Positions 1-64,000 of a stretch of DNA of 64,000 nucleotides are shown here, piece after piece. The position numbers were made by a program, and so were the translations under genes. Each line of letters starts with the position of its first letter. Position 1 is the stretch's first letter. The stretch is from Ryuthela nishihirai (Eukaryota; Arthropoda; Arachnida; Araneae; Heptathelidae). The notes under the pieces are model-generated. The model saw nothing but the letters and a program-made list of their open reading frames with translations, was not told where the DNA came from and did no database searches. The stretch lies in assembly GCA_038380435.1 (NCBI GenBank), contig JAWZYU010000034.1, forward strand, positions 43,214,901-43,278,900, given 5' to 3'.

Positions 1-503
1 TGTCTCCCAACAGCTGTTCCAGCGGGTCCCTTCCCCCAACCTTCTCTGAGCCTTCGGGGTCCATGTGACCTGGCCATTTAGCCCATGGTGTGCAAAAAAG
101 TGCCGCTCAGAGGTAAAACAACCCAACCCAAACCCTCCCCCAACTTTCTCTGAGCCTTCGGGGTCCATGTGACCTGGCCATTTAACCCATGGTGTGCAAA
201 AAAGTGCCGCTCAAAGGTAAAACAACCCAACCCCTCCCCCAACTTTCTCTGAGCCTTCGGGGTCCATGTGACCTGGCCATTTAGCCCATGGTGTGCAAAA
301 AAGTGCCGCTCAGAGGTAAAACAACCCAACGTTAAAGAACACGCTGGATGGCCTTGACGGGAAGCTACCATCTGTCTACCAACATCTGTTCCAGTGGGTC
401 CCCTCTCCCAACCTTCTCTGAGCCTTCGGGGTCCGTGTGACCTGGCCATTTAGCCCATGGTGTGCAAAAAAGTGCCGCTGAGAGATAAAACAGCCCAACC
501 CAA
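1..503 (+). repeat. SINE-A copy, tail modules only (cut by window edge)
   Basis: Body and tail of the tRNA-derived SINE without its head, which would lie before the window. Four tail modules follow one another, each ending in gaggtaaaacaacccaac-like sequence. The second and third are short and restart at the ccctcccccaac stretch, while the fourth restarts at gttaaagaacacgc, the usual module seam. Confidence 0.9.
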
Positions 504-1083
504 CTTGTTCAGAAGTGGAACAACTTCCAAAATATTTACTGAACAAAGGCAAAAAATTTAACGGCGTGGATTACGAGATTTTCGGCGTCGTTTGACGTCT
601 CCAGGAGAAGAAATTTTTCTTTCTCACTTGCTGGTAAAGATTCGTGACAATTCTGAGCGGGAGTGTGTATCCTGAATAACAAAACCGTGCAGCCGAGAAA
701 TGCAGATAGGAAGAGAAAGGACACGGAACCTTCACTTCGCCCACTTCATTGCTGAGACGACAGAATCGGTCATTTCATCTTTTATCACCCCACAGTTCCT
801 TCTGCTCGGCTTGACATCAGCTGGCTCGAATGGCTCACAAGGGTCACACTCTTTTATGACCTTTCCGGGAGTTGTGTCGTCAACTTCACCTCTTCACGAC
901 CCGAAGCAGTCATTGGCCAGCAGCCATTGGGCTGAGAAGAATTCCTTCCGTGATGAGAAGCCGCAGATTAAAGGCTAATCGTCATCATTGCCTGGAATCT
1001 GATGTCCACGAAGAAAGGTTCCAGTGTAGTGTTTCAACATTTTAATTTCTTTCATTAAATTAATGTCAATGTGCATGACCTCA
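504..1083. other. Unassigned AT-rich sequence
   Basis: No supportable gene or repeat. Short open frames on both strands lack recognisable motifs. Confidence 0.6.
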
Positions 1084-1084
1084 G

Positions 1085-1819
1085 CAGGTGGCTCAGTCGG
1101 TGCAGGTGGCTTAGTCGGTAACGCGCCAGGCTCGTAATCTATAGTTCCCAGGTTCGAGTCCCAGCTGGGTCAGCGTTGAGATTTATCACCGCAAAACTCC
1201 CCACCCTGACCAGGGTCAGAAGGGGACACCGATGGGCTTGTAAACGCCGCCGTCCGTCGGATGGGACGTTAAGCCGTGGCTCCGTGACCGGGAGAGTGAT
1301 ACCTTGTGCACGTTAAAGAACACGCTGGATGGCCTTGACGGGAGGCTACCATCTGTCTCCCAACAGATGTTCCAGTGGGTCCCTTCCCCCAACCTTCTCT
1401 GAGCCTTGTGGATCCTTGTGACCTGGCCATTTAGCCCATGGTGTGCAGAATAGTGCCGCTCAGAGGTAAAACAACCCAACGTTAAAAAACACGCTGGATG
1501 GTCTTGACGGGAGGCTACCATCTGTCTCCCAACAGTTGTTCCAGTGGGTCCCCTCCCACAACCTTATCTGAGCCTTCGGGGTCCTGGTGACCTGGCTATT
1601 TAGCCCATGGTGTGCAAAAAAAGTGTCGGTCATAGGTAGAACAACCCAACGTTAAAGAACACACTGGATGGCCTTGACGGGAGGCTACCATCTGTCTCCT
1701 AACATCTGTTCGAGTGGGTCCCCTCCCCAAATCTTCTCTGAGCCTTCGGGGTCGATGTGACCTGGCCATTTAGCCCTTGGTGTGTAAAAAAAGTGCCACT
1801 CAGAGGTAAAACAACCCAA
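1085..1819 (+). repeat. SINE-A, head plus three tail modules
   Basis: The pol III A box region is duplicated (ggtggctcagtcggt then ggtggcttagtcggt), followed by the B box ggttcgagtcc. The body leads into three tail modules joined at acaacccaacgttaaag. It is diverged from the youngest copies, so it is moderately old. Confidence 0.9.
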
Positions 1820-2556
1820 ACCTTAGGCACAACTCGGGGACTACCTAGGAATAACTCTCAGATAGCTTAAGCAAAATTCGTGGATCTCTTAAGCAAAACT
1901 TGAGGAACCCTTTAGGCACAACTGCCGGTAAACACTACATTAAAATGTCATTTTTTAAGCCTGTATAATCATTCTTAAATTTTTTCCTCTTTTTTATGGA
2001 AAATGTTTCGAAAAAACAGTACTGTTGTTCAGTATTTCAGCTGCCATAACTTTAAACACTAAAATATATGTTGTGGAGAGAAAAAAAAAAACAAGATTTA
2101 AATAAAGTCATTGGATTGGCATCTTTATCATCACCCATATTTATTCCCATAAAGCTTGTTTCCAAATTTATAAAACTTAGAGCTCAACGTCCTCCCATTG
2201 GCATAACATGTGGGTTCACATATTTCGTTTTTAAAATATGTGTAACTTGTCAAATCAAAATTTTATCGCCACTACTGCGCAAACGAATGATAAAAAATAT
2301 CCAGAAAAAAATGGTTTTTGTGCCATCAAAAGAGGAGGAAATGTTCCAAAGCAACGAGATCATTTGATATTTACATGTCGTTCGTTTGAAATGATCAGAC
2401 AGTTTTCAGAAATTGCTCTAAAATGTAAATCACGAGTGAATTATGTGGCGTTAGAAAAAGGCGCGTGGTCGTCATTGTCGAAAACTGCTCCTGCAATTGT
2501 TTCGGTTATGGCAGCCTCCAAAAATCCTACAAAAATCATAATATTTTGTCGTCTGT
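1820..2556. other. Unassigned sequence
   Basis: The first 110 bases hold a small degenerate repeat (ttaggcacaact, taagcaaaa). The rest is AT-rich with no supportable gene. An open frame from 2238 runs on into the adjacent MITE and is not credible as a gene. Confidence 0.5.
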
Positions 2557-2558
2557 AC

Positions 2559-3410
2559 AGTCGTTCAAAAAAGTATCCGAACACTACGGTTGATGACAAA
2601 ATTCAGAAAAAATATCTGGCAACGATTTTTTTAGAAATTAGTGTTCTGGCAACCTTCGTGTCACGTGACACGAAGGTTGCCAGATCACTTATTTCTAAAA
2701 AAATCGTTGCCAGATATTTTTTCTGAATTCTGTCATCAACCATAGTGTTCGGATACTTTTTTGAGCGACTGTAGGTGGTCATATTATTTTGATACTAGAT
2801 CGTGTGGGCTCACTCACGGAAATAATGAGCGTGTGCAGTTACCGTTCACAGCAAACTGAAGCGTGTGCAGTAACTGCACACGCTCCAGTTTGCTGTGAAC
2901 GGTAACTGGAGCGTGTACAGTTGCTGTAAACGCTCCAGATATTTTTCCTGAATTCTGTAATCACGTGACACGAAGGTTGCCAGATCACTCATTTCTAAAA
3001 AAAAATCGTTGCCAGATATTTTTTCTGAATTCTGTAATCAACCATAGTGTTCGGATACTTTTTTGAGCGACTGTAGGTGGTCATATTATTTTGATACTAG
3101 ATCGTGTGCACTCAAGTCACGGAAATATTGAGCGTGTGCAGTTACCGTTCACAGCAAACTGGAGCGTGTGCAGTAACTGCACACGCTCCAGATATTTTTG
3201 CTGCATTCTGTAATCACGTGACACGAAGGTTGCAAGATCACTAATTTCTAAAAAAAGGCGTTGCCAAATATTTTTTCTGAATTCTGTGATCAACCATGGT
3301 GTTCGGATAGTTTTTTGAGCGACTGTAGGTGGTCATATTATTTTGATACTAGATCGTGTGGGCTCACTCACGGAAATATTGAGCGTGTGCAGTAACTGCA
3401 CACGCTCCAT
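2559..3410. mobile_element. Composite palindromic MITE (TACAGTCGYTC family), truncated on the right
   Basis: It starts after a TA at 2557-2558 with cagtcgttcaaaaaagtatc. The unit 2559-2771 is a near-perfect palindrome centred on CACGTG at about 2665 and closes with cgactg followed by TA, as expected of Tc1/mariner-type MITEs. Further half units follow to 3410, separated by a linker (ggtggtcatattattttgat) and by hairpins built on gcgtgtgcag and its complement. The right end lacks terminal cgactgTA and abuts a SINE. No transposase is encoded. Confidence 0.8.
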
Positions 3411-3955
3411 GGCCAGGTCAAAAGGACCCCGAAGGCTCAGGGAAGGTTGGGGGAGGAGACCCACTGGAACAGCTGTTGGGAGACAGATGGTAGCCTCCCG
3501 TCAAGGCCATTCAGCGTGTTCTTTAACGTTGGGTTGTTTTATCTCTGAGCGGCACTTTTTTGCACACCATGGGCTAAATGGCCAGGTCACATGGACCCCG
3601 AAGGCTCAGAGAAGGTTGGGGAAGGGACCTACTGGAACAGCTAGTAAGGAGACAGATGGTAACCTTCCGTTAAGGCCATCCGTGTTCTTTAACTTGTACA
3701 GGGTATGGCTCTCCACCACGTCTTAACGTCCATCCGACGGACGGCGGCCACGTCTTAACCGACGGACAGAACCACGTCTTAACGTCCCATCCGACGGACG
3801 GCGGCCTTTCCAAGCCCATCGGTGTCCCCTACTGACCGTGGGTAGGGGCGGTGAATTTTGCGGAGATAAATCTCAACGCTGACCCAGCTGGGACTTGAAC
3901 CTGGGAACTACAGATTACGAGCCTGGCGCGCTACCAACTGAGCCACCCCCGCCCC
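3411..3955 (-). repeat. SINE-A, dimeric tail
   Basis: Reads tail to head on the + strand and ends in the inverted head gagccacccccgcccc. There are two tail modules. Part of the body (ttaacgtccatccgacggacggcggcc) is present about twice around 3724-3808, a local duplication. The tail end is missing where it meets the MITE. Confidence 0.9.
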
Positions 3956-4989
3956 TAGCGTGCTCCGATTCATTCCTGCTGAATTTCTCCCGGATCACTT
4001 TTCCTCTCCCTTTATTAACTCCAAAGTTCTGCTGTAGAATATAATAAAGTCATAAAAAAAAGCAGTTTCAAACTGACAACTTCCAAAGACCACCATCTTA
4101 TTCTTCACTAAGTCATTCAGAGCCTCACTGTATTTAAAGGTCCGCGAAACCTTTTTCTTTTTGGAATCGCAGGAACCAGCTTATCGTGAAATGAGTAAAA
4201 AGAGTCGATCGTCTCCCTATCGCCACTTTCTTCTCGTTCATTCAATTAAAAAAAAGAGAAGAAAAAGATTCTCAATCAAAACGTGCCATCAATGCATGAG
4301 GCAAAGAGACGAGATTCGAGCATCCCCCCCCCTCTTCAGCACCCCCTGACTTCCACACCCCTCATTGATTCCATTGGTGGCGATGTTTTCTCGCTGTGGC
4401 GATCGAGCCGCACTCAACAGACTCTTCGCAAACAGCGTCCTCTCCTTTCTGTTGCGGCGACGACCGAGCCTGGTGGAAATCTGCTGCCCGAAAAGAAGAG
4501 CCTTGATGAAAAGGAGACGGTGACAGACTTGACACAAGTTGGAAATTGATTCTTTTCTTCCTTTAGGAAACAAGACTTGTTTCTCTCAGACTTCTTTTCT
4601 ACGCACGACGACAAAGTAGAATTATTTAGTTCTCTTCGAGGCCGTCCAGAGCTGAAGGCTTTTCGTTACTCAGACTCTGACCCGAAAAGTTCTTTTTTCT
4701 CTCTCTTTGCTCGTTCATTTGGCCAACTGAACTGGAATTCTTCACTGCCGATCTTCTTTAATTTCATAATGCACGATGAGGTAGTGATTAGAGGACTAAT
4801 GAATAACGAGGAAACGGATTTATTTCCTTGAGTTCTGTGAAACGAGATTATTGACTTATCAATCAGGTTAGAGAAGTTCTTAGCTGATGGCTGACAGCAA
4901 TATCGCCGTTCAGAACAATCCCGCATGAAAAAAGAAAAACATTAGAGGAAACATCGTGGATGTTGCGTTGTTTTACCATAGATAGATAC
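3956..4989. other. Unassigned, apparently low-copy sequence
   Basis: Contains several overlapping open frames of 60-110 codons on both strands, none with a recognisable domain. Not obviously related to the repeats in this window. It could hold a host exon or regulatory DNA, but nothing decides it. Confidence 0.4.
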
Positions 4990-5374
4990 GGACGGGGATG
5001 GCTCAGTCGGTAGCGCGCCAGGCTCGTAATCTGTAGTTCCCAGGGTCGAGAAGCAGCTGGGTCAGCGTTGAGATTTATCTCCGCAAAATTCCTCGCCCTG
5101 CCCACTGTCAGTAGGGGACACCGATGGGCTTGGAAAGGCCGCCGTCCGTTGGATGGGACGTTAAGCCGTGGCTCCGTGTGTGGGAGAGCCATACCCTGTG
5201 CATGTTAAAGAACACGCTGGATGGCCTTGACGGGAGGCCACCATCTGTTTCCCAACATCTGTTCCAGTGGGTCCCCTCCCCCAACCTTCTCTGAGCCTTC
5301 GGGGTCCATGTGACCTAGCCATTTAGCCCATGGTGTGCAAAAAAGTGCCGCTCAGAGGTTAAACAACCCAACCC
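4990..5374 (+). repeat. SINE-A, near full length
   Basis: Starts gacggggatggctcagtcgg (A box) and ends acaacccaaccca with one tail module. The B box is damaged (agggtcgagaagc). Confidence 0.9.
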
Positions 5375-5683
5375 ATCGTTGAGATATATCCCTACAAAAC
5401 TCCCTGCTCTGTCCTAGATCAATAAGGGACACCGATGCGTTTAGAAAGGCCGTCGTCCGTCGGATGAGACGTTAAGCCGTGGCCCCGTATGCTGGAGAGC
5501 CATACCCTATGCACGTTAAAAAATATGCTGGATGGCCTTGACGGGAGGCTATCATCTGTCTCCCAACAGTTATCCAGTGGGCGCCACACTCCCAATCTTT
5601 TCTGAGCCCTTTGGATCCTTGTGACCTGGCCATTTAGCCCATTGTGTGCAAAAAAGCCTCTCAGAGGTAAAATAACTCAACCC
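5375..5683 (+). repeat. SINE-A, old headless copy
   Basis: Begins within the body (cgttgagatatatccctac), runs to ggtaaaataactcaaccca, and is clearly diverged from the young copies. Confidence 0.8.
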
Positions 5684-5689
5684 AGAGAT

Positions 5690-6123
5690 TAACAATTTTG
5701 CGCACACAGTGGGCTAAAATGGTCAAGTCACTAAGACCCCAAGAGTTGCACGCATTCAGAGACCTTTGGATGAAAGAGACCCACTGGATGGGCTATATGG
5801 CCAGATCACAAGGACCCAAAAAGCTCAGAAAATGATGGGGGAAAGAGACCCACTTGGACAGCCGTTGGGAGACAGATGGAAGCCTTCCGTCAAGACCATT
5901 CAGTGTGTTCTTCAACGTGCACAAAGTATGGTTCTCCCGCACGCGTGGCCATGGCCTAACGTCAGCTCCGATGAACGGTGGACTTTTCAAACCTATCGGT
6001 GTCCCCAAGCTGACCGTGGACAGGGAGTTTTGCGGAGATAAATCTCAACGCTGGCCCAAATGAGATTCGAACCTGGGAACTGCAGATTATGAGCCTGGCG
6101 TATTACCGACTGAAACTCTCCTA
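5690..6123 (-). repeat. SINE-A, old copy
   Basis: Diverged inverted copy running from a decayed tail (ttttgcgcacacagtggg) to a decayed head (accgactgaaactctccta). The B box complement survives as gattcgaacc. Confidence 0.8.
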
Positions 6124-6193
6124 GTTCCCCCCCCCACATCACTATCAGGTGTTGCTGCGTCCATTAATCTTACAGGTTCACACCTCATCTTGT

Positions 6194-6561
6194 AGGGCGG
6201 GGGTGGCTCAGTAGGTAGCGCACCAGGCTCGTAATCTGCAGTTTCCAGGTTCGAGTCCCACCTGGGCCAGTATTGAGATTTATCTCCGCAAAATCCCCAC
6301 AGTAGGGTTACCAGTGGGCTTGGAAAGGCCGCAGTCCGTCGGATGGGACGTTAAGCTGTGGCCCCGTGTGCGGGAGAGCCATACCCTGTGCACGTAAAAG
6401 AACACGCTGGATGGCCTTGACGGGAGGTTACCGTCTGTCTCAAAACAGCTGTCCAGTGGGTCCCCTCCCTCCAACTTTCTGAGCCCCCGGAGTCCTTGTG
6501 ACTTGGCCATTTAGCCCACTGAGTGCAAAAAAGTGCCGCTCAGAGGTAAAACAACCAAACA
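6194..6561 (+). repeat. SINE-A, near full length
   Basis: Starts agggcgggggtggctcagta, has the B box ggttcgagtcc and a single tail module ending aaaacaaccaaac. Slightly shortened in the body. Confidence 0.9.
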
Positions 6562-7689
6562 CTCACCTTGTGGTTTTCTACCACAAATAATCTATTTTTA
6601 ATTAAACTAGATATTCTCATCACTTAATAGCATCATACAAAAGAAAACACCTCAAAAATTTTTAAAGAAATGACACAAAATATTCTAATCATTTAAACAT
6701 GAAAGAAATCACTAAAAAACGCCTATAAAAGTACCGTTACGTAAGAATGATTTCGCCAATTGAAATCTCCATTAGCAGCTATTAATAGAAATAAAAAAAG
6801 AAATATGCAAAGTTATGTGACACCGAGATAAAATATTGGGAAAGTTCGAGACCGCCCCTGTATATCGAGATTCACAGCAGTCATTGAAGTACTAAAGTGT
6901 AAACATCATATGACATCTTCTTGAAAGAAAAAAAGAAGTATCTGAATTTAAAATCGAAGGCATTTGGTTTGTGAGAGGATTTTTAACATTCTGTTGGCTA
7001 CTTAGCATCATCTATCATTCTCACAAAAAATATCAGTCAAAATATTTCGATGTAATAACTGTAAAAGATTTCCCGAAACTATAATCCTGAAGGATGAGAA
7101 AGTGACCCAGTAAAAATTATTTTGATGCCAAAATTCCGAAACATTTCCGTTGAACTGTGCTACCAAACGAAGTGGATCTGGGATCTGCGCTCTTAAAGTG
7201 AATCTTTCCAATCAAAATTCTTTTAATGCCAAATTTTTCGACTCATTTTCATGGATCTGTGCTCTCAAATGAAGTGAATCCTTGTCATTCAAAATTCTTT
7301 TGATGCCAAAATTCCAATACATTTCCTGCGATCCATTCTCTTAAACGAAGTGACTGCTGCCATCTTTCCCCTGTCGTTTTAACATAATTTCGTAACGATT
7401 CCTGAAGCGATGGAACAGCGGGCTTTTATGCGGCCTGGAAGAGGAAGGAAGCACTTAGAAGCGCTTGATTGACTCTGCTCGTTCATTCTGATGGAGTCGC
7501 TCGCGAAGGAACCCGAGTGCCAAAGGGGAGACAAAACACACATAGTTTCAAGTAGATGGACATATTCATTGCAAATTTCGAAATGTTCTCTATATATCCA
7601 AATGAAAGGAAATGGATATCGAAACCAGAACTGATATCTCAACTCTTTAGTTATCATCTACTCTTAACCAATGTCTATATCAGCAATAG
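6562..7689. other. Unassigned AT-rich sequence with a degenerate tandem repeat
   Basis: No supportable gene. At about 7110-7365 a unit near 95 bp recurs about three times (ttttgatgccaaaattcc, then acatttcc, then cgaagtgaatc), each copy diverged. Confidence 0.5.
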
Positions 7690-8258
7690 GTTGGGTTGTT
7701 TTACCTCTGAGCGGAACGTTTTTGCACAACCATGGGCTAAATGGCCTGGTCACATAAACCCCGAAGGTTCAGAGAAGGTTGGGGGAGGAAACCTAATGGA
7801 ATAGCTGTTGGGTTGGGTTGTTTTACCTCTGAGCGGCACTTTTTTGCACACCATGGGCTAAATGGCCAGGTCACAAGGACCCCGAAGGCTCAGAGAAAGT
7901 TGGGGGAGGGGACACACTGGAACAGCTATTGGGAGACAGATGGTAGCCTCCCGTCAAGGCTCTCCAGCGTGTTCTTTAACGTTGGGTTGTTTTACCTCTG
8001 GGCGGCACTTTTTTGCACACCATGGGCTAAATGGCCAGGTCACAAGGACCCCGAAGGCTCAGAGAAGGTTGGGGGAGGGGACCCACTGGAACAGCTGTTG
8101 GGAGACAGATGGTAGCCTCCCGTCAAGGCCATCCAGCGTGTTCTTTGACGTGCACAGGGTATGGCTCTCCCGCACACGGGGCCACGACTTAACGTCCCAT
8201 CCGATGGACGGCGGCCTTTCGAAGCCCATCGGTGTCCCCTACTGGCCGTGGGCAGGGC
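7690..8258 (-). repeat. SINE-A, 5'-truncated with three tail modules
   Basis: Starts gttgggttgttttacctc on the + strand and contains three modules. It ends in the body at gggcagggcg without the tRNA head. 5' truncation fits mobilisation by a LINE reverse transcriptase. Confidence 0.9.
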
Positions 8259-8317
8259 GATTTAAAGGAAGGAGTTTGGTATTTAAGAGTAATGGAAGCT
8301 GGAATATTTCAGAACTG

Positions 8318-8480
8318 TAATAGCCAAGTGGTTAGAGTTTTTGGCTACTAATCAAAGGAACCTGGGTTCGATCCCCCTGTAAAGTATGAATGTTTCTGTG
8401 TTATGTTCCTGTCGAGGTTTCGCTTCCCTCACAGATTTTCTCTATGGCGTATTAAACTCTGGCCACAGAGGTCAGGTAAA
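8318..8480 (+). repeat. SINE-B-like tRNA-derived SINE
   Basis: A box-like gccaagtggttagagtttttgg is followed by the B box gggttcgatcccc. The body has the same layout as the SINE-B copies at 18.2-18.6 kb, including ctggccacagaggtcagg near the end. A diverged relative of that family. Confidence 0.65.
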
Positions 8481-8763
8481 TATATATGATGACAAGACCC
8501 ACTAGTTCCGCCTAAAGCACTACCAGTACCACGTTTACCACTCTCTACCGTCAGGGGCAAGACAGTACCATAAAGATACAGCTCATCCCCGACTACCTAA
8601 TGGAGAATAGGAGTAAAGCTCATCCATCGGCGAAAACCTAAATTTAATCTATGTCCCGGACCGCCACAAACAAGGATATACAGTACTGTGCAAATTAGTT
8701 GGGACAATAGGAAAATGCAATAACAAAGACACAATTAAAATATTTATTTGTTTAATGGTGTAG

Positions 8764-9053
8764 TTAATAGTGAATGCGCGCTTTAATAATGGCCCACAAA
8801 TTTTCAATGGGGTTTAGATCGGGTGAATTTCCTGGCCACTCCAATACCTTCGAATGTTGCTGGGTAAAGAAGCTCTTAGCAAGCTTAGAATTGTGGCATG
8901 GAGCCAGATCCTGTTGAAATACTCCATCGCCATTTGTTGAAATACCCATTCGCTTCTGAAGTGTTGGGACCAATTTCGCCTCCAGAACGCCTATGTACTT
9001 TTAGCGGTCCATCATTCCTTCAATGGGGTGAAGCGTCTGTGGCCCGGAAGCTG
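8764..9053 (-). pseudogene. Tc1 transposase, C-terminal fragment with in-frame stop
   Basis: Remnant of a DDE transposase, which cuts and joins transposon ends in the nucleus. The readable part covers the end of the catalytic domain. It shows the second aspartate (VFQQD), the histidine and asparagine after it, and the last glutamate in SPDLNPIENLW. The spacing from that aspartate to the glutamate is 34 residues, the Tc1 DD34E signature. The N-terminal DNA-binding half and first catalytic aspartate are missing. A TAA stop interrupts the frame just upstream, in a MMDR-stop-KYIGVLEAKL context, so no active enzyme can be made. It ends normally shortly after ENLW, about 80 bp from the left terminal repeat. 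Identification is firm at family level. Confidence 0.9.
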
Positions 9054-9080
9054 CACGCGCAAGTTTAGACTTGCAGCAGA

Positions 9081-9371
9081 GTTGGGTTGGGTTGTTTTAC
9101 CTCTGAGCGGCACTTTTTTGCACATCATGGGCTAAATGGCCAGGTCACATGGACCCCGAAGGCTCAGAGAAGGTTGGGGGAGGGGACCCACTGGAACAGC
9201 TGTTGGGAGACAGATAGTAGCCTCCCGTCAAGGCCATCCAGCGTGTTCTTTAACGTGCACAGGGTATGTCTCTCCCGCACACGGGACCACGGCTTAACGT
9301 CCCATCCGACGGACGGCGGCCTTTCCAAGCCCATCGGTGTCCCCTACTGACCGTGGGCAGGGCGGGGAATT
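9081..9371 (-). repeat. SINE-A, 5'-truncated, nested in Tc1, with target duplication
   Basis: Flanked by the 12 bp direct repeat acttgcagcaga (9069-9080 and 9372-9383), so the boundaries are well defined. Single tail module, tRNA head absent. It entered the Tc1 copy after that element was already in place. Confidence 0.93.
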
Positions 9372-9481
9372 ACTTGCAGCAGAAGGTTAGGAACAAGTTT
9401 AGACTTGCAGCAGTTTAGACTCTGCAGCAGAAGGGACTTGGCGTTCCTTCGCTTGTCCCAACTAATTCGCACAGTACTGTA

Positions 9482-10105
9482 AAGATTCAAGTTGCCTCGG
9501 CTCCCGTGACGGAAACTCTCAGTCCGGCCCATCTTCCATCTTAACCTGTCCAACAGGTCCCACTCCGGTCAGCACAGACTTCGACTTCATTTAGGTCCTC
9601 AAGCCCCCCACCTCGACAAGGTGGTTCCGTATCGGGGAGTGGGAGGACCACAGAGGTCTCAGACCTCTGTTGCAAACAGCTACTTGAGGATAATTTATAG
9701 TTTTTATTATTACATTCATTGTTTTTTATTGTAATGTGCCACAAGAATCCACCTCTGAAATTCTGAAATCAATTAAAACTTAAATAATAAGTATTTCTTC
9801 AAGCCATTAAATGAAGTAAATATACATTTTGGGATTTTTCGTAATGATCATTTCAATATTAGAGAATTAAGAATTTTTTTAAATTTTTATAGAACGAGAT
9901 AATTTGCTGGTAAACATTCGCTCTTTCATAACTCTTTAAATATCGAACGAATATTTTTGAAAATCGAGATATAAATAGATTTTATTATGATCTTTAATTT
10001 ATGCTCAGTCATATTTTGTCATTAAATGCATATTTTAGAAGTTATAGAGCTTCGAAATTAGATTCCCATTGACATAACATTGAAATTCTTTAAATTTTGA
10101 TAGGG
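9482..10105. other. Unassigned AT-rich sequence
   Basis: No supportable gene. Contains a small inverted motif around ggaccacagaggtctcagacctc at 9650. Confidence 0.6.
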
Positions 10106-10117
10106 CAGTGTAATATG

Positions 10118-10505
10118 GGTTAAGTTGTTTTACCTCTGAGCGGCACTTTTTTACACACCATGGGCTAAATGGCCAGGTCACATGGACCCCGAAGGCTCAG
10201 AGAAGGTTGGGGGAGAGGACCCACTGGAACAACTGTTGGGAGACAAATGGTAGCCTCCCGTCAAGGCCATCCAGCGTGTTTTTAACGTGCACAGGGTATG
10301 ACTCTCCCACACACGGGGCCACGGCTCAACGTCCCATGCGACGGACGGCGGCCTTTCCAAGCCCATCGGTGTCCCCTACTGACCGTGGGCAGGGGGGGGG
10401 GGAATTTTACGGAGATAAATCTCAACGCTGACCCAGCTGGGACTCGAACCTGGGAACTACAGATTATGAGCCTGGCGCGCTACCGACTGAGCCACCCCCG
10501 CCCCT
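10118..10505 (-). repeat. SINE-A, full length with 12 bp target duplication
   Basis: Flanked by cagtgtaatatg at 10106-10117 and 10506-10517. The 388 bp copy contains head, body and one tail module and serves as a reference for the family. The head on the minus strand shows both A and B boxes. Confidence 0.95.
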
Positions 10506-10517
10506 CAGTGTAATATG

Positions 10518-11460
10518 AGATTTTAAACGGTGACGATGGATCGTCTGCGTGGGAGATTAAGGGTTAATCCTGGTTCACTTTCAAGTTTTTGAATGATTTT
10601 ATTCGATCAATACTGTGGAAAATAGCACATCCGTCGTAGAACGAAATCAAACATATTCATGAAATTATCTCTGAAAACAGTTTGAATAGCATACTTCGAA
10701 TTCTTTGAATGATCCGTTTTACGATTCATTATTGGTGGAATTTTTTTCTCATCTGAGAAACTTATTCCCATATAAACATCGAACATTTCGCACTTCATCC
10801 ACGAACTTTAAAAACATCGCACGGAGCCAATATGTGCTCTGCAGAGAGTCCTGGCAAACGCTCTCGTCTGAACACAAAAGTCGGATTTCGGCTGCAAACG
10901 AGCAAAACGGAAGTGAACAAAGTGGACCACCGGGCGTTACCTCCCGATTCGTCATCACCGACGAATGAACGCCTCCACCAACCACGCGCAAAATTCCACC
11001 GCCAATAAGCGGTGCTAAGATCGCCGCCAACCCCATCGGGTTCGCTTATCCAGAGGCGTGTGATGTTCCACTTCTCCGAATCTCCCAGGAGACGGCAGAT
11101 CGACGACGGAGAGTGTTGACTTTGGCAAACCGAAGGAGAAATTCTGTTTTCCCCCACTTCGACTCAATCAACGGTGAGAGCTTTTGTCTGGCTAAGGAGA
11201 GCAAAAGAAGAAGAGGAGCAGCAGCAGCCTGTGGCTCCTTACCGACGGAGAGAGGAAGAAAAGTACACCTTGGTTCGATATCTCATTCGCTTCTGGGGAC
11301 AGACTTGTTTGCCCTTCCACTTCACATACTTATCTTTTGGTTACTTCGTTTTATTCCAACATAAAGGAAGCTCGAGAAGTGGCTACTTGTTTTTTTATTG
11401 TGGGAGGAAAGTTTGGAAAGTTTTAATTTTTGCACTTGAAAAAAATTGGCTTATTCTACC
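10518..11460. other. Unassigned, apparently low-copy sequence
   Basis: The part 10800-11300 is richer in CpG than its surroundings and has overlapping open frames on both strands, none with a known domain. A donor-like caacggtgagag occurs near 11173. It could contain a host promoter or exon, but I cannot show this. Confidence 0.4.
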
Positions 11461-11461
11461 T

Positions 11462-11650
11462 TTGAGGTACTTTTTTTGCATATAATGGTCTAAATGGCAA
11501 GGTCACAAGGACTCAGAGGAAATTGAGGCAATGGAGTTGTTGGATTGTTTTACCTCTGAGCACATATTTTTGCACATAATGGGCTAACTGGTCAGGTCAC
11601 AAAAATCCCAAGGGCTTAGAAAATTTTGGGGTAAGGGACTTGACTCTGAA
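11462..11650 (-). repeat. SINE-A fragments, very old
   Basis: Two diverged tail fragments in tandem (tttttgcatataatggtctaaatgg and ttttgcacataatgggctaactgg), recognisable only by the conserved core of the tail module. Confidence 0.65.
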
Positions 11651-11693
11651 AATCTATATTTGTGGGCTATATTTGGCCAGAAAAGAGGAAATT

Positions 11694-12256
11694 ACTTTGG
11701 GTTGTTGGGTTGTTTTACCTCTGAGCGGCACTTTTTTGCACACCATGGGCTAAATGGCCAGGTCACATGAACCCCAAAGGCTCAGAGAAGGTTGGGGGAG
11801 GGGACCCACTGGAATAGCTGTTAGGAGACAAATGGTAGCCTCCCGTCAAGACCATCCAGCGTGTTCTTTTACGTTGGGTTGTTATACCTCTGAGCGGCAC
11901 CTTTTTGCACACCATGGGCTAAATGGCCAGGTCACATGGACCCCGAAGGCTCAGAGAAAGTTGGGGGAGGGGACCCACTGGAACAGCTGTTGGGATACAA
12001 ATGGTAGCCTCCCGTCAAGGCCATCCAGCGTGTTCTTCAACGTGCACAGGGTATGGCTCTCCCGCACACGGGGCCACGGCTTAACGTCCCATCTGACGGA
12101 CGGCGGCCTTTCCAAGCCCATCGGTGTCCCCTACTGACCGTGGGCAGGGCGGGGAATTTTACGGAGATAAATCTCAACGCTGACCCAGCTGCGACTCGAA
12201 CCTGGGAACTACAGATTACGAGCCTGGCGCGCTACCGACTGAGCCACCCCCGCCCC
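11694..12256 (-). repeat. SINE-A, full length, two tail modules, with target duplication
   Basis: Flanked by aggaaatt at 11686-11693 and 12257-12264. Contains the complete head (gagccacccccgcccc complement) and two modules joined at the usual seam. Confidence 0.9.
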
Positions 12257-12264
12257 AGGAAATT

Positions 12265-12810
12265 GGAGAAGGTGTTAAAAACATTAAAAGAATATATATT
12301 TCTATTCGCAAATAAATATGAAAAAGAAGCAAACGAGCTTTTTTTTTTTCGATTGTCCACGATCTCCTTCTGCCCAATTACACTGATTAATCGAGAGCTG
12401 ACTCTATATGCAAATTTTTGTTGCTAACTACTTATTAATTTGATCTCTTTCCCTGTTTTCCATTTTCATTTTGTTTCCATTTCATCCACCCTCTGATACT
12501 TATATTATTTTTCGTCTAAAACGTTTTGCCTTTCTGATTTTTTTTCGCTTTTGGACGTCTTGTAGTTTCCGTCTTCATTTCTGACCCTATTTTTTAATCG
12601 TTATTTTAAATTCTTATTTTTGCTTTCTGAATTTGCTTTTTTTGCCTTCAGAATTTTTCCTTAAAATCTGATCCTTTTCTACTAACCTCTGATCATTTTT
12701 TTTTGGTTACCTCTGGTTACCTTTTGCCTTAAACTCTGGTCCTATATTTTGGTTTATGCATCTGATCTTTGTATTTCTTTTATTGTATTCCTTTTATACC
12801 TATGGCCCTA
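12265..12810. other. Unassigned T-rich sequence
   Basis: No gene. From about 12480 onward it holds decayed copies of the unit that makes up the adjacent minisatellite (cctctgatc, ttaaactctggtcc). Confidence 0.6.
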
Positions 12811-13410
12811 GCACTTTTATCTTAAACTCTGACATTTGCACTCTTTTAATCTTAAACTCTGGCCTTTGTAATTTTTTATCTAAACTCTGGCCTTTGTATT
12901 TTTTAATCTTAAACTCTGGCCTTTGTACTTTTTAATCTTAAACTCTGGCCTTTGTACTTCTTAATCTTAAACTCTGGCCTTTGTACTTTTAATCTTAAAC
13001 TCTGGCCTTTGTATTTTTTAATCTTAAACTCTGGCCTTTGTATTTTTTAATCTTAAACTCTGGCCTTTGTATTTTTTAATCTTAAACTCTGGCCTTTGTA
13101 CTTTTTAATCTTAAACTCTGGCCTTTGTACTTTTTAATCTTAAACTCTGGCCTTTGTACTTCTTAATCTTAAACTCTGGCCTTTGTACTTCTTAATCTTA
13201 AACTCTGGCCTTTGTAATTTTTAATCTTAAACTCTGGCCTTTGTATTTTTTAATCTTAAACTCTGGCTTTTGCCCTTCTTAATCTTGAACTTTGTACTTT
13301 TTAACTGACCTTTGTACTTTTTAATCATAAACTCTGGCCTTTGTATTTTTTAATCTTAAACTCGGGTCCTTATATTTTTTGTCTTTACCTCTGGCTCTTA
13401 TACTTTTTGT
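12811..13410. repeat. 29 bp minisatellite (cttaaactctggcctttgta unit)
   Basis: About 20 tandem copies with period 29. The central copies differ mainly in the run of T and a C/T after ttgta, while copies at both edges are progressively diverged. No long open frame results. Confidence 0.95.
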
Positions 13411-14370
13411 TTTCACTTCCAGCCATAGAAAAGACCAAATATTAAGAACAATTATCCTTCGCTTCAAAATGTAATTTTCTCTAGAGTCAAATTGCAGAAC
13501 AAAATAAAAACAAATGCAGAAACGACACGATATCCGAAAATATTCAGAAGAAATAAATCAAAGACTTCCCTTACATTTGCACAATTAATTCAACACCTAA
13601 TTCCATTCCATTTAGATTTTCCTAACTTGCATTTAGATTTAGTTTAGAAACCTCTTCACTGTGAATACCAAAAATAAAGAATAACTATTCTCGGATTCTC
13701 GGTTACAAACTATTCTCCATCTCTTTTTGTTTTCGGGCTTTTACTATTCCCCAGTGATACGACGAAGGAAACGCCATTTTCTTCTTCACAAAAGCCTTCG
13801 CTTAAGAGAACAGAAGGGGCATTTTTCGGAAGTATTTCCTCTGCTTAGCCTATTGCCACGAAATGGCGGATGGATACATTGCCGGTGAGCGTTTCCTGCA
13901 CACTCTACTGGTGGGGCTAATGGGGCGTAGACGCAGTTACAGGCCGAGATAGGGGACGAATCGATACTCGGAAGCTTTAAGTGAACCCAGGGAGGAAACT
14001 GGCCTCTCATATATTACTAGGAGATTGGAACTTCCTCGTGCATCCCCAAAATGATAATCTGCTTGAAGGAATCAACTGGATGAGTTGGCAAAATATGGAA
14101 ACGTGGGAGTTGTGAGGCCTCTTGCTTAAATATTAACTCTTCAGGAACCAACCGGGAGAAGCTTAAATGACTTGTAAGGGGAGAGGAGTTTTGCGAAGGT
14201 CGTATTCAGACGCGGCCTGCATGTTAAATCTTATAAAAAAAAGCTGACTTTGTTTATTTAGGTAAATATAGCTAAATTGTGAAGTCTTTGGAGTGGTATT
14301 ATTTGCCTTTGAGCCAGTCATCTGGCAGTACTCTGTAAACTGATGGTGGAGTTAGATTTCATGGGAGAAG
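13411..14370. other. Unassigned sequence
   Basis: AT-rich with a more mixed part at 13780-14050. No supportable coding region. Confidence 0.5.
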
Positions 14371-14376
14371 TTGGGT

Positions 14377-14702
14377 TCGGCAGTTTTTTCTCTGAGTGGC
14401 TTTTTTGTGCACAAATGGCCAGGTCACAAGGACCCAAGGATTCAGAGAAGATTACAGGAAGGAATCTACAGCTGTTAGGAGATAGATAAAAGCCTCGGAC
14501 AAGGCTTGGCTGCTTTACTTCTCAGGGTACTTTTTTGCAAATAATGGGATAAACGATCACGTCACAAGGACCCCTAGGATCCAGCATGTTCTTTAACGTG
14601 CACAGGTTATGACTCTCCTGGACAAGAGGCCACGGCTTTAGTCCCATCCGACGGACGGTGGCATTTCCAAGCCCATCCGTGTCCCCAACTCACCGAAGGC
14701 AG
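14377..14702 (-). repeat. SINE-A, old fragmentary copy
   Basis: Diverged body and tail with deletions, ending at caccgaaggcaggg. The younger trimer was inserted or fused directly after it. Confidence 0.75.
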
Positions 14703-15429
14703 GGTTGGGTTGTTTTACCTCTGAGTGGCACTTTTTTGCACACCATGGGCTAAATGACCAGGTCACAAAGACCCCGAAGGCTCAGAGAAGGTTGGGGGAG
14801 GGGACCCACTGGAACAGCTGTTGGGAGACAGATGGTAGCCTCCCATCAAGGCCATCCAACATGTTCTTTAACGTTGGGTTGTTTTACCTCTGAGCGACAC
14901 TTTTTTGCACACCATGGGCTAAATGGCCAGGTCACAAGGACCCCGAAGGCTCAGAGAAGGTTGGGGGAGGGGACCCACTGGAACAGCTGTTGGGAGACAG
15001 ATGGTAGCCTCCCATCAAGGCCATCCAACATGTTCTTTAACGTTGGGTTATTTTACCTCTGACCGGCACTTTTTTGCACACCATGGGCTAAATGGCCAGG
15101 TCACAAGGGCCACGAAGGCTCAGAGAAGGTTGGGGGAGGGGTCCCACTGGAACAGCTGTTGGGAGACATATGGTAGCCTCCCGTTAAGGCCATCCAGCGT
15201 GTTCTTTAACGTGCACAGGGTATGGCTCTCCCGCAAACGGGGCCACGGCTTAACATCCCATCCGACGGACGGCGGCCTTTCCAAGCCCATCGGTGTCCCC
15301 TACTGACCGTGGGCAGGGCGGAGAGTTTTGCGGAGATAAATCTCAACGCTGACCCAGCTGGGATTCGAACCTGTGAACTACAGATTACGAGCCTGGCGCA
15401 CTACTAACTGACTGAGTCACCCCCGCCCC
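14703..15429 (-). repeat. SINE-A, full length with three tail modules
   Basis: Three modules of about 168 bp joined at aacgttgggttg on the + strand, then body and head ending gtcacccccgcccc. The first two modules share the variant ccatccaacatgttc, so one was probably copied from the other. Confidence 0.92.
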
Positions 15430-15544
15430 TACTACTGCAGGCTGACTCATAATAGGAAATAAACATCCTTTAGCCAATCACCGAAGCCTAGTTTAACGAC
15501 GTATCCTTTTGTGATGTTTTAATCATCCATGGCGCTGTTTGCTA

Positions 15545-16102
15545 TTGCTGGTCAGGTGCTATATCAGTCGATAGTACGCCAGAATCTTAATCTGCAGTTC
15601 CCAGGTTCGAGTCTCACCTTGACCAGCGTTGTAATTTATCTCCGCAAAACCCGACCCCTTCTCTCAGTCAGTAGGGGACACCGATGGACTTGGAAAGGCC
15701 ACCGTCCGTCGGATGGAACGTTAAGGCGTGGCCCCGTGTGCGGGAGAGCCATACCTGTGCACGTTAAAGAACATGCTGGATGGCCTTGACGGGAGACTAC
15801 CATCTGTATCCCAACAGCCGTTCCAGTTGGTCCCCTCCCCCAACCTTCTCTGAGCCTTCGGGGTCCTTGTGACCTGGCCATTTAGCCTATAGTGTGCAAA
15901 AAAGTTCCGCTCAGAGGTAAAACAACCCAACGTTAATGAACACGCTGGATGGCCTTGACGGGAGGCTACCATCTGTCTCCCAACAGTTGTTCCAGTGGGT
16001 CCCCTTACTCCAACCTTCCCTAAGGCGTCGGGGTCTTTGTGACCTGGTCATTCAGCCAATTGCGTGCAAAAAAAGTGCCGCTCAGAGTTAAAAATATCCA
16101 AC
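15545..16102 (+). repeat. SINE-A, two tail modules
   Basis: Diverged head (gtcaggtgctatatcagtcg) with an intact B box ggttcgagtc, then body and two modules ending aaatatccaacc. Confidence 0.85.
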
Positions 16103-16242
16103 CTGCCTGCTGCACAATTGATTAAGTAGCCAGGTCACGAGGACCTCAAAGGCAAAAAACAAAGTTGAACAAAAAGATCCACTGGATATTTTTGGATCTT
16201 AAAAAATGCTCTTGAAAGTGAAACCGGGGGAAGTGTCGGGTA

Positions 16243-16691
16243 CAGTCGCTCAAAAAAAAAAAAATCCGAACACTATGGTTGATTACAGAATTCAGAAAAA
16301 AATACTGACAACGATTTTTTTTAGAAACTAGTGATCTGGCAACCTTCGTGTCACGTGACACACCAAGGTTGCCAGATCACTAGTTTCTAAAAAAAAAATC
16401 GTTGCCAGTTATTTTTTCTGAATTCTGAAATCAACCATAGTGTTCGGACACTTTTTTGAGCGACTGTAGGTGGTCATATGATTTTGATATTAGATCGTGT
16501 GGGCTCACTCACGGAAATATTGAGCGTGTGCAGTTACCGTTCACGGCAAACTGGAGCGTGTGCAGCAACTGCACACGCTCCAGTTTGCTGTGAACGGTAA
16601 CTGGAGCGTGTACAGTTGCTGTACAAGTTCCAGATATTTTTTCTGAATTCTGAAATCAACCATAGTGTTCGGATACTTTTTCGAGCGACTG
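16243..16691. mobile_element. Composite palindromic MITE (TACAGTCGYTC family)
   Basis: Bordered by TA at 16241-16242 and 16692-16693. The first palindrome 16243-16466 is centred on the CACGTG region. It is followed by the linker ggtggtcatatgattttgat, by gcgtgtgcag hairpins, and by a closing half unit ending cgactg. Confidence 0.85.
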
Positions 16692-17102
16692 TACAACAGT
16701 TCAGCTAGTAACAAATAAAATCCTTTATTTCATTTGTTTTTCGTGTACAAAAGAATTTTCCTTTTCCACTTGGAAAAGAAGCTTACCTCATTCTTATTTT
16801 ATCGGTTGCATCGGATTTCTGCTCAGGTTCCCGTTCTTCATCGCCATTCTGTTTCCTTCCTTTTCTCCTATTTTCCGATTCTGTCTCTCCGTGATCATCA
16901 GAACAACCACTAATTAGAACGATCACTTCCCTGAAGCCTCGTTTGCTTTCATAATCGTAACGGTCGTCTCCTCGATTTCCGATTCCCGCATGTGGCTTCA
17001 TCGACGTCACAAGGCATTACGGAGACAATTACTAAAATGATTTTAAAATACCCTCGAGTGAAAAGAGTTTTGACGAAGACCAAAAAGGAAAGCGTACGAT
17101 CT
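16692..17102. other. Unassigned sequence
   Basis: Contains a 75-codon minus-strand frame (16783-17010) rich in charged residues but without a recognisable domain. I do not call it a gene. Confidence 0.5.
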
Positions 17103-17113
17103 CTCTCTCTTGG

Positions 17114-17506
17114 GTGGGGCGGGGGTGGCTCAGTCGGTAGCGCGCCAGGCTCGTAATCTGTAGTTCCCAGGTTTGAGCCCCAGCTGGGTCAGCGTTGAGA
17201 TTTATCTCTGCAAAATTCCCCGCCCTGCCCATGGTCAGTAGGGGACACCGATGGTCTTAGAAAGGCCGCCGTCCGTCGGATGGGACGTTAAGCCGTGTAC
17301 CCGTGTGCGGGAAAGCCATACCCTGTGCACGTTAAAGAACACGCTGGGTGGCCTTGACGGGAGGCTACCATCTGTCTCCCAACAGCTGTTCCAGTGGGTC
17401 CCCTCCCCCAACCTTCTCTGAGCCTTCGGGGTCCATGTGACCTGGCCATTTAGCCCATGGTGTGCAAAAAAGTGCCGCTCAGAGGTAAAACAACCCAACA
17501 ACCCAA
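17114..17506 (+). repeat. SINE-A, full length with 11 bp target duplication
   Basis: Flanked by ctctctcttgg at 17103-17113 and 17507-17517. The copy runs from gtggggcgggggtggctcag through the B box ggtttgagcc to acaacccaacaacccaa. Confidence 0.93.
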
Positions 17507-17599
17507 CTCTCTCTTGGCCGATAATTTTTCATCGTCATCGTTTCTTTTTGGCTCGTTATATATATTTTACTTGAGAATCAAACTAGTGTTCTCAATCGA

Positions 17600-19150
17600 T
17601 TCAGAATTGTACAAATGAGTTGAACTTCTAGAGAAACGTGCCTGTAGAACGACAGCTCCATTTGTAGAGGAACGTGTATGCCTGTAAAAAAAAAGTGCTC
17701 ACCTTGTTCAGCAATGTGCATATCTGTAGAAAAAGAGTCGAACTTGTAGAGCAATGTAGGCTCTTATAAAAAAGCTCAACTTTTATGAAAATGTACGCGT
17801 TTCTAGAAAAAATCTCAACAGATAGTAGAGGTACAACAGGTAGACAAATATGCGTGTTTTGAGAAAGGAGCTCAAATTATAGAGGAACGTGTATGACTAT
17901 AGAAAAAGAGCTCACCTTATTGAGAAATGTGCATGTTCGTAGAAAAAGAGCTCATCTTGTAGAAAAATGTACAAGTTTCTTGAAAACAGCTCAAATTGTA
18001 GAGATGTGTACATGTTTTCAGAAAGGAAATCAACTTGTATAGAAGTGTGCTTGGCTGTAGAAAAAGGGCTCATCTTCTAGAGAAATATAGATGTTTCTAA
18101 AACAAAGCTCATCATGTAGAGGGACGTGCATGCTTGTAAAAAAAGAACAACTTGTAGAGAAATATACTTGTTCTAGAAAAGAGATGATATCGTAGAGAAA
18201 CGTACATAAAATAAATAAAATAAATACCCCCTCAAGCAGCTGCTTGCCACAGAGGTCTGAAAGGTTTATATGCCATAGTAGAAGATCTGTGAGGATGGCA
18301 GGACCTCATCAGAAAAACAACACACACATCCATGCCTTACCCGGGGCTCGAACCCAGGTCCCTTAGATCAGTAGCCAAGCGTGCTAACCACTCTGCCATA
18401 GGACGGCGCAATAAATACCCCCTCAAGCAGCTGCTTGCCACAGAGCTCTGACAGGAGCCTGTCAGTTTATATGCCACAGTAGAAGGTCTGAGAGGATGGC
18501 AGGCCCTCAGCAGAAAAACGACACAAACAGCCATGCCTTACCCGGGGCTCGAACCCAGGTCCCGTAGATCAGTAGCCAAGCGCGCTAACCACTCGGTACC
18601 TGTAGAAAACGCTCAACGTGTTGGAAACAAGCATGTCTCTAGGAATGAGCTCTACTTGTAGAGAAACATGCATGCCTGTAGAAATACACTGAACTTCCAG
18701 AGAAAGGTACATGCTTCTAGATGAACTTTTAACTTGACAGGAAATGCGAACGTCTCTATAAATCATCCCAGTTTATAGAGAAATGTGCATGCTTCTAAAA
18801 AAGAGTTCAGTTTATATAGAAACGTGCATGATTCCTACAGAGAGCTCAATTTACACGAAGGATTCAGAAAATTGCTCAATTTACACGAAGGATTCAGAAA
18901 ATTGCTCAATTTATAATAGCCTGCTTATTCTTAGGATAGAGCTCAACCAGTGCATTTCTAGAAACGTTGTTGAGCTTGTAACAGTTGAATTTATATAAAA
19001 ATGTCAGCGCTCGCTGAGAAGAGCTCAACTTCTACAAAAGAAAAAGTGCTGGATGTTTCCAGAGGATATCTATGGTCATTGAGAAATTCGCAGTGCTTCT
19101 TCCAGAAAAGAGCTCAACGTGTTGAGAAACTGGTACATACTTTAAAAATG
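17600..19150. repeat. Degenerate minisatellite, unit about 45 bp
   Basis: Successive units follow the pattern gtagaaaaagagctcaactt, gtagagaaatgtgcatg, with heavy substitution and length changes. Interrupted by a SINE-B dimer at 18206-18596. Near 18840-18910 a 36 bp unit (gctcaatttacacgaaggat) is tandemly repeated exactly. Confidence 0.85.
18206..18596 (-). repeat. SINE-B tandem dimer
   Basis: Two head-to-tail units, 18206-18409 and 18410-18596. On the minus strand each begins with an A box-like gagtggttagcrcgcttgg, has the B box gggttcgagcccc, and ends ctgcttgagggggtatttat. The second unit lacks the first bases of the head. A pol III family separate from SINE-A. Confidence 0.85.
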
Positions 19151-19179
19151 AACACAAGGAGAAAATTTTGCATGTGATC

Positions 19180-19733
19180 AATACAAGACGAAAGTGTGAA
19201 AATTATTTTGTTGAACCAGTTTTTCACAATAATTATGGAAAAGCGCGGATATCTTATCAAATACCGAAATTTTTTAATTCTCTACCGAGAGATCTGTTAT
19301 GCCTGAGCACGTATTCAGAAATTAAAACTAAAGTTTCGTAATGGTTATTAGATGTAAATATTTGAAAAGTAATGTTTAAAAAGTCATATCCCGTATCTGG
19401 TACTTTTAAGCAAGTGCAATTTTAATGTGAAATGATGACTTGTACCATAGGTGATAATTTTGTGCAATATGTGCTGTAATCCGAAATTTTATAGGTTTAT
19501 TTTATAAATGTGTTTAATTTTTCATGTCTGTGTTTTAATACGTGTTTTTTTTGTTGTTATTGTTTTAGTTTCTGTTTTTAATTATGTGTTTATTTTCCAT
19601 TATACATGTCATATTCTTTAATAAACGTAATTGAAAGGAATCCTGTTGACAAGCCATAAGGCTTAGCGGGGTAATCTATGTATATAACCATAGTAAGGCT
19701 TAATAAAGATATTATTATTATTATTTATTAAGA
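19180..19733 (+). mobile_element. LINE 3' end (coding tail, UTR and ATT repeat tail)
   Basis: A short frame near 19245-19341 reads like the C-terminus of a non-LTR retrotransposon ORF2 (QIPKFFNSLPRDL, then YSEIKTKVS and a stop). It is followed by about 390 bp of UTR-like sequence and ends in a short tail of ATT units (tattattattattattta). 5'-truncated. The clade cannot be fixed from so little; the layout resembles jockey/CR1-like elements. Confidence 0.6.
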
Positions 19734-20243
19734 GTTGGGTTGTTTTACTTCTGAGCGGCACTTCTGGCCAGGTCACAAGGACCCCGAAGGCTCAGAGAAG
19801 TTTGGGGGAGGGGACCCACTGGAACAGCTGTTGGGAGACAGATGGTAGCCTCCCGTCAAGGCCATCCAGCGTGTTCTTTAACGTTGGGTTGTTTTACCTC
19901 TGGACGGCACTTTTTTGCACACTATGGGCTAAATGGCCAGGTCACAAGGACCCCGAAGGCTCAGAGAAGGTTGGGGTAGGGGACACACTGGAACAGCTGT
20001 TGGGAGACAGACGGTAGTCTCCTGTCAAAGCCATCCAGCGTGTTCTTTAACGTGCACAGGGAATGACTCTCCCGCACACGGTGCCACGGCTTAACGTCCC
20101 ATCCGACGGACGGCGGCCTTTCCAAGCCCATCGGTGTCCTCTACTGACTGTGGGCAGGGCGGGTAGTTTTGCGGAGATAAATCTCAACGCTGACCCAGCT
20201 GGGACTCGAACCTGGGAACTACAGATTACGAGCCTGGCGCGCA
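19734..20243 (-). repeat. SINE-A, two tail modules, head truncated inside
   Basis: Begins gttgggttgttttacttc directly after the LINE tail and stops at gagcctggcgcgc within the head, so the A box is absent. The first module has a deletion of the ttttttgcacaccatgggc part. Confidence 0.9.
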
Positions 20244-21275
20244 CATAATTAAGAAACATCACAACTATTCCAGACCACTATTGATTGAATTTCTCACACT
20301 TTCTTACTCAAGGAAAATATTGCGAGATCATTTTTATTAAGTTTTCTACTTTTTTAATAACGGAGAAACATTTTGATTGATTCAATAACCAATAATTCAG
20401 CACCACATTTCTAAACGTTTAAAAGTACATTTCCACACGAATAGTGTTAAGACCAGCAATTGATAAATATTTCAGCCCACAAATGATAGTTCGTAATGGT
20501 TTTCATTTTTTTTTTCTTGAACTTAATAAGATTTAGAAAGGGAACGAAATTTTTCTCCTAATTCATTAAAGTCAGACTTTTCGACTGTGGTTTAATGTTT
20601 TTATGGGCTTCAAGAACTAATGGCCTCTTCGTTCTAGTTTTATCTAATTAGCCAATTAAGTTAATTGCTCCAAGACTTACTTACCAATGTCATAGCTATT
20701 TCTGTTTACGCGAATCCTGGGCGAAATATGAACACGAAAAGGAAAAGTAGTTACGATGGGCAATGAAAAGAAATTAATTCAGCGTTCAGGAATGTAATAA
20801 TGTGATTTTTCTTTTAACGATTTTTCTTTTTAATATTAAAGTTTTCGCGCGTTTCGTATTCAAGACGGGGTCGTCAATATATAATTTGGAATAAAACGAA
20901 ACAGTGAAAGATGTTCCTTCAGTTTTAAATCTAAGAAGAGTATTCTGAGATTTATACTTTATTTTAGAACAGAGATTCTTAAATTGTAGTTTCTCAGAAC
21001 CACAATTTAAGAATCGTGCAGGATTTTAAAAGTAAAAAAAAAATAACGCATGTCGAAAAAAATATGAAAAAAGAGAAATCGGCTGCTAAAATTCTGGTAT
21101 TTTTTAGCTAAAAATACCAGAAATAAGCCTTAAAAACTGAAAATTCTTAAGAAACATCATTATAAATGCGAAGTAATGTTTCATTACTTGAGAGAGAGAG
21201 AGAATACTTGAAAAAGAATCAAAAATTGAACAGTTCTTATTTATTTTAATTACAAAAACACGTTCATAGTCAAGA
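20244..21275. other. Unassigned AT-rich sequence
   Basis: No gene. A small inverted repeat (gattcttaaattgtagtttc and its complement) lies near 20970-21015. Confidence 0.6.
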
Positions 21276-22745
21276 GAAAATATTTACTTTATTTATGACC
21301 CATTTTTTTCATATAGATCAGTTCTCCATATTTAATCTCAGCTTCTTATAATCATCTAAGCTTCTTGTAATCATCTCACCTTTTTACAACCACCTTAGAT
21401 TCTTCCAACATTTCAGCATCTTACAATGATCTCAGCTTTTTATAATCATCTCAGCTTCTTACAACCATTTCAACTTCCTACAATCATCTGAGCTTCTCGC
21501 AATCATTAAAGTTTCTTACAACTATTTAAGCATTTTACAGTCATCTCAGCTTCTCACGCAGTAATCTCAGGTTCTTACATCCATCTCAGCTTCTTCCAAT
21601 CACCTCAGCTTCATAAAATACATTTCTTCAACCATCTCAGCTTCTTGCCATCATAGCTTCTTCCACATCATCTCAGCTTCTTACAGCCATAATAGCTTCT
21701 TGTAATCATCTCAGATTCTTACACCCATAACAGATTCTTGTAATCATCTCGGCTTCTTACAAACATTTCAGCTTTTTAAAATCATCTTTTGTTCTTACAA
21801 CCATCGCAGCTTTTTACAGCCATTGCTCTCCTTACAGTCATTTCAGCTCCTTTCAATCATCTCAGCTTCTTAAAACCATCCCAGCTCTCTATAACTGCGA
21901 AGAACATCAAGAATCAATTCTACATATTCCTCTGTAGTTCTATAGGAAATGTTCATTAGCAGAAAAAGCGCCAATGCTATGTTGACAATAACGAACTCCC
22001 ACTCGGCAGTCTGATCCTTACGACTGCCCATTTTTTTTATTTCATCAGCGACATGTAGGAGAGAGAAGAATCCTAGAAGCTACTCCTAGCTTCTAGGATA
22101 GCATTGGCGCTTTTTCTGCTAATGAACATTTCCTATAGAACTACAGAGGAATATGTAGAATTGATTTTTGATGTTCTTCGCAGTTATAGAGAGCTGGGAT
22201 GGTTTTAAGAAGCTGAGATGATTTAAAGGAGCTGAGATAACTGTAAGGAGATCAATGGCTGTAAAAAGCTGCGATGATTGTAAGAACAAAAGATGATTTT
22301 AAAAAGCTGAAATGTTTGTAAGAAGCCGAGATGATTACAAGAAGCTATTATGGCTGTAAGAAGCTGAGATGATGTGGAAGAAGCTATGATGGCAAGAAGC
22401 TGAGATGGTTGAAGAAATGTATTTTATGAAGCTGAGATGATTGGAAGAAGCTGAGATGGATGTAAGAACGTGAGATCACTGTGTGAGAAGTTGAGATGAC
22501 TGTAAAACGCTTAAATAGTTGTAAGAAACTTTAATGATTGCGAGAAGCTCAGATGATTGTAGGAAGTTGAAATGGTTGTAAGAAGCTGAGATGATTATAA
22601 AAAGCTGAGATCATTGTAAGATGCTGAAATGTTGGAAGAATCTAAGATGGTTGTAAGAAGGTTAGATGATTATAAGAAGCTGAAATTAAATATGGAGAAC
22701 TGATCGATACGAAAAAAATGGGTCATAAAAAAAGTAAATATTTTC
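21276..22745. repeat. Long foldback (inverted repeat with minisatellite arms)
   Basis: Left arm 21276-21980 and right arm 22098-22745 are reverse complements over essentially their full length, with a few indels, separated by about 117 bp. Each arm consists of a degenerate unit of about 23 bp (ctcagcttcttacaatcat on the left, its complement on the right). The inner 90 bp of each arm is non-repetitive (gcgccaatgctat side). No target duplication or coding frame is seen at the outer ends. A transcript would form a hairpin of roughly 650 bp. Confidence 0.9.
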
Positions 22746-23490
22746 ACAGGCCTTCTCATACAAGGACTTCCCCTACTAAGACCGAAGTCACTGCTGACCA
22801 CTGCATCCGTTAAGAGCTAACACAGCACACAAAGTTGGCCTTGATAGAACAGTGGCTAATCACTAACGTTTATTTATCACAGGAACCTAAAAAAAAAGGA
22901 ATCTTTTTAAACTTTTGTTGTGCTTTTTAATCCTTTCTTCATTAAGTCTCAGGTTCTCTAAAAGAAACAAACTGACTTTATCTCTCGCTCCATTTAAGCA
23001 TCATTCGCCATTTCTTTTTTTTCACAACGCATTTTTTTACTGTTTTCTATTTTGTATTCAGCCGCGAACATTTTTCCCATCAACATTTTCGGAGTCTTTT
23101 CTTTTTCCGTTCGATGTATTTCTTCTAACGCTCAAGTTCTGATCCCGTCCACTGAGATTTTCATATACGTCTAAGCGATAGCTAAAACCTCTTTTTAGAA
23201 AGCTGTCATTTATCTTGCTGATCCGTTACATCCATTTACCTATCAATCATTTTTAACGTCATGGAGCACATTCAGGGCTCTGCTCCACAGCTTCCTCTTA
23301 TTCAACAGACGCTCCATTAAAAAAAAAAAAGTTTTCCCTTTAGGAATATTATTTTCCTTTTTATCTCTCCACAAAGATGAAAGAAGAAGATTTTGGTTGA
23401 ATTTCGTACGGAATAATTTATTTTCGTAAATAATATTTGATTTAGTTCACCGATTGTATTGTTATTAAATTTAAAATGGATGAGCACTCA
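22746..23490. other. Unassigned sequence upstream of the Polinton-bearing SINE
   Basis: No gene. At 23258-23278 it contains, in inverted orientation, the same 21 bases that occur at 37833-37853 beside the Polinton insertion. Confidence 0.5.
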
Positions 23491-23785
23491 GTTGGATTGG
23501 GTTGTTTTACCTCTGAGCGGCACTTTTTTGCACACCATGGGCTAAATGGACAGGTCAGAAGGACTCGAAGGCTCAGAGAATGTTGGGGGAGGGGACCCAC
23601 TGGAACAGCTGTTGGGAGACAGATGGTAGCCTTCCGTCAAGGCCATCCATCGTGTTCTTTAACATGCACAGGGTATGTCTCTCCCGCACACGGGGCCACG
23701 GCTTAACGTCCCATCGGACGGACGGTGGCCCCTACTGACCGTGGGCAGGGCGGGGAAATTTTGCGGAGATAAAACGTCCTGGAAT
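23491..23785 (-). repeat. SINE-A, tail-side half, split by the Polinton
   Basis: Tail and body up to gcggagataaaacg. The body lacks part of the sequence after ggacggtggcc. The head side of the same copy continues at 37729-37947 in the same orientation, showing that one SINE was divided by the 13.9 kb insertion. Confidence 0.88.
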
Positions 23786-23791
23786 GTGCTC
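23786..23791. other. Target-site duplication GTGCTC, left
   Basis: Identical to 37723-37728. A 6 bp duplication is the size produced by Polinton/Maverick integration. Confidence 0.9.
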
Positions 23792-23820
23792 AGTAGTGAG
23801 TAAAGGAGAGTTCTGGAACA

Positions 23821-23882
23821 GTGGCGGATCAATGTTAATCCTATGGGATCCGCCACCCATGTGTTTTAAGCTGGTGGCGGAT
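23821..23882 (+). promoter_or_regulatory. Left subterminal GTGGCGGAT cluster
   Basis: Three copies of gtggcggat within about 60 bp, 30 bp inside the terminus: direct at 23821, inverted at 23847-23856, direct at 23874-23882. The first two form a 10 bp perfect stem (gtggcggatc/gatccgccac). Subterminal repeats commonly bind transposition or replication proteins; that role is inferred here. Confidence 0.6.
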
Positions 23883-24178
23883 GATTATCAATCACATTAG
23901 TCATGCAGTGTCAAAAAGAATACCTCCCTCCAGTGATGTAATAATCTGAAATTATATTATTCAGTTAAATTGCAGATAATCCATTAGTAATTTCCACCGA
24001 CGTCCATCTTGGTTTCCACAAAGTCCGATTTTTTTTTTTCAATTCCACCATTTTGGAATCTGACGTCACCGATTAGCAGTTCTACCTTTTAAAGTATTTT
24101 TACCCAATAGCATTGTTTCTTTCCGTTTCTGCAGGTCAATCTTTTATTCCAGTTTCTGCGGGATAGTCATTCTTCTAG

Positions 24179-24206
24179 TATAAATACGACATCCATCGGT
24201 CAGATT
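24179..24206 (+). promoter_or_regulatory. Core promoter of the left polymerase gene
   Basis: TATA box tataaata at 24179-24186 and an arthropod initiator-like tcagatt at 24200-24206, about 23 bp apart. A second tcagaca lies at 24220. Transcription from here gives a 5' UTR of about 135 bases whose first ATG is the assigned start codon. Confidence 0.65.
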
Positions 24207-24336
24207 CCTCATTCTGTTGTCAGACATTGACAGTGACGGCTCTCTGCTGCTGCTTCTCCGTGATTTTTCCAACGGCAATAGTGATAGTTCTCGACGTCCT
24301 CGTGTAGTATCAGCTATTTTACAACTCTGCTACATA

Positions 24337-27300
24337 ATGTATCCATGTGATATATGTGAGAAGGCTTTCACACTCAAGACAAATCTGATTCGTCATATGA
24401 GAAATCACGATGGAAATAGCCTGTTTAAGTGCTCTGAGTGCGAATCGACATTCTCAAGGAGAGATGATGTCCGACGTCATGAGTTATCCCACACCTCCAG
24501 GAAAACCTACAAATGTGAAGAATGTGCAATGGAGTTTGGGCGAAAAGACAGTCTTTTGCGCCATCAAAGAAAGCCCCACAATAATAAGCGAAAACGTTCT
24601 GAAGATGAAAGGATTCCGCAGAAGAAGCAAAAACCAGACCCTGAAGACCCCTGTCAGTTTACAGAAGAAATGAAAAGGACCCTATCAACACATAAACTGA
24701 CGGCAACGGAAGAAACATCAGTTGACCTCACCTTTTTCCTCGAATCCTCGCGGGAGTCACTCCTAACTCATCTGAAAGAAGAATTGACCTCGAAAGGTAG
24801 CATTAAATGGTACCTTGTCGTGCAAGTGCGATTCAGGCGAAAAGTTTCCCCTTCTACCTTTGAACACTGTACCCCGTTTTTCCGAAGTAACTGTGTCACA
24901 AGCCTACCTACATCATCCCTAAACAGAGAATTGGATTCAGCGTATAAGAAGATTAAGACCTCATTTGAAGAATTTGAAGGAGCACATAGTGGATGGACAC
25001 TGGACGCCGTACTCCACGCTGAAATGAACATTGGAAAATATATCCCTCTTGCAGGATCTAGTTATATCCCTACTCCAAGAGAATTACTGCTAAAACACGC
25101 TATTGTCAATGTATGTAATTCTGACCAAAAATGTTTTGTCTGGTCTGTTTTAGCCTCTTTGTATCCTGCCACAGATAATCCGCAGCGCCTTAACAACTAT
25201 ATACATTTAGAAGACAAATTAAACACATCGGGCTTAATTTTCCCTGTTACAATAAATCAAATATCTAAATTCGAAAAAATGAACAATATTTCTGTTAATG
25301 TTTTTGGATATGAGAAAGAGGTGTTCCCACTCTACATCACACCATTCAGATTTAAAGCGCATGCAAATCTCCTTCTGTTATCGGATGATGAAAAGCAGCA
25401 TTATTGCTCCATTAAGAATATGAGTAGACTTCTCAGTCCTCTCACCAAACATAACGGTGTACGTTTCTACTGTGATTACTGCCTTCACCGTTTCGCAAAT
25501 GAATCCCTCTTGAAGGATCATGTTCCCTATTGTCGAGAACATGGACCTCAGAGAGTAGAACTCCCAACTGAAGAAGAGAAATGGTTGAAATTCACAAATT
25601 TTAAGTTTCAGCAGCTCGTTCCATACGTGATTTATGCCGACTTTGAATCATTCCTAGTGAAAGTGGACACTTGTATGCCTAACCCTGAAAAATCTCACAC
25701 CACTATCACGGCAAATCATGAACCCTGTGGATTTGCATATCTTGTTGTTGGACATGATGGCTGCAGCTATAAGCCTCCAGTAGTTTATAGAGGTCCTAAT
25801 GTAGTAGAAGAATTTTTAGAATGTCTGCTTAAAGAAGAAGAAAACATTAAAAATTTACTGTCGATGATAAAGCCAATGCAGCTCTCGAATCATGAAGAGG
25901 AATCATTTCACAACGCTACTGACTGTCATATTTGTAAGCATGCCCTAGGAGCAGATCGTGTGAGAGATCACGATCATATAACAGGTAAATTCCGAGGAGC
26001 TGCCCATAATTCCTGTAATCTGAACTTTAAGTTAACCAATAGGATTCCAGTTATCTTTCACAACCTAAAGGGATATGACAGCCACCTTATTATGCAGGGA
26101 ATCGGCAGAATCAAAAATAAGAAGATTAATTGCATTCCCAATAACATGGAAACATACATAACCTTCTCCTTAGGGACATTACATTTTATAGACTCCTATC
26201 AGTTTTTAAGCACATCCCTTGAGAAGCTAGTAAATAATTTATCACCAGATGAGTTCCATATTTTAAAGGAACATGTTGAAACTGAACGGTTACACCTGGT
26301 TTTGAGAAAAGGAGTTTACCCCTATGATTATATTGACAACAGTGAAAAGTTTGAACAAATAGTATTACCACCACGTGAAGCATTTTACAACCAACTCACA
26401 GAAGAAGCACTAGGGGAAGAAGACTATACCCATGCAATAAGAGTATGGAATACATTCAACATAAAAAATCTAGGCCAGTATCATGACTTGTACCTGAAGA
26501 CAGACGTGCTCCTCTTAGCTGATGTTTTCGAAAGTTTCAGAAAACTATGCATCAGATACTATGAAATCGATCCCTGCCATGTTTACACAGCTCCTGGATT
26601 AGCCTGGCAAGCATGCTTAAAAATGACAAATGTAAATCTTGAGTTGATAACTGACCCTACAATGTACCTTTTCCTGGAAAAAGGCATACGAGGGGGAATT
26701 TCTGTGATATGCAATCGTCTTAGTACAGCAAACAACAAGTATTTGGACACCTATGATCCTCAGTTACCCTCTAAATACATTATGTACTATGATGCCAACA
26801 ATCTTTATGGATGGGCAATGTCACAATGCCTCCCTCAAAGCGATTTTCGATGGCTTAATAAAGAAGAAATAGCAGATCTAAATATTACGACAATTGCTGA
26901 CGATGCGAATAAAGGATACATATTGGAAGTTGATTTAGATTATCCAGTTTCTCTACACGACAAGCATAATGATTATCCACTAGCCCCTGAGAAACTTCAG
27001 ATTACCAGCAGCATGCTATCCCCATATTGTCAAGAGGTTGCCCAAAGCCTTGGAATAAATACAAACCATTCAGTCGTGAAATTAGCCCCAAATCTAAATT
27101 CTAAGGAAAAATATGTCCTTCATTATCGAAATCTCAAACAATATTTAACCTTCGGTATGCAGCTGAAGAACATACATCGCGTTTTAGAATTTAATCAGTC
27201 TTGCTGGCTAAAACCATATATAGAATTTAATACAGATCAGCGGAAGAAAGCTAGAAACGACTTCGAGAAGGACTTCTTCAAACTGATGAATAATGCTGTG

Positions 27301-28056
27301 TTTGGAAAAACGATGGAAAATTTGAGAAATCGAGTGAAAATTGAATTGACTCAGAGCCCGAAGAGAGTATGCAAGCTCGTAGCATCCCCTGCTTTTCACG
27401 CTTTTCGTGTTTTTGACAACGACCTTGCATGTGTGCAATCAAAGCTAACTAAATTGAAACTCAACAGGCCTATTTATGCTGGTTTCAGTATTCTAGATAT
27501 TAGTAAACTATTGATGTATAGCTTTCATTATGACTATATTAGTCCGAAATATGGAGAAAAAGCTAAATTATTTTTTACTGATACAGATTCACTGTGCTAC
27601 GAGCTTCAAACCGAGGACGTGTATGCTGATATGAAAGACGATATAGATCATTTTGACACGTCCGACTATCACATTGATCATGTTTTGCATAGTACACATA
27701 ATAAAAAGGTACTAGGTAAAATGAAAGATGAACTTTCGGGAGTACCTATCAAACAATTTGCAGGGCTTCGTTCTAAAATGTATTCCCTTCAGAGTTTACA
27801 TGAGGAGAAGAAGACGGGGAAAGGAGTCCCCAAATACATCGTAAAAAGAACCCTTCGTCACAAGGATTACAGAGACTGCTTAATAAACAAATCACCTTGT
27901 CGAGTAGATTTGACAAGGATTCAAAGTAGCAGCCACCATCTTCATACAGTGAAAGGTGTAAAGCTTGGTTTGTCACCATTTGACGATAAAAGATATATTT
28001 TAGAAAATGGTTATGACACCCTTTCGTACGGTCACTACAAAACATTGAAAAAATAA
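24337..28056 (+). CDS. Family B DNA polymerase (Polinton protein-primed type), left-arm copy
   Basis: Predicted to replicate the element's linear DNA, by family using a protein primer. It has 1,239 residues from the first ATG after the TATA box; the frame is open further upstream but has no ATG. Order: C2H2 fingers at C4/C7/H20/H24, C32/C35/H48/H52 and C60/C63/H76/H81; a basic nuclear-localisation-like stretch at 83-100; a further C2HC cluster at 379-399; Exo I YADFES (D435, E437); an endonuclease VII-like zinc/HNH module (C530, C533, DHDH 544-547, H557, C560); Exo II HNLKGYD (D581); Exo III Y719/D723; Pol A DANNLYGW (D819); Pol B KLMNNAVFGK (982-991); Pol C DTD (1082-1084); and KMY near 1147-1149. 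All catalytic residues are present, so it looks functional. Length fits Polinton polymerases. No intron is needed. The right arm encodes an identical protein. Confidence 0.95.
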   Translation: MYPCDICEKAFTLKTNLIRHMRNHDGNSLFKCSECESTFSRRDDVRRHELSHTSRKTYKCEECAMEFGRKDSLLRHQRKPHNNKRKRSEDERIPQKKQKPDPEDPCQFTEEMKRTLSTHKLTATEETSVDLTFFLESSRESLLTHLKEELTSKGSIKWYLVVQVRFRRKVSPSTFEHCTPFFRSNCVTSLPTSSLNRELDSAYKKIKTSFEEFEGAHSGWTLDAVLHAEMNIGKYIPLAGSSYIPTPRELLLKHAIVNVCNSDQKCFVWSVLASLYPATDNPQRLNNYIHLEDKLNTSGLIFPVTINQISKFEKMNNISVNVFGYEKEVFPLYITPFRFKAHANLLLLSDDEKQHYCSIKNMSRLLSPLTKHNGVRFYCDYCLHRFANESLLKDHVPYCREHGPQRVELPTEEEKWLKFTNFKFQQLVPYVIYADFESFLVKVDTCMPNPEKSHTTITANHEPCGFAYLVVGHDGCSYKPPVVYRGPNVVEEFLECLLKEEENIKNLLSMIKPMQLSNHEEESFHNATDCHICKHALGADRVRDHDHITGKFRGAAHNSCNLNFKLTNRIPVIFHNLKGYDSHLIMQGIGRIKNKKINCIPNNMETYITFSLGTLHFIDSYQFLSTSLEKLVNNLSPDEFHILKEHVETERLHLVLRKGVYPYDYIDNSEKFEQIVLPPREAFYNQLTEEALGEEDYTHAIRVWNTFNIKNLGQYHDLYLKTDVLLLADVFESFRKLCIRYYEIDPCHVYTAPGLAWQACLKMTNVNLELITDPTMYLFLEKGIRGGISVICNRLSTANNKYLDTYDPQLPSKYIMYYDANNLYGWAMSQCLPQSDFRWLNKEEIADLNITTIADDANKGYILEVDLDYPVSLHDKHNDYPLAPEKLQITSSMLSPYCQEVAQSLGINTNHSVVKLAPNLNSKEKYVLHYRNLKQYLTFGMQLKNIHRVLEFNQSCWLKPYIEFNTDQRKKARNDFEKDFFKLMNNAVFGKTMENLRNRVKIELTQSPKRVCKLVASPAFHAFRVFDNDLACVQSKLTKLKLNRPIYAGFSILDISKLLMYSFHYDYISPKYGEKAKLFFTDTDSLCYELQTEDVYADMKDDIDHFDTSDYHIDHVLHSTHNKKVLGKMKDELSGVPIKQFAGLRSKMYSLQSLHEEKKTGKGVPKYIVKRTLRHKDYRDCLINKSPCRVDLTRIQSSSHHLHTVKGVKLGLSPFDDKRYILENGYDTLSYGHYKTLKK

Positions 28057-28373
28057 CATAGCAGAAAAAACGAATATTTCACTGTGATTTTTAATATGCT
28101 TGAGCTATTTATGTATAAAAAATATGATAATTTTATCCAAATGTGTGCATATAACCCCCTATATATGTAAAAATAATACATGTTATTATTATATGTAGAT
28201 AGCTGTATGTAAAAACCATTTCCTCTGTTAACCTGCATTTTTTTTTTTTGTAAGCAGGCTGTAAAGTATAATCAATGTGAAAAAGCATCATTGTGAAATG
28301 TATAAAATTGTAAACCAATGGAAATCATTACATGTGCACGCATTGTCATTGTTTCACCTAATACTTTGAAATC

Positions 28374-28379
28374 AATAAA
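28374..28379 (+). terminator. Polyadenylation signal AATAAA, left polymerase gene
   Basis: AATAAA about 320 bp after the stop codon, followed by T-rich and GT-rich sequence. First good candidate in the 3' flank. Confidence 0.6.
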
Positions 28380-28585
28380 AATTTTTAAATGAAATATATG
28401 TGTCGTCTGAGTCTTATCCTTGGCAAGTGGAGTGATAAACAAGCGTTAGCCGCTTCTCACGTGACTTACTCCGCATGCACCTGTGATGCTGACTCACTTC
28501 CAACCGCTCATATCCTGTTGGAAGGTCAGACCTCACTCACTGCGAGAAAGCTCTTCTAGGATCCATTTCTGGGATTACACTTATA

Positions 28586-28972
28586 ATGAAAGGTGAGTAA
28601 TTCTCTAAATTTTCATGGTTTATCAAACATTACTTATAATTTCGTGATGTAGTGACGTTCTCAAGTATTAAGAAGTGATGAAAACATAAGATTTCCTTTC
28701 AAAGTTATCGTAACTCGCTTGCTTGCTTGTTACCGGAACAAGCCTCCTAGAAATCAACGTCTTTTTTTTTTAAAGCAATCACCTCTCAAAAGCACCGCAA
28801 CTTCAATAAATGCTCTGAGTGCTGTGTTTATGAAAAATATATCAGTACGGGATGAAATTCTAATTTTTACTTTGCAGAGACGAGAACTTTACGTAGATTT
28901 TTACAGAGAAATAATCGAAATTATTGCATCAGCCATTTAGCGATAAAGTATTTTAGAGCAGATTTTTACTGA
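28586..28972 (+). other. Possible spliced micro-ORF, left arm
   Basis: An ATG at 28586 is followed seven bases later by a strong donor (aaag|gtgagt). A good acceptor (ctaatttttactttgcag) ends at 28877. Joining them gives a frame of 33 codons plus a stop at 28970-28972. The protein would be basic and is not recognised. The acceptor and exon are duplicated at about 29807. Upstream, 28520-28530 has an initiator-like tcagacc. This may be a real small gene, an untranslated leader or chance. Confidence 0.25.
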
Positions 28973-29597
28973 ATATTAATACTTTAGAATAAAGGATAAT
29001 TTCCTGTATATAATACAGAGGTGTACAGACGAATTTTATTTCCTACGAATAAAAAACAAAAATAGGATTTTCATACTGTTATTCGAATTACTCACTTACC
29101 ACTTGTTTCAACTGTTTAGTAAAAAAAAAAATACATTTAATTCCCAGTTTTTTAACGACTGAGATAAAAAAAAATATGCTTACCTACATTAAATACAATG
29201 TAAAATAGCGAAATTCACCACTTATTTCAACTGTTTAGTAAAAAAAATACATTTAATTCCCAGATTTTTAACGACTGAGATAAAAAAAATATGCTTACCT
29301 ACATTAAATACAATGTAAAATAGCGAAATTCACCACTAATTTCAGCTGCTTAATATCAAGAAATACAGGCGATTTCCTGTTTTTTTTTTTTTAGCATTGC
29401 ACATAAGAGAAAAAAAAAGACTAGCGAACGTATTAACATGTATACCTCTGGTACTTAAATATGACATGCTCTGTGTTTCAATATTACACATTTTTTCAGT
29501 AGTTTACACATTAATTACTAATTTTTTTTTTCATTCAACAGTTAAGTATCACAATTGGAAGTAATGTGCGCAATATTTCCTGTTTAAATGCATCTCT
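28690..29597 (+). repeat. Internal direct repeat, copy 1, left arm
   Basis: Starts gatttcctttcaaagttatc and ends cctgtttaaatgcatctct. The colinear second copy is at 29609-30388. Copy 1 also contains a tandem duplication of about 120 bp (ttcaccact, then tttcaactgtttagt, to tgtaaaatagcgaaa) at roughly 29090-29335. AT-rich and non-coding apart from the possible exon noted above. Confidence 0.85.
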
Positions 29598-29608
29598 CTA
29601 CAAAAAAA

Positions 29609-30388
29609 GATTTCCTTTCAAAATTATCGTAACTCGCTTGCTTGCTAGTACATTACATGGCCCGAATCGAGCCACCTCGAAATCAACGTTTTTTTTTTTG
29701 AAGCGATCACTTCTCAGAAGTGGAAGACTTCAATAAATGCACCGAGTGCTGTGTTTATGAGAAAATTATCAGCACGGAATGAAAATCTAATTTTTTTTAC
29801 TTGCAGAGACGAGAACTTTACGTAGATTTTTACAGAGAAATAATCGAAATTATTGCATCAGCCATTTAGCGATAAAGTGTTTTACTGAATATTAATACTT
29901 TAGAATAAAGCATAATTTCCGGTGTATAATACCGAGGTGTACAGACGAATTTTATTTCCTATGAATAAAAAAATAGGATTTTGATACCGTTATTCGAATT
30001 ACTCAGTTAATTCACCACTTATTTCAACTGTAAAAAAAAAAATACATTTAATTCCCAGATTTTTTAACGACTGAGATAAAAAAAATAATATGCTTACCTA
30101 CATTAAATACAATGTAAAATAGCGAAAATTCACCACTAATTTCAGCTGCTTAATATCAAGAAATACAAACGATTTCCTGTTTCTTTTTTTTTAGCATTGC
30201 ACATAAGAAAAAAAGACTAGCGAACGTATCAACATGTACCTCTGAGACTTAAATATGACATGCTCTGTGTTTCAATATTACACATTTTTTTCAGTATTTT
30301 ACACATTAATTACTTACTTTTTTTCATTCAACAGTTAAGTACCCAATTGGAAGTAATGTTAGCAATATTTCCTGTTTAAATACATCTC
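29609..30388 (+). repeat. Internal direct repeat, copy 2, left arm
   Basis: Diverged copy of 28690-29597, with a different stretch after gcttgctagta and only one of the 120 bp subunits. It retains an acceptor-like sequence ending at 29806. Confidence 0.85.
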
Positions 30389-30714
30389 CAGAAATCCGCT
30401 TTAAAACATTTTCTTATAATTTAAGGGGAAAATAAAGAATTTTAATTGAATTTCTTTTAACACTATATACTTAATATATTGTAATCAACGTATTCTATAT
30501 ACAAAACGAATTAATACAGCCTAGTTACTGGAAATTAACATGATGTTGAAGTGCTTTCTACCTAAAGATTTAAAAAAAACCTGAAGACTTTAATTTTAAT
30601 TACATTTTTAGCCACTAGATGGCGACACAGTTACTATTAGACCTTGGGACAGACGAGAGAAACTTGAAGCCTTTGCTCAGAGCGCCACCTAGCGGGATTT
30701 TCAGTAGTTTAGTC

Positions 30715-30799
30715 ACAACCTACGGTTCCCCCTTTGCACAGTGCTTTCCCCTCTGACGTCACCACGTGGACTTTGACCCAAGGGGGACCGTCCGGTTGC
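30715..30799. other. Central spacer of the palindrome
   Basis: 85 bp. Its outer 22 bp on each side are still imperfectly inverted (caacctacggttccccc against caaccggacggtccccc), while the innermost about 40 bp are unique and contain tgacgtcaccacgtgg. The palindrome therefore once reached further inward, and only the centre has diverged. Confidence 0.85.
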
Positions 30800-31125
30800 G
30801 ACTAAACTACTGAAAATCCCGCTAGGTGGCGCTCTGAGCAAAGGCTTCAAGTTTCTCTCGTCTGTCCCAAGGTCTAATAGTAACTGTGTCGCCATCTAGT
30901 GGCTAAAAATGTAATTAAAATTAAAGTCTTCAGGTTTTTTTTAAATCTTTAGGTAGAAAGCACTTCAACATCATGTTAATTTCCAGTAACTAGGCTGTAT
31001 TAATTCGTTTTGTATATAGAATACGTTGATTACAATATATTAAGTATATAGTGTTAAAAGAAATTCAATTAAAATTCTTTATTTTCCCCTTAAATTATAA
31101 GAAAATGTTTTAAAGCGGATTTCTG

Positions 31126-31905
31126 GAGATGTATTTAAACAGGAAATATTGCTAACATTACTTCCAATTGGGTACTTAACTGTTGAATGAAAAAAAGTAA
31201 GTAATTAATGTGTAAAATACTGAAAAAAATGTGTAATATTGAAACACAGAGCATGTCATATTTAAGTCTCAGAGGTACATGTTGATACGTTCGCTAGTCT
31301 TTTTTTCTTATGTGCAATGCTAAAAAAAAAGAAACAGGAAATCGTTTGTATTTCTTGATATTAAGCAGCTGAAATTAGTGGTGAATTTTCGCTATTTTAC
31401 ATTGTATTTAATGTAGGTAAGCATATTATTTTTTTTATCTCAGTCGTTAAAAAATCTGGGAATTAAATGTATTTTTTTTTTTACAGTTGAAATAAGTGGT
31501 GAATTAACTGAGTAATTCGAATAACGGTATCAAAATCCTATTTTTTTATTCATAGGAAATAAAATTCGTCTGTACACCTCGGTATTATACACCGGAAATT
31601 ATGCTTTATTCTAAAGTATTAATATTCAGTAAAACACTTTATCGCTAAATGGCTGATGCAATAATTTCGATTATTTCTCTGTAAAAATCTACGTAAAGTT
31701 CTCGTCTCTGCAAGTAAAAAAAATTAGATTTTCATTCCGTGCTGATAATTTTCTCATAAACACAGCACTCGGTGCATTTATTGAAGTCTTCCACTTCTGA
31801 GAAGTGATCGCTTCAAAAAAAAAAACGTTGATTTCGAGGTGGCTCGATTCGGGCCATGTAATGTACTAGCAAGCAAGCGAGTTACGATAATTTTGAAAGG
31901 AAATC
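31126..31905 (-). repeat. Internal direct repeat, copy 2, right arm
   Basis: Mirror of 29609-30388. Confidence 0.8.
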
Positions 31906-31916
31906 TTTTTTTGTAG

Positions 31917-32824
31917 AGAGATGCATTTAAACAGGAAATATTGCGCACATTACTTCCAATTGTGATACTTAACTGTTGAATGAAAAAAAAAATTAGTAAT
32001 TAATGTGTAAACTACTGAAAAAATGTGTAATATTGAAACACAGAGCATGTCATATTTAAGTACCAGAGGTATACATGTTAATACGTTCGCTAGTCTTTTT
32101 TTTTCTCTTATGTGCAATGCTAAAAAAAAAAAAACAGGAAATCGCCTGTATTTCTTGATATTAAGCAGCTGAAATTAGTGGTGAATTTCGCTATTTTACA
32201 TTGTATTTAATGTAGGTAAGCATATTTTTTTTATCTCAGTCGTTAAAAATCTGGGAATTAAATGTATTTTTTTTACTAAACAGTTGAAATAAGTGGTGAA
32301 TTTCGCTATTTTACATTGTATTTAATGTAGGTAAGCATATTTTTTTTTATCTCAGTCGTTAAAAAACTGGGAATTAAATGTATTTTTTTTTTTACTAAAC
32401 AGTTGAAACAAGTGGTAAGTGAGTAATTCGAATAACAGTATGAAAATCCTATTTTTGTTTTTTATTCGTAGGAAATAAAATTCGTCTGTACACCTCTGTA
32501 TTATATACAGGAAATTATCCTTTATTCTAAAGTATTAATATTCAGTAAAAATCTGCTCTAAAATACTTTATCGCTAAATGGCTGATGCAATAATTTCGAT
32601 TATTTCTCTGTAAAAATCTACGTAAAGTTCTCGTCTCTGCAAAGTAAAAATTAGAATTTCATCCCGTACTGATATATTTTTCATAAACACAGCACTCAGA
32701 GCATTTATTGAAGTCCCGGTGCTTTTGAGAGGTGATTGCTTTAAAAAAAAAAGACGTTGATTTCTAGGAGGCTTGTTCCGGTAACAAGCAAGCAAGCGAG
32801 TTACGATAACTTTGAAAGGAAATC
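31917..32824 (-). repeat. Internal direct repeat, copy 1, right arm
   Basis: Mirror of 28690-29597. Carries the two-base difference at 32715-32716. Confidence 0.8.
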
Positions 32825-32928
32825 TTATGTTTTCATCACTTCTTAATACTTGAGAACGTCACTACATCACGAAATTATAAGTAATGTTTGATAAACCATG
32901 AAAATTTAGAGAATTACTCACCTTTCAT
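32542..32928 (-). other. Possible spliced micro-ORF, right arm
   Basis: Mirror of the 28586-28972 candidate, with the same start, donor, acceptor and stop. The only arm difference falls in its putative intron. Confidence 0.25.
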
Positions 32929-33134
32929 TATAAGTGTAATCCCAGAAATGGATCCTAGAAGAGCTTTCTCGCAGTGAGTGAGGTCTGACCTTCCAACAGG
33001 ATATGAGCGGTTGGAAGTGAGTCAGCATCACAGGTGCATGCGGAGTAAGTCACGTGAGAAGCGGCTAACGCTTGTTTATCACTCCACTTGCCAAGGATAA
33101 GACTCAGACGACACATATATTTCATTTAAAAATT

Positions 33135-33140
33135 TTTATT
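33135..33140 (-). terminator. Polyadenylation signal AATAAA, right polymerase gene
   Basis: Reads AATAAA on the minus strand, mirrored from 28374-28379. Confidence 0.6.
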
Positions 33141-33457
33141 GATTTCAAAGTATTAGGTGAAACAATGACAATGCGTGCACATGTAATGATTTCCATTGGT
33201 TTACAATTTTATACATTTCACAATGATGCTTTTTCACATTGATTATACTTTACAGCCTGCTTACAAAAAAAAAAAATGCAGGTTAACAGAGGAAATGGTT
33301 TTTACATACAGCTATCTACATATAATAATAACATGTATTATTTTTACATATATAGGGGGTTATATGCACACATTTGGATAAAATTATCATATTTTTTATA
33401 CATAAATAGCTCAAGCATATTAAAAATCACAGTGAAATATTCGTTTTTTCTGCTATG

Positions 33458-36400
33458 TTATTTTTTCAATGTTTTGTAGTGACCGTACGAAAGGGTGTCA
33501 TAACCATTTTCTAAAATATATCTTTTATCGTCAAATGGTGACAAACCAAGCTTTACACCTTTCACTGTATGAAGATGGTGGCTGCTACTTTGAATCCTTG
33601 TCAAATCTACTCGACAAGGTGATTTGTTTATTAAGCAGTCTCTGTAATCCTTGTGACGAAGGGTTCTTTTTACGATGTATTTGGGGACTCCTTTCCCCGT
33701 CTTCTTCTCCTCATGTAAACTCTGAAGGGAATACATTTTAGAACGAAGCCCTGCAAATTGTTTGATAGGTACTCCCGAAAGTTCATCTTTCATTTTACCT
33801 AGTACCTTTTTATTATGTGTACTATGCAAAACATGATCAATGTGATAGTCGGACGTGTCAAAATGATCTATATCGTCTTTCATATCAGCATACACGTCCT
33901 CGGTTTGAAGCTCGTAGCACAGTGAATCTGTATCAGTAAAAAATAATTTAGCTTTTTCTCCATATTTCGGACTAATATAGTCGTAATGAAAGCTATACAT
34001 CAATAGTTTACTAATATCTAGAATACTGAAACCAGCATAAATAGGCCTGTTGAGTTTCAATTTAGTTAGCTTTGATTGCACACATGCAAGGTCGTTGTCA
34101 AAAACACGAAAAGCGTGAAAAGCAGGGGATGCTACGAGCTTGCATACTCTCTTCGGGCTCTGAGTCAATTCAATTTTCACTCGATTTCTCAAATTTTCCA
34201 TCGTTTTTCCAAACACAGCATTATTCATCAGTTTGAAGAAGTCCTTCTCGAAGTCGTTTCTAGCTTTCTTCCGCTGATCTGTATTAAATTCTATATATGG
34301 TTTTAGCCAGCAAGACTGATTAAATTCTAAAACGCGATGTATGTTCTTCAGCTGCATACCGAAGGTTAAATATTGTTTGAGATTTCGATAATGAAGGACA
34401 TATTTTTCCTTAGAATTTAGATTTGGGGCTAATTTCACGACTGAATGGTTTGTATTTATTCCAAGGCTTTGGGCAACCTCTTGACAATATGGGGATAGCA
34501 TGCTGCTGGTAATCTGAAGTTTCTCAGGGGCTAGTGGATAATCATTATGCTTGTCGTGTAGAGAAACTGGATAATCTAAATCAACTTCCAATATGTATCC
34601 TTTATTCGCATCGTCAGCAATTGTCGTAATATTTAGATCTGCTATTTCTTCTTTATTAAGCCATCGAAAATCGCTTTGAGGGAGGCATTGTGACATTGCC
34701 CATCCATAAAGATTGTTGGCATCATAGTACATAATGTATTTAGAGGGTAACTGAGGATCATAGGTGTCCAAATACTTGTTGTTTGCTGTACTAAGACGAT
34801 TGCATATCACAGAAATTCCCCCTCGTATGCCTTTTTCCAGGAAAAGGTACATTGTAGGGTCAGTTATCAACTCAAGATTTACATTTGTCATTTTTAAGCA
34901 TGCTTGCCAGGCTAATCCAGGAGCTGTGTAAACATGGCAGGGATCGATTTCATAGTATCTGATGCATAGTTTTCTGAAACTTTCGAAAACATCAGCTAAG
35001 AGGAGCACGTCTGTCTTCAGGTACAAGTCATGATACTGGCCTAGATTTTTTATGTTGAATGTATTCCATACTCTTATTGCATGGGTATAGTCTTCTTCCC
35101 CTAGTGCTTCTTCTGTGAGTTGGTTGTAAAATGCTTCACGTGGTGGTAATACTATTTGTTCAAACTTTTCACTGTTGTCAATATAATCATAGGGGTAAAC
35201 TCCTTTTCTCAAAACCAGGTGTAACCGTTCAGTTTCAACATGTTCCTTTAAAATATGGAACTCATCTGGTGATAAATTATTTACTAGCTTCTCAAGGGAT
35301 GTGCTTAAAAACTGATAGGAGTCTATAAAATGTAATGTCCCTAAGGAGAAGGTTATGTATGTTTCCATGTTATTGGGAATGCAATTAATCTTCTTATTTT
35401 TGATTCTGCCGATTCCCTGCATAATAAGGTGGCTGTCATATCCCTTTAGGTTGTGAAAGATAACTGGAATCCTATTGGTTAACTTAAAGTTCAGATTACA
35501 GGAATTATGGGCAGCTCCTCGGAATTTACCTGTTATATGATCGTGATCTCTCACACGATCTGCTCCTAGGGCATGCTTACAAATATGACAGTCAGTAGCG
35601 TTGTGAAATGATTCCTCTTCATGATTCGAGAGCTGCATTGGCTTTATCATCGACAGTAAATTTTTAATGTTTTCTTCTTCTTTAAGCAGACATTCTAAAA
35701 ATTCTTCTACTACATTAGGACCTCTATAAACTACTGGAGGCTTATAGCTGCAGCCATCATGTCCAACAACAAGATATGCAAATCCACAGGGTTCATGATT
35801 TGCCGTGATAGTGGTGTGAGATTTTTCAGGGTTAGGCATACAAGTGTCCACTTTCACTAGGAATGATTCAAAGTCGGCATAAATCACGTATGGAACGAGC
35901 TGCTGAAACTTAAAATTTGTGAATTTCAACCATTTCTCTTCTTCAGTTGGGAGTTCTACTCTCTGAGGTCCATGTTCTCGACAATAGGGAACATGATCCT
36001 TCAAGAGGGATTCATTTGCGAAACGGTGAAGGCAGTAATCACAGTAGAAACGTACACCGTTATGTTTGGTGAGAGGACTGAGAAGTCTACTCATATTCTT
36101 AATGGAGCAATAATGCTGCTTTTCATCATCCGATAACAGAAGGAGATTTGCATGCGCTTTAAATCTGAATGGTGTGATGTAGAGTGGGAACACCTCTTTC
36201 TCATATCCAAAAACATTAACAGAAATATTGTTCATTTTTTCGAATTTAGATATTTGATTTATTGTAACAGGGAAAATTAAGCCCGATGTGTTTAATTTGT
36301 CTTCTAAATGTATATAGTTGTTAAGGCGCTGCGGATTATCTGTGGCAGGATACAAAGAGGCTAAAACAGACCAGACAAAACATTTTTGGTCAGAATTACA

Positions 36401-37177
36401 TACATTGACAATAGCGTGTTTTAGCAGTAATTCTCTTGGAGTAGGGATATAACTAGATCCTGCAAGAGGGATATATTTTCCAATGTTCATTTCAGCGTGG
36501 AGTACGGCGTCCAGTGTCCATCCACTATGTGCTCCTTCAAATTCTTCAAATGAGGTCTTAATCTTCTTATACGCTGAATCCAATTCTCTGTTTAGGGATG
36601 ATGTAGGTAGGCTTGTGACACAGTTACTTCGGAAAAACGGGGTACAGTGTTCAAAGGTAGAAGGGGAAACTTTTCGCCTGAATCGCACTTGCACGACAAG
36701 GTACCATTTAATGCTACCTTTCGAGGTCAATTCTTCTTTCAGATGAGTTAGGAGTGACTCCCGCGAGGATTCGAGGAAAAAGGTGAGGTCAACTGATGTT
36801 TCTTCCGTTGCCGTCAGTTTATGTGTTGATAGGGTCCTTTTCATTTCTTCTGTAAACTGACAGGGGTCTTCAGGGTCTGGTTTTTGCTTCTTCTGCGGAA
36901 TCCTTTCATCTTCAGAACGTTTTCGCTTATTATTGTGGGGCTTTCTTTGATGGCGCAAAAGACTGTCTTTTCGCCCAAACTCCATTGCACATTCTTCACA
37001 TTTGTAGGTTTTCCTGGAGGTGTGGGATAACTCATGACGTCGGACATCATCTCTCCTTGAGAATGTCGATTCGCACTCAGAGCACTTAAACAGGCTATTT
37101 CCATCGTGATTTCTCATATGACGAATCAGATTTGTCTTGAGTGTGAAAGCCTTCTCACATATATCACATGGATACAT
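33458..37177 (-). CDS. Family B DNA polymerase (Polinton protein-primed type), right-arm copy
   Basis: Encodes the same 1,239-residue protein as the left-arm gene, residue for residue: three C2H2 fingers, the endonuclease VII-like module between Exo I and Exo II, and intact Exo I-III and Pol A-C motifs. The start is the first ATG downstream of the mirrored TATA box. The two genes converge towards the centre and stop about 5.4 kb apart. Two intact, identical genes in one element mean either that the duplication is very recent or that the arms are kept identical by copying one from the other. Both copies appear competent to make protein. Confidence 0.95.
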   Translation of the reverse strand: MYPCDICEKAFTLKTNLIRHMRNHDGNSLFKCSECESTFSRRDDVRRHELSHTSRKTYKCEECAMEFGRKDSLLRHQRKPHNNKRKRSEDERIPQKKQKPDPEDPCQFTEEMKRTLSTHKLTATEETSVDLTFFLESSRESLLTHLKEELTSKGSIKWYLVVQVRFRRKVSPSTFEHCTPFFRSNCVTSLPTSSLNRELDSAYKKIKTSFEEFEGAHSGWTLDAVLHAEMNIGKYIPLAGSSYIPTPRELLLKHAIVNVCNSDQKCFVWSVLASLYPATDNPQRLNNYIHLEDKLNTSGLIFPVTINQISKFEKMNNISVNVFGYEKEVFPLYITPFRFKAHANLLLLSDDEKQHYCSIKNMSRLLSPLTKHNGVRFYCDYCLHRFANESLLKDHVPYCREHGPQRVELPTEEEKWLKFTNFKFQQLVPYVIYADFESFLVKVDTCMPNPEKSHTTITANHEPCGFAYLVVGHDGCSYKPPVVYRGPNVVEEFLECLLKEEENIKNLLSMIKPMQLSNHEEESFHNATDCHICKHALGADRVRDHDHITGKFRGAAHNSCNLNFKLTNRIPVIFHNLKGYDSHLIMQGIGRIKNKKINCIPNNMETYITFSLGTLHFIDSYQFLSTSLEKLVNNLSPDEFHILKEHVETERLHLVLRKGVYPYDYIDNSEKFEQIVLPPREAFYNQLTEEALGEEDYTHAIRVWNTFNIKNLGQYHDLYLKTDVLLLADVFESFRKLCIRYYEIDPCHVYTAPGLAWQACLKMTNVNLELITDPTMYLFLEKGIRGGISVICNRLSTANNKYLDTYDPQLPSKYIMYYDANNLYGWAMSQCLPQSDFRWLNKEEIADLNITTIADDANKGYILEVDLDYPVSLHDKHNDYPLAPEKLQITSSMLSPYCQEVAQSLGINTNHSVVKLAPNLNSKEKYVLHYRNLKQYLTFGMQLKNIHRVLEFNQSCWLKPYIEFNTDQRKKARNDFEKDFFKLMNNAVFGKTMENLRNRVKIELTQSPKRVCKLVASPAFHAFRVFDNDLACVQSKLTKLKLNRPIYAGFSILDISKLLMYSFHYDYISPKYGEKAKLFFTDTDSLCYELQTEDVYADMKDDIDHFDTSDYHIDHVLHSTHNKKVLGKMKDELSGVPIKQFAGLRSKMYSLQSLHEEKKTGKGVPKYIVKRTLRHKDYRDCLINKSPCRVDLTRIQSSSHHLHTVKGVKLGLSPFDDKRYILENGYDTLSYGHYKTLKK

Positions 37178-37307
37178 TATGTAGCAGAGTTGTAAAATAG
37201 CTGATACTACACGAGGACGTCGAGAACTATCACTATTGCCGTTGGAAAAATCACGGAGAAGCAGCAGCAGAGAGCCGTCACTGTCAATGTCTGACAACAG
37301 AATGAGG

Positions 37308-37335
37308 AATCTGACCGATGGATGTCGTATTTATA
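37308..37335 (-). promoter_or_regulatory. Core promoter of the right polymerase gene
   Basis: TATA box at 37328-37335 and initiator-like tcagatt at 37308-37314, read on the minus strand. Mirror of the left promoter. Confidence 0.65.
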
Positions 37336-37631
37336 CTAGAAGAATGACTATCCCGCAGAAACTGGAATAAAAGATTGACCTGCAGAAACGGAAAGAAACA
37401 ATGCTATTGGGTAAAAATACTTTAAAAGGTAGAACTGCTAATCGGTGACGTCAGATTCCAAAATGGTGGAATTGAAAAAAAAAAATCGGACTTTGTGGAA
37501 ACCAAGATGGACGTCGGTGGAAATTACTAATGGATTATCTGCAATTTAACTGAATAATATAATTTCAGATTATTACATCACTGGAGGGAGGTATTCTTTT
37601 TGACACTGCATGACTAATGTGATTGATAATC

Positions 37632-37693
37632 ATCCGCCACCAGCTTAAAACACATGGGTGGCGGATCCCATAGGATTAACATTGATCCGCCAC
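37632..37693 (-). promoter_or_regulatory. Right subterminal GTGGCGGAT cluster
   Basis: Mirror of the left cluster: three gtggcggat copies in direct, inverted, direct order, 30 bp inside the right terminus. Confidence 0.6.
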
Positions 37694-37722
37694 TGTTCCA
37701 GAACTCTCCTTTACTCACTACT

Positions 37723-37728
37723 GTGCTC
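37723..37728. other. Target-site duplication GTGCTC, right
   Basis: Matches 23786-23791 exactly. Confidence 0.9.
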
Positions 37729-37947
37729 CATGACTTATTTAATGTGCGGAGATAAAACGCCCTGAATGTGCTCCATGTATGTGTATTTAATTAATGTGCT
37801 CCATGACTTATTTAATTTTGCGGAGATAAAACGCCCTGAATGTGCTCCATGACTCAACGCTGACTCAAGGCTGACCCAGCTGGGACTCGAACCTGGGAAC
37901 TACAGATTACGAGCCTGGAGCGCTACCGACTGAGCCACCCCCGCCCC
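37729..37947 (-). repeat. SINE-A, head-side half, split by the Polinton, with local tandem repeats
   Basis: Holds the head (cgactgagccacccccgcccc) and B box complement. Before it the seam gcggagataaaacgccctga occurs twice, and a third diverged copy sits at the left flank. Each carries about 20 extra bases (cctgaatgtgctccatgac) foreign to the SINE consensus. Confidence 0.85.
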
Positions 37948-38383
37948 TCTATGATGAGTTAGAAATATTTGTGATTCCTTTGTGTTCAAATGAAAATATT
38001 TACTGTTAATGGTAAATTAATTTTTTTATATGTATAATAAACATTTCATGCAAAACAGTGTACAGTTAAACTACCCAATTATGATGGCAACATGATTTGA
38101 GAAATGTTTGTTAACATTCAATATTTTATTTTTTCTAAGATGGCTCAATCAATGTTTACCTCTATATATTAATTAGAAATGTTAATCACTTCAAACAAAC
38201 ACGGAAAGAGAGTTTTAAAGTAAAAATTACCTTCTTTATAACTTTAATGAATGCTTTAATGCTGGAAATTCAAACTAATGTAAGATTCGAAAACTGCGAA
38301 AGATAACATTTTATCTCTATCTTTCCAACTAGAAATTTTCATTTACGTTTTAAAAAAGTTGCCTTTTTCCGCCTATTGTGATA
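37948..38383. other. Unassigned AT-rich sequence
   Basis: No supportable gene or repeat. Confidence 0.6.
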
Positions 38384-39112
38384 CAGTCGCTCAAAAAAGT
38401 ATCCGAACACTATGGTTGATTACAGAATTCAGAGAAAACATCTGGCAACGATTTTTTTTTAAAATTAGTGATCTGGCAACCTTCGTGTCACGTGACACGA
38501 AGGTTGCCAGATCACTCGTTTCTAAAAAAAATCGTTGTCAGATGTTTTTTCTGAATTCTGTAATCAACCATAGTGTTCGGATATTTTTTAATATATATAA
38601 TGCGTATGAATATATAGTGTAATGAATATGGAGCGTGTGCAGTTACCGTTCACAGCAAACTGGAGCGGTTGCGGTTAATGTTCACAGCACATTGGATGGT
38701 GTGAGCTCACAAAGACCTGGATCGTGTGGGCTCACTCACGGAAATATTGAGCGTGTGCAGTTACCGTTCACAGCAAACTGGAGCGGTTGTGGTTAATGTT
38801 CACAGCACATTGGATCGTGTGAGCTCACAAAGACCTGGATCCTGTGGGCTCACTCACGGAAATATTGAGCGTGTGCAGTTACCGTTCACAGCAAATGCAG
38901 CGTGTGCAGTGACTGCACACGCTCCAGTTTGCTGTGAACGGTAACTGGAGCGTGTACAGTTGCTGTACACGCTCCAGATATTTTTCCTGAATTCTGTAAT
39001 CACGTGACACGAAGGTTGTCAGATCACTAATTTCTAAAAAAAAACCGTTGCCAGATGTTTTTTCTGAAATCTGTAATCAACCATAATGTTCGGATACTTT
39101 TTTGAGTGACTG
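38384..39112. mobile_element. Composite palindromic MITE with internal tandem duplication
   Basis: Bordered by TA at 38382-38383 and 39113-39114. Terminal cagtcgctcaaaaaagtatc is inverted at the right end (ttttttgagtgactg). The interior contains a unit of about 122 bp (gagcgtgtgcagttaccgtt to caaagacctgga) repeated in tandem. Confidence 0.85.
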
Positions 39113-39114
39113 TA

Positions 39115-39590
39115 CCTCTGAACAGCACGTTTTCACACACAATAGACTAAATGGCCAGGTCACAAAGACCCCAAGGGCGTAGAAATGATTATGGTAAGGC
39201 GATCCACAGTGAACAATTGTTAGGAGATAGATGGTGGCCTCCCGTCAAGGCCATCCAGCGCTTTCTTTAACGTGCACAGGCTTGGGCTATTTTATCTCTC
39301 AGTGGCCTTTTCCCTTCACACAAAGGGCCAAATGGCCAGTGACAAAGACCCCAAAGGCCGCAGAGAAGTTTGAGAGAAGGGGATCCACAGTGGACAGCCG
39401 ATAGGAGATAAATGGTGACCTCCCGTCAAGGCCATCCAGGATGTTCTTTAAAGTGCACAGGGTATTGCTCTCGTGCACATAGGGCCACAATTTTCCGTCT
39501 CACCCAACAGACGGAGGCCGTTCGAAGCCAATCTATGCATCCTCTCTCACTTAGGTTAGCGGAGATAAATTTAAGGTTAGGTTGAGGTTC
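39115..39590 (-). repeat. SINE-A, old copies, tail side, interrupted by LINE fragment
   Basis: Diverged tail modules and body up to gcggagataaatttaaggtt. The head side resumes after the LINE fragment at about 40260. Confidence 0.75.
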
Positions 39591-39603
39591 ATCCTCATCA
39601 TCC

Positions 39604-40209
39604 TCAAGCAGCCATGGACTTCGGAGGTCCAACCAGACCGTGTAGTTTAATTCTCCAAGCATATCTGTCCTGAGCTACATCTGCTGCATCCGGCCACTGC
39701 ACACCAATTCTAACAAGGTCCTGTTTGACATTGTCTGCCCACCTCATCCTTCGTCTCCCCTTCTTTCTGAGGCCTTTAGGTACACTGTTCATAACCCTAT
39801 TCGCCAATCTATAATTTCTCATATGGGCAACATGGCCAAACCAATGGAGTCTCTCTCTGCACAATATGCTGCTTAAAGGAGGTTGCAAACTCCTTTGCCT
39901 AACCTCATCATTAGTTACAAAGTTGAACCACCTAATGCCCAAGATACTGCGTAAGCATCTGGAATCAAAAGCACCACGTTTCCTGTTATCTTGTTTACAA
40001 AGTGTCCAAGTTTCACTACCATAACTAACCCTAGAAAGAACCAAACTATTATACAGTCTAATTTTAGTCTTTAGGTGTATACGCCTATTTCTCCACACTC
40101 TCCATAGATTCTTAAAAGTCCCGGCAGCAATCCCTATTCGTCTGTTAATCTCATGCCGCACATCACCATTATCTGTTACATAGCTCCCAAGATAATTAAA
40201 CTGTGACAC
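39604..40209 (-). pseudogene. Non-LTR retrotransposon reverse transcriptase, C-terminal fragment
   Basis: An uninterrupted frame of 201 codons matches the region after the catalytic palm of LINE reverse transcriptases. It shows YLGSYVT, EINRRI, a TKIRLYNSLVLSR-SYGSETW block, CLRSILGIRW and LHWFGHVAHM. It ends with a basic stretch and a VKQDL-AQDRYAW region typical of RTE-like proteins. The catalytic YADD part and the endonuclease are missing, so it is a 5'-truncated dead copy. After the stop the minus strand runs into gaggatgatgaggatga, like the short 3' repeats of RTE elements. The clade is a judgement from memory of family patterns, not a search. Confidence 0.8.
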
Positions 40210-40259
40210 CTGCTCATGAGTGCAGCCATTTCAAAGCAACTGAAGCACTATCTGCCTGA

Positions 40260-40445
40260 CCAATTTCGATTACTTTAGTTAGGTTTAGGTTAGCGGATTG
40301 AAATTTGAGGTTAGGTTGAGGTTAGCGGATTTAAATTTGAGGTTAGGTTGAGGTTAGCGGAGATAAATTTCAACGGTGGTACAGTTGAGACTCGAACTTT
40401 GGAACTGCAGATAGCGAGCATGGTGTACAACCGACTGAGCCAAGC
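40260..40445 (-). repeat. SINE-A, old head side with triplicated seam
   Basis: The seam gcggattgaaatttgaggtt is repeated in tandem (about 41 bp period) at 40293-40370, then the B box complement gactcgaac and a decayed head follow. Confidence 0.75.
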
Positions 40446-40587
40446 CTCGTTGCAGGAGGGAGGGTCATGACCCTTTTGCACCCCTTTCTTGTCCCAGATG
40501 CTGCCCCAATCATCATTGGGACAGTTGGGACAAAACAACAGGAAAGATTATTTTTTAAAACTTATATTGCGCATGAAAACAGAATGC

Positions 40588-40975
40588 TTTGGGTTGGGTT
40601 GTTTTACCTCTGAGCGGCATTTTTTGCACACCATGGGCTAAATGGCCAGGTCACATGGACCCCGAAGGCTCACAGAAGGTTGAGGGAGGGGACCCACTGA
40701 AACAGCTGTTGGGAGACAGATGGTAGCCTCCCGTCAAGGCCATCCAGCGTGTTCTTTAACGTGCACAGGGTATGGCTCTCCCGCACACGGAGCCACGGTT
40801 TAACGTCCCATCCGACGGACGGCGGCCTTTCCAAGCCCATCGGTGTCCCCTACTGACCGTGGGCAGGGCGGGGAATTTTGCGGAGATAAATCTCAACGCT
40901 TACCCAGCTGGGACTCGAACCTGGGAACTACAGATTACGAGCCTGGCGCGCTACCGACTGACCCACCCCCGCCAC
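40588..40975 (-). repeat. SINE-A, full length with 13 bp target duplication
   Basis: Flanked by gaaaacagaatgc at 40575-40587 and 40976-40988. The copy is 388 bp with one tail module and near-consensus sequence, so it is young. Confidence 0.95.
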
Positions 40976-40988
40976 GAAAACAGAATGC

Positions 40989-42093
40989 AATTAATAAATC
41001 TACTACATATGATTTATTTTGAAATAGCAAGCTAAAAATAGAAAATCCATAATCGACTCGATTAACATTTATGTCTTTATTCTAAAAACTTTTTCTTATT
41101 CTTAAGTATCTTGTTTTGGGTGGTAAACGAATTACGAGATAAAATTCCACTCGAGGGAGTGGTGAATTTTCGTAGCAGCCAAAATTGGATTAAAAGTCTC
41201 TTTCCGTAACAACAACAACAACAACAAAGTATAAAACCTCTTGAAACGTTGATGAAAAGCACTCCGGGGAGAAAACCCTGACGGAGGGACTGCGAACGAC
41301 GTTTTCAAAGTCGACATCTGTCTTTTGGTAAACATCTGACAAAAACTTGGTGAAGGCGAAGGAGCCGTAATGAGACTGGCGAAGTCAAATGTGCAGGCTT
41401 AGAAGGTGATTTAGTTGCAGGCCCGAGATCCCTCTGTGCCGTTGCTAATGAAAGAGGCTTAAGACGGAGCCTGTGCAAGTCCGGGCACTTTGTCATCGCT
41501 CTGTGGGCTTCTCTAGCGGAGGATGCAGAAGCCGTGGACTGCAGAGCCTCCTCCAAAAGATGCATTAGGAGGGAAAAGTTCATCGACGAATGACTTGTTC
41601 TTTCCCTAGAAATGAGATGGCGATAGCACAAATCAGGGCTGAAGGTGGGCGCTGTTTGCTAGATTTTTTTTTATCGTTGAAAAAGGCGAATTTCTTGTCT
41701 ACGGTTAATGAACTTTTTGATTAATGAGGAAGTTTTTGAGTTAGAGAGATCATTTTGTGCTTTCTGATCGAGATTCGTGCAGTGAAGTGGTTTAATAAAG
41801 AAATTCTTGGAGAGGAAAATTTCACATTGCTTACCTTTTTATTTATTTTTTTAACCGTGGAAAATTACCCAATGGTTGTAAAAACCACAGGGAAAAAAAC
41901 TAAATACTTTTTTTAAAGGCATCAAGCTGTTTTGATTAATGTTTTTTTCTGGCAAACATTTTGGTCCTTTGAAATTATTAGTGGCAAAATTGAATCGTGA
42001 ATTATTTGAAAAATACAACCATGCAGTGAAAAACTATTTGCAATTTCGAGTCCAAGCAGTTACGTAAAATAGTCGATATTCAAAATAAATACA
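40989..42093. other. Unassigned, apparently low-copy sequence
   Basis: 41130-41650 is less AT-rich, with a 108-codon minus-strand frame (41305-41631) that has no recognisable domain. There is a short CAA repeat at 41210-41226. No gene is called. Confidence 0.45.
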
Positions 42094-42095
42094 TA

Positions 42096-42612
42096 CAGTT
42101 GCTCGAAAAAATATCCGAACACTATGGTTGCTTACAGAATTCAGAAAAAAAATATCTGGCAACAATTTTTTTAGAAATTAGTGATCTGGCAACCTTCGTG
42201 TCACGTGATTACAGAATTCAGGAAAAATATCTGGAGCGTGTACAGCAACTGTACACGCTCCAGTTACCGTTCACAGCAAACTGGAGCGTGTGCAGTTACT
42301 GCACACGCTCCAGTTTGCTGTGAACGGTAACTGCACATGCTCAATATTTCCGTGAGTGAGCCCACACGATCTAGTATCAAAATAATATGACCACCTACAG
42401 TCGCTCAAAAAAGTATCCGAACACTATGGTTGATTACGGAATTCAGAAAAAATATCTGGCAACGTTTTTTTTTTGAAATAGTGATCTGGCAACCTTCGTG
42501 TCACGTGACACGAAGGTTGCCAGATCACTAGTTTCTAAAAAAAATCGTTGCCAATATTTTTTTCTGTATTCTGTAATCAACCATAGTTTTCGAATATTTT
42601 TTCGAGCGACTG
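42096..42612. mobile_element. Composite palindromic MITE (TACAGTCGYTC family)
   Basis: Bordered by TA at 42094-42095 and 42613-42614. A half unit and gcgtgtgcag hairpins come first. Then a complete palindromic unit starts at about 42398 (cagtcgctcaaaaaagtatc), is centred on CACGTG, and ends cgactg. Confidence 0.85.
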
Positions 42613-42613
42613 T

Positions 42614-43040
42614 ACATATATATATACTATTTTGAGACTTAATTTTCAGAATAATGGATTTTTTTTAGTGAAAATCAGGGACCGTAACCAAGCTATACCT
42701 GATGAAGCAATATTAACATTGATTTTTTTTTTCAATTTCTTTTTATGTATCATAAAAATAAAGAGAGAACAGAGATAAAATGGCGGGATGAGTCACTATT
42801 ACTATTGACAGCGGCGGATCCGTGTGGAGGGGATCCCTGCCCCTTGAGCCCGAAGCAGAACTGAACATTTTTGATTCCTAGGTAGGTAGGTAGGTCCGGA
42901 CCTAGGGGGGAGAAATGGCCCTTTTACCCGTGCCCTACCTCTGAAATGCTAGTAAGGGTAATGAAGGCCAAAAATTATTAACCTTGTGCATTTTTCACGA
43001 AATTTTTTAAACCCTCTAAAACAATTTATTTTTTAAAACG
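42614..43040. other. Unassigned sequence
   Basis: No gene. Includes a short tagg repeat near 42880-42896 and a G-rich stretch after it. Confidence 0.5.
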
Positions 43041-43044
43041 AAGG

Positions 43045-43444
43045 GGAAACTGTTTTACCTCTGAGGATACTATATGGATTAAATGGCCATATGGATTAAA
43101 TGCCCATATGGATTAAATGGCTAAGTCACAACAACCCCGAGGGTTCACAGAAAGTTGGGTGAAGGGGACCCACTGGACACCTGTTAGGAGACAGATGGTA
43201 GCCTCCCAACAAGGCCATCCAGCGTGTTCTTTAACATCCACAGGGTATGACTCTCACGCACATGGGGTCTTGGTTTAACGTCCCATCCGATGGACGGTGG
43301 TTGTTTCCAAGCCCATCGGTGTCCCTAATTGACAAGGGCGGGGAGTTTTGCGCAGATAAATCTCAACGCTGGTCCAGCTGGGAATCGAACCTGGGAACTG
43401 CAGATTACGAGCCTGGCGCGCTACCGACTGAGATACCCAGTCCC
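43045..43444 (-). repeat. SINE-A, old copy
   Basis: Diverged tail in which catatggattaaatggc is repeated three times, then body and head ending gactgagatacccagtcccc. Confidence 0.82.
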
Positions 43445-43514
43445 CATTCTAGATGTATTTACATATCGATGGAATAATGGGTATGTATACACTGTAGATC
43501 TCTATTCCCCAGTC

Positions 43515-44043
43515 TTCTGGGGGCGGGGGTGGCTCAGTTGGTAGCGCGCCAGGTTCGTAATCTGTAGTTCGTAATCTGTAGCTGTTCCAGTGGGAACCCT
43601 TCCTCAACCATATCTGAGCCTTCGGGGTCCTTGTGACCTGGCCATTTTGCCCATGGTGTGCAAAAAAGTGCATCTGTCTCCCAACAGCTGTTCCAGTGAG
43701 TCCCCTCCCCCAACCTTCTCCGAGTCTTCGGGGTCCTTCTGACCTGTCCATTTAGCCCATAGTGTGCAAAAAAGTGCCGCTCAGAGGTAAAACAATCCAA
43801 CGTTAAAGAACACGCTGGATGGCCTTGACGGGAGGCTACCATCTGTCTCCCATCTGTTCCAGTGGGTCCCCTCCCCCAACATTCGCTGAGCCTTCGGGGT
43901 CCTTCTGACCTGTCTATTTAGCCCATGGTGTGAAAAAAAGATCCGCTCAGAGGTAAAACAACCCAGTCTTCTCTATATCCTTGTAACCTGACCATTCAGT
44001 TTGTTGTTTGCATAAAAGTGACGCTCATGGGTAAAACAGCCCT
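43515..44043 (+). repeat. SINE-A, head fused to tail modules
   Basis: Head ggggcgggggtggctcagtt runs to cgtaatctgtagttcgtaatctgtagctgttccagtggg, so the body and B box are deleted. Two and a half tail modules follow, then a decayed tail piece to 44043. It probably arose by a template jump or recombination at ctgtag/ctgt. Confidence 0.85.
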
Positions 44044-44705
44044 ACCTTCAATTGCCTCTCTGCGATTCCATGGTTTGCACTCCATAGCTACGGAGAGAAA
44101 AGTCCTCGTTGCTAGGCATTCGATTCCCCGCCCAATTGAGCGAGAGCAAGAAGGATCTACGCATGACCAATTCGCCAAAAGAGGAAGCGACTATTCCTTC
44201 GCGTGCGGCTCATACATAACTTGCGGTTGCTCTTAATCACGTGACGCAGAACTTCTCCTCCAAGGCACGAGGTTAATAAGCCACGCGGATGATGTAGTAT
44301 GAGAGTCCGTGCCTCTTAGATGAAGATGGATGATAAAGTTACTGCTAATCATCCTCTTACACGTTGTGAAGGATGAGGATTATTCCGATAAATTCTCCAA
44401 AAATGTATTTATTTCTACGAAGGAACCGGATCTATTGGATTGTGGGGAGGGGGACAACGCAAGAAGTTCATACTCCCCCTCTACTTGGAGAATTTCAGCA
44501 GCGAAGCATGATGGGAGACAATTAGACTGTGCAGTTGAAGTTAAGATAGCTCTCAGAGATAATTGGTTGTAGGCGCATACCGCACCAGGATTTAATTTCG
44601 AGAGTCTGAGGATAAGGCTTGAGTAAGGTTTCTCAATTACTAAAATATTCTATTGAACAGGAAAAGTTAAAATGATATTCTATACGGACAACAATTTTAT
44701 AGTTG
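44044..44705. other. Unassigned sequence
   Basis: Mixed composition with short open frames on both strands. No domain recognised. Confidence 0.5.
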
Positions 44706-44780
44706 TTTCTTAAATCTATTCTTAGTATCGGACATATAGTATGGGGCTAAAATAGAATTATACAAAGTCATCTGTTTTGG

Positions 44781-45166
44781 TGGGCGGGGGGGGGGGGCTC
44801 AGTCGGTAGCGCGCCAGGCTTGTAATCTGTGGTTTCCAAGTTCGAGTCCCAGCTGGGTCAGCGTTGAGATTTATCTCCGTAAAACTCCCCGCCCTGCCCA
44901 CGGTCAGTAGGGGACACCGATGGGCTTGTAAACTGCAGCCGTACGTCGGATGGGACGTTAAGCCGTGACCCCGTGTGCGGGAGAGCCATACCCTGTGCAC
45001 GTTAAAGAACACGCTGGATGGCCTTGGTGGGAGGCTACCATCTGTCTCCCAACAGCTGTTCCAGTGGGTCCCCTCCCCCAACCTTCTCTGAGCCTTCGGG
45101 GGCCATGTGACCTGGCCATTTAGCCCATAGTGTGCAAAAAAGTGCCACTCAGAGGTAAAACAATCC
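44781..45166 (+). repeat. SINE-A, near full length, inside a 75 bp direct repeat
   Basis: Head with a run of G, A box ggctcagtcgg, B box gttcgagtcc and one tail module ending aaaacaatcc. The flanks 44706-44780 and 45167-45241 are direct repeats of about 75 bp with two differences, much longer than the 8-13 bp duplications at other copies. Confidence 0.9.
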
Positions 45167-45241
45167 TTTCTTAAATCTATTCTTAGCACCGGACATATAG
45201 TATGGGGCTAAAATAGAATTATACAAAGTCATCTGTTTTTG

Positions 45242-45570
45242 GTTTTCAAAACAAGTAGACATGTTCGAGATTTCTTATATGACGATCATTTTTCTCATTC
45301 GTTGATTCATATGTGATTGGCAGGTCAATGGCCAATGATCTATGACAGGGATGACCAACATTTATGAGCTTGAGGTCGAGATTATTTTCTTATTAACTTT
45401 GCAGGACGACAGACATCTCCTCCGCTTGAATATATTTTAAATTCATCAAATAAGAAAATATTCTTTTTTCACTTGAAAACGTATCTTTAAGTAAATGTAC
45501 TTTTAAAGGTAAAGGTAAAAAAAAAAGAAAAATATTCAATTATATAAAAATATTTTTCACAGCAGCCTCT
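45242..45570. other. Unassigned AT-rich sequence
   Basis: No gene seen. Confidence 0.6.
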
Positions 45571-45574
45571 TATA

Positions 45575-46130
45575 GCATTTATATATATATTATATATTTT
45601 TACATATTTTATGTTATTATATATATATAGGTTATTATATATTGTATGTTATTATATATATATAGGTTATTACCTTTTTTTATATATTTAATGTTATTAT
45701 ATATATTTTTATATATTTTATGTCATTATACATATTTCTTATATATTTTATGTCATTATATATATTTTTTATATATTTTATGTTATTATATATATTACAT
45801 ATTTTATGTTATTATATATATTTTTTATATATTTTGTCATTATATACATTTTTTATATATTTTATGTTATTATATATATTTTTTAAATATTTTATGTTAT
45901 TATGTGTGTGTGTTATTACATATATTTTTTATATATTTTATGTCATTATATATATTTTTTATATATTTTATGTTATTATATATATTTTTTACATATTTTA
46001 TGTTATTATGTGTGTGTGTGTTATTACATATATTTTTTATATATTTTATGTCATTATACATATATTTTTATATATTTTATGTTATTATATATATTTTTCT
46101 TTTATTTTATGCTTTTTTCTTTCTTTTTTT
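45575..46130. repeat. AT-rich minisatellite (tatattttatgttattatata unit)
   Basis: Tandem units of roughly 30-36 bp, with a variant containing tgtgtgtgtgttattacat that recurs at 45903 and 46008, suggesting a higher-order repeat of about 105 bp. The open frames here encode only Tyr/Ile/Phe/Leu runs and are not genes. Confidence 0.9.
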
Positions 46131-46135
46131 TATAA

Positions 46136-47031
46136 TTTTTCATAGCACCAACAGTCTTTAATTCTTTAGATTATATCTTAAGAATGAAAAAAAGCTATTT
46201 AGGAGTTGAAATAAATACGTTGATAAATATTAGAGATTATAATTCCTTTTGTGACCCAATTCAGTTGCATTATTTGATAAATTTTATAATTTGAGATTAT
46301 TACTGGTAAGAGATAATTTTGGGTATTGTGTTATATAATTGGTTGTAATTTGCTGACAGAGTTTTACGTAGAAGTCAATTTTGTAGCCTGGACGAGTTGT
46401 AACCATTTGGCGTAAAATGTTAAAAACAAAATTTTTGAAATTTTCGTTTTACTAATTTCTGGAACAAGTGTAAAGATAATGTGAGAGAATCTCCTGATGT
46501 AAATGGTGCCATTCGACTTTCTAAAGTCCCTCGAATTTGGGTGGTCATTAAATGGCTCACTGAACCCAAAGCTTAATGAATGTCTTCTGTACAGGCTCAT
46601 CAATTCTCTTGAACGATTAAGAAATTAATGAAGCAGAAAGACGAGAAATGGTAATTGAGAAGTAAACAAGTTAGAAAAAAGAACTAATACCATTTTAATG
46701 ATCCATTATTTATTTATCCTTCAGATCTCACAACCCATCATTTCATCAAAACATCTTAGATTCAGTTTGTCTCAAAGAATTTAAGAGCAACTCATTACGA
46801 TCTCATTAGTCATAAAAATGGGACAAATAGTTCAGCAATTAAAATGAGACTGGATAAATAAGAGACTCGACGATGACACTTGGAGCTGTGGAACAGTTCG
46901 CGGCTTGTTGCAAATTCAAAACGAAATGCACCATCCGTACATAAAACTGGCATACGAAATACATCCAGAAGCAAATGCTTCTGTTGGATGTTTTTCGTGC
47001 AACAGTTTAACACAAAGATCATTATGTCTGA
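46136..47031. other. Unassigned AT-rich sequence
   Basis: No supportable gene. Confidence 0.55.
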
Positions 47032-47412
47032 GTTGGGTTGGGTTACCTCTGAGCGGCACTTTTTTGCACACCATGGGCTAAATGGCCAGGTCACATGGAC
47101 CCCGAAGGCTCAGAGAAGGTTGGGGGACCCACTGGAACAGCTGTTGGGAGACAGATGGTAGCCTCCCGTCAAGGCCATCCAGCGTGCTCTTTAACGTGCA
47201 CAGGGTATGGCTCTCCCGCACACGGGGCCACGGCTTAACGTCCCATCCGACGGACGGCGGCCTTTCCAACCCATCGGTGTCCCCTACTGACCGTGGGCAG
47301 GGCGGGGAATTTTGCGGAGATAAATCTCAACGCTGACGCAGCTGAGACTCGAACCTGGAAAGTACAGATTACGAGCCTGGCGCGCTACCGACTGAGCCAC
47401 CCCCGTTCCACC
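47032..47412 (-). repeat. SINE-A, near full length
   Basis: Tail gttgggttgggttacctc (TTTT lost), one module with a small deletion, then body and head ending gagccacccccgttcc. Confidence 0.92.
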
Positions 47413-48154
47413 CATTTTATTACAATAGGAAACTAACCTCAAAACTTTTTATCTTCAAAAATAAGACTTTTATAGTAAAATATGTAAAGATAAATTAACG
47501 GTCTGAATTAAATTATCCAAATATCAAATTTCAGCAATATTCATTTAGTATTTAGAGTTCTGAAAGTTTTTACATATAACAATAGCAGTGGCAGTCATAA
47601 GATTTCACCTCAAAAGTTAATCAAAATCAATAAGTATCGTTTCGGAACATTTAAGAAAATAAGTGTATGTTTAGATGTTTGTATCAGTAATTCTTTCAAT
47701 ATTCGTCAATATTGTATGAGTTCATAGCAGTGTACTATGTTAGGTATTCCAGCTTTCATAAATCTTTGAATACCAGGTTTACTGCTGACATTTTTTGAGT
47801 CACATTTTACTACACAAAGCTTATTTTAGAAGTTACAGAGTTTCGAAATTAGATTTTTATTCACATAAAATGGGGCAGCAACTTTAAAATTACGCACCAG
47901 GGTATTTTTCGGGCCCTAAACTCAGTTATGCACATTTTAAGGAACGTTTTTCATGTGGGCAATAATTAAAATTATTTAGAAAACGTAGAAGATTATCCTT
48001 TTTCTTTGCTCAAAAGGTAATTATTTAAAAGTGAAAAAACTGACGTCGGAAATGAAGCGTCAATCATTTAATGATCTGTTCAAATTTGCCATGTCTATTC
48101 AGACATTGGTGCCAACATGAAATTAATAGTATGATGTCATCTTCCCTAGAAAGA
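47413..48154. other. Unassigned AT-rich sequence
   Basis: No supportable gene or clear repeat. A segment near 47820-47880 (agttacagagtttcgaaattagatt) resembles 10035-10065, hinting at an old shared repeat. Confidence 0.45.
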
Positions 48155-48616
48155 TCTGCACAAAACTCCCCGCCCTGCCCACGATCAGTAGGGGACACCG
48201 ATGGGCTTGGAATTTACGATGTGACGTTAAGCCGTGGCCCCGTGTGCCGGAGAGTCATACCCTGTGCACGTTAAAGAACACGCTTGATGGTCTTGACGGG
48301 AGACTACCATATGTCTCCCAACAGCTGTTCAGTGGGTCCCCTCCCCCAACCTTCTCTGAGCCTTCGGGGTCTATGTGACCTGGCTACTTAGCCCATGTTG
48401 TACAAAAAAGTGCCGCTCAGATGTAAAACAACCCAACGTTAAAGAACTCGCTGGATGGCCTTGACGGGTGGCTACCATCTGTCTCCCAACAGCTGTTCCA
48501 GAGGGTCTCCTCCCCCAACCTTCTCTGAGCCTTCGGGGTCCATGTGACCTGGCCATTTAGCCCATGTTGTGCGAAAAAAATGCCGCTTAGAGGAAAAACA
48601 ACCCAACCCAACCCTA
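48155..48616 (+). repeat. SINE-A, 5'-truncated with two tail modules
   Basis: Begins in the body at caaaactccccgccctgccc, has a deletion after gggcttgg, then two modules ending acaacccaacccaaccc. Confidence 0.88.
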
Positions 48617-48640
48617 GAGCGACTTTGTCTGCTGAATAAG

Positions 48641-48830
48641 AAAGTCTGTGACAATGCACTGGACATTTTTATTTAATTTCAACCTCCTTATTTTTATGAC
48701 TTTTTTAGAGGTCCAGAAATGTGAAAATCTAATAGTGAAGTCTGTTACAATGCACTAGACATTTTTTTTCAACCTCCTTATTTTTAAGACATTTTTTAGA
48801 GGCCCAGAAATGTGAAAATTTAAAAGGGAA
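48641..48830. repeat. Tandem dimer, unit about 95 bp
   Basis: The pattern gaagtctgtgacaatgcact, then gacattttt, then caacctccttattttta, then gaggtccagaaatgtgaaaat occurs twice with a few differences. Confidence 0.85.
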
Positions 48831-49195
48831 GATGCCAGGACGCTAGGGAAGATGTTCCAGGCATTCCCAATGATACCTGTTTAATATTGTTATTGTTTAC
48901 TTGGAAGTATGACAGCGACATTGTCATGCAACAACCTTCTTATTAAAAGGTCCTGGACGCTTCGACTTTATTGTTATTGTCTGCCTTCAAATGCCACCAT
49001 TTCGCAATATCGTTACGAGTTAATGATGTCACCCCCCACCCTCTCGATGGCCCTGATAGTCAAATTGAATCATCAGCATACCACACAATGTTCAACTTGG
49101 ATGCATTCATGTGAGATTTGTCGGGGAATCCACACAACATTAATCACATTCACAAGCCAATACTTGCCACTGATTCTGGTACTGACGAGTTTCTT
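48831..49195. other. Unassigned sequence
   Basis: No supportable gene. Confidence 0.5.
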
Positions 49196-49205
49196 CTGCG
49201 TGTAC

Positions 49206-49926
49206 GGGGCGGGGGTGGCTCAGTCGGTAGCGCCCAGGCTCGTAATCTGTAGTTTCCAGGTTCGAGTCCCAGCTGGGTCAGCGTTGAGATTTATCTCCGC
49301 AAAATTCCCGCCCTGCCCACGGTCAGTAGGGGACACCGATGGGCTTGGAAAGGCCGCCGTCCGTCGGATGGGACGTTAAGCCGTGATCCCGTGTGCGGGA
49401 GAGCCATACCCTGTGCACGTAAAAGAACACGCTGGATGGCCTTGACGGGAGACTACCATCTGTCTCCCAACAGCTGTTCCAGTGAGTCCCCTCCCCCAAA
49501 CTTCTCTGAGCCTTCGGGGTCCTTGTGACCTGGCCATGTAGCCCATGGTGCGCAAAAAAGTGCCGCTCAGAGGTAAAACAACCCAACGTTAAAGAACACG
49601 CTGAATGGCCTTGACGGGAGGCTACCATCTGTCTCCCAACAGCTGTTCCAGTGGGTCCCCTCCCCAACCTTCTCTGAGCCTTCGGGGTCCATGTGACCTG
49701 GCCATTTAGCCCATGGTGTGCTAAAAAGTGCCGCTCAGAGGTAAAACAACCCAACGTTAAAGAACACGCTGGATGGCCTTGACGGGAGGCTACCATCTGT
49801 CTCCCAACAGCTGTTCCAGTGAGTCCCCTCCCCCAACCTTCTCTGAGCCTTCGGGGTCCTTGTGACCTGGCCATTTGAGCCCACGGTGTGCAAAAAAGTG
49901 CCGCTCAGAGGTAAAACAACCCAACC
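49206..49926 (+). repeat. SINE-A, full length with three tail modules
   Basis: Flanked by ctgcgtgtac / ctgtgtgtac (49196-49205 and 49927-49936, one mismatch). Complete head with A and B boxes. Module starts at about 49419, 49588 and 49756 give a module length near 168 bp. Confidence 0.92.
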
Positions 49927-49936
49927 CTGTGTGTAC

Positions 49937-50741
49937 AGTTTTCCCTGTATGAGGGTAAAAGATCACTCAGTCCATCATCCAGATAAAGGGGTTATCCACC
50001 TTTCAATAAAACGACCCTTAAAACATACATCAACATTTTTTTGTCTCCCACTTCTCACCTTTTCCAAAATTACAGACGTCCCCTCAACAGCATATGGTTG
50101 GAGAGGGGAGCCACTGTCGCCTCACAAAAGCCGCAACTATTCATGCAGCAGACCTGTCACGTGATTCCGCTTCCTTCCTTCCGCCGCCTCTCCCCTCTGT
50201 GGAGTTATTCTTGGATCTGGAAGCCCGCTGTATCGTGGCCACTGAGGCAGCAATTCCTGCTGATGTACTTCACTGCTCTGTGCTTAAAGCTTGCTAGAAA
50301 AACAACCGAGCAACGCCGATAAGTGAGAATGCTTTCGAGTTAGTGTCCATTCAATGTAAGTTTCGGACGCGGATTTACCTTCAAATCGGGAAACCTTTCT
50401 CCGACTTCAACATACATTATTTACTTTCTTTGAAGTCAATGTTAGATAAGTTATATTCTTTTCCAAGAGGGCTAGAACCATGTTTTCTCTGCTAGAGGCC
50501 TGAAATTCTCAATAAAACCAAGCAATTCATTAGGAGAAATGTTAGCACAAATTTCTCTGTGACTGAGAGTAATATTTTGAATTTATTAAGAAGTATTTTT
50601 ACTACCATGCACGCACATTCGAAACGACCTACGAATTCCTACATTTGCACAAATGATAAGCTGATTGAAATTTGGTAACTCTGATAGCAAATTTTTTTAT
50701 GGAAAATAAATATTACTGGAGATAAGTGAAACATATCAATA
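49937..50741. other. Unassigned sequence
   Basis: 50040-50320 is less AT-rich with overlapping short frames. No domain recognised. Confidence 0.5.
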
Positions 50742-50753
50742 CAATCTAGGGAG

Positions 50754-51035
50754 AGTTGGGTTGTTTTACCTCTGAGCGGCACTTTTTTGCATACCATGGG
50801 CTATATGGCCAGGTCACAAGGACACCGAAGGCTCAGAGAAGGTTGGGGGAGGGGACCCATTGGAACAGCTGTTGAGAGACAGATGGTAGTCTCCCGTCAA
50901 GGCCATCCAGCGTGTTCTTTAACGTGCACAGGGTATGGCTCTCCCGCACACGGGGTCACGTCTTAATGTCCCATCCGACGAACGGTGGCCTTTCCAAGCC
51001 CATCGGTGTCCCCTACTGACCATGGGCAGGGCAGC
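50754..51035 (-). repeat. SINE-A, 5'-truncated, first of a pair
   Basis: Between the first and second of three copies of caatctagggag (50742-50753, 51036-51047). One tail module, head missing, ends gggcagggcag. Confidence 0.92.
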
Positions 51036-51047
51036 CAATCTAGGGAG

Positions 51048-51434
51048 TTGGGTTGTTTTACCTCTGAGCGGCACTTTTTTGCACACCATGGGCTATATAT
51101 GGCCAGGTCACATGGGCACCGAAGGCTCAGAGAAGGTTGGGGTAGGGGACCCACTGGAACAGCTGTTGAGAGACAGATGGTAGTCTCCCGTCAAGGCCAT
51201 CCAGCGTGTTCTTTAACGTGCATAGGGTATGGCTCTCCCGCACACGGGGTCACGTCTTACTATCCCATCCGAAGGACGGCGGCCTTTCCAAGCCCATCGG
51301 TCTCCCCTACTGACCGTGGGCAGGGCGAAGTATTTTTGCGGAGATAAACCTCAACGCTGACCCAGCTGGGACTCGAACCTGGAAACTACATATTATGTGC
51401 CTGGTGCACTACCGACTGAGCCACCCCCGCCCCC
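51048..51434 (-). repeat. SINE-A, full length, second of a pair
   Basis: Between the second and third copies of caatctagggag (51036-51047, 51435-51446). Shares with its neighbour the variants ctatatggccaggtcac, gttgagagacag and ggggtcacgtctta, so the two are closely related. Confidence 0.92.
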
Positions 51435-51446
51435 CAATCTAGGGAG

Positions 51447-51729
51447 AATTGTGGCTCAGTCGGTAGCTGGCCAGGCTCCTAATCTGTAATTTCCAGATAC
51501 AAATCCCAACTGTGCATGAGTTCAGATTTATCGCCAATATCCCCCCCCCCCCCCCCCCCCCGATACACCCTGCCCTCTGTGAAAAAGGAGCCAGCGTTGA
51601 GTTTGGAAAGGCCGCCATCTGTCAGATGGGACGTTACACAGTGGCAAATTGTGTAGGAATAGGAATACCCTATGCACTTTAAAAACCACGCTGGGTGACG
51701 GGAGATTTTCATCTGTCTTCTAACATCTG
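51447..51729 (+). repeat. SINE-A, old copy, head side, interrupted by a MITE
   Basis: Decayed head (attgtggctcagtcggtagc) and body with a poly-C run at 51541-51560. Continues at 52120 beyond the MITE. Confidence 0.82.
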
Positions 51730-51731
51730 TA

Positions 51732-52117
51732 CAGTCGCTCAAAAAAAGTATCCGAACACTATGGTTGATTACAGAATTCAGAAAAAAATATCTTTTTTTC
51801 AGAATTTTGGACAGGCAACGCTCTTTTTCAGAAATGAGTGATCTGGCAACCTTCGTGTCACGTGACACAAAGGTTGCCAGATCACTAATTTTTGAAAAAA
51901 AAAAAAAACGTTGCCAGATATTTTTTTGAATTCTCTAATCAACCATAGTGTTCGGATACTTTTTTGAGCGACTGTAGGTGGTCATATTATTTTGATACTA
52001 GATCGTGTGGGCTCACTCACGGAAATATTAAGCGTGTGCAGTTGCTGTACACGCTCCAGATATTTTTTCTGAATTCTGTAATCAACCATAGTGTTCGGAT
52101 ACTTTTTTGAGCGACTG
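51732..52117. mobile_element. Palindromic MITE (TACAGTCGYTC family) inserted in a SINE
   Basis: TA at 51730-51731 and 52118-52119. Removing the insert and one TA restores the SINE order aacatctgtacagtggatgt, which proves the boundaries. The first palindrome ends near 51977; the linker, a gcgtgtgcag half hairpin and a closing half unit follow. Confidence 0.9.
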
Positions 52118-52119
52118 TA

Positions 52120-52213
52120 CAGTGGATGTCCTTTCTCTGAGCCTTCGGGGTCCTTATGACTTGTCCATTTAACCCATTATGTGTAATAAGAGTGCCGTTC
52201 AGGGATAAGACAA
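52120..52213 (+). repeat. SINE-A, tail side of the interrupted copy
   Basis: cagtggatgtcctttctctgagcc to ggataagacaaacc, in the same orientation as 51447-51729. Confidence 0.82.
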
Positions 52214-52512
52214 ACCGACTTTGTATATGCCACTGCAGATACCTAGAAATAAAAATTCTTTTCAGCAGAGAACCAAGTAAAATTTCAAGTGGGACCTAAA
52301 ATTAAAAAAAAAATAGCAATGATTTAAAGACATAGAAAATTCTTTACTCAATTCTCTTCTGACAATGCATAACAGGAATTTATGACAAAATGAAGGGCCT
52401 CGTACAGGTCAAGAGAGGCCCGAGCCATTTTAAACTTTTGATGCCTCTAGCCAAAATAAAAATTGTCATTTTTATTCATGAACGCTTTTAATTCTGATTC
52501 GACAAAAAACTG

Positions 52513-52655
52513 TATAAAAAGCCCCTCAATCAACTGTTTGCAACAGAGACCTGACAACATCTTGTTACTCTTTATACACCTTTGTAAGACGAGACCTCAG
52601 CAGAAAGAGAACACCAGAAAAGAAACATACAACATGCCTTATCCGAGGCTAGTTA
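52513..52655 (-). repeat. SINE-B, old copy
   Basis: Diverged match to the SINE-B body (cccctcaatcaactgtttgcaacagag, cagcagaaagagaaca, catgccttatccgaggct). The tRNA-like head is lost. Confidence 0.7.
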
Positions 52656-52785
52656 TTTGAATAATTATTTCTTTGACTAAATCATACACTTTACTCTTGT
52701 ATCTAAAGCCAAACAATTATGAGGTGTCTAAATTTGAGGACTTTTTGAGCTTGAGACCCAGCGAAACGATCCTCCCCCTTCACAT

Positions 52786-53074
52786 GGGCGTCCACAGAGG
52801 GGGGGGGGGGGGGGGGCAAACGGGCACTTGCCCCCCCCTGGGATCAAGTAAAAGATTCCACAAATTATAATAGTAACAATTTAAACGTAATTAATTTATA
52901 TACATTATGTACGTGTTTTTGCATTAATGCAATACTGTATTCTATAATCTACTTGTGGAAAAACAAACCTAAAAGAGTAAATAATTAAATAAAACTTTAT
53001 TGATGTAATTATTTGTCTCCAAACTTTGCCCCCCCCCCCCCTCCGGAAAATTTTCTGCGGACCCCTATGCCCCT
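52786..53074. mobile_element. Possible hAT-like MITE with G/C-run ends
   Basis: The left end (tgggcgtccacagag followed by a G run, 52786-52817) is roughly the inverse of the right end (C run, then ccggaaaattttctgcgg and acccctatgcccc, 53028-53074). The interior is AT-rich and non-coding. No clear 8 bp duplication was found, so the class is uncertain. Confidence 0.4.
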
Positions 53075-53819
53075 TCGGAAAGATCCTGACACAAAATGCA
53101 TTATACGTCTTAAAATTTTCCCTCCTTCACTTTACTGCGAGTCTCACCTTCGCTTTAAATGGCAGGTTCCGCAGCGTGTGCATGTTCCTTCCCAGCTTTA
53201 CCTCGTGGTTCGCGTGCCAGTGACTCAACAAGCAGTCAAATGCCATTTCCGGCGTCGCTTTTACGAGCGCTCGGCGTTGACGTCGCCTTTTCCTCCCGGC
53301 GACGTTCGTCAAATCCTCCGCCGTTCCAGTGACGAAAGAAAGGGAATCGCGACGACGATGCAGTCGACACCTGCGCCGAAGGAGAGACGGTTGAACGAGG
53401 GTGTCACTAAACATTAAAATGGTGCGCAGATGTTATCTTGGGTCCTCTCCTAGTTCGCGTCGTAGCGAGTATGCGAGGTTCGTGAAAGGTGTGATTGGGA
53501 GAGGGGGGGGGGGAACTTCTTTCCATCGCATGAGTAACTTTGAATGATTTTCGTTAACAACATCCACTATCCTCGCTTCCCTAGGAAATTGGACTTCGGA
53601 ATAATTCAATTTTATTATTTGGAACTATCGAAACGATATCGTAGGCAGGAGGGTGGGCGGAAAAACTAAGAACGAAACTGCGCATGAGGGAAGTTTTTAA
53701 ATTCCTGAGAAAATAAAAATGTTTTTTGAAAAATGTCTGAAATATTTCTTCGAAAGTGTGCGAAATATTTTTTGAAAAATGTGTAAAAATATTCTTTAAA
53801 TGATGTTTAAAATGGATTC
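53075..53819. other. Unassigned sequence, partly CpG-rich
   Basis: 53150-53420 is clearly more GC-rich and open on both strands (134 and 95 codons) but contains no recognisable domain. A host exon or promoter is possible, not shown. 53690-53800 has small ttttgaaaaatgt repeats. Confidence 0.4.
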
Positions 53820-53820
53820 G

Positions 53821-54208
53821 GTTGGGTTGTTTTATATCTGAGCGGCACTTTTTTGCACACCATGGGCTAAATGACCAGGTCACATGGACCCCGAATGCTC
53901 AGAGAAGGTTGGGGGAGGGGACCCACTGGAACAGCTGTTGGGAGACAGATGGTAGTCTCCCGTCAAGGCCATCCAGCGTGTTCTTTAACTTGCACAGGGT
54001 ATGGCTCTCCCGCATACGGGGCTACGGCTTAACGTCCCATCCGACGGACGGCGGTCTTTCCAAGCCCATCGGTGTCCCCTACTGACCGTGGGCAGGGCGG
54101 GGAAATTTTGCGGAAATAAACCTCAACGCCGACCCAGCTGGGACTCGAACCTGGGAACTACAGATTACGAGTCTGGCGCGCTACCGACTGAGCCACCCCC
54201 GCCCCCAC
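53821..54208 (-). repeat. SINE-A, full length
   Basis: gttgggttgttttatatctg to gagccacccccgcccc. One tail module, near consensus. No target duplication recognised. Confidence 0.93.
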
Positions 54209-54909
54209 CATTAACAAAACAACAACGTAAAGAAGAAGAAAAAAATCTCTTAAATTTTCCAACAGCACCTTCGATCTAAGAGAATATTTGCTCTTAGCAA
54301 CATTTTCCGAAGAGCAACAGAACGGAGAAAAGTATTTTCTGATCAAGAAAAGTCACGTGATCAATCGTCCATAACAAGGAAATGGGCAAACCAAGAGGTC
54401 ACGCTGTCTGCACCTCGGCGTATAACACTTGCAGGTAAGGAGAGCAGACGAAACTATTTCCTGCTGTGCGCCGTTGTTTATTAGGACAGACGAAGCTCTC
54501 CAATCAATGGAAGAGGAATGGTACGAAGGGGAGTCCGCTCTCACTACAATCGTAAGTAAGTTGGGCAAAGCGTTCCGATGGAACATTAACAGCAGCAGAG
54601 AGGACTTGCCTCGACTCAAATCTTTCGGACAATGATCACTACTTTGTGAATGTGTGCTCGACAGTTTCTTTCTATGGAAATGCATGACCACAAATGATGG
54701 ATGTGCTGCGTTTGCTTTCTTCCAGGGGATTAGTGGTCGTCCTTTTTTTCCTTACTTCGCGGATTCATTCCGGGCTACTTCTTCTCGTGCGTGCTCATTT
54801 CGGGGATGACAGTCTCCGTACGATATCCATTAGCTTACAGTTCTCCCGACACTGGAATCGAGTCTGCCACTCGACCACATTCCAGATTGACAATATTACT
54901 GTGTTTTAA
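54209..54909. other. Unassigned sequence
   Basis: Mixed composition with short open frames on both strands. Nothing recognised. Confidence 0.5.
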
Positions 54910-56040
54910 TCTAACTTGACAATACTATAGCACTCGAGCTTGACAATCTCCACACTATAGCATTCGAGCTTGACAATCTCCGTACTATAGCACTCGAGCT
55001 TGACAATCTCCACACTATAGCATTCGAGCTTGACAATCTCCATACTATAGCATTCGAGCTTGACAATCTCCATACTATAGCATTCGAGCTTGACAATCTC
55101 CGTACTATAGCATTCGAGCTTGACAATCTCCATACTATAGCATTCGAGCTTGACAATCTCCATACTATAGCATTCGAGCTTGACAATCTCCATACTATAG
55201 CACTCGAGCTTGACAATCTTCATATTATAGCACTCGAGCTTGACAATCTCCATACTATAGCACTCGAGCTTGACAATCTCCATATTATAGCACTCGAGCT
55301 TGACAATCTCCATATTATAGCATTCGAGCTTGACAATCTCCATACTATAAAACTCGAGCTTGACAATCTCTATACTATAGCTCTCGATTTTGACAATCTC
55401 CATACTATTGCACTCGAGCTTGACAATCTCCGTACTATAGCACTCGAGCTTGACAATCTCCGTACTATAGCACTCGAGCTTGACAATCTCCGTACTATAG
55501 CACTCGAGCTTGACAATTTCCGTACTATAGCACTCGAGCTTGACAATCTCCATACCGTAAAACTCGAGCTTTACAATCTCCGTACTGCAGAATCCGAGCC
55601 TGACAATTCCGTACTACACAATTTGACAATATTCATGTCTCCATGAAATAAATAATAGTACATGAGCTTGACAATATTCGTATACTTCTTTTAATTTGAC
55701 GCCCTCCATAGAAGACACCCTCCTGTAGAACTGGACTTTTACAATCTCCGCACCACAGAACTTGAGCTTGACAATATTCACGTGTTTCTATGTAACTGAA
55801 CAATCCCCATACTATTTCACTGGAGCTTGATAATCTTTGTATTATATCAATTGACTTAGACAAAAGCCGTACTGTAGCATTTTCAACTGGTAAATCTCCG
55901 TACTGTAGAAACTGAGTTTGACGATATTCTTATGTCTCCATCTAACTCCGCAATCTGCATATTGCCACATGAGTTTGATAATCTCCGTATGAGTGTACTA
56001 CTTTGACTTTGACAAAAACTTCGCAGATGTCACTTGAGCT
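54910..56040. repeat. 30 bp minisatellite (cattcgagcttgacaatctc unit)
   Basis: About 22 regular units of exactly 30 bp to 55570, then increasingly diverged units to about 56040. Variation is mostly confined to cac/cat/cgt before actatag and c/t in cactcg/cattcg. Because the period is a multiple of three, the minus strand stays open for 215 codons of a ten-residue repeat, which is a by-product and not a gene. Confidence 0.95.
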
Positions 56041-56065
56041 TACAATCTTCGTACTCTTGCATTTG

Positions 56066-56448
56066 AGGGGGGAGGTGGTGACTCAGTAGGTAGCGCGCCA
56101 GGCTCGTAAGCTGCAGTTCCGAAGTTCGAGTCCCATCATGCGCTCAGATTTATCTCCTCAAAACTTCCAGCCCTATCTTTGATCAGTAGGGGACACATAT
56201 GGGCTTGGAAAGACCGCCGTACATCAGATTAAAGGTTAAGTCGCGATGCCGTGTACGGGAGAGACATACCCTGTGCACGTTAAAAACATGCTGGATGGTC
56301 TTGAGGGAGGCTACCATCTATCTCCCAAAATCTGTCCAATGGGTCCTCTTCCTCAACCTTCTCTGAGTCTTCGGGGTCATTGTAACCTGACCATTTAGCG
56401 TATTTTGTGCAAAATAGGTACGGCTCAGAGGTAAAGCAATCCAATCTA
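56066..56448 (+). repeat. SINE-A, older copy
   Basis: Head ggaggtggtgactcagtagg, B box gttcgagtcc, one tail module ending aaagcaatccaat. A short decayed tail piece follows to 56509. Confidence 0.88.
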
Positions 56449-56509
56449 ACAGCTGTCAGGTGGATTCCCACCCCCTAGCATTCTCTAAACCTTTGGGGTC
56501 CTTGTAACT

Positions 56510-57042
56510 GGTGGGGCTGGGATTGCTCAGTCGGTAGCGCGCCAGGCTCGTAATCTGTACTTCCCAGGTTCGAGTCCCAGCTGGGTCAGCGTTGAGATTT
56601 ATCTCCGCAAAATTCCCCGCCCTGCCCATGGTCAGTAGGGTACACTGATGGGCTTGTAAACTGCTCGGGTGGCCCCGTGTGCGGGAGAGCCATACCCTGT
56701 GCACGTTAAAGAACACGCTGGATGGCCTTGACGGGAGGCTACCATCTGTCTCCCAACAGCTGTTCCAGTGGGTCCCCTCCCCCAACCTTCTCTGAGCCTT
56801 CGGGGTCCATGTGACCTGGCCATTTAGCCCATTGTGTGCAAAAAAGTGCCGCTCAGAGGTAAAACAACCCAACGTTAAAGAACACGCTGGATGGCCTTGA
56901 CGGGAGGCTACCATCTGTCTCCCAACAGCTGTTCCAGTGGGTTCCCTCCCCCAACGTTCTCTGAGCCTTCGGGGTTCATGTGACTTGGCCATTTAGCCCA
57001 TGGTGTGCAAAAAAAGTGCCGCTCAGAGGTAAAACAACTCAA
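56510..57042 (+). repeat. SINE-A, full length with two tail modules
   Basis: Head gtggggctgggattgctcag, intact B box ggttcgagtcc, a deletion in the body after gggcttgtaaa, then two modules. A decayed tail piece follows to about 57119. Confidence 0.9.
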
Positions 57043-57119
57043 ACCAACCCTTGTAACCTGGTATCATTTAGCCCATTGTGTGAAAAAAAAATTGCAGCTC
57101 ACAGGTAAAACAGCCCACT

Positions 57120-57544
57120 CTATTATTTAGAGCAGTGTACTTCGAAATAGAACCATTCTTTTCCTGATTTAGAGAGTCAATCCTTCTCGATATTTAGATT
57201 CCCACAGTAAATCTATTCCGCATGAGACATTCAACATCCTATCTATTGACTGCCATTATAGTGAAGATGGGTCCAATATTTGGTCGATACTCCAGATGAA
57301 TTCCCCCCCTCCCCCCTCCTCTGGATACGAAACATGAAGGAAATAAGATTCAACGAAGTGACGGAAGTCAAGAGTCGCCGAATCTAGAGTTTTGTCGAGG
57401 CTCTGTTATCGACAGACACTCAAAAACCATAACGACGAGGAGAGTCACACACAACTGTCTTTCAATCACATCAGACATTCTTACAAGTTCACACTGATGT
57501 CGTGCAACCCGGCGTTTCGCAAATGGTGTACCAAGGAAGTAACT
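57120..57544. other. Unassigned sequence
   Basis: No supportable gene. A C-rich stretch occurs at 57305-57320. Confidence 0.5.
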
Positions 57545-57883
57545 TAGGGATGGCTCAGTCGGTACTTTCCCATCTGCAGTTCCCACGTCCGATTGGGCCC
57601 GCCCTGCCCACGGTCAGTAGGGGACACCGATGGGCTTGAAAAGGCCGCCGTCCGTCGGATGGTACGTTAAGCCGTGGCCCCGTGTGTGGGAGAGCCATAC
57701 CCTGTGCACGTTAAAGAACACGCTGGATGGCCTTGACGGGAGGCTACCATCTGTCTCCCAACAGCTGTTCCAGTGGGTCCCCTCCCCCAACCTTCTCTGA
57801 GCCTTCGGGGTCCATGTGACCTGGCCATTTAGCCCATGGTGTGCAAAAAAGTGCCGCTCAGAGGTAAAACAATCCAATACAAT
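57545..57883 (+). repeat. SINE-A, head shortened
   Basis: taacttagggatggctcagtcggta is joined through a different stretch (cacgtccgattggg) to the body at cccgccctgccc. One tail module ends caatccaatacaatcc. Confidence 0.85.
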
Positions 57884-57895
57884 CCAAAGTCCGAT

Positions 57896-58281
57896 TGGGG
57901 CGGGGGTGGCTCAGTCGGTAGCGCGCCAGGCTCGTAATCTGTAGTTCCCAGGTTCGAGTCCCAGCTGGGTCAGCGTTGAGATTTATCTCCGCAAAATTCC
58001 CCGCCCTGCCCGCGGTCAGTAGGGGACACCGATGGGCTTGGAAAGGCCGCCGTCCGTCGGATGGGACGTTAAGCCGTGGCTCCGTGTGCGGGAGAGCCAT
58101 ACCCTGTGCACGTTAAAGGACACGCTGGATGGCCTTGACGGGAGGCTACCATCTGTCTCCCAACAGTTGTTCCAGTGGGTCCCCTTCCCCAACCTTCTCT
58201 GAGCCTTCGGGGTCCATGTGACCTGGCAATTAGCCCATGGTGTGCAAAAAAGTGCCGCTCAGAGGTAAAACAACCCAACCC
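57896..58281 (+). repeat. SINE-A, full length, near consensus
   Basis: ggggcgggggtggctcagtc to acaacccaaccca. A and B boxes intact. Flanked by agtccgatt and acgtccgag, a possible diverged duplication. Confidence 0.93.
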
Positions 58282-58289
58282 ACGTCCGA

Positions 58290-58423
58290 GTTCCAACCGT
58301 GACAGGGTTTATATTTTTCTTCGCAAATCCCCCACCCAGTCCTCTTTCAGAAAAGAGACAACGACGGGCTTGGAAAGGCTGCCGTTCTTCGGATGGGAGG
58401 TAAGGTCGTGGCTCCGCATGCAG
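58290..58423 (+). repeat. SINE-A body fragment, old
   Basis: Diverged piece containing gggcttggaaaggctgccgt and ggatgggaggtaaggtcgtggc. Confidence 0.7.
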
Positions 58424-58787
58424 GGTTGAGTTCGGTTGCTTTACCTCTGAGCGGCACTTTTTTGCCCACAATGGGTTAAATGGCCAGGTTACAAGGACCT
58501 CAGAGGAGGTTAGGAGGAGTAGACCCATTGGACAGCTGTTAAGAGAGACCCTTTAATACCATCCACCATGTTCCTTAACGTGCACAGGGTATGGATCTCT
58601 CGCACACGGAGCCACGGTTTAACATCACATTCAACGGACGGTGGCCTTTCCTAGCCTATCTGGGTCCCCACTACTGACCAAGGACAGGGTGGAGGATTAG
58701 CGGAGATAAATCTCAACGCTAGTCCAGGTGGAACTCGAACATGGGATTACGAGTCTCGCACGCTTCGACTGAGCAACCTCCTCCTCC
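58424..58787 (-). repeat. SINE-A, old copy
   Basis: gttgagttcggttgctttacc through a shortened module and body to a decayed head (gactgagcaacctcc). Its inverted partner at 57896-58281 makes a local head-to-head SINE arrangement. Confidence 0.82.
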
Positions 58788-58998
58788 CCCTCCGTATGCA
58801 CGAGAGCCATATCCTATGCACGTTACAAAACACGCTGGATGACCTTGACGGGAGGTTACCATCTTTCTCCCAACAGCTGCTCCGTGGTTCCCCCCTAACC
58901 TTTTCTGAGCCTTCGGGTCCTTGTCACCTGGCCATTTAGCCCATTGTGCGCAAAAAAGTGCCGCTCAGAAGTAAAACATTCCAACCCAACCAATAACG
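58788..58998 (+). repeat. SINE-A tail module, older
   Basis: gagccatatcctatgcacg to aaaacattccaaccc. Head and body absent. Confidence 0.8.
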
Positions 58999-59357
58999 TC
59001 GAAAACTTGGGACTAGTTTTCCTGCAGTTGAAAATTAAAGGATTTTCCTTTTTTGGCTTTTTATTCAACAAGAGATAAGAACATTTGCCAAAAAGTCGTC
59101 ACCTCCGGAAGATGATAGTTGCATCCTGTTAGAGGAAAAGATAACACGAGTTGTAAAACAGATCGCATAATTTATACCTCAAAACATTAAGGAAAAAAGT
59201 GGATACCGTTTCAGTAATTCTGTTAGTGCCGTAAGATTGTTCGCCACCAAAGCAGAAAAACAAAAGCAGCGTACGGGTTAAATCCGTTTCAGATTGGTGA
59301 ATAAAACCGGTCTTTACCTATTTAGCGTGGCAAAAGTATAAAGAGCGCACAATATCA
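58999..59357. other. Unassigned AT-rich sequence
   Basis: No gene seen. Confidence 0.6.
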
Positions 59358-59611
59358 TATTGGGTTGCGTTGTTTTATCTTAAGAGGTATTCTTTTTTGC
59401 GCAAAATATGTTAAATGATCAAGACACAAGAACTCAAAGACTCAGAAAAGATTGAGGTTAGAGTTACATAGTTTTGTTTTTTTCGCCTTTGAGTGGTACT
59501 TTTTTTGGACACAATTGTTTAAATGACCAGGTCACAAGAACACTAAGGGCTCAGAGAAAGTTGGGGACGAGGATTAACTGGGAAGCTGTTAAGAGACAGA
59601 TGGATGCTTCT
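59358..59611 (-). repeat. SINE-A tail fragments, old
   Basis: Two decayed modules (ttttgcgcaaaatatgttaaatg and tttttggacacaattgtttaaatg) preceding a younger copy. Confidence 0.7.
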
Positions 59612-59612
59612 T

Positions 59613-60154
59613 GTTATTGGGTTGTTTTACCTCTGAGCGGCACTTTTTGCATACCATGGGCTAAATGGCCAGGTCACAAGGACCCCGAAGGCTCAGAGAA
59701 GGTTGGGGGAGGGACCCACTGGTACGGCTGTTGGGAGACAGATGGTAGCCTCTCGTCAAGGCCATCCAGCGTGTTCTTTAACGTTGGGTTGTTTTACCTC
59801 TGAGCGGCACTTTTTGCACACCATGGGCTAAAGGACCCCGAAGGCTCAGAGAAGGTTGGAGGAGGGAGACTCACTGGAACAGCTGTTAGGAGACAGATGG
59901 TAGCCTCCCGTCAAGGCCATCCAGTGTGTGTTCTTTAACGTGCACAGGGTATGGCTCTCCCGCACACGGAGCCACGGTTTAACATCCCATCCGACGGACG
60001 GCGGCCATTCCAAGGCCATCGGTGTCCCCTACCGACGGTGGGCAGGGCGGGGAGTTTTGCGGAGATAAGTCTCAACGCTGACCCAGCTGGGACTCGAACC
60101 TGGGAACTGCAGATTACCAGCCTGGCGCGTTACCGTCTGAGCCACTCCCGCCCC
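59613..60154 (-). repeat. SINE-A, full length with two tail modules
   Basis: attgggttgttttacctc to gagccactcccgcccc. The second module lacks aaatggccaggtcac. B box complement intact. Confidence 0.9.
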
Positions 60155-60354
60155 AAAAAGAAGTCTCTTGTCTCCATCCAGCATGTTTTATAATAAGCAG
60201 TCGCTGGTTCCCCTGAACACTGGGACACGGTTAAAGTCGCTCCTGACGGAAGGAAAAATTTCTTAGCCTTTCAGTAGTCCTTTGATCACTGACAACAGTG
60301 TGAGTATTTAATAGAAGTAAAATATTCACGCTGGCGCAGTTGGAACTAGAACCA

Positions 60355-60605
60355 TGGTTAGGTTGTTTTACTTCTGAACCGCCATTTTTACACACAATCG
60401 GCTAAGTGGCCAGATCACAAAGACCCCGTAGCTCAGAGGAGGCTGTGGGAAGGGTTAGTATAGATGGAAAACCCTTCTGAAGGCCATTTAGCCTGTTCTT
60501 TAACGTGCACAGGGAATGGCTCTCCCGCACACGGGCCCTCGTTTTTACGACCCATACGACGGACGGAGGGATTTCCAACCCCACCACTGTCCCCCTACTG
60601 ATCGG
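60355..60605 (-). repeat. SINE-A, old copy, tail and body
   Basis: ggttaggttgttttacttctg through a shortened module to gatcggggacggggtggg. Its head side appears to continue at 61001-61115 beyond the younger insertion. Confidence 0.75.
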
Positions 60606-61000
60606 GGACGGGGTGGGTAGGGTTGTTTTACCTCTGAGCGGCACTTTTTTGCACACCATGGGCTAAATGGCCTGGTCACATGGACCCCAAAGGTTCAGAG
60701 AAGGTTGGGGGAGGGGACCCACTGGAACAGCTGTTGGGAGACAGATGGTAGCCTCCGGTAAAGGCCATCCAGAGTGTTCTTTAACGTGCACAGGGTATGG
60801 CTCTCCCGCACACGGGGTCACGGCTTAACGTCCCATCCGACGGACGGCGGTCTTTCCAAGCCCATCGGTGTCCCCTACTGACCGTGGGCAGGACGGGGAA
60901 TTTTTGCGGAGATAAATCTCAACGCTGACCCAGCTGGGACTCGAACCTGGGAACTACAGATTACGAGCCTGGCGCGCTACCGACTGAGCCACTCCCGCCC
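60606..61000 (-). repeat. SINE-A, full length, inserted in the older copy
   Basis: One tail module, body and head ending gagccactcccgccc. Flanked by gaycggggacggggtggg-like sequence on the left and gaggacggggtggga on the right, consistent with insertion into the older SINE with an approximate duplication of gacggggtggg. Confidence 0.88.
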
Positions 61001-61115
61001 TGAGGACGGGGTGGGAGTTTTACGGAGATAAATCTCAATGCTGGTCCAGGCGAGACTCGAACCTAGAACTGCCTATTACAAGTCTGGCATGCTACTGATT
61101 GATACATCCCGTCCC
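61001..61115 (-). repeat. SINE-A head side of the interrupted older copy
   Basis: gacggggtgggagttttacggagata to a decayed head (tgattgatacatcccgtccc). Confidence 0.75.
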
Positions 61116-62418
61116 TTGGAAAAAAGAGACCCATTGGACAGTATTACGAAACAGATGGGAGCTTTCTGTCAAACTTATCCAGAGTATTCTTTAATATGGA
61201 AAGTCTCATCCAACAGGCTCTCCACCAGATATTAACAAAAAGATTGAGGCCGTTTCAAGTCAGTCGGCGATCCCTTTCTAAACGAAAGCTAATCCTGTAG
61301 TCGAGGCATCTCCTCTGTTAGATTTGCAAATATATGGAATTTGAAGTCGGACGAAATGATTCGGTGTACGGTCACATATTCCTCAGACAGCAGCCAAACT
61401 CGCTTTACGAAACAGAGTATGATGTTGCTAATTTTACATTAGGGCCAATGTCGCAATAGACGTGGAGATTTTGAACTAATCAATAAATAATTTTGGCTTT
61501 ATTTGCGACTTTTCCACTTCTTATTTAAATGACCGTTTATACTTTTCATGAATCTGTTTATTGCCAACAAGAACATCCCTTAAACATTTCTACAGTTATT
61601 CCTCAACAAACAAAGATTCCAAAATGTTTAATAGAATCAAAATCCTCTCATTTACAACAATAAAAAAAATCGTGCCCCAATCAATATTTTCATCCCTATT
61701 CCAGAAAAAAAAAATACCAAACCACAGCAACAACAAATAAAAAAAAAAACGTTTTGGTCTATAACGTAATTTCCGAGAGCGTGCCAGAGAGGAACTACAG
61801 CCCTTTCGACTAAAAATTCACAGGGAAAAAAAATCTAATTTCCAAGCCATCGCCTAAAAATTGAACACAATCAGTATCTCTTAACTACATGCAAATTGCA
61901 TTTTTCTTATCTTCATTTCTGGAGACGGATAGCAAAGAGATAGCCAAAGCTAATGAAGAAGCAGCTGCTGATGCTGCTGCAACGTCAACTGCATTTCCTA
62001 TGCCTTGCTTGCCGCTCATCAACACTAGGGAATAAAAAAAGTTATGCGGGAAGAGACATCATCATAACCCTAAGCAGCAGCTTAGAGAGACTACGTTAGT
62101 GCAAACAGAGTCGCCCGTGCTCGGCTATAAAACTAATTGATGCTTCTGCTAATGTATTCGCCTGCCGCTCGTGGCCTCCTCTTCACACAATGAACTCGTG
62201 TTTTCCCGTTTTACACACTAAAAAATATTTTGAAGACAGCGGTTTTGGCTTCATTGATTTTTAAAAGAAGATGGGTCAACCTATGTGTAGAGCTCTCTGT
62301 TCAATATGTAATATTTTTCGCTTTTCATTTTTGATAAATATTTCTTTATTTTCATGCACTTTTTTTTAGTCACGCAAAATTTTTATTTTTATTTTTCTGA
62401 TAAAAAAAATAGTATGAT
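61116..62418. other. Unassigned AT-rich sequence
   Basis: A decayed SINE-like scrap may extend to about 61230. The rest has no supportable gene. A gctgctgatgctgctgc run near 61960 is too short to judge. Confidence 0.5.
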
Positions 62419-62429
62419 TCAGGGCAGGG

Positions 62430-62816
62430 TTTGGGTTGGGTTGTTTTACCTCTGAGCAGCACTTTTTTGCACACCATATGCTAAATGGCCAGGTCACATG
62501 GAGCCCGAAGGCTCAGAGAAGGTTAGAGGAGGGGACCCACTGGAACAGCTGTTGGAGACAGATCGTAGCCTCCCGTCAAGCCATCCAGCGTGTTCTTTAA
62601 CGTACACAGGGTATGGCTCTCCCGCACACGGGACCACGGCTTAACGTCCCATCCGACGGACGGCGGCCTTTCCAAGCCCATCGGTGTACCCTACTGACCG
62701 TGGACAGGGCGGGGAAATTTTGCAGAGGTAAATCTCAACGCTGACCCAGCTGGGACTCGAACCTGGGAACTACAGATTACGAGCCTGGCGATCTACCGAC
62801 TGAGCCATCCCCGCCC
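62430..62816 (-). repeat. SINE-A, full length with target duplication
   Basis: Flanked by tcagggcaggg / tcagcgcaggg (62419-62429, 62817-62827, one mismatch). One tail module, near consensus. Confidence 0.92.
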
Positions 62817-62827
62817 TCAGCGCAGGG

Positions 62828-63197
62828 ATTTTTAGGTTAAGAAAAACAGGGGTTTCAATTGAAGTTGTTTAGGGGGGACAAAAATCAATAGTTTTTCATC
62901 GAGAAATATTTAGGTCGAGGCATTCATTAATGGGCGCAGTTGCAAATGCATCAATTCATTCATACATCATAAACACAATACAGCTAAGAATGACAGAAAG
63001 CAAAAGGAAAAAAAGAAAAATTTAGATTCTTTTACATGCATTTTCAATAATTATAAAAAATGAAAATAAATGATTTACTTCCGAAAAAAGAAATCAGTGT
63101 TACACTTTGTTAACGAAAAAAAGTATTCATTTTTGGAGCACACCTGTATTATTCAACATAAATTAATTTTTCGATAAATTTTTCCAGGGTTCTACCC
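62828..63197. other. Unassigned AT-rich sequence
   Basis: No gene seen. Confidence 0.6.
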
Positions 63198-63592
63198 GGA
63201 AGGGGGGGGGAAGGGACTCAGTCGGTAGCGCGCGAGGCTCGTAATCTGCAGTTCACAGGTTCGAGTCCCATCTGGGTCAGTGTTGAGATTTATCTCCGCA
63301 AAATTCCCTGTCGTGCCCACGGTCAGTAGGGGACACCGATGGGCTTGGAAAGACCGCCGTCCGTCGTATGGGACGTTAAACCGTGGCCCCGTGTGCGGGA
63401 GAGCTATACCCTGTGCACGTCAAAGAACACGCTGGATAGCCTTGACGGGAGGCTACAATCTGTCTCCCAACAGCTGTTCCAGTGGGTCTCCTTCCACAAC
63501 GTTCTCTAAGCCTTCGGAGTCCTTGTGACCTAGCCATTTAGTTCATTTTGTGCAAAAAAAGTACTGTAAGAGGTAAAACAACCGAACAACCC
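63198..63592 (+). repeat. SINE-A, near full length
   Basis: Head with a G run and ggactcagtcggtagcgcg, B box ggttcgagtcc, one tail module ending aaaacaaccgaacaaccc. Confidence 0.9.
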
Positions 63593-64000
63593 TGCATCTT
63601 GTGGCGAAGTCTTGGGAAAGAACCGTAGCCCACTTTCGCATTGTAGGAAAAAATAAAGTATTTCATAACAAATTTATCTCAAATAACTTTTAATAAATTA
63701 ATACTTAACTCGATTTAATGAAAATTGAAAGAACCAAATATTTTTACGAAGGTTAAAATTCGTCATTTTGATTTCATAAAGTCATTCATTTATAATTGTG
63801 AACGCCTCGTTGAAATTAAATGTAACTATATTAAATAACAAATATAATAAACAAAGTGCATGAATACTAAAATGCTGTTTCGTATTTAGTACGTTGTAAG
63901 TTTTTTTCGGGATTTAATGACCTTGGAAAACGCTATTTTTGGGGGGGCTGCCAAGGGAAAAAGTTTGAAAAAATCCTTATTTAGGGTAAATAATAATTTT
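63593..64000. other. Unassigned AT-rich sequence to window end
   Basis: No gene seen. Confidence 0.6.

Follow-up and report, generated by a model that had tools for sequence, protein, structure and literature searches.

The palindromic element at 23792-37722 of the window (the whole 64,000-nucleotide stretch of Ryuthela nishihirai DNA that was analysed) corresponds to C34:43238692-43252622 in contig coordinates; it is 13,931 bp long, of which 13,846 bp are inverted repeat, and it has many counterparts across the genome. Judging from their anatomy, which points to a fold-back step, we consider it quite probable that these elements constitute a Polinton-derived snap-back lineage that would replicate with its own polymerase and borrow an integrase. 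The original prediction, a stripped, polymerase-only palindromic derivative of a Polinton, is supported by the analysis.

Layout of the window element

The two 6,923-bp arms differ by three mismatches (pairs 27531/33983, 28798/32716 and 28799/32715), and a 6.9-kb inverted repeat of this fidelity cannot be chance. Arm length, the 85-bp spacer and the identical 1,239-residue polymerases had all been claimed beforehand and were reproduced exactly. The features are as follows.

23786..23791, no strand: target-site duplication GTGCTC, left copy (direct reading)
23792..30714, + strand: left arm, 6,923 bp, starting AGTAGTGAGTAAAGG (AGT twice)
24337..28056, + strand: polymerase gene of the left arm, reading inward, its frame open from TTG at 24217
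24340..24570, + strand: N-terminal C2H2 zinc fingers of the polymerase (residues 42-118 from TTG; Pfam PF00096, three stretches; matches to solved structures)
24664..25050, + strand: predicted terminal-protein-like domain (residues ~150-278)
25072..25428, + strand: predicted OTU-like cysteine protease domain (residues ~286-404)
25633..27816, + strand: exonuclease and polymerase (palm) region (predicted phi29-polymerase-like fold, Foldseek 2pyj, E 1.1e-17; motif positions)
25915-26022, + strand: Endonuclease-VII-like zinc insert (Pfam PF02945, sub-threshold; PHROG matches)
28057..30714, no strand: inner left arm, non-coding and A+T-rich, with its counterpart in the right arm at 30800-33457
30715..30799, no strand: spacer or fold point, 85 bp, imperfectly self-complementary around TGACGTCA and varying among copies
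30800..37722, - strand: right arm, an inverted copy of the left, terminating in CCTTTACTCACTACT
33458..37177, - strand: polymerase gene of the right arm, reading inward, its protein identical to that of the left arm
37723..37728, no strand: target-site duplication GTGCTC, right copy (direct reading)

The ends of the element, AGTAGT...ACTACT, carry the (AGT)2//(ACT)2 motif of Polinton/Maverick elements; the end type of the palindromic elements is also designated AGTAGTGAG. As single-stranded DNA, the segment 30700-30815 around the spacer folds at -32.5 kcal/mol (z -8.2), and the inner arm at 28057..30714 contains internal direct repeats spaced 800-929 bp, with one also at 115. In the middle of the element (28057-33457, 5.4 kb) there is no frame longer than 94 codons, the longest stop-free stretch, which agrees with the noted absence of further Polinton genes: the window element has no frame for an integrase, an ATPase, a protease or a major or minor capsid protein, and it lacks a class II transposase, the polymerase being its only frame. 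An Rfam search of the window gave zero matches.

The polymerase and its predicted domains

Each arm contains one open frame, 24217-28056 (+) and 33458-37297 (-), which encodes 1,279 aa when read from TTG and 1,239 aa when read from the ATG (24337). Assignment of the protein to the family B polymerases rests on homologues bearing PF03175, on the predicted fold and on motif strings that we take to be the Exo and Pol motifs; in Pfam itself the zinc fingers alone pass the cut-offs, Endonuclease_7 remaining sub-threshold. The top PDB match of the predicted structure in Foldseek is phi29 polymerase, its top viral structure matches are densovirus/bidnavirus-like and adintovirus polymerases, and the N-terminal model resembles the Y-family little finger and OTU proteases. 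In the predicted OTU-like domain, the D, C and H columns of the alignment are without variation. The models thus suggest a protein-primed family B polymerase in which terminal-protein, OTU-protease, exonuclease and palm domains are predicted to lie within one polypeptide, the plan given for Polinton polymerases as TP-vOTU-EXO-PALM in PMC11071308. With these four predicted domains in one polymerase, a single gene could supply all of protein-primed replication, and the polymerase, together with its own terminal protein and protease, may be a complete replication module.

Codon comparison between subfamilies shows purifying selection on the polymerase gene, with a dN/dS of 0.116 (27.5 synonymous vs 12.5 nonsynonymous changes, binomial p 2e-10). 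None of the 36 scored polymerase genes, which are the best candidates only, contains a stop.

Copies across the genome and symmetry of their arms

The 16-nt terminus followed by a base other than A was found at 121 + 127 sites (248) of the 3.1-Gb genome, against 0 + 1 for the control. Inward-facing polymerase pairs number 15, and the distance between the start-codon sides of the two genes is 13,067-13,107 bp in 14 of them and 19,286 bp in one. The palindromic layout was present in all 20 elements read across the fold point (the window element and 10 others, two more, L031, L032, L033, L038 and L059-L061); polymerase arms or part thereof make up 16 of these, while four are non-coding, so that gene-free palindromes sharing the ends of the window element are present in the genome. 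Perfect 6-bp target-site duplications, all different, flank 21 of the 22 elements checked, and the elements fall into several subfamilies and sizes. The shared ends, duplications and layout expected of a lineage rather than an accident were therefore found in many copies; the multiple polymerase copies and the 248 terminus matches exclude both a single copy and a one-off rearrangement.

In each copy both arms vary together. Across 11 copies and 77 variable arm sites, the arms of the same copy differ in 21 of 847 copy-by-site cells, compared with 246 on average and no fewer than 54 in 10,000 shuffles; in a 9-copy subset, 19 cells differ, compared with 84 after shuffling (minimum 34). Indels follow suit at 17 of 25 sites, arm-symmetric in all 11 copies, and do not at the other 8. 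Copies C18 and C26b have in common 42 alleles that are absent from the other 9 copies; all lie in arm columns 5,329-6,837 and all 42 are on all four arms, a pattern which is, as judged from these alleles, a core swap symmetric on both arms. Variation is higher in the spacer (8 of 168 columns, one being a gap) than in the arms (17 columns with substitutions out of 6,828).

Two copies have changed their fold point or centre. L038, a palindrome of 3,868 bp (3.9 kb), follows arm positions 1-1968 and switches strand at 1903, inside the polymerase gene, is flanked on both sides by the duplication GGCGTT, and is a new palindrome at a different fold point. In L033 the centre is refolded, and only one half of the normal spacer contributed to it. 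The loops in integrated DNA accordingly measure 85 nt in the window element, ~64 nt (unpaired) in L038 and 11 nt in L033 (from the printed sequence).

Replication, integration and known systems

Under the snap-back reading, copying by the element's polymerase would start at the AGTAGT ends, where priming by protein is predicted. The strand displaced in this way would fold back at the centre, giving a 6.9-kb hairpin of which one arm would be copied to yield the other, so that the mirror is remade at each jump. The finished palindrome would probably be inserted by an integrase from other Polinton-like elements.

A related explanation is a monomer-length linear replicon, hairpin-closed at one end as in hairpin-ended viral genomes, whose unfolded dimer is the integrated palindrome. 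It accounts for one-arm templating equally well and fits the spacer, which forms a strong though imperfect hairpin and varies more than the arms do; no resolvase was recognised, however, besides the Endonuclease-VII-like insert, which is also kept in relatives not known as palindromes. We regard this explanation, a close variant of the snap-back reading and not its opposite, as rather unlikely. Long sex-chromosome palindromes are known to undergo self-conversion, a precedent for a different origin in which a single inverted duplication was followed by chromosomal gene conversion that equalises the arms, transposition then copying the whole palindrome end to end. Arm-symmetric variants are expected here too, but the different fold point of the 3,868-bp palindrome and the refolded centre of L033 are left unexplained, the non-coding palindromes with the same ends would need a separate inverted duplication, and many homopolymer lengths would have to be equalised per young copy (with the indel sites part symmetric, part not), and we hold gene conversion to be a distinctly unlikely source of the symmetry. 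The polymerase might instead be a passenger in a passive composite, a Polinton supplying both polymerase and integrase to a non-autonomous element. Palindromes that lack genes but have the same ends also move, and replication function can therefore act in trans; nevertheless, purifying selection between subfamilies, the stop-free state of 36/36 scored genes and the lack of an autonomous same-end element among those listed make a passenger role improbable. Lastly, perfect palindromes are a known long-read artefact, arising from unsplit fold-back reads, yet a false assembly is rejected as exceedingly improbable here by the two ends, 6-bp duplications and distinct flanks at 21/22 loci, by arm-specific differences resolved inside copies and by the several subfamilies and sizes.

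In the snap-back reading, the integrase would come from elsewhere. Checked against 45 listed elements, none of 86 integrase places fell inside an element (0/86), and the predicted status of non-autonomous for integration fits this result, from which it is deduced. Elsewhere in the genome, 129 integrase relatives were scored, of which 11 have a packaging-ATPase match no more than 1.2 kb away and two are ~8 kb from another PolB match. Elements bearing an integrase are located at C5:11995202-12004015 and C39:4472689-4481881, and one family of integrases is 367 aa long; the 451 bases upstream of the integrase are 91% alike in two copies and still element-internal. Integration is thus probably carried out by the integrase of other Polinton-like elements. 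The elements listed include no autonomous one with such ends. A hidden one in the longer copies was rejected for the 16.3-kb C2:6589582 and the 16.6-kb C133, whose sampled parts (L034-L037) match the polymerase arm; the sampling took in these two and left out those of 15.6, 16.6 (C4), 18.0 and 19-20 kb (C104). That PolB elements of this genome are palindromic as a rule is rejected among the matches listed: of the 76 other PolB matches, not one is accompanied by another less than 30 kb away.

Taken together, we lean towards a class of one-gene, two-end elements, in which the mirror would be remade at every jump, terminal protein, protease and polymerase would come all in one, the integrase would be borrowed from full Polintons, and gene-free palindromes with the same ends would act as parasites.

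The elements resemble Polintons/Mavericks (adintoviruses) in their (AGT)2//(ACT)2 ends and 6-bp duplications (PMC8097293) and in an inward-reading PolB near the end that is predicted to be protein-primed and to have terminal-protein and OTU domains (PMC11071308). As described in PMC8097293, vertebrate Mavericks have (AGT)2//(ACT)2 or (AG)3//(CT)3 ends with 6-bp duplications, and intact ones have terminal inverted repeats of 46-1,447 bp. Unlike Polintons, the window element is without integrase, ATPase, protease and capsid genes, its inverted repeats span all but 85 bp with no unique gene region, and both halves have a polymerase gene. Adeno-associated virus snapback genomes are likewise self-complementary, of one moiety, and symmetric or looped (PMC8235507), a likeness seen here in integrated DNA only, as are the short loop and the fold points that vary among the palindromic elements. 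Those genomes are, however, subgenomic particles that replicate with Rep and helper functions supplied (PMC8235507), whereas the palindromic elements are a chromosomal multi-copy lineage bearing its own polymerase gene. Cytoplasmic linear plasmids also have a Polinton-type pPolB with a terminal-protein domain and have lost the morphogenetic module (PMC11071308), but the palindromic elements are integrated, flanked by 6-bp duplications and fully palindromic. Bidnaviruses and bidnavirus-like densoviruses have PolB models of similar fold (the top viral structure matches), and bidnaviruses are a further case of a Polinton polymerase adopted by another element type (PMC11071308); they are linear ssDNA genomes with capsids, while the window element has no capsid gene. 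Among Foldback-like transposons (Foldback, Galileo), Galileo has a P-element-type transposase that the window element lacks, and the coding capacity of the latter lies inside the repeats.

Outside the genome, no palindromic relative was found in the viral contig L063 or in 11 contigs of bacterial or archaeal genome bins (L064-L074), most of them too short to exclude one, and a single-protein query against viral contigs gave no relative. Among the matches listed in open PMC text, with Repbase and subscription papers outside the scope, there was no palindromic or polymerase-only Polinton.

When viruses replicate, snap-back genomes are known to arise as subgenomic by-products; in the present genome a form of this kind has apparently turned into a heritable, expanding transposon lineage. 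If this is true, Polinton replication and integration are separable into different elements, and the lineage is a test case, provided by nature, for the way in which giant palindromes are produced and maintained by protein-primed replication. Arm-symmetric variants and refolded copies make one-arm templating testable by sequence in any genome having them. The identical inward-facing genes predict double-stranded RNA and hence, possibly, a particular relation to host silencing. One further copy lacks a single AGT at one end, a loss that could be compatible with jumping-back initiation.

The window element and its copies

The palindromic element of the window has two arms of 6,923 bp apiece, with three differences between them and an 85-bp spacer in the middle. 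Its termini are AGTAGTGAGTAAAGG...CCTTTACTCACTACT, with GTGCTC flanking either side, and each arm carries one long inward-reading frame; the 1,279-aa translation (1,239 aa when started at the ATG of 24337) is the same in both, in agreement with the original description of a palindrome bearing the same intact family B polymerase (PolB) in both arms. The 5.4 kb separating the frames are A+T-rich with internal repeats and hold no frame longer than 94 codons. The element and other features of the window are:

23792-37722 (G000:C34:43238692-43252622 in the genome assembly): palindromic element
25915-26022: Endonuclease-VII-like zinc insert, polymerase residues 567-602
21335-21886 and 22192-22683: two 19-bp tandem arrays, apparently inverted to each other, just upstream of the element
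1310-1819, 7812-8151, 14704-15212, 49417-49925, 56703-57042 and others: dispersed repeat of ~169 bp in short tandem arrays
39604-40230, minus strand: 208-codon frame, which we take to be reverse-transcriptase-like

Copies were surveyed in one genome and one assembly (3.11 Gb). A protein search, in which the best candidates were scored, returned at least 36 polymerase genes (15 inward-facing pairs and six single listings), none with stops. With up to two mismatches allowed, the first 39 bp of the element end match 77 places per strand (control 0). The 16-nt end plus a following non-A base gave 121 matches on one strand and 127 on the other (control 0 and 1); at all 100 places among the matches listed, that following base is G. 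Taken in contig order, these 100 ends form 45 pairs, delimiting elements of 3.9 to 18.0 kb (28 at 13.87-14.30 kb and nine at 11.99-12.79 kb), and leave 10 ends unpaired. All 20 elements read across a fold point are palindromic: the window copy and ten others, C1:93824239, the truncated C30:32963417, and loci L031, L032, L033, L038, L059, L060 and L061. Copies C133, C2:6589582 and C22:68247953, sampled at a mid-point that falls inside the arm, stand outside this count. Target-site duplications are perfect, and each different, in 21 of the 22 elements checked. The palindromic polymerase element is thus a lineage rather than an accident, as had been proposed should other copies share its layout. 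The exception among the 22 is a palindromic copy on contig C87 (L027/L028, C87:391221-405146), which lacks a duplication, perhaps because it recombined with another copy or lost flanking DNA.

The same polymerase is found in a 13.99-kb palindrome with a 97% identical arm (L033) and, with one frame break, in a 12.6-kb palindrome (L032). The gene is under selection, with 27.5 synonymous and 12.5 nonsynonymous changes between the window gene and L033 (dN/dS 0.116). Against L032, dS is 0.098 in the first 425 codons and 0.010 in the rest, a nearly tenfold split indicating that the elements are mosaics. Locus L031 (C6:105655177-105662416) is a 7.24-kb palindrome, 98.5% self-inverse, that resembles the main arm only in its first few hundred bases, contains no frame longer than 87 codons and has its own target duplication, TCAGTG. 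Judged by their centres, L059, L060 and L061 are of the same non-coding type; all four measure 6.5-7.4 kb, have the ends of the polymerase family and 6-bp duplications (4/4), and are satellites of that family.

Arm symmetry and displaced fold points

Alignment of 22 arms from 11 copies (columns 13-6860) revealed 77 variable sites, 52 substitutions and 25 indels. Arms of the same copy are unlike in 21 of 847 copy-by-site cells, compared with a mean of 246 and a minimum of 54 when right arms were shuffled among copies (10,000 trials); with the divergent pair C18 and C26b left out, 19 cells are unlike against a shuffled mean of 84 and minimum of 34. Among substitutions private to one copy, 14 lie on both arms and eight on one, the latter being expected from mutation after insertion. 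The main alternative, that the symmetry arose by gene conversion after insertion, leaves new fold points unexplained.

One such point lies in L038 (C2:11267195-11271062, 3,868 bp), which tracks the arm over positions 1-1968 before continuing on the other strand from 1903, so that the mirror point falls inside the polymerase gene. This reading covers the centre (651 bases) and the ends; the length fits the predicted turn, the part of the centre that was sampled matches the main arm at 100% identity, and GGCGTT on either side constitutes its own target duplication. The centre of L033, read from sequences, is a palindrome of one spacer half with an 11-nt loop instead of the usual imperfect spacer. 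Across nine main copies, eight of the central 168 columns are variable (one a gap), versus 17 substitution columns per 6,828 in the arms, and the centre of the window copy as single-stranded DNA folds far better than shuffles (z -8.2).

C18 and C26b have in common 42 alleles (30 substitutions and 12 indels) found in none of the nine other copies; all 42 lie at arm columns 5,329-6,837 and are present on all four arms, and none occurs in the outer 5.3 kb. A strand that switched template going in and copied itself going out would produce this pattern; straight-through copying of a palindrome would not.

Proposed replication and known systems

Replication with one arm templating the other would begin at AGTAGT by jumping back, for which initiation at adenovirus 3'-GTAGTA ends offers a model (PMC4974454, in excerpt). 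One copy is short of a single AGT at one end, consistent with such initiation. The displaced strand, with complementary halves, would then form a hairpin, the second arm would be restored by self-templated repair, and the palindrome would be integrated in trans. The domains assigned to the polymerase are predictions. In its Endonuclease-VII-like zinc insert, the C, H and N residues do not vary across 38 aligned sequences. Branched DNA is cleaved in phage T4 by a protein of this fold, so the insert could by analogy act on the cruciform.

Adenovirus genomes of similar palindromic form exist. The nearest described product to the proposed fold-back is the snapback genome of adeno-associated virus (PMC8235507, in excerpt). 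Among the best matches listed in open PMC text, there was no element with the layout of the window element. The latter has the end motif, duplication and polymerase of Polintons but lacks their integrase and morphogenesis genes and differs in inverted-repeat layout; we class it as a Polinton-derived variant, not a Polinton.

Integrase elsewhere in the genome

No recognised sequence able to integrate DNA was found in the window element. From the 6-bp duplications and the lack of an integrase gene of its own, we infer that the element borrows its integrase from elsewhere. Relatives of the integrase encoded by a Polinton on a viral contig (L063) number at least 129 in the genome; many are 367-aa frames without stops and with near-equal scores, which suggests that an integrase-bearing family was recently active. 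Of the 129 scored, 13 lie less than 20 kb from a packaging-ATPase match (11 of these less than 1.2 kb) and two about 8 kb from another PolB. Comparison of 86 of the 129 integrase places, 78 of them on contigs that bear the 45 elements, showed no element combining an integrase with this terminus. In partial lists of 76 other PolB and 150 packaging-ATPase matches, no PolB lies within 40 kb of an ATPase, and the two may belong to separate element types in this genome. A contig from a bacterial or archaeal metagenome bin carries a distant PolB gene with an imperfect 257-bp palindrome upstream of it (L074:1163-1419).
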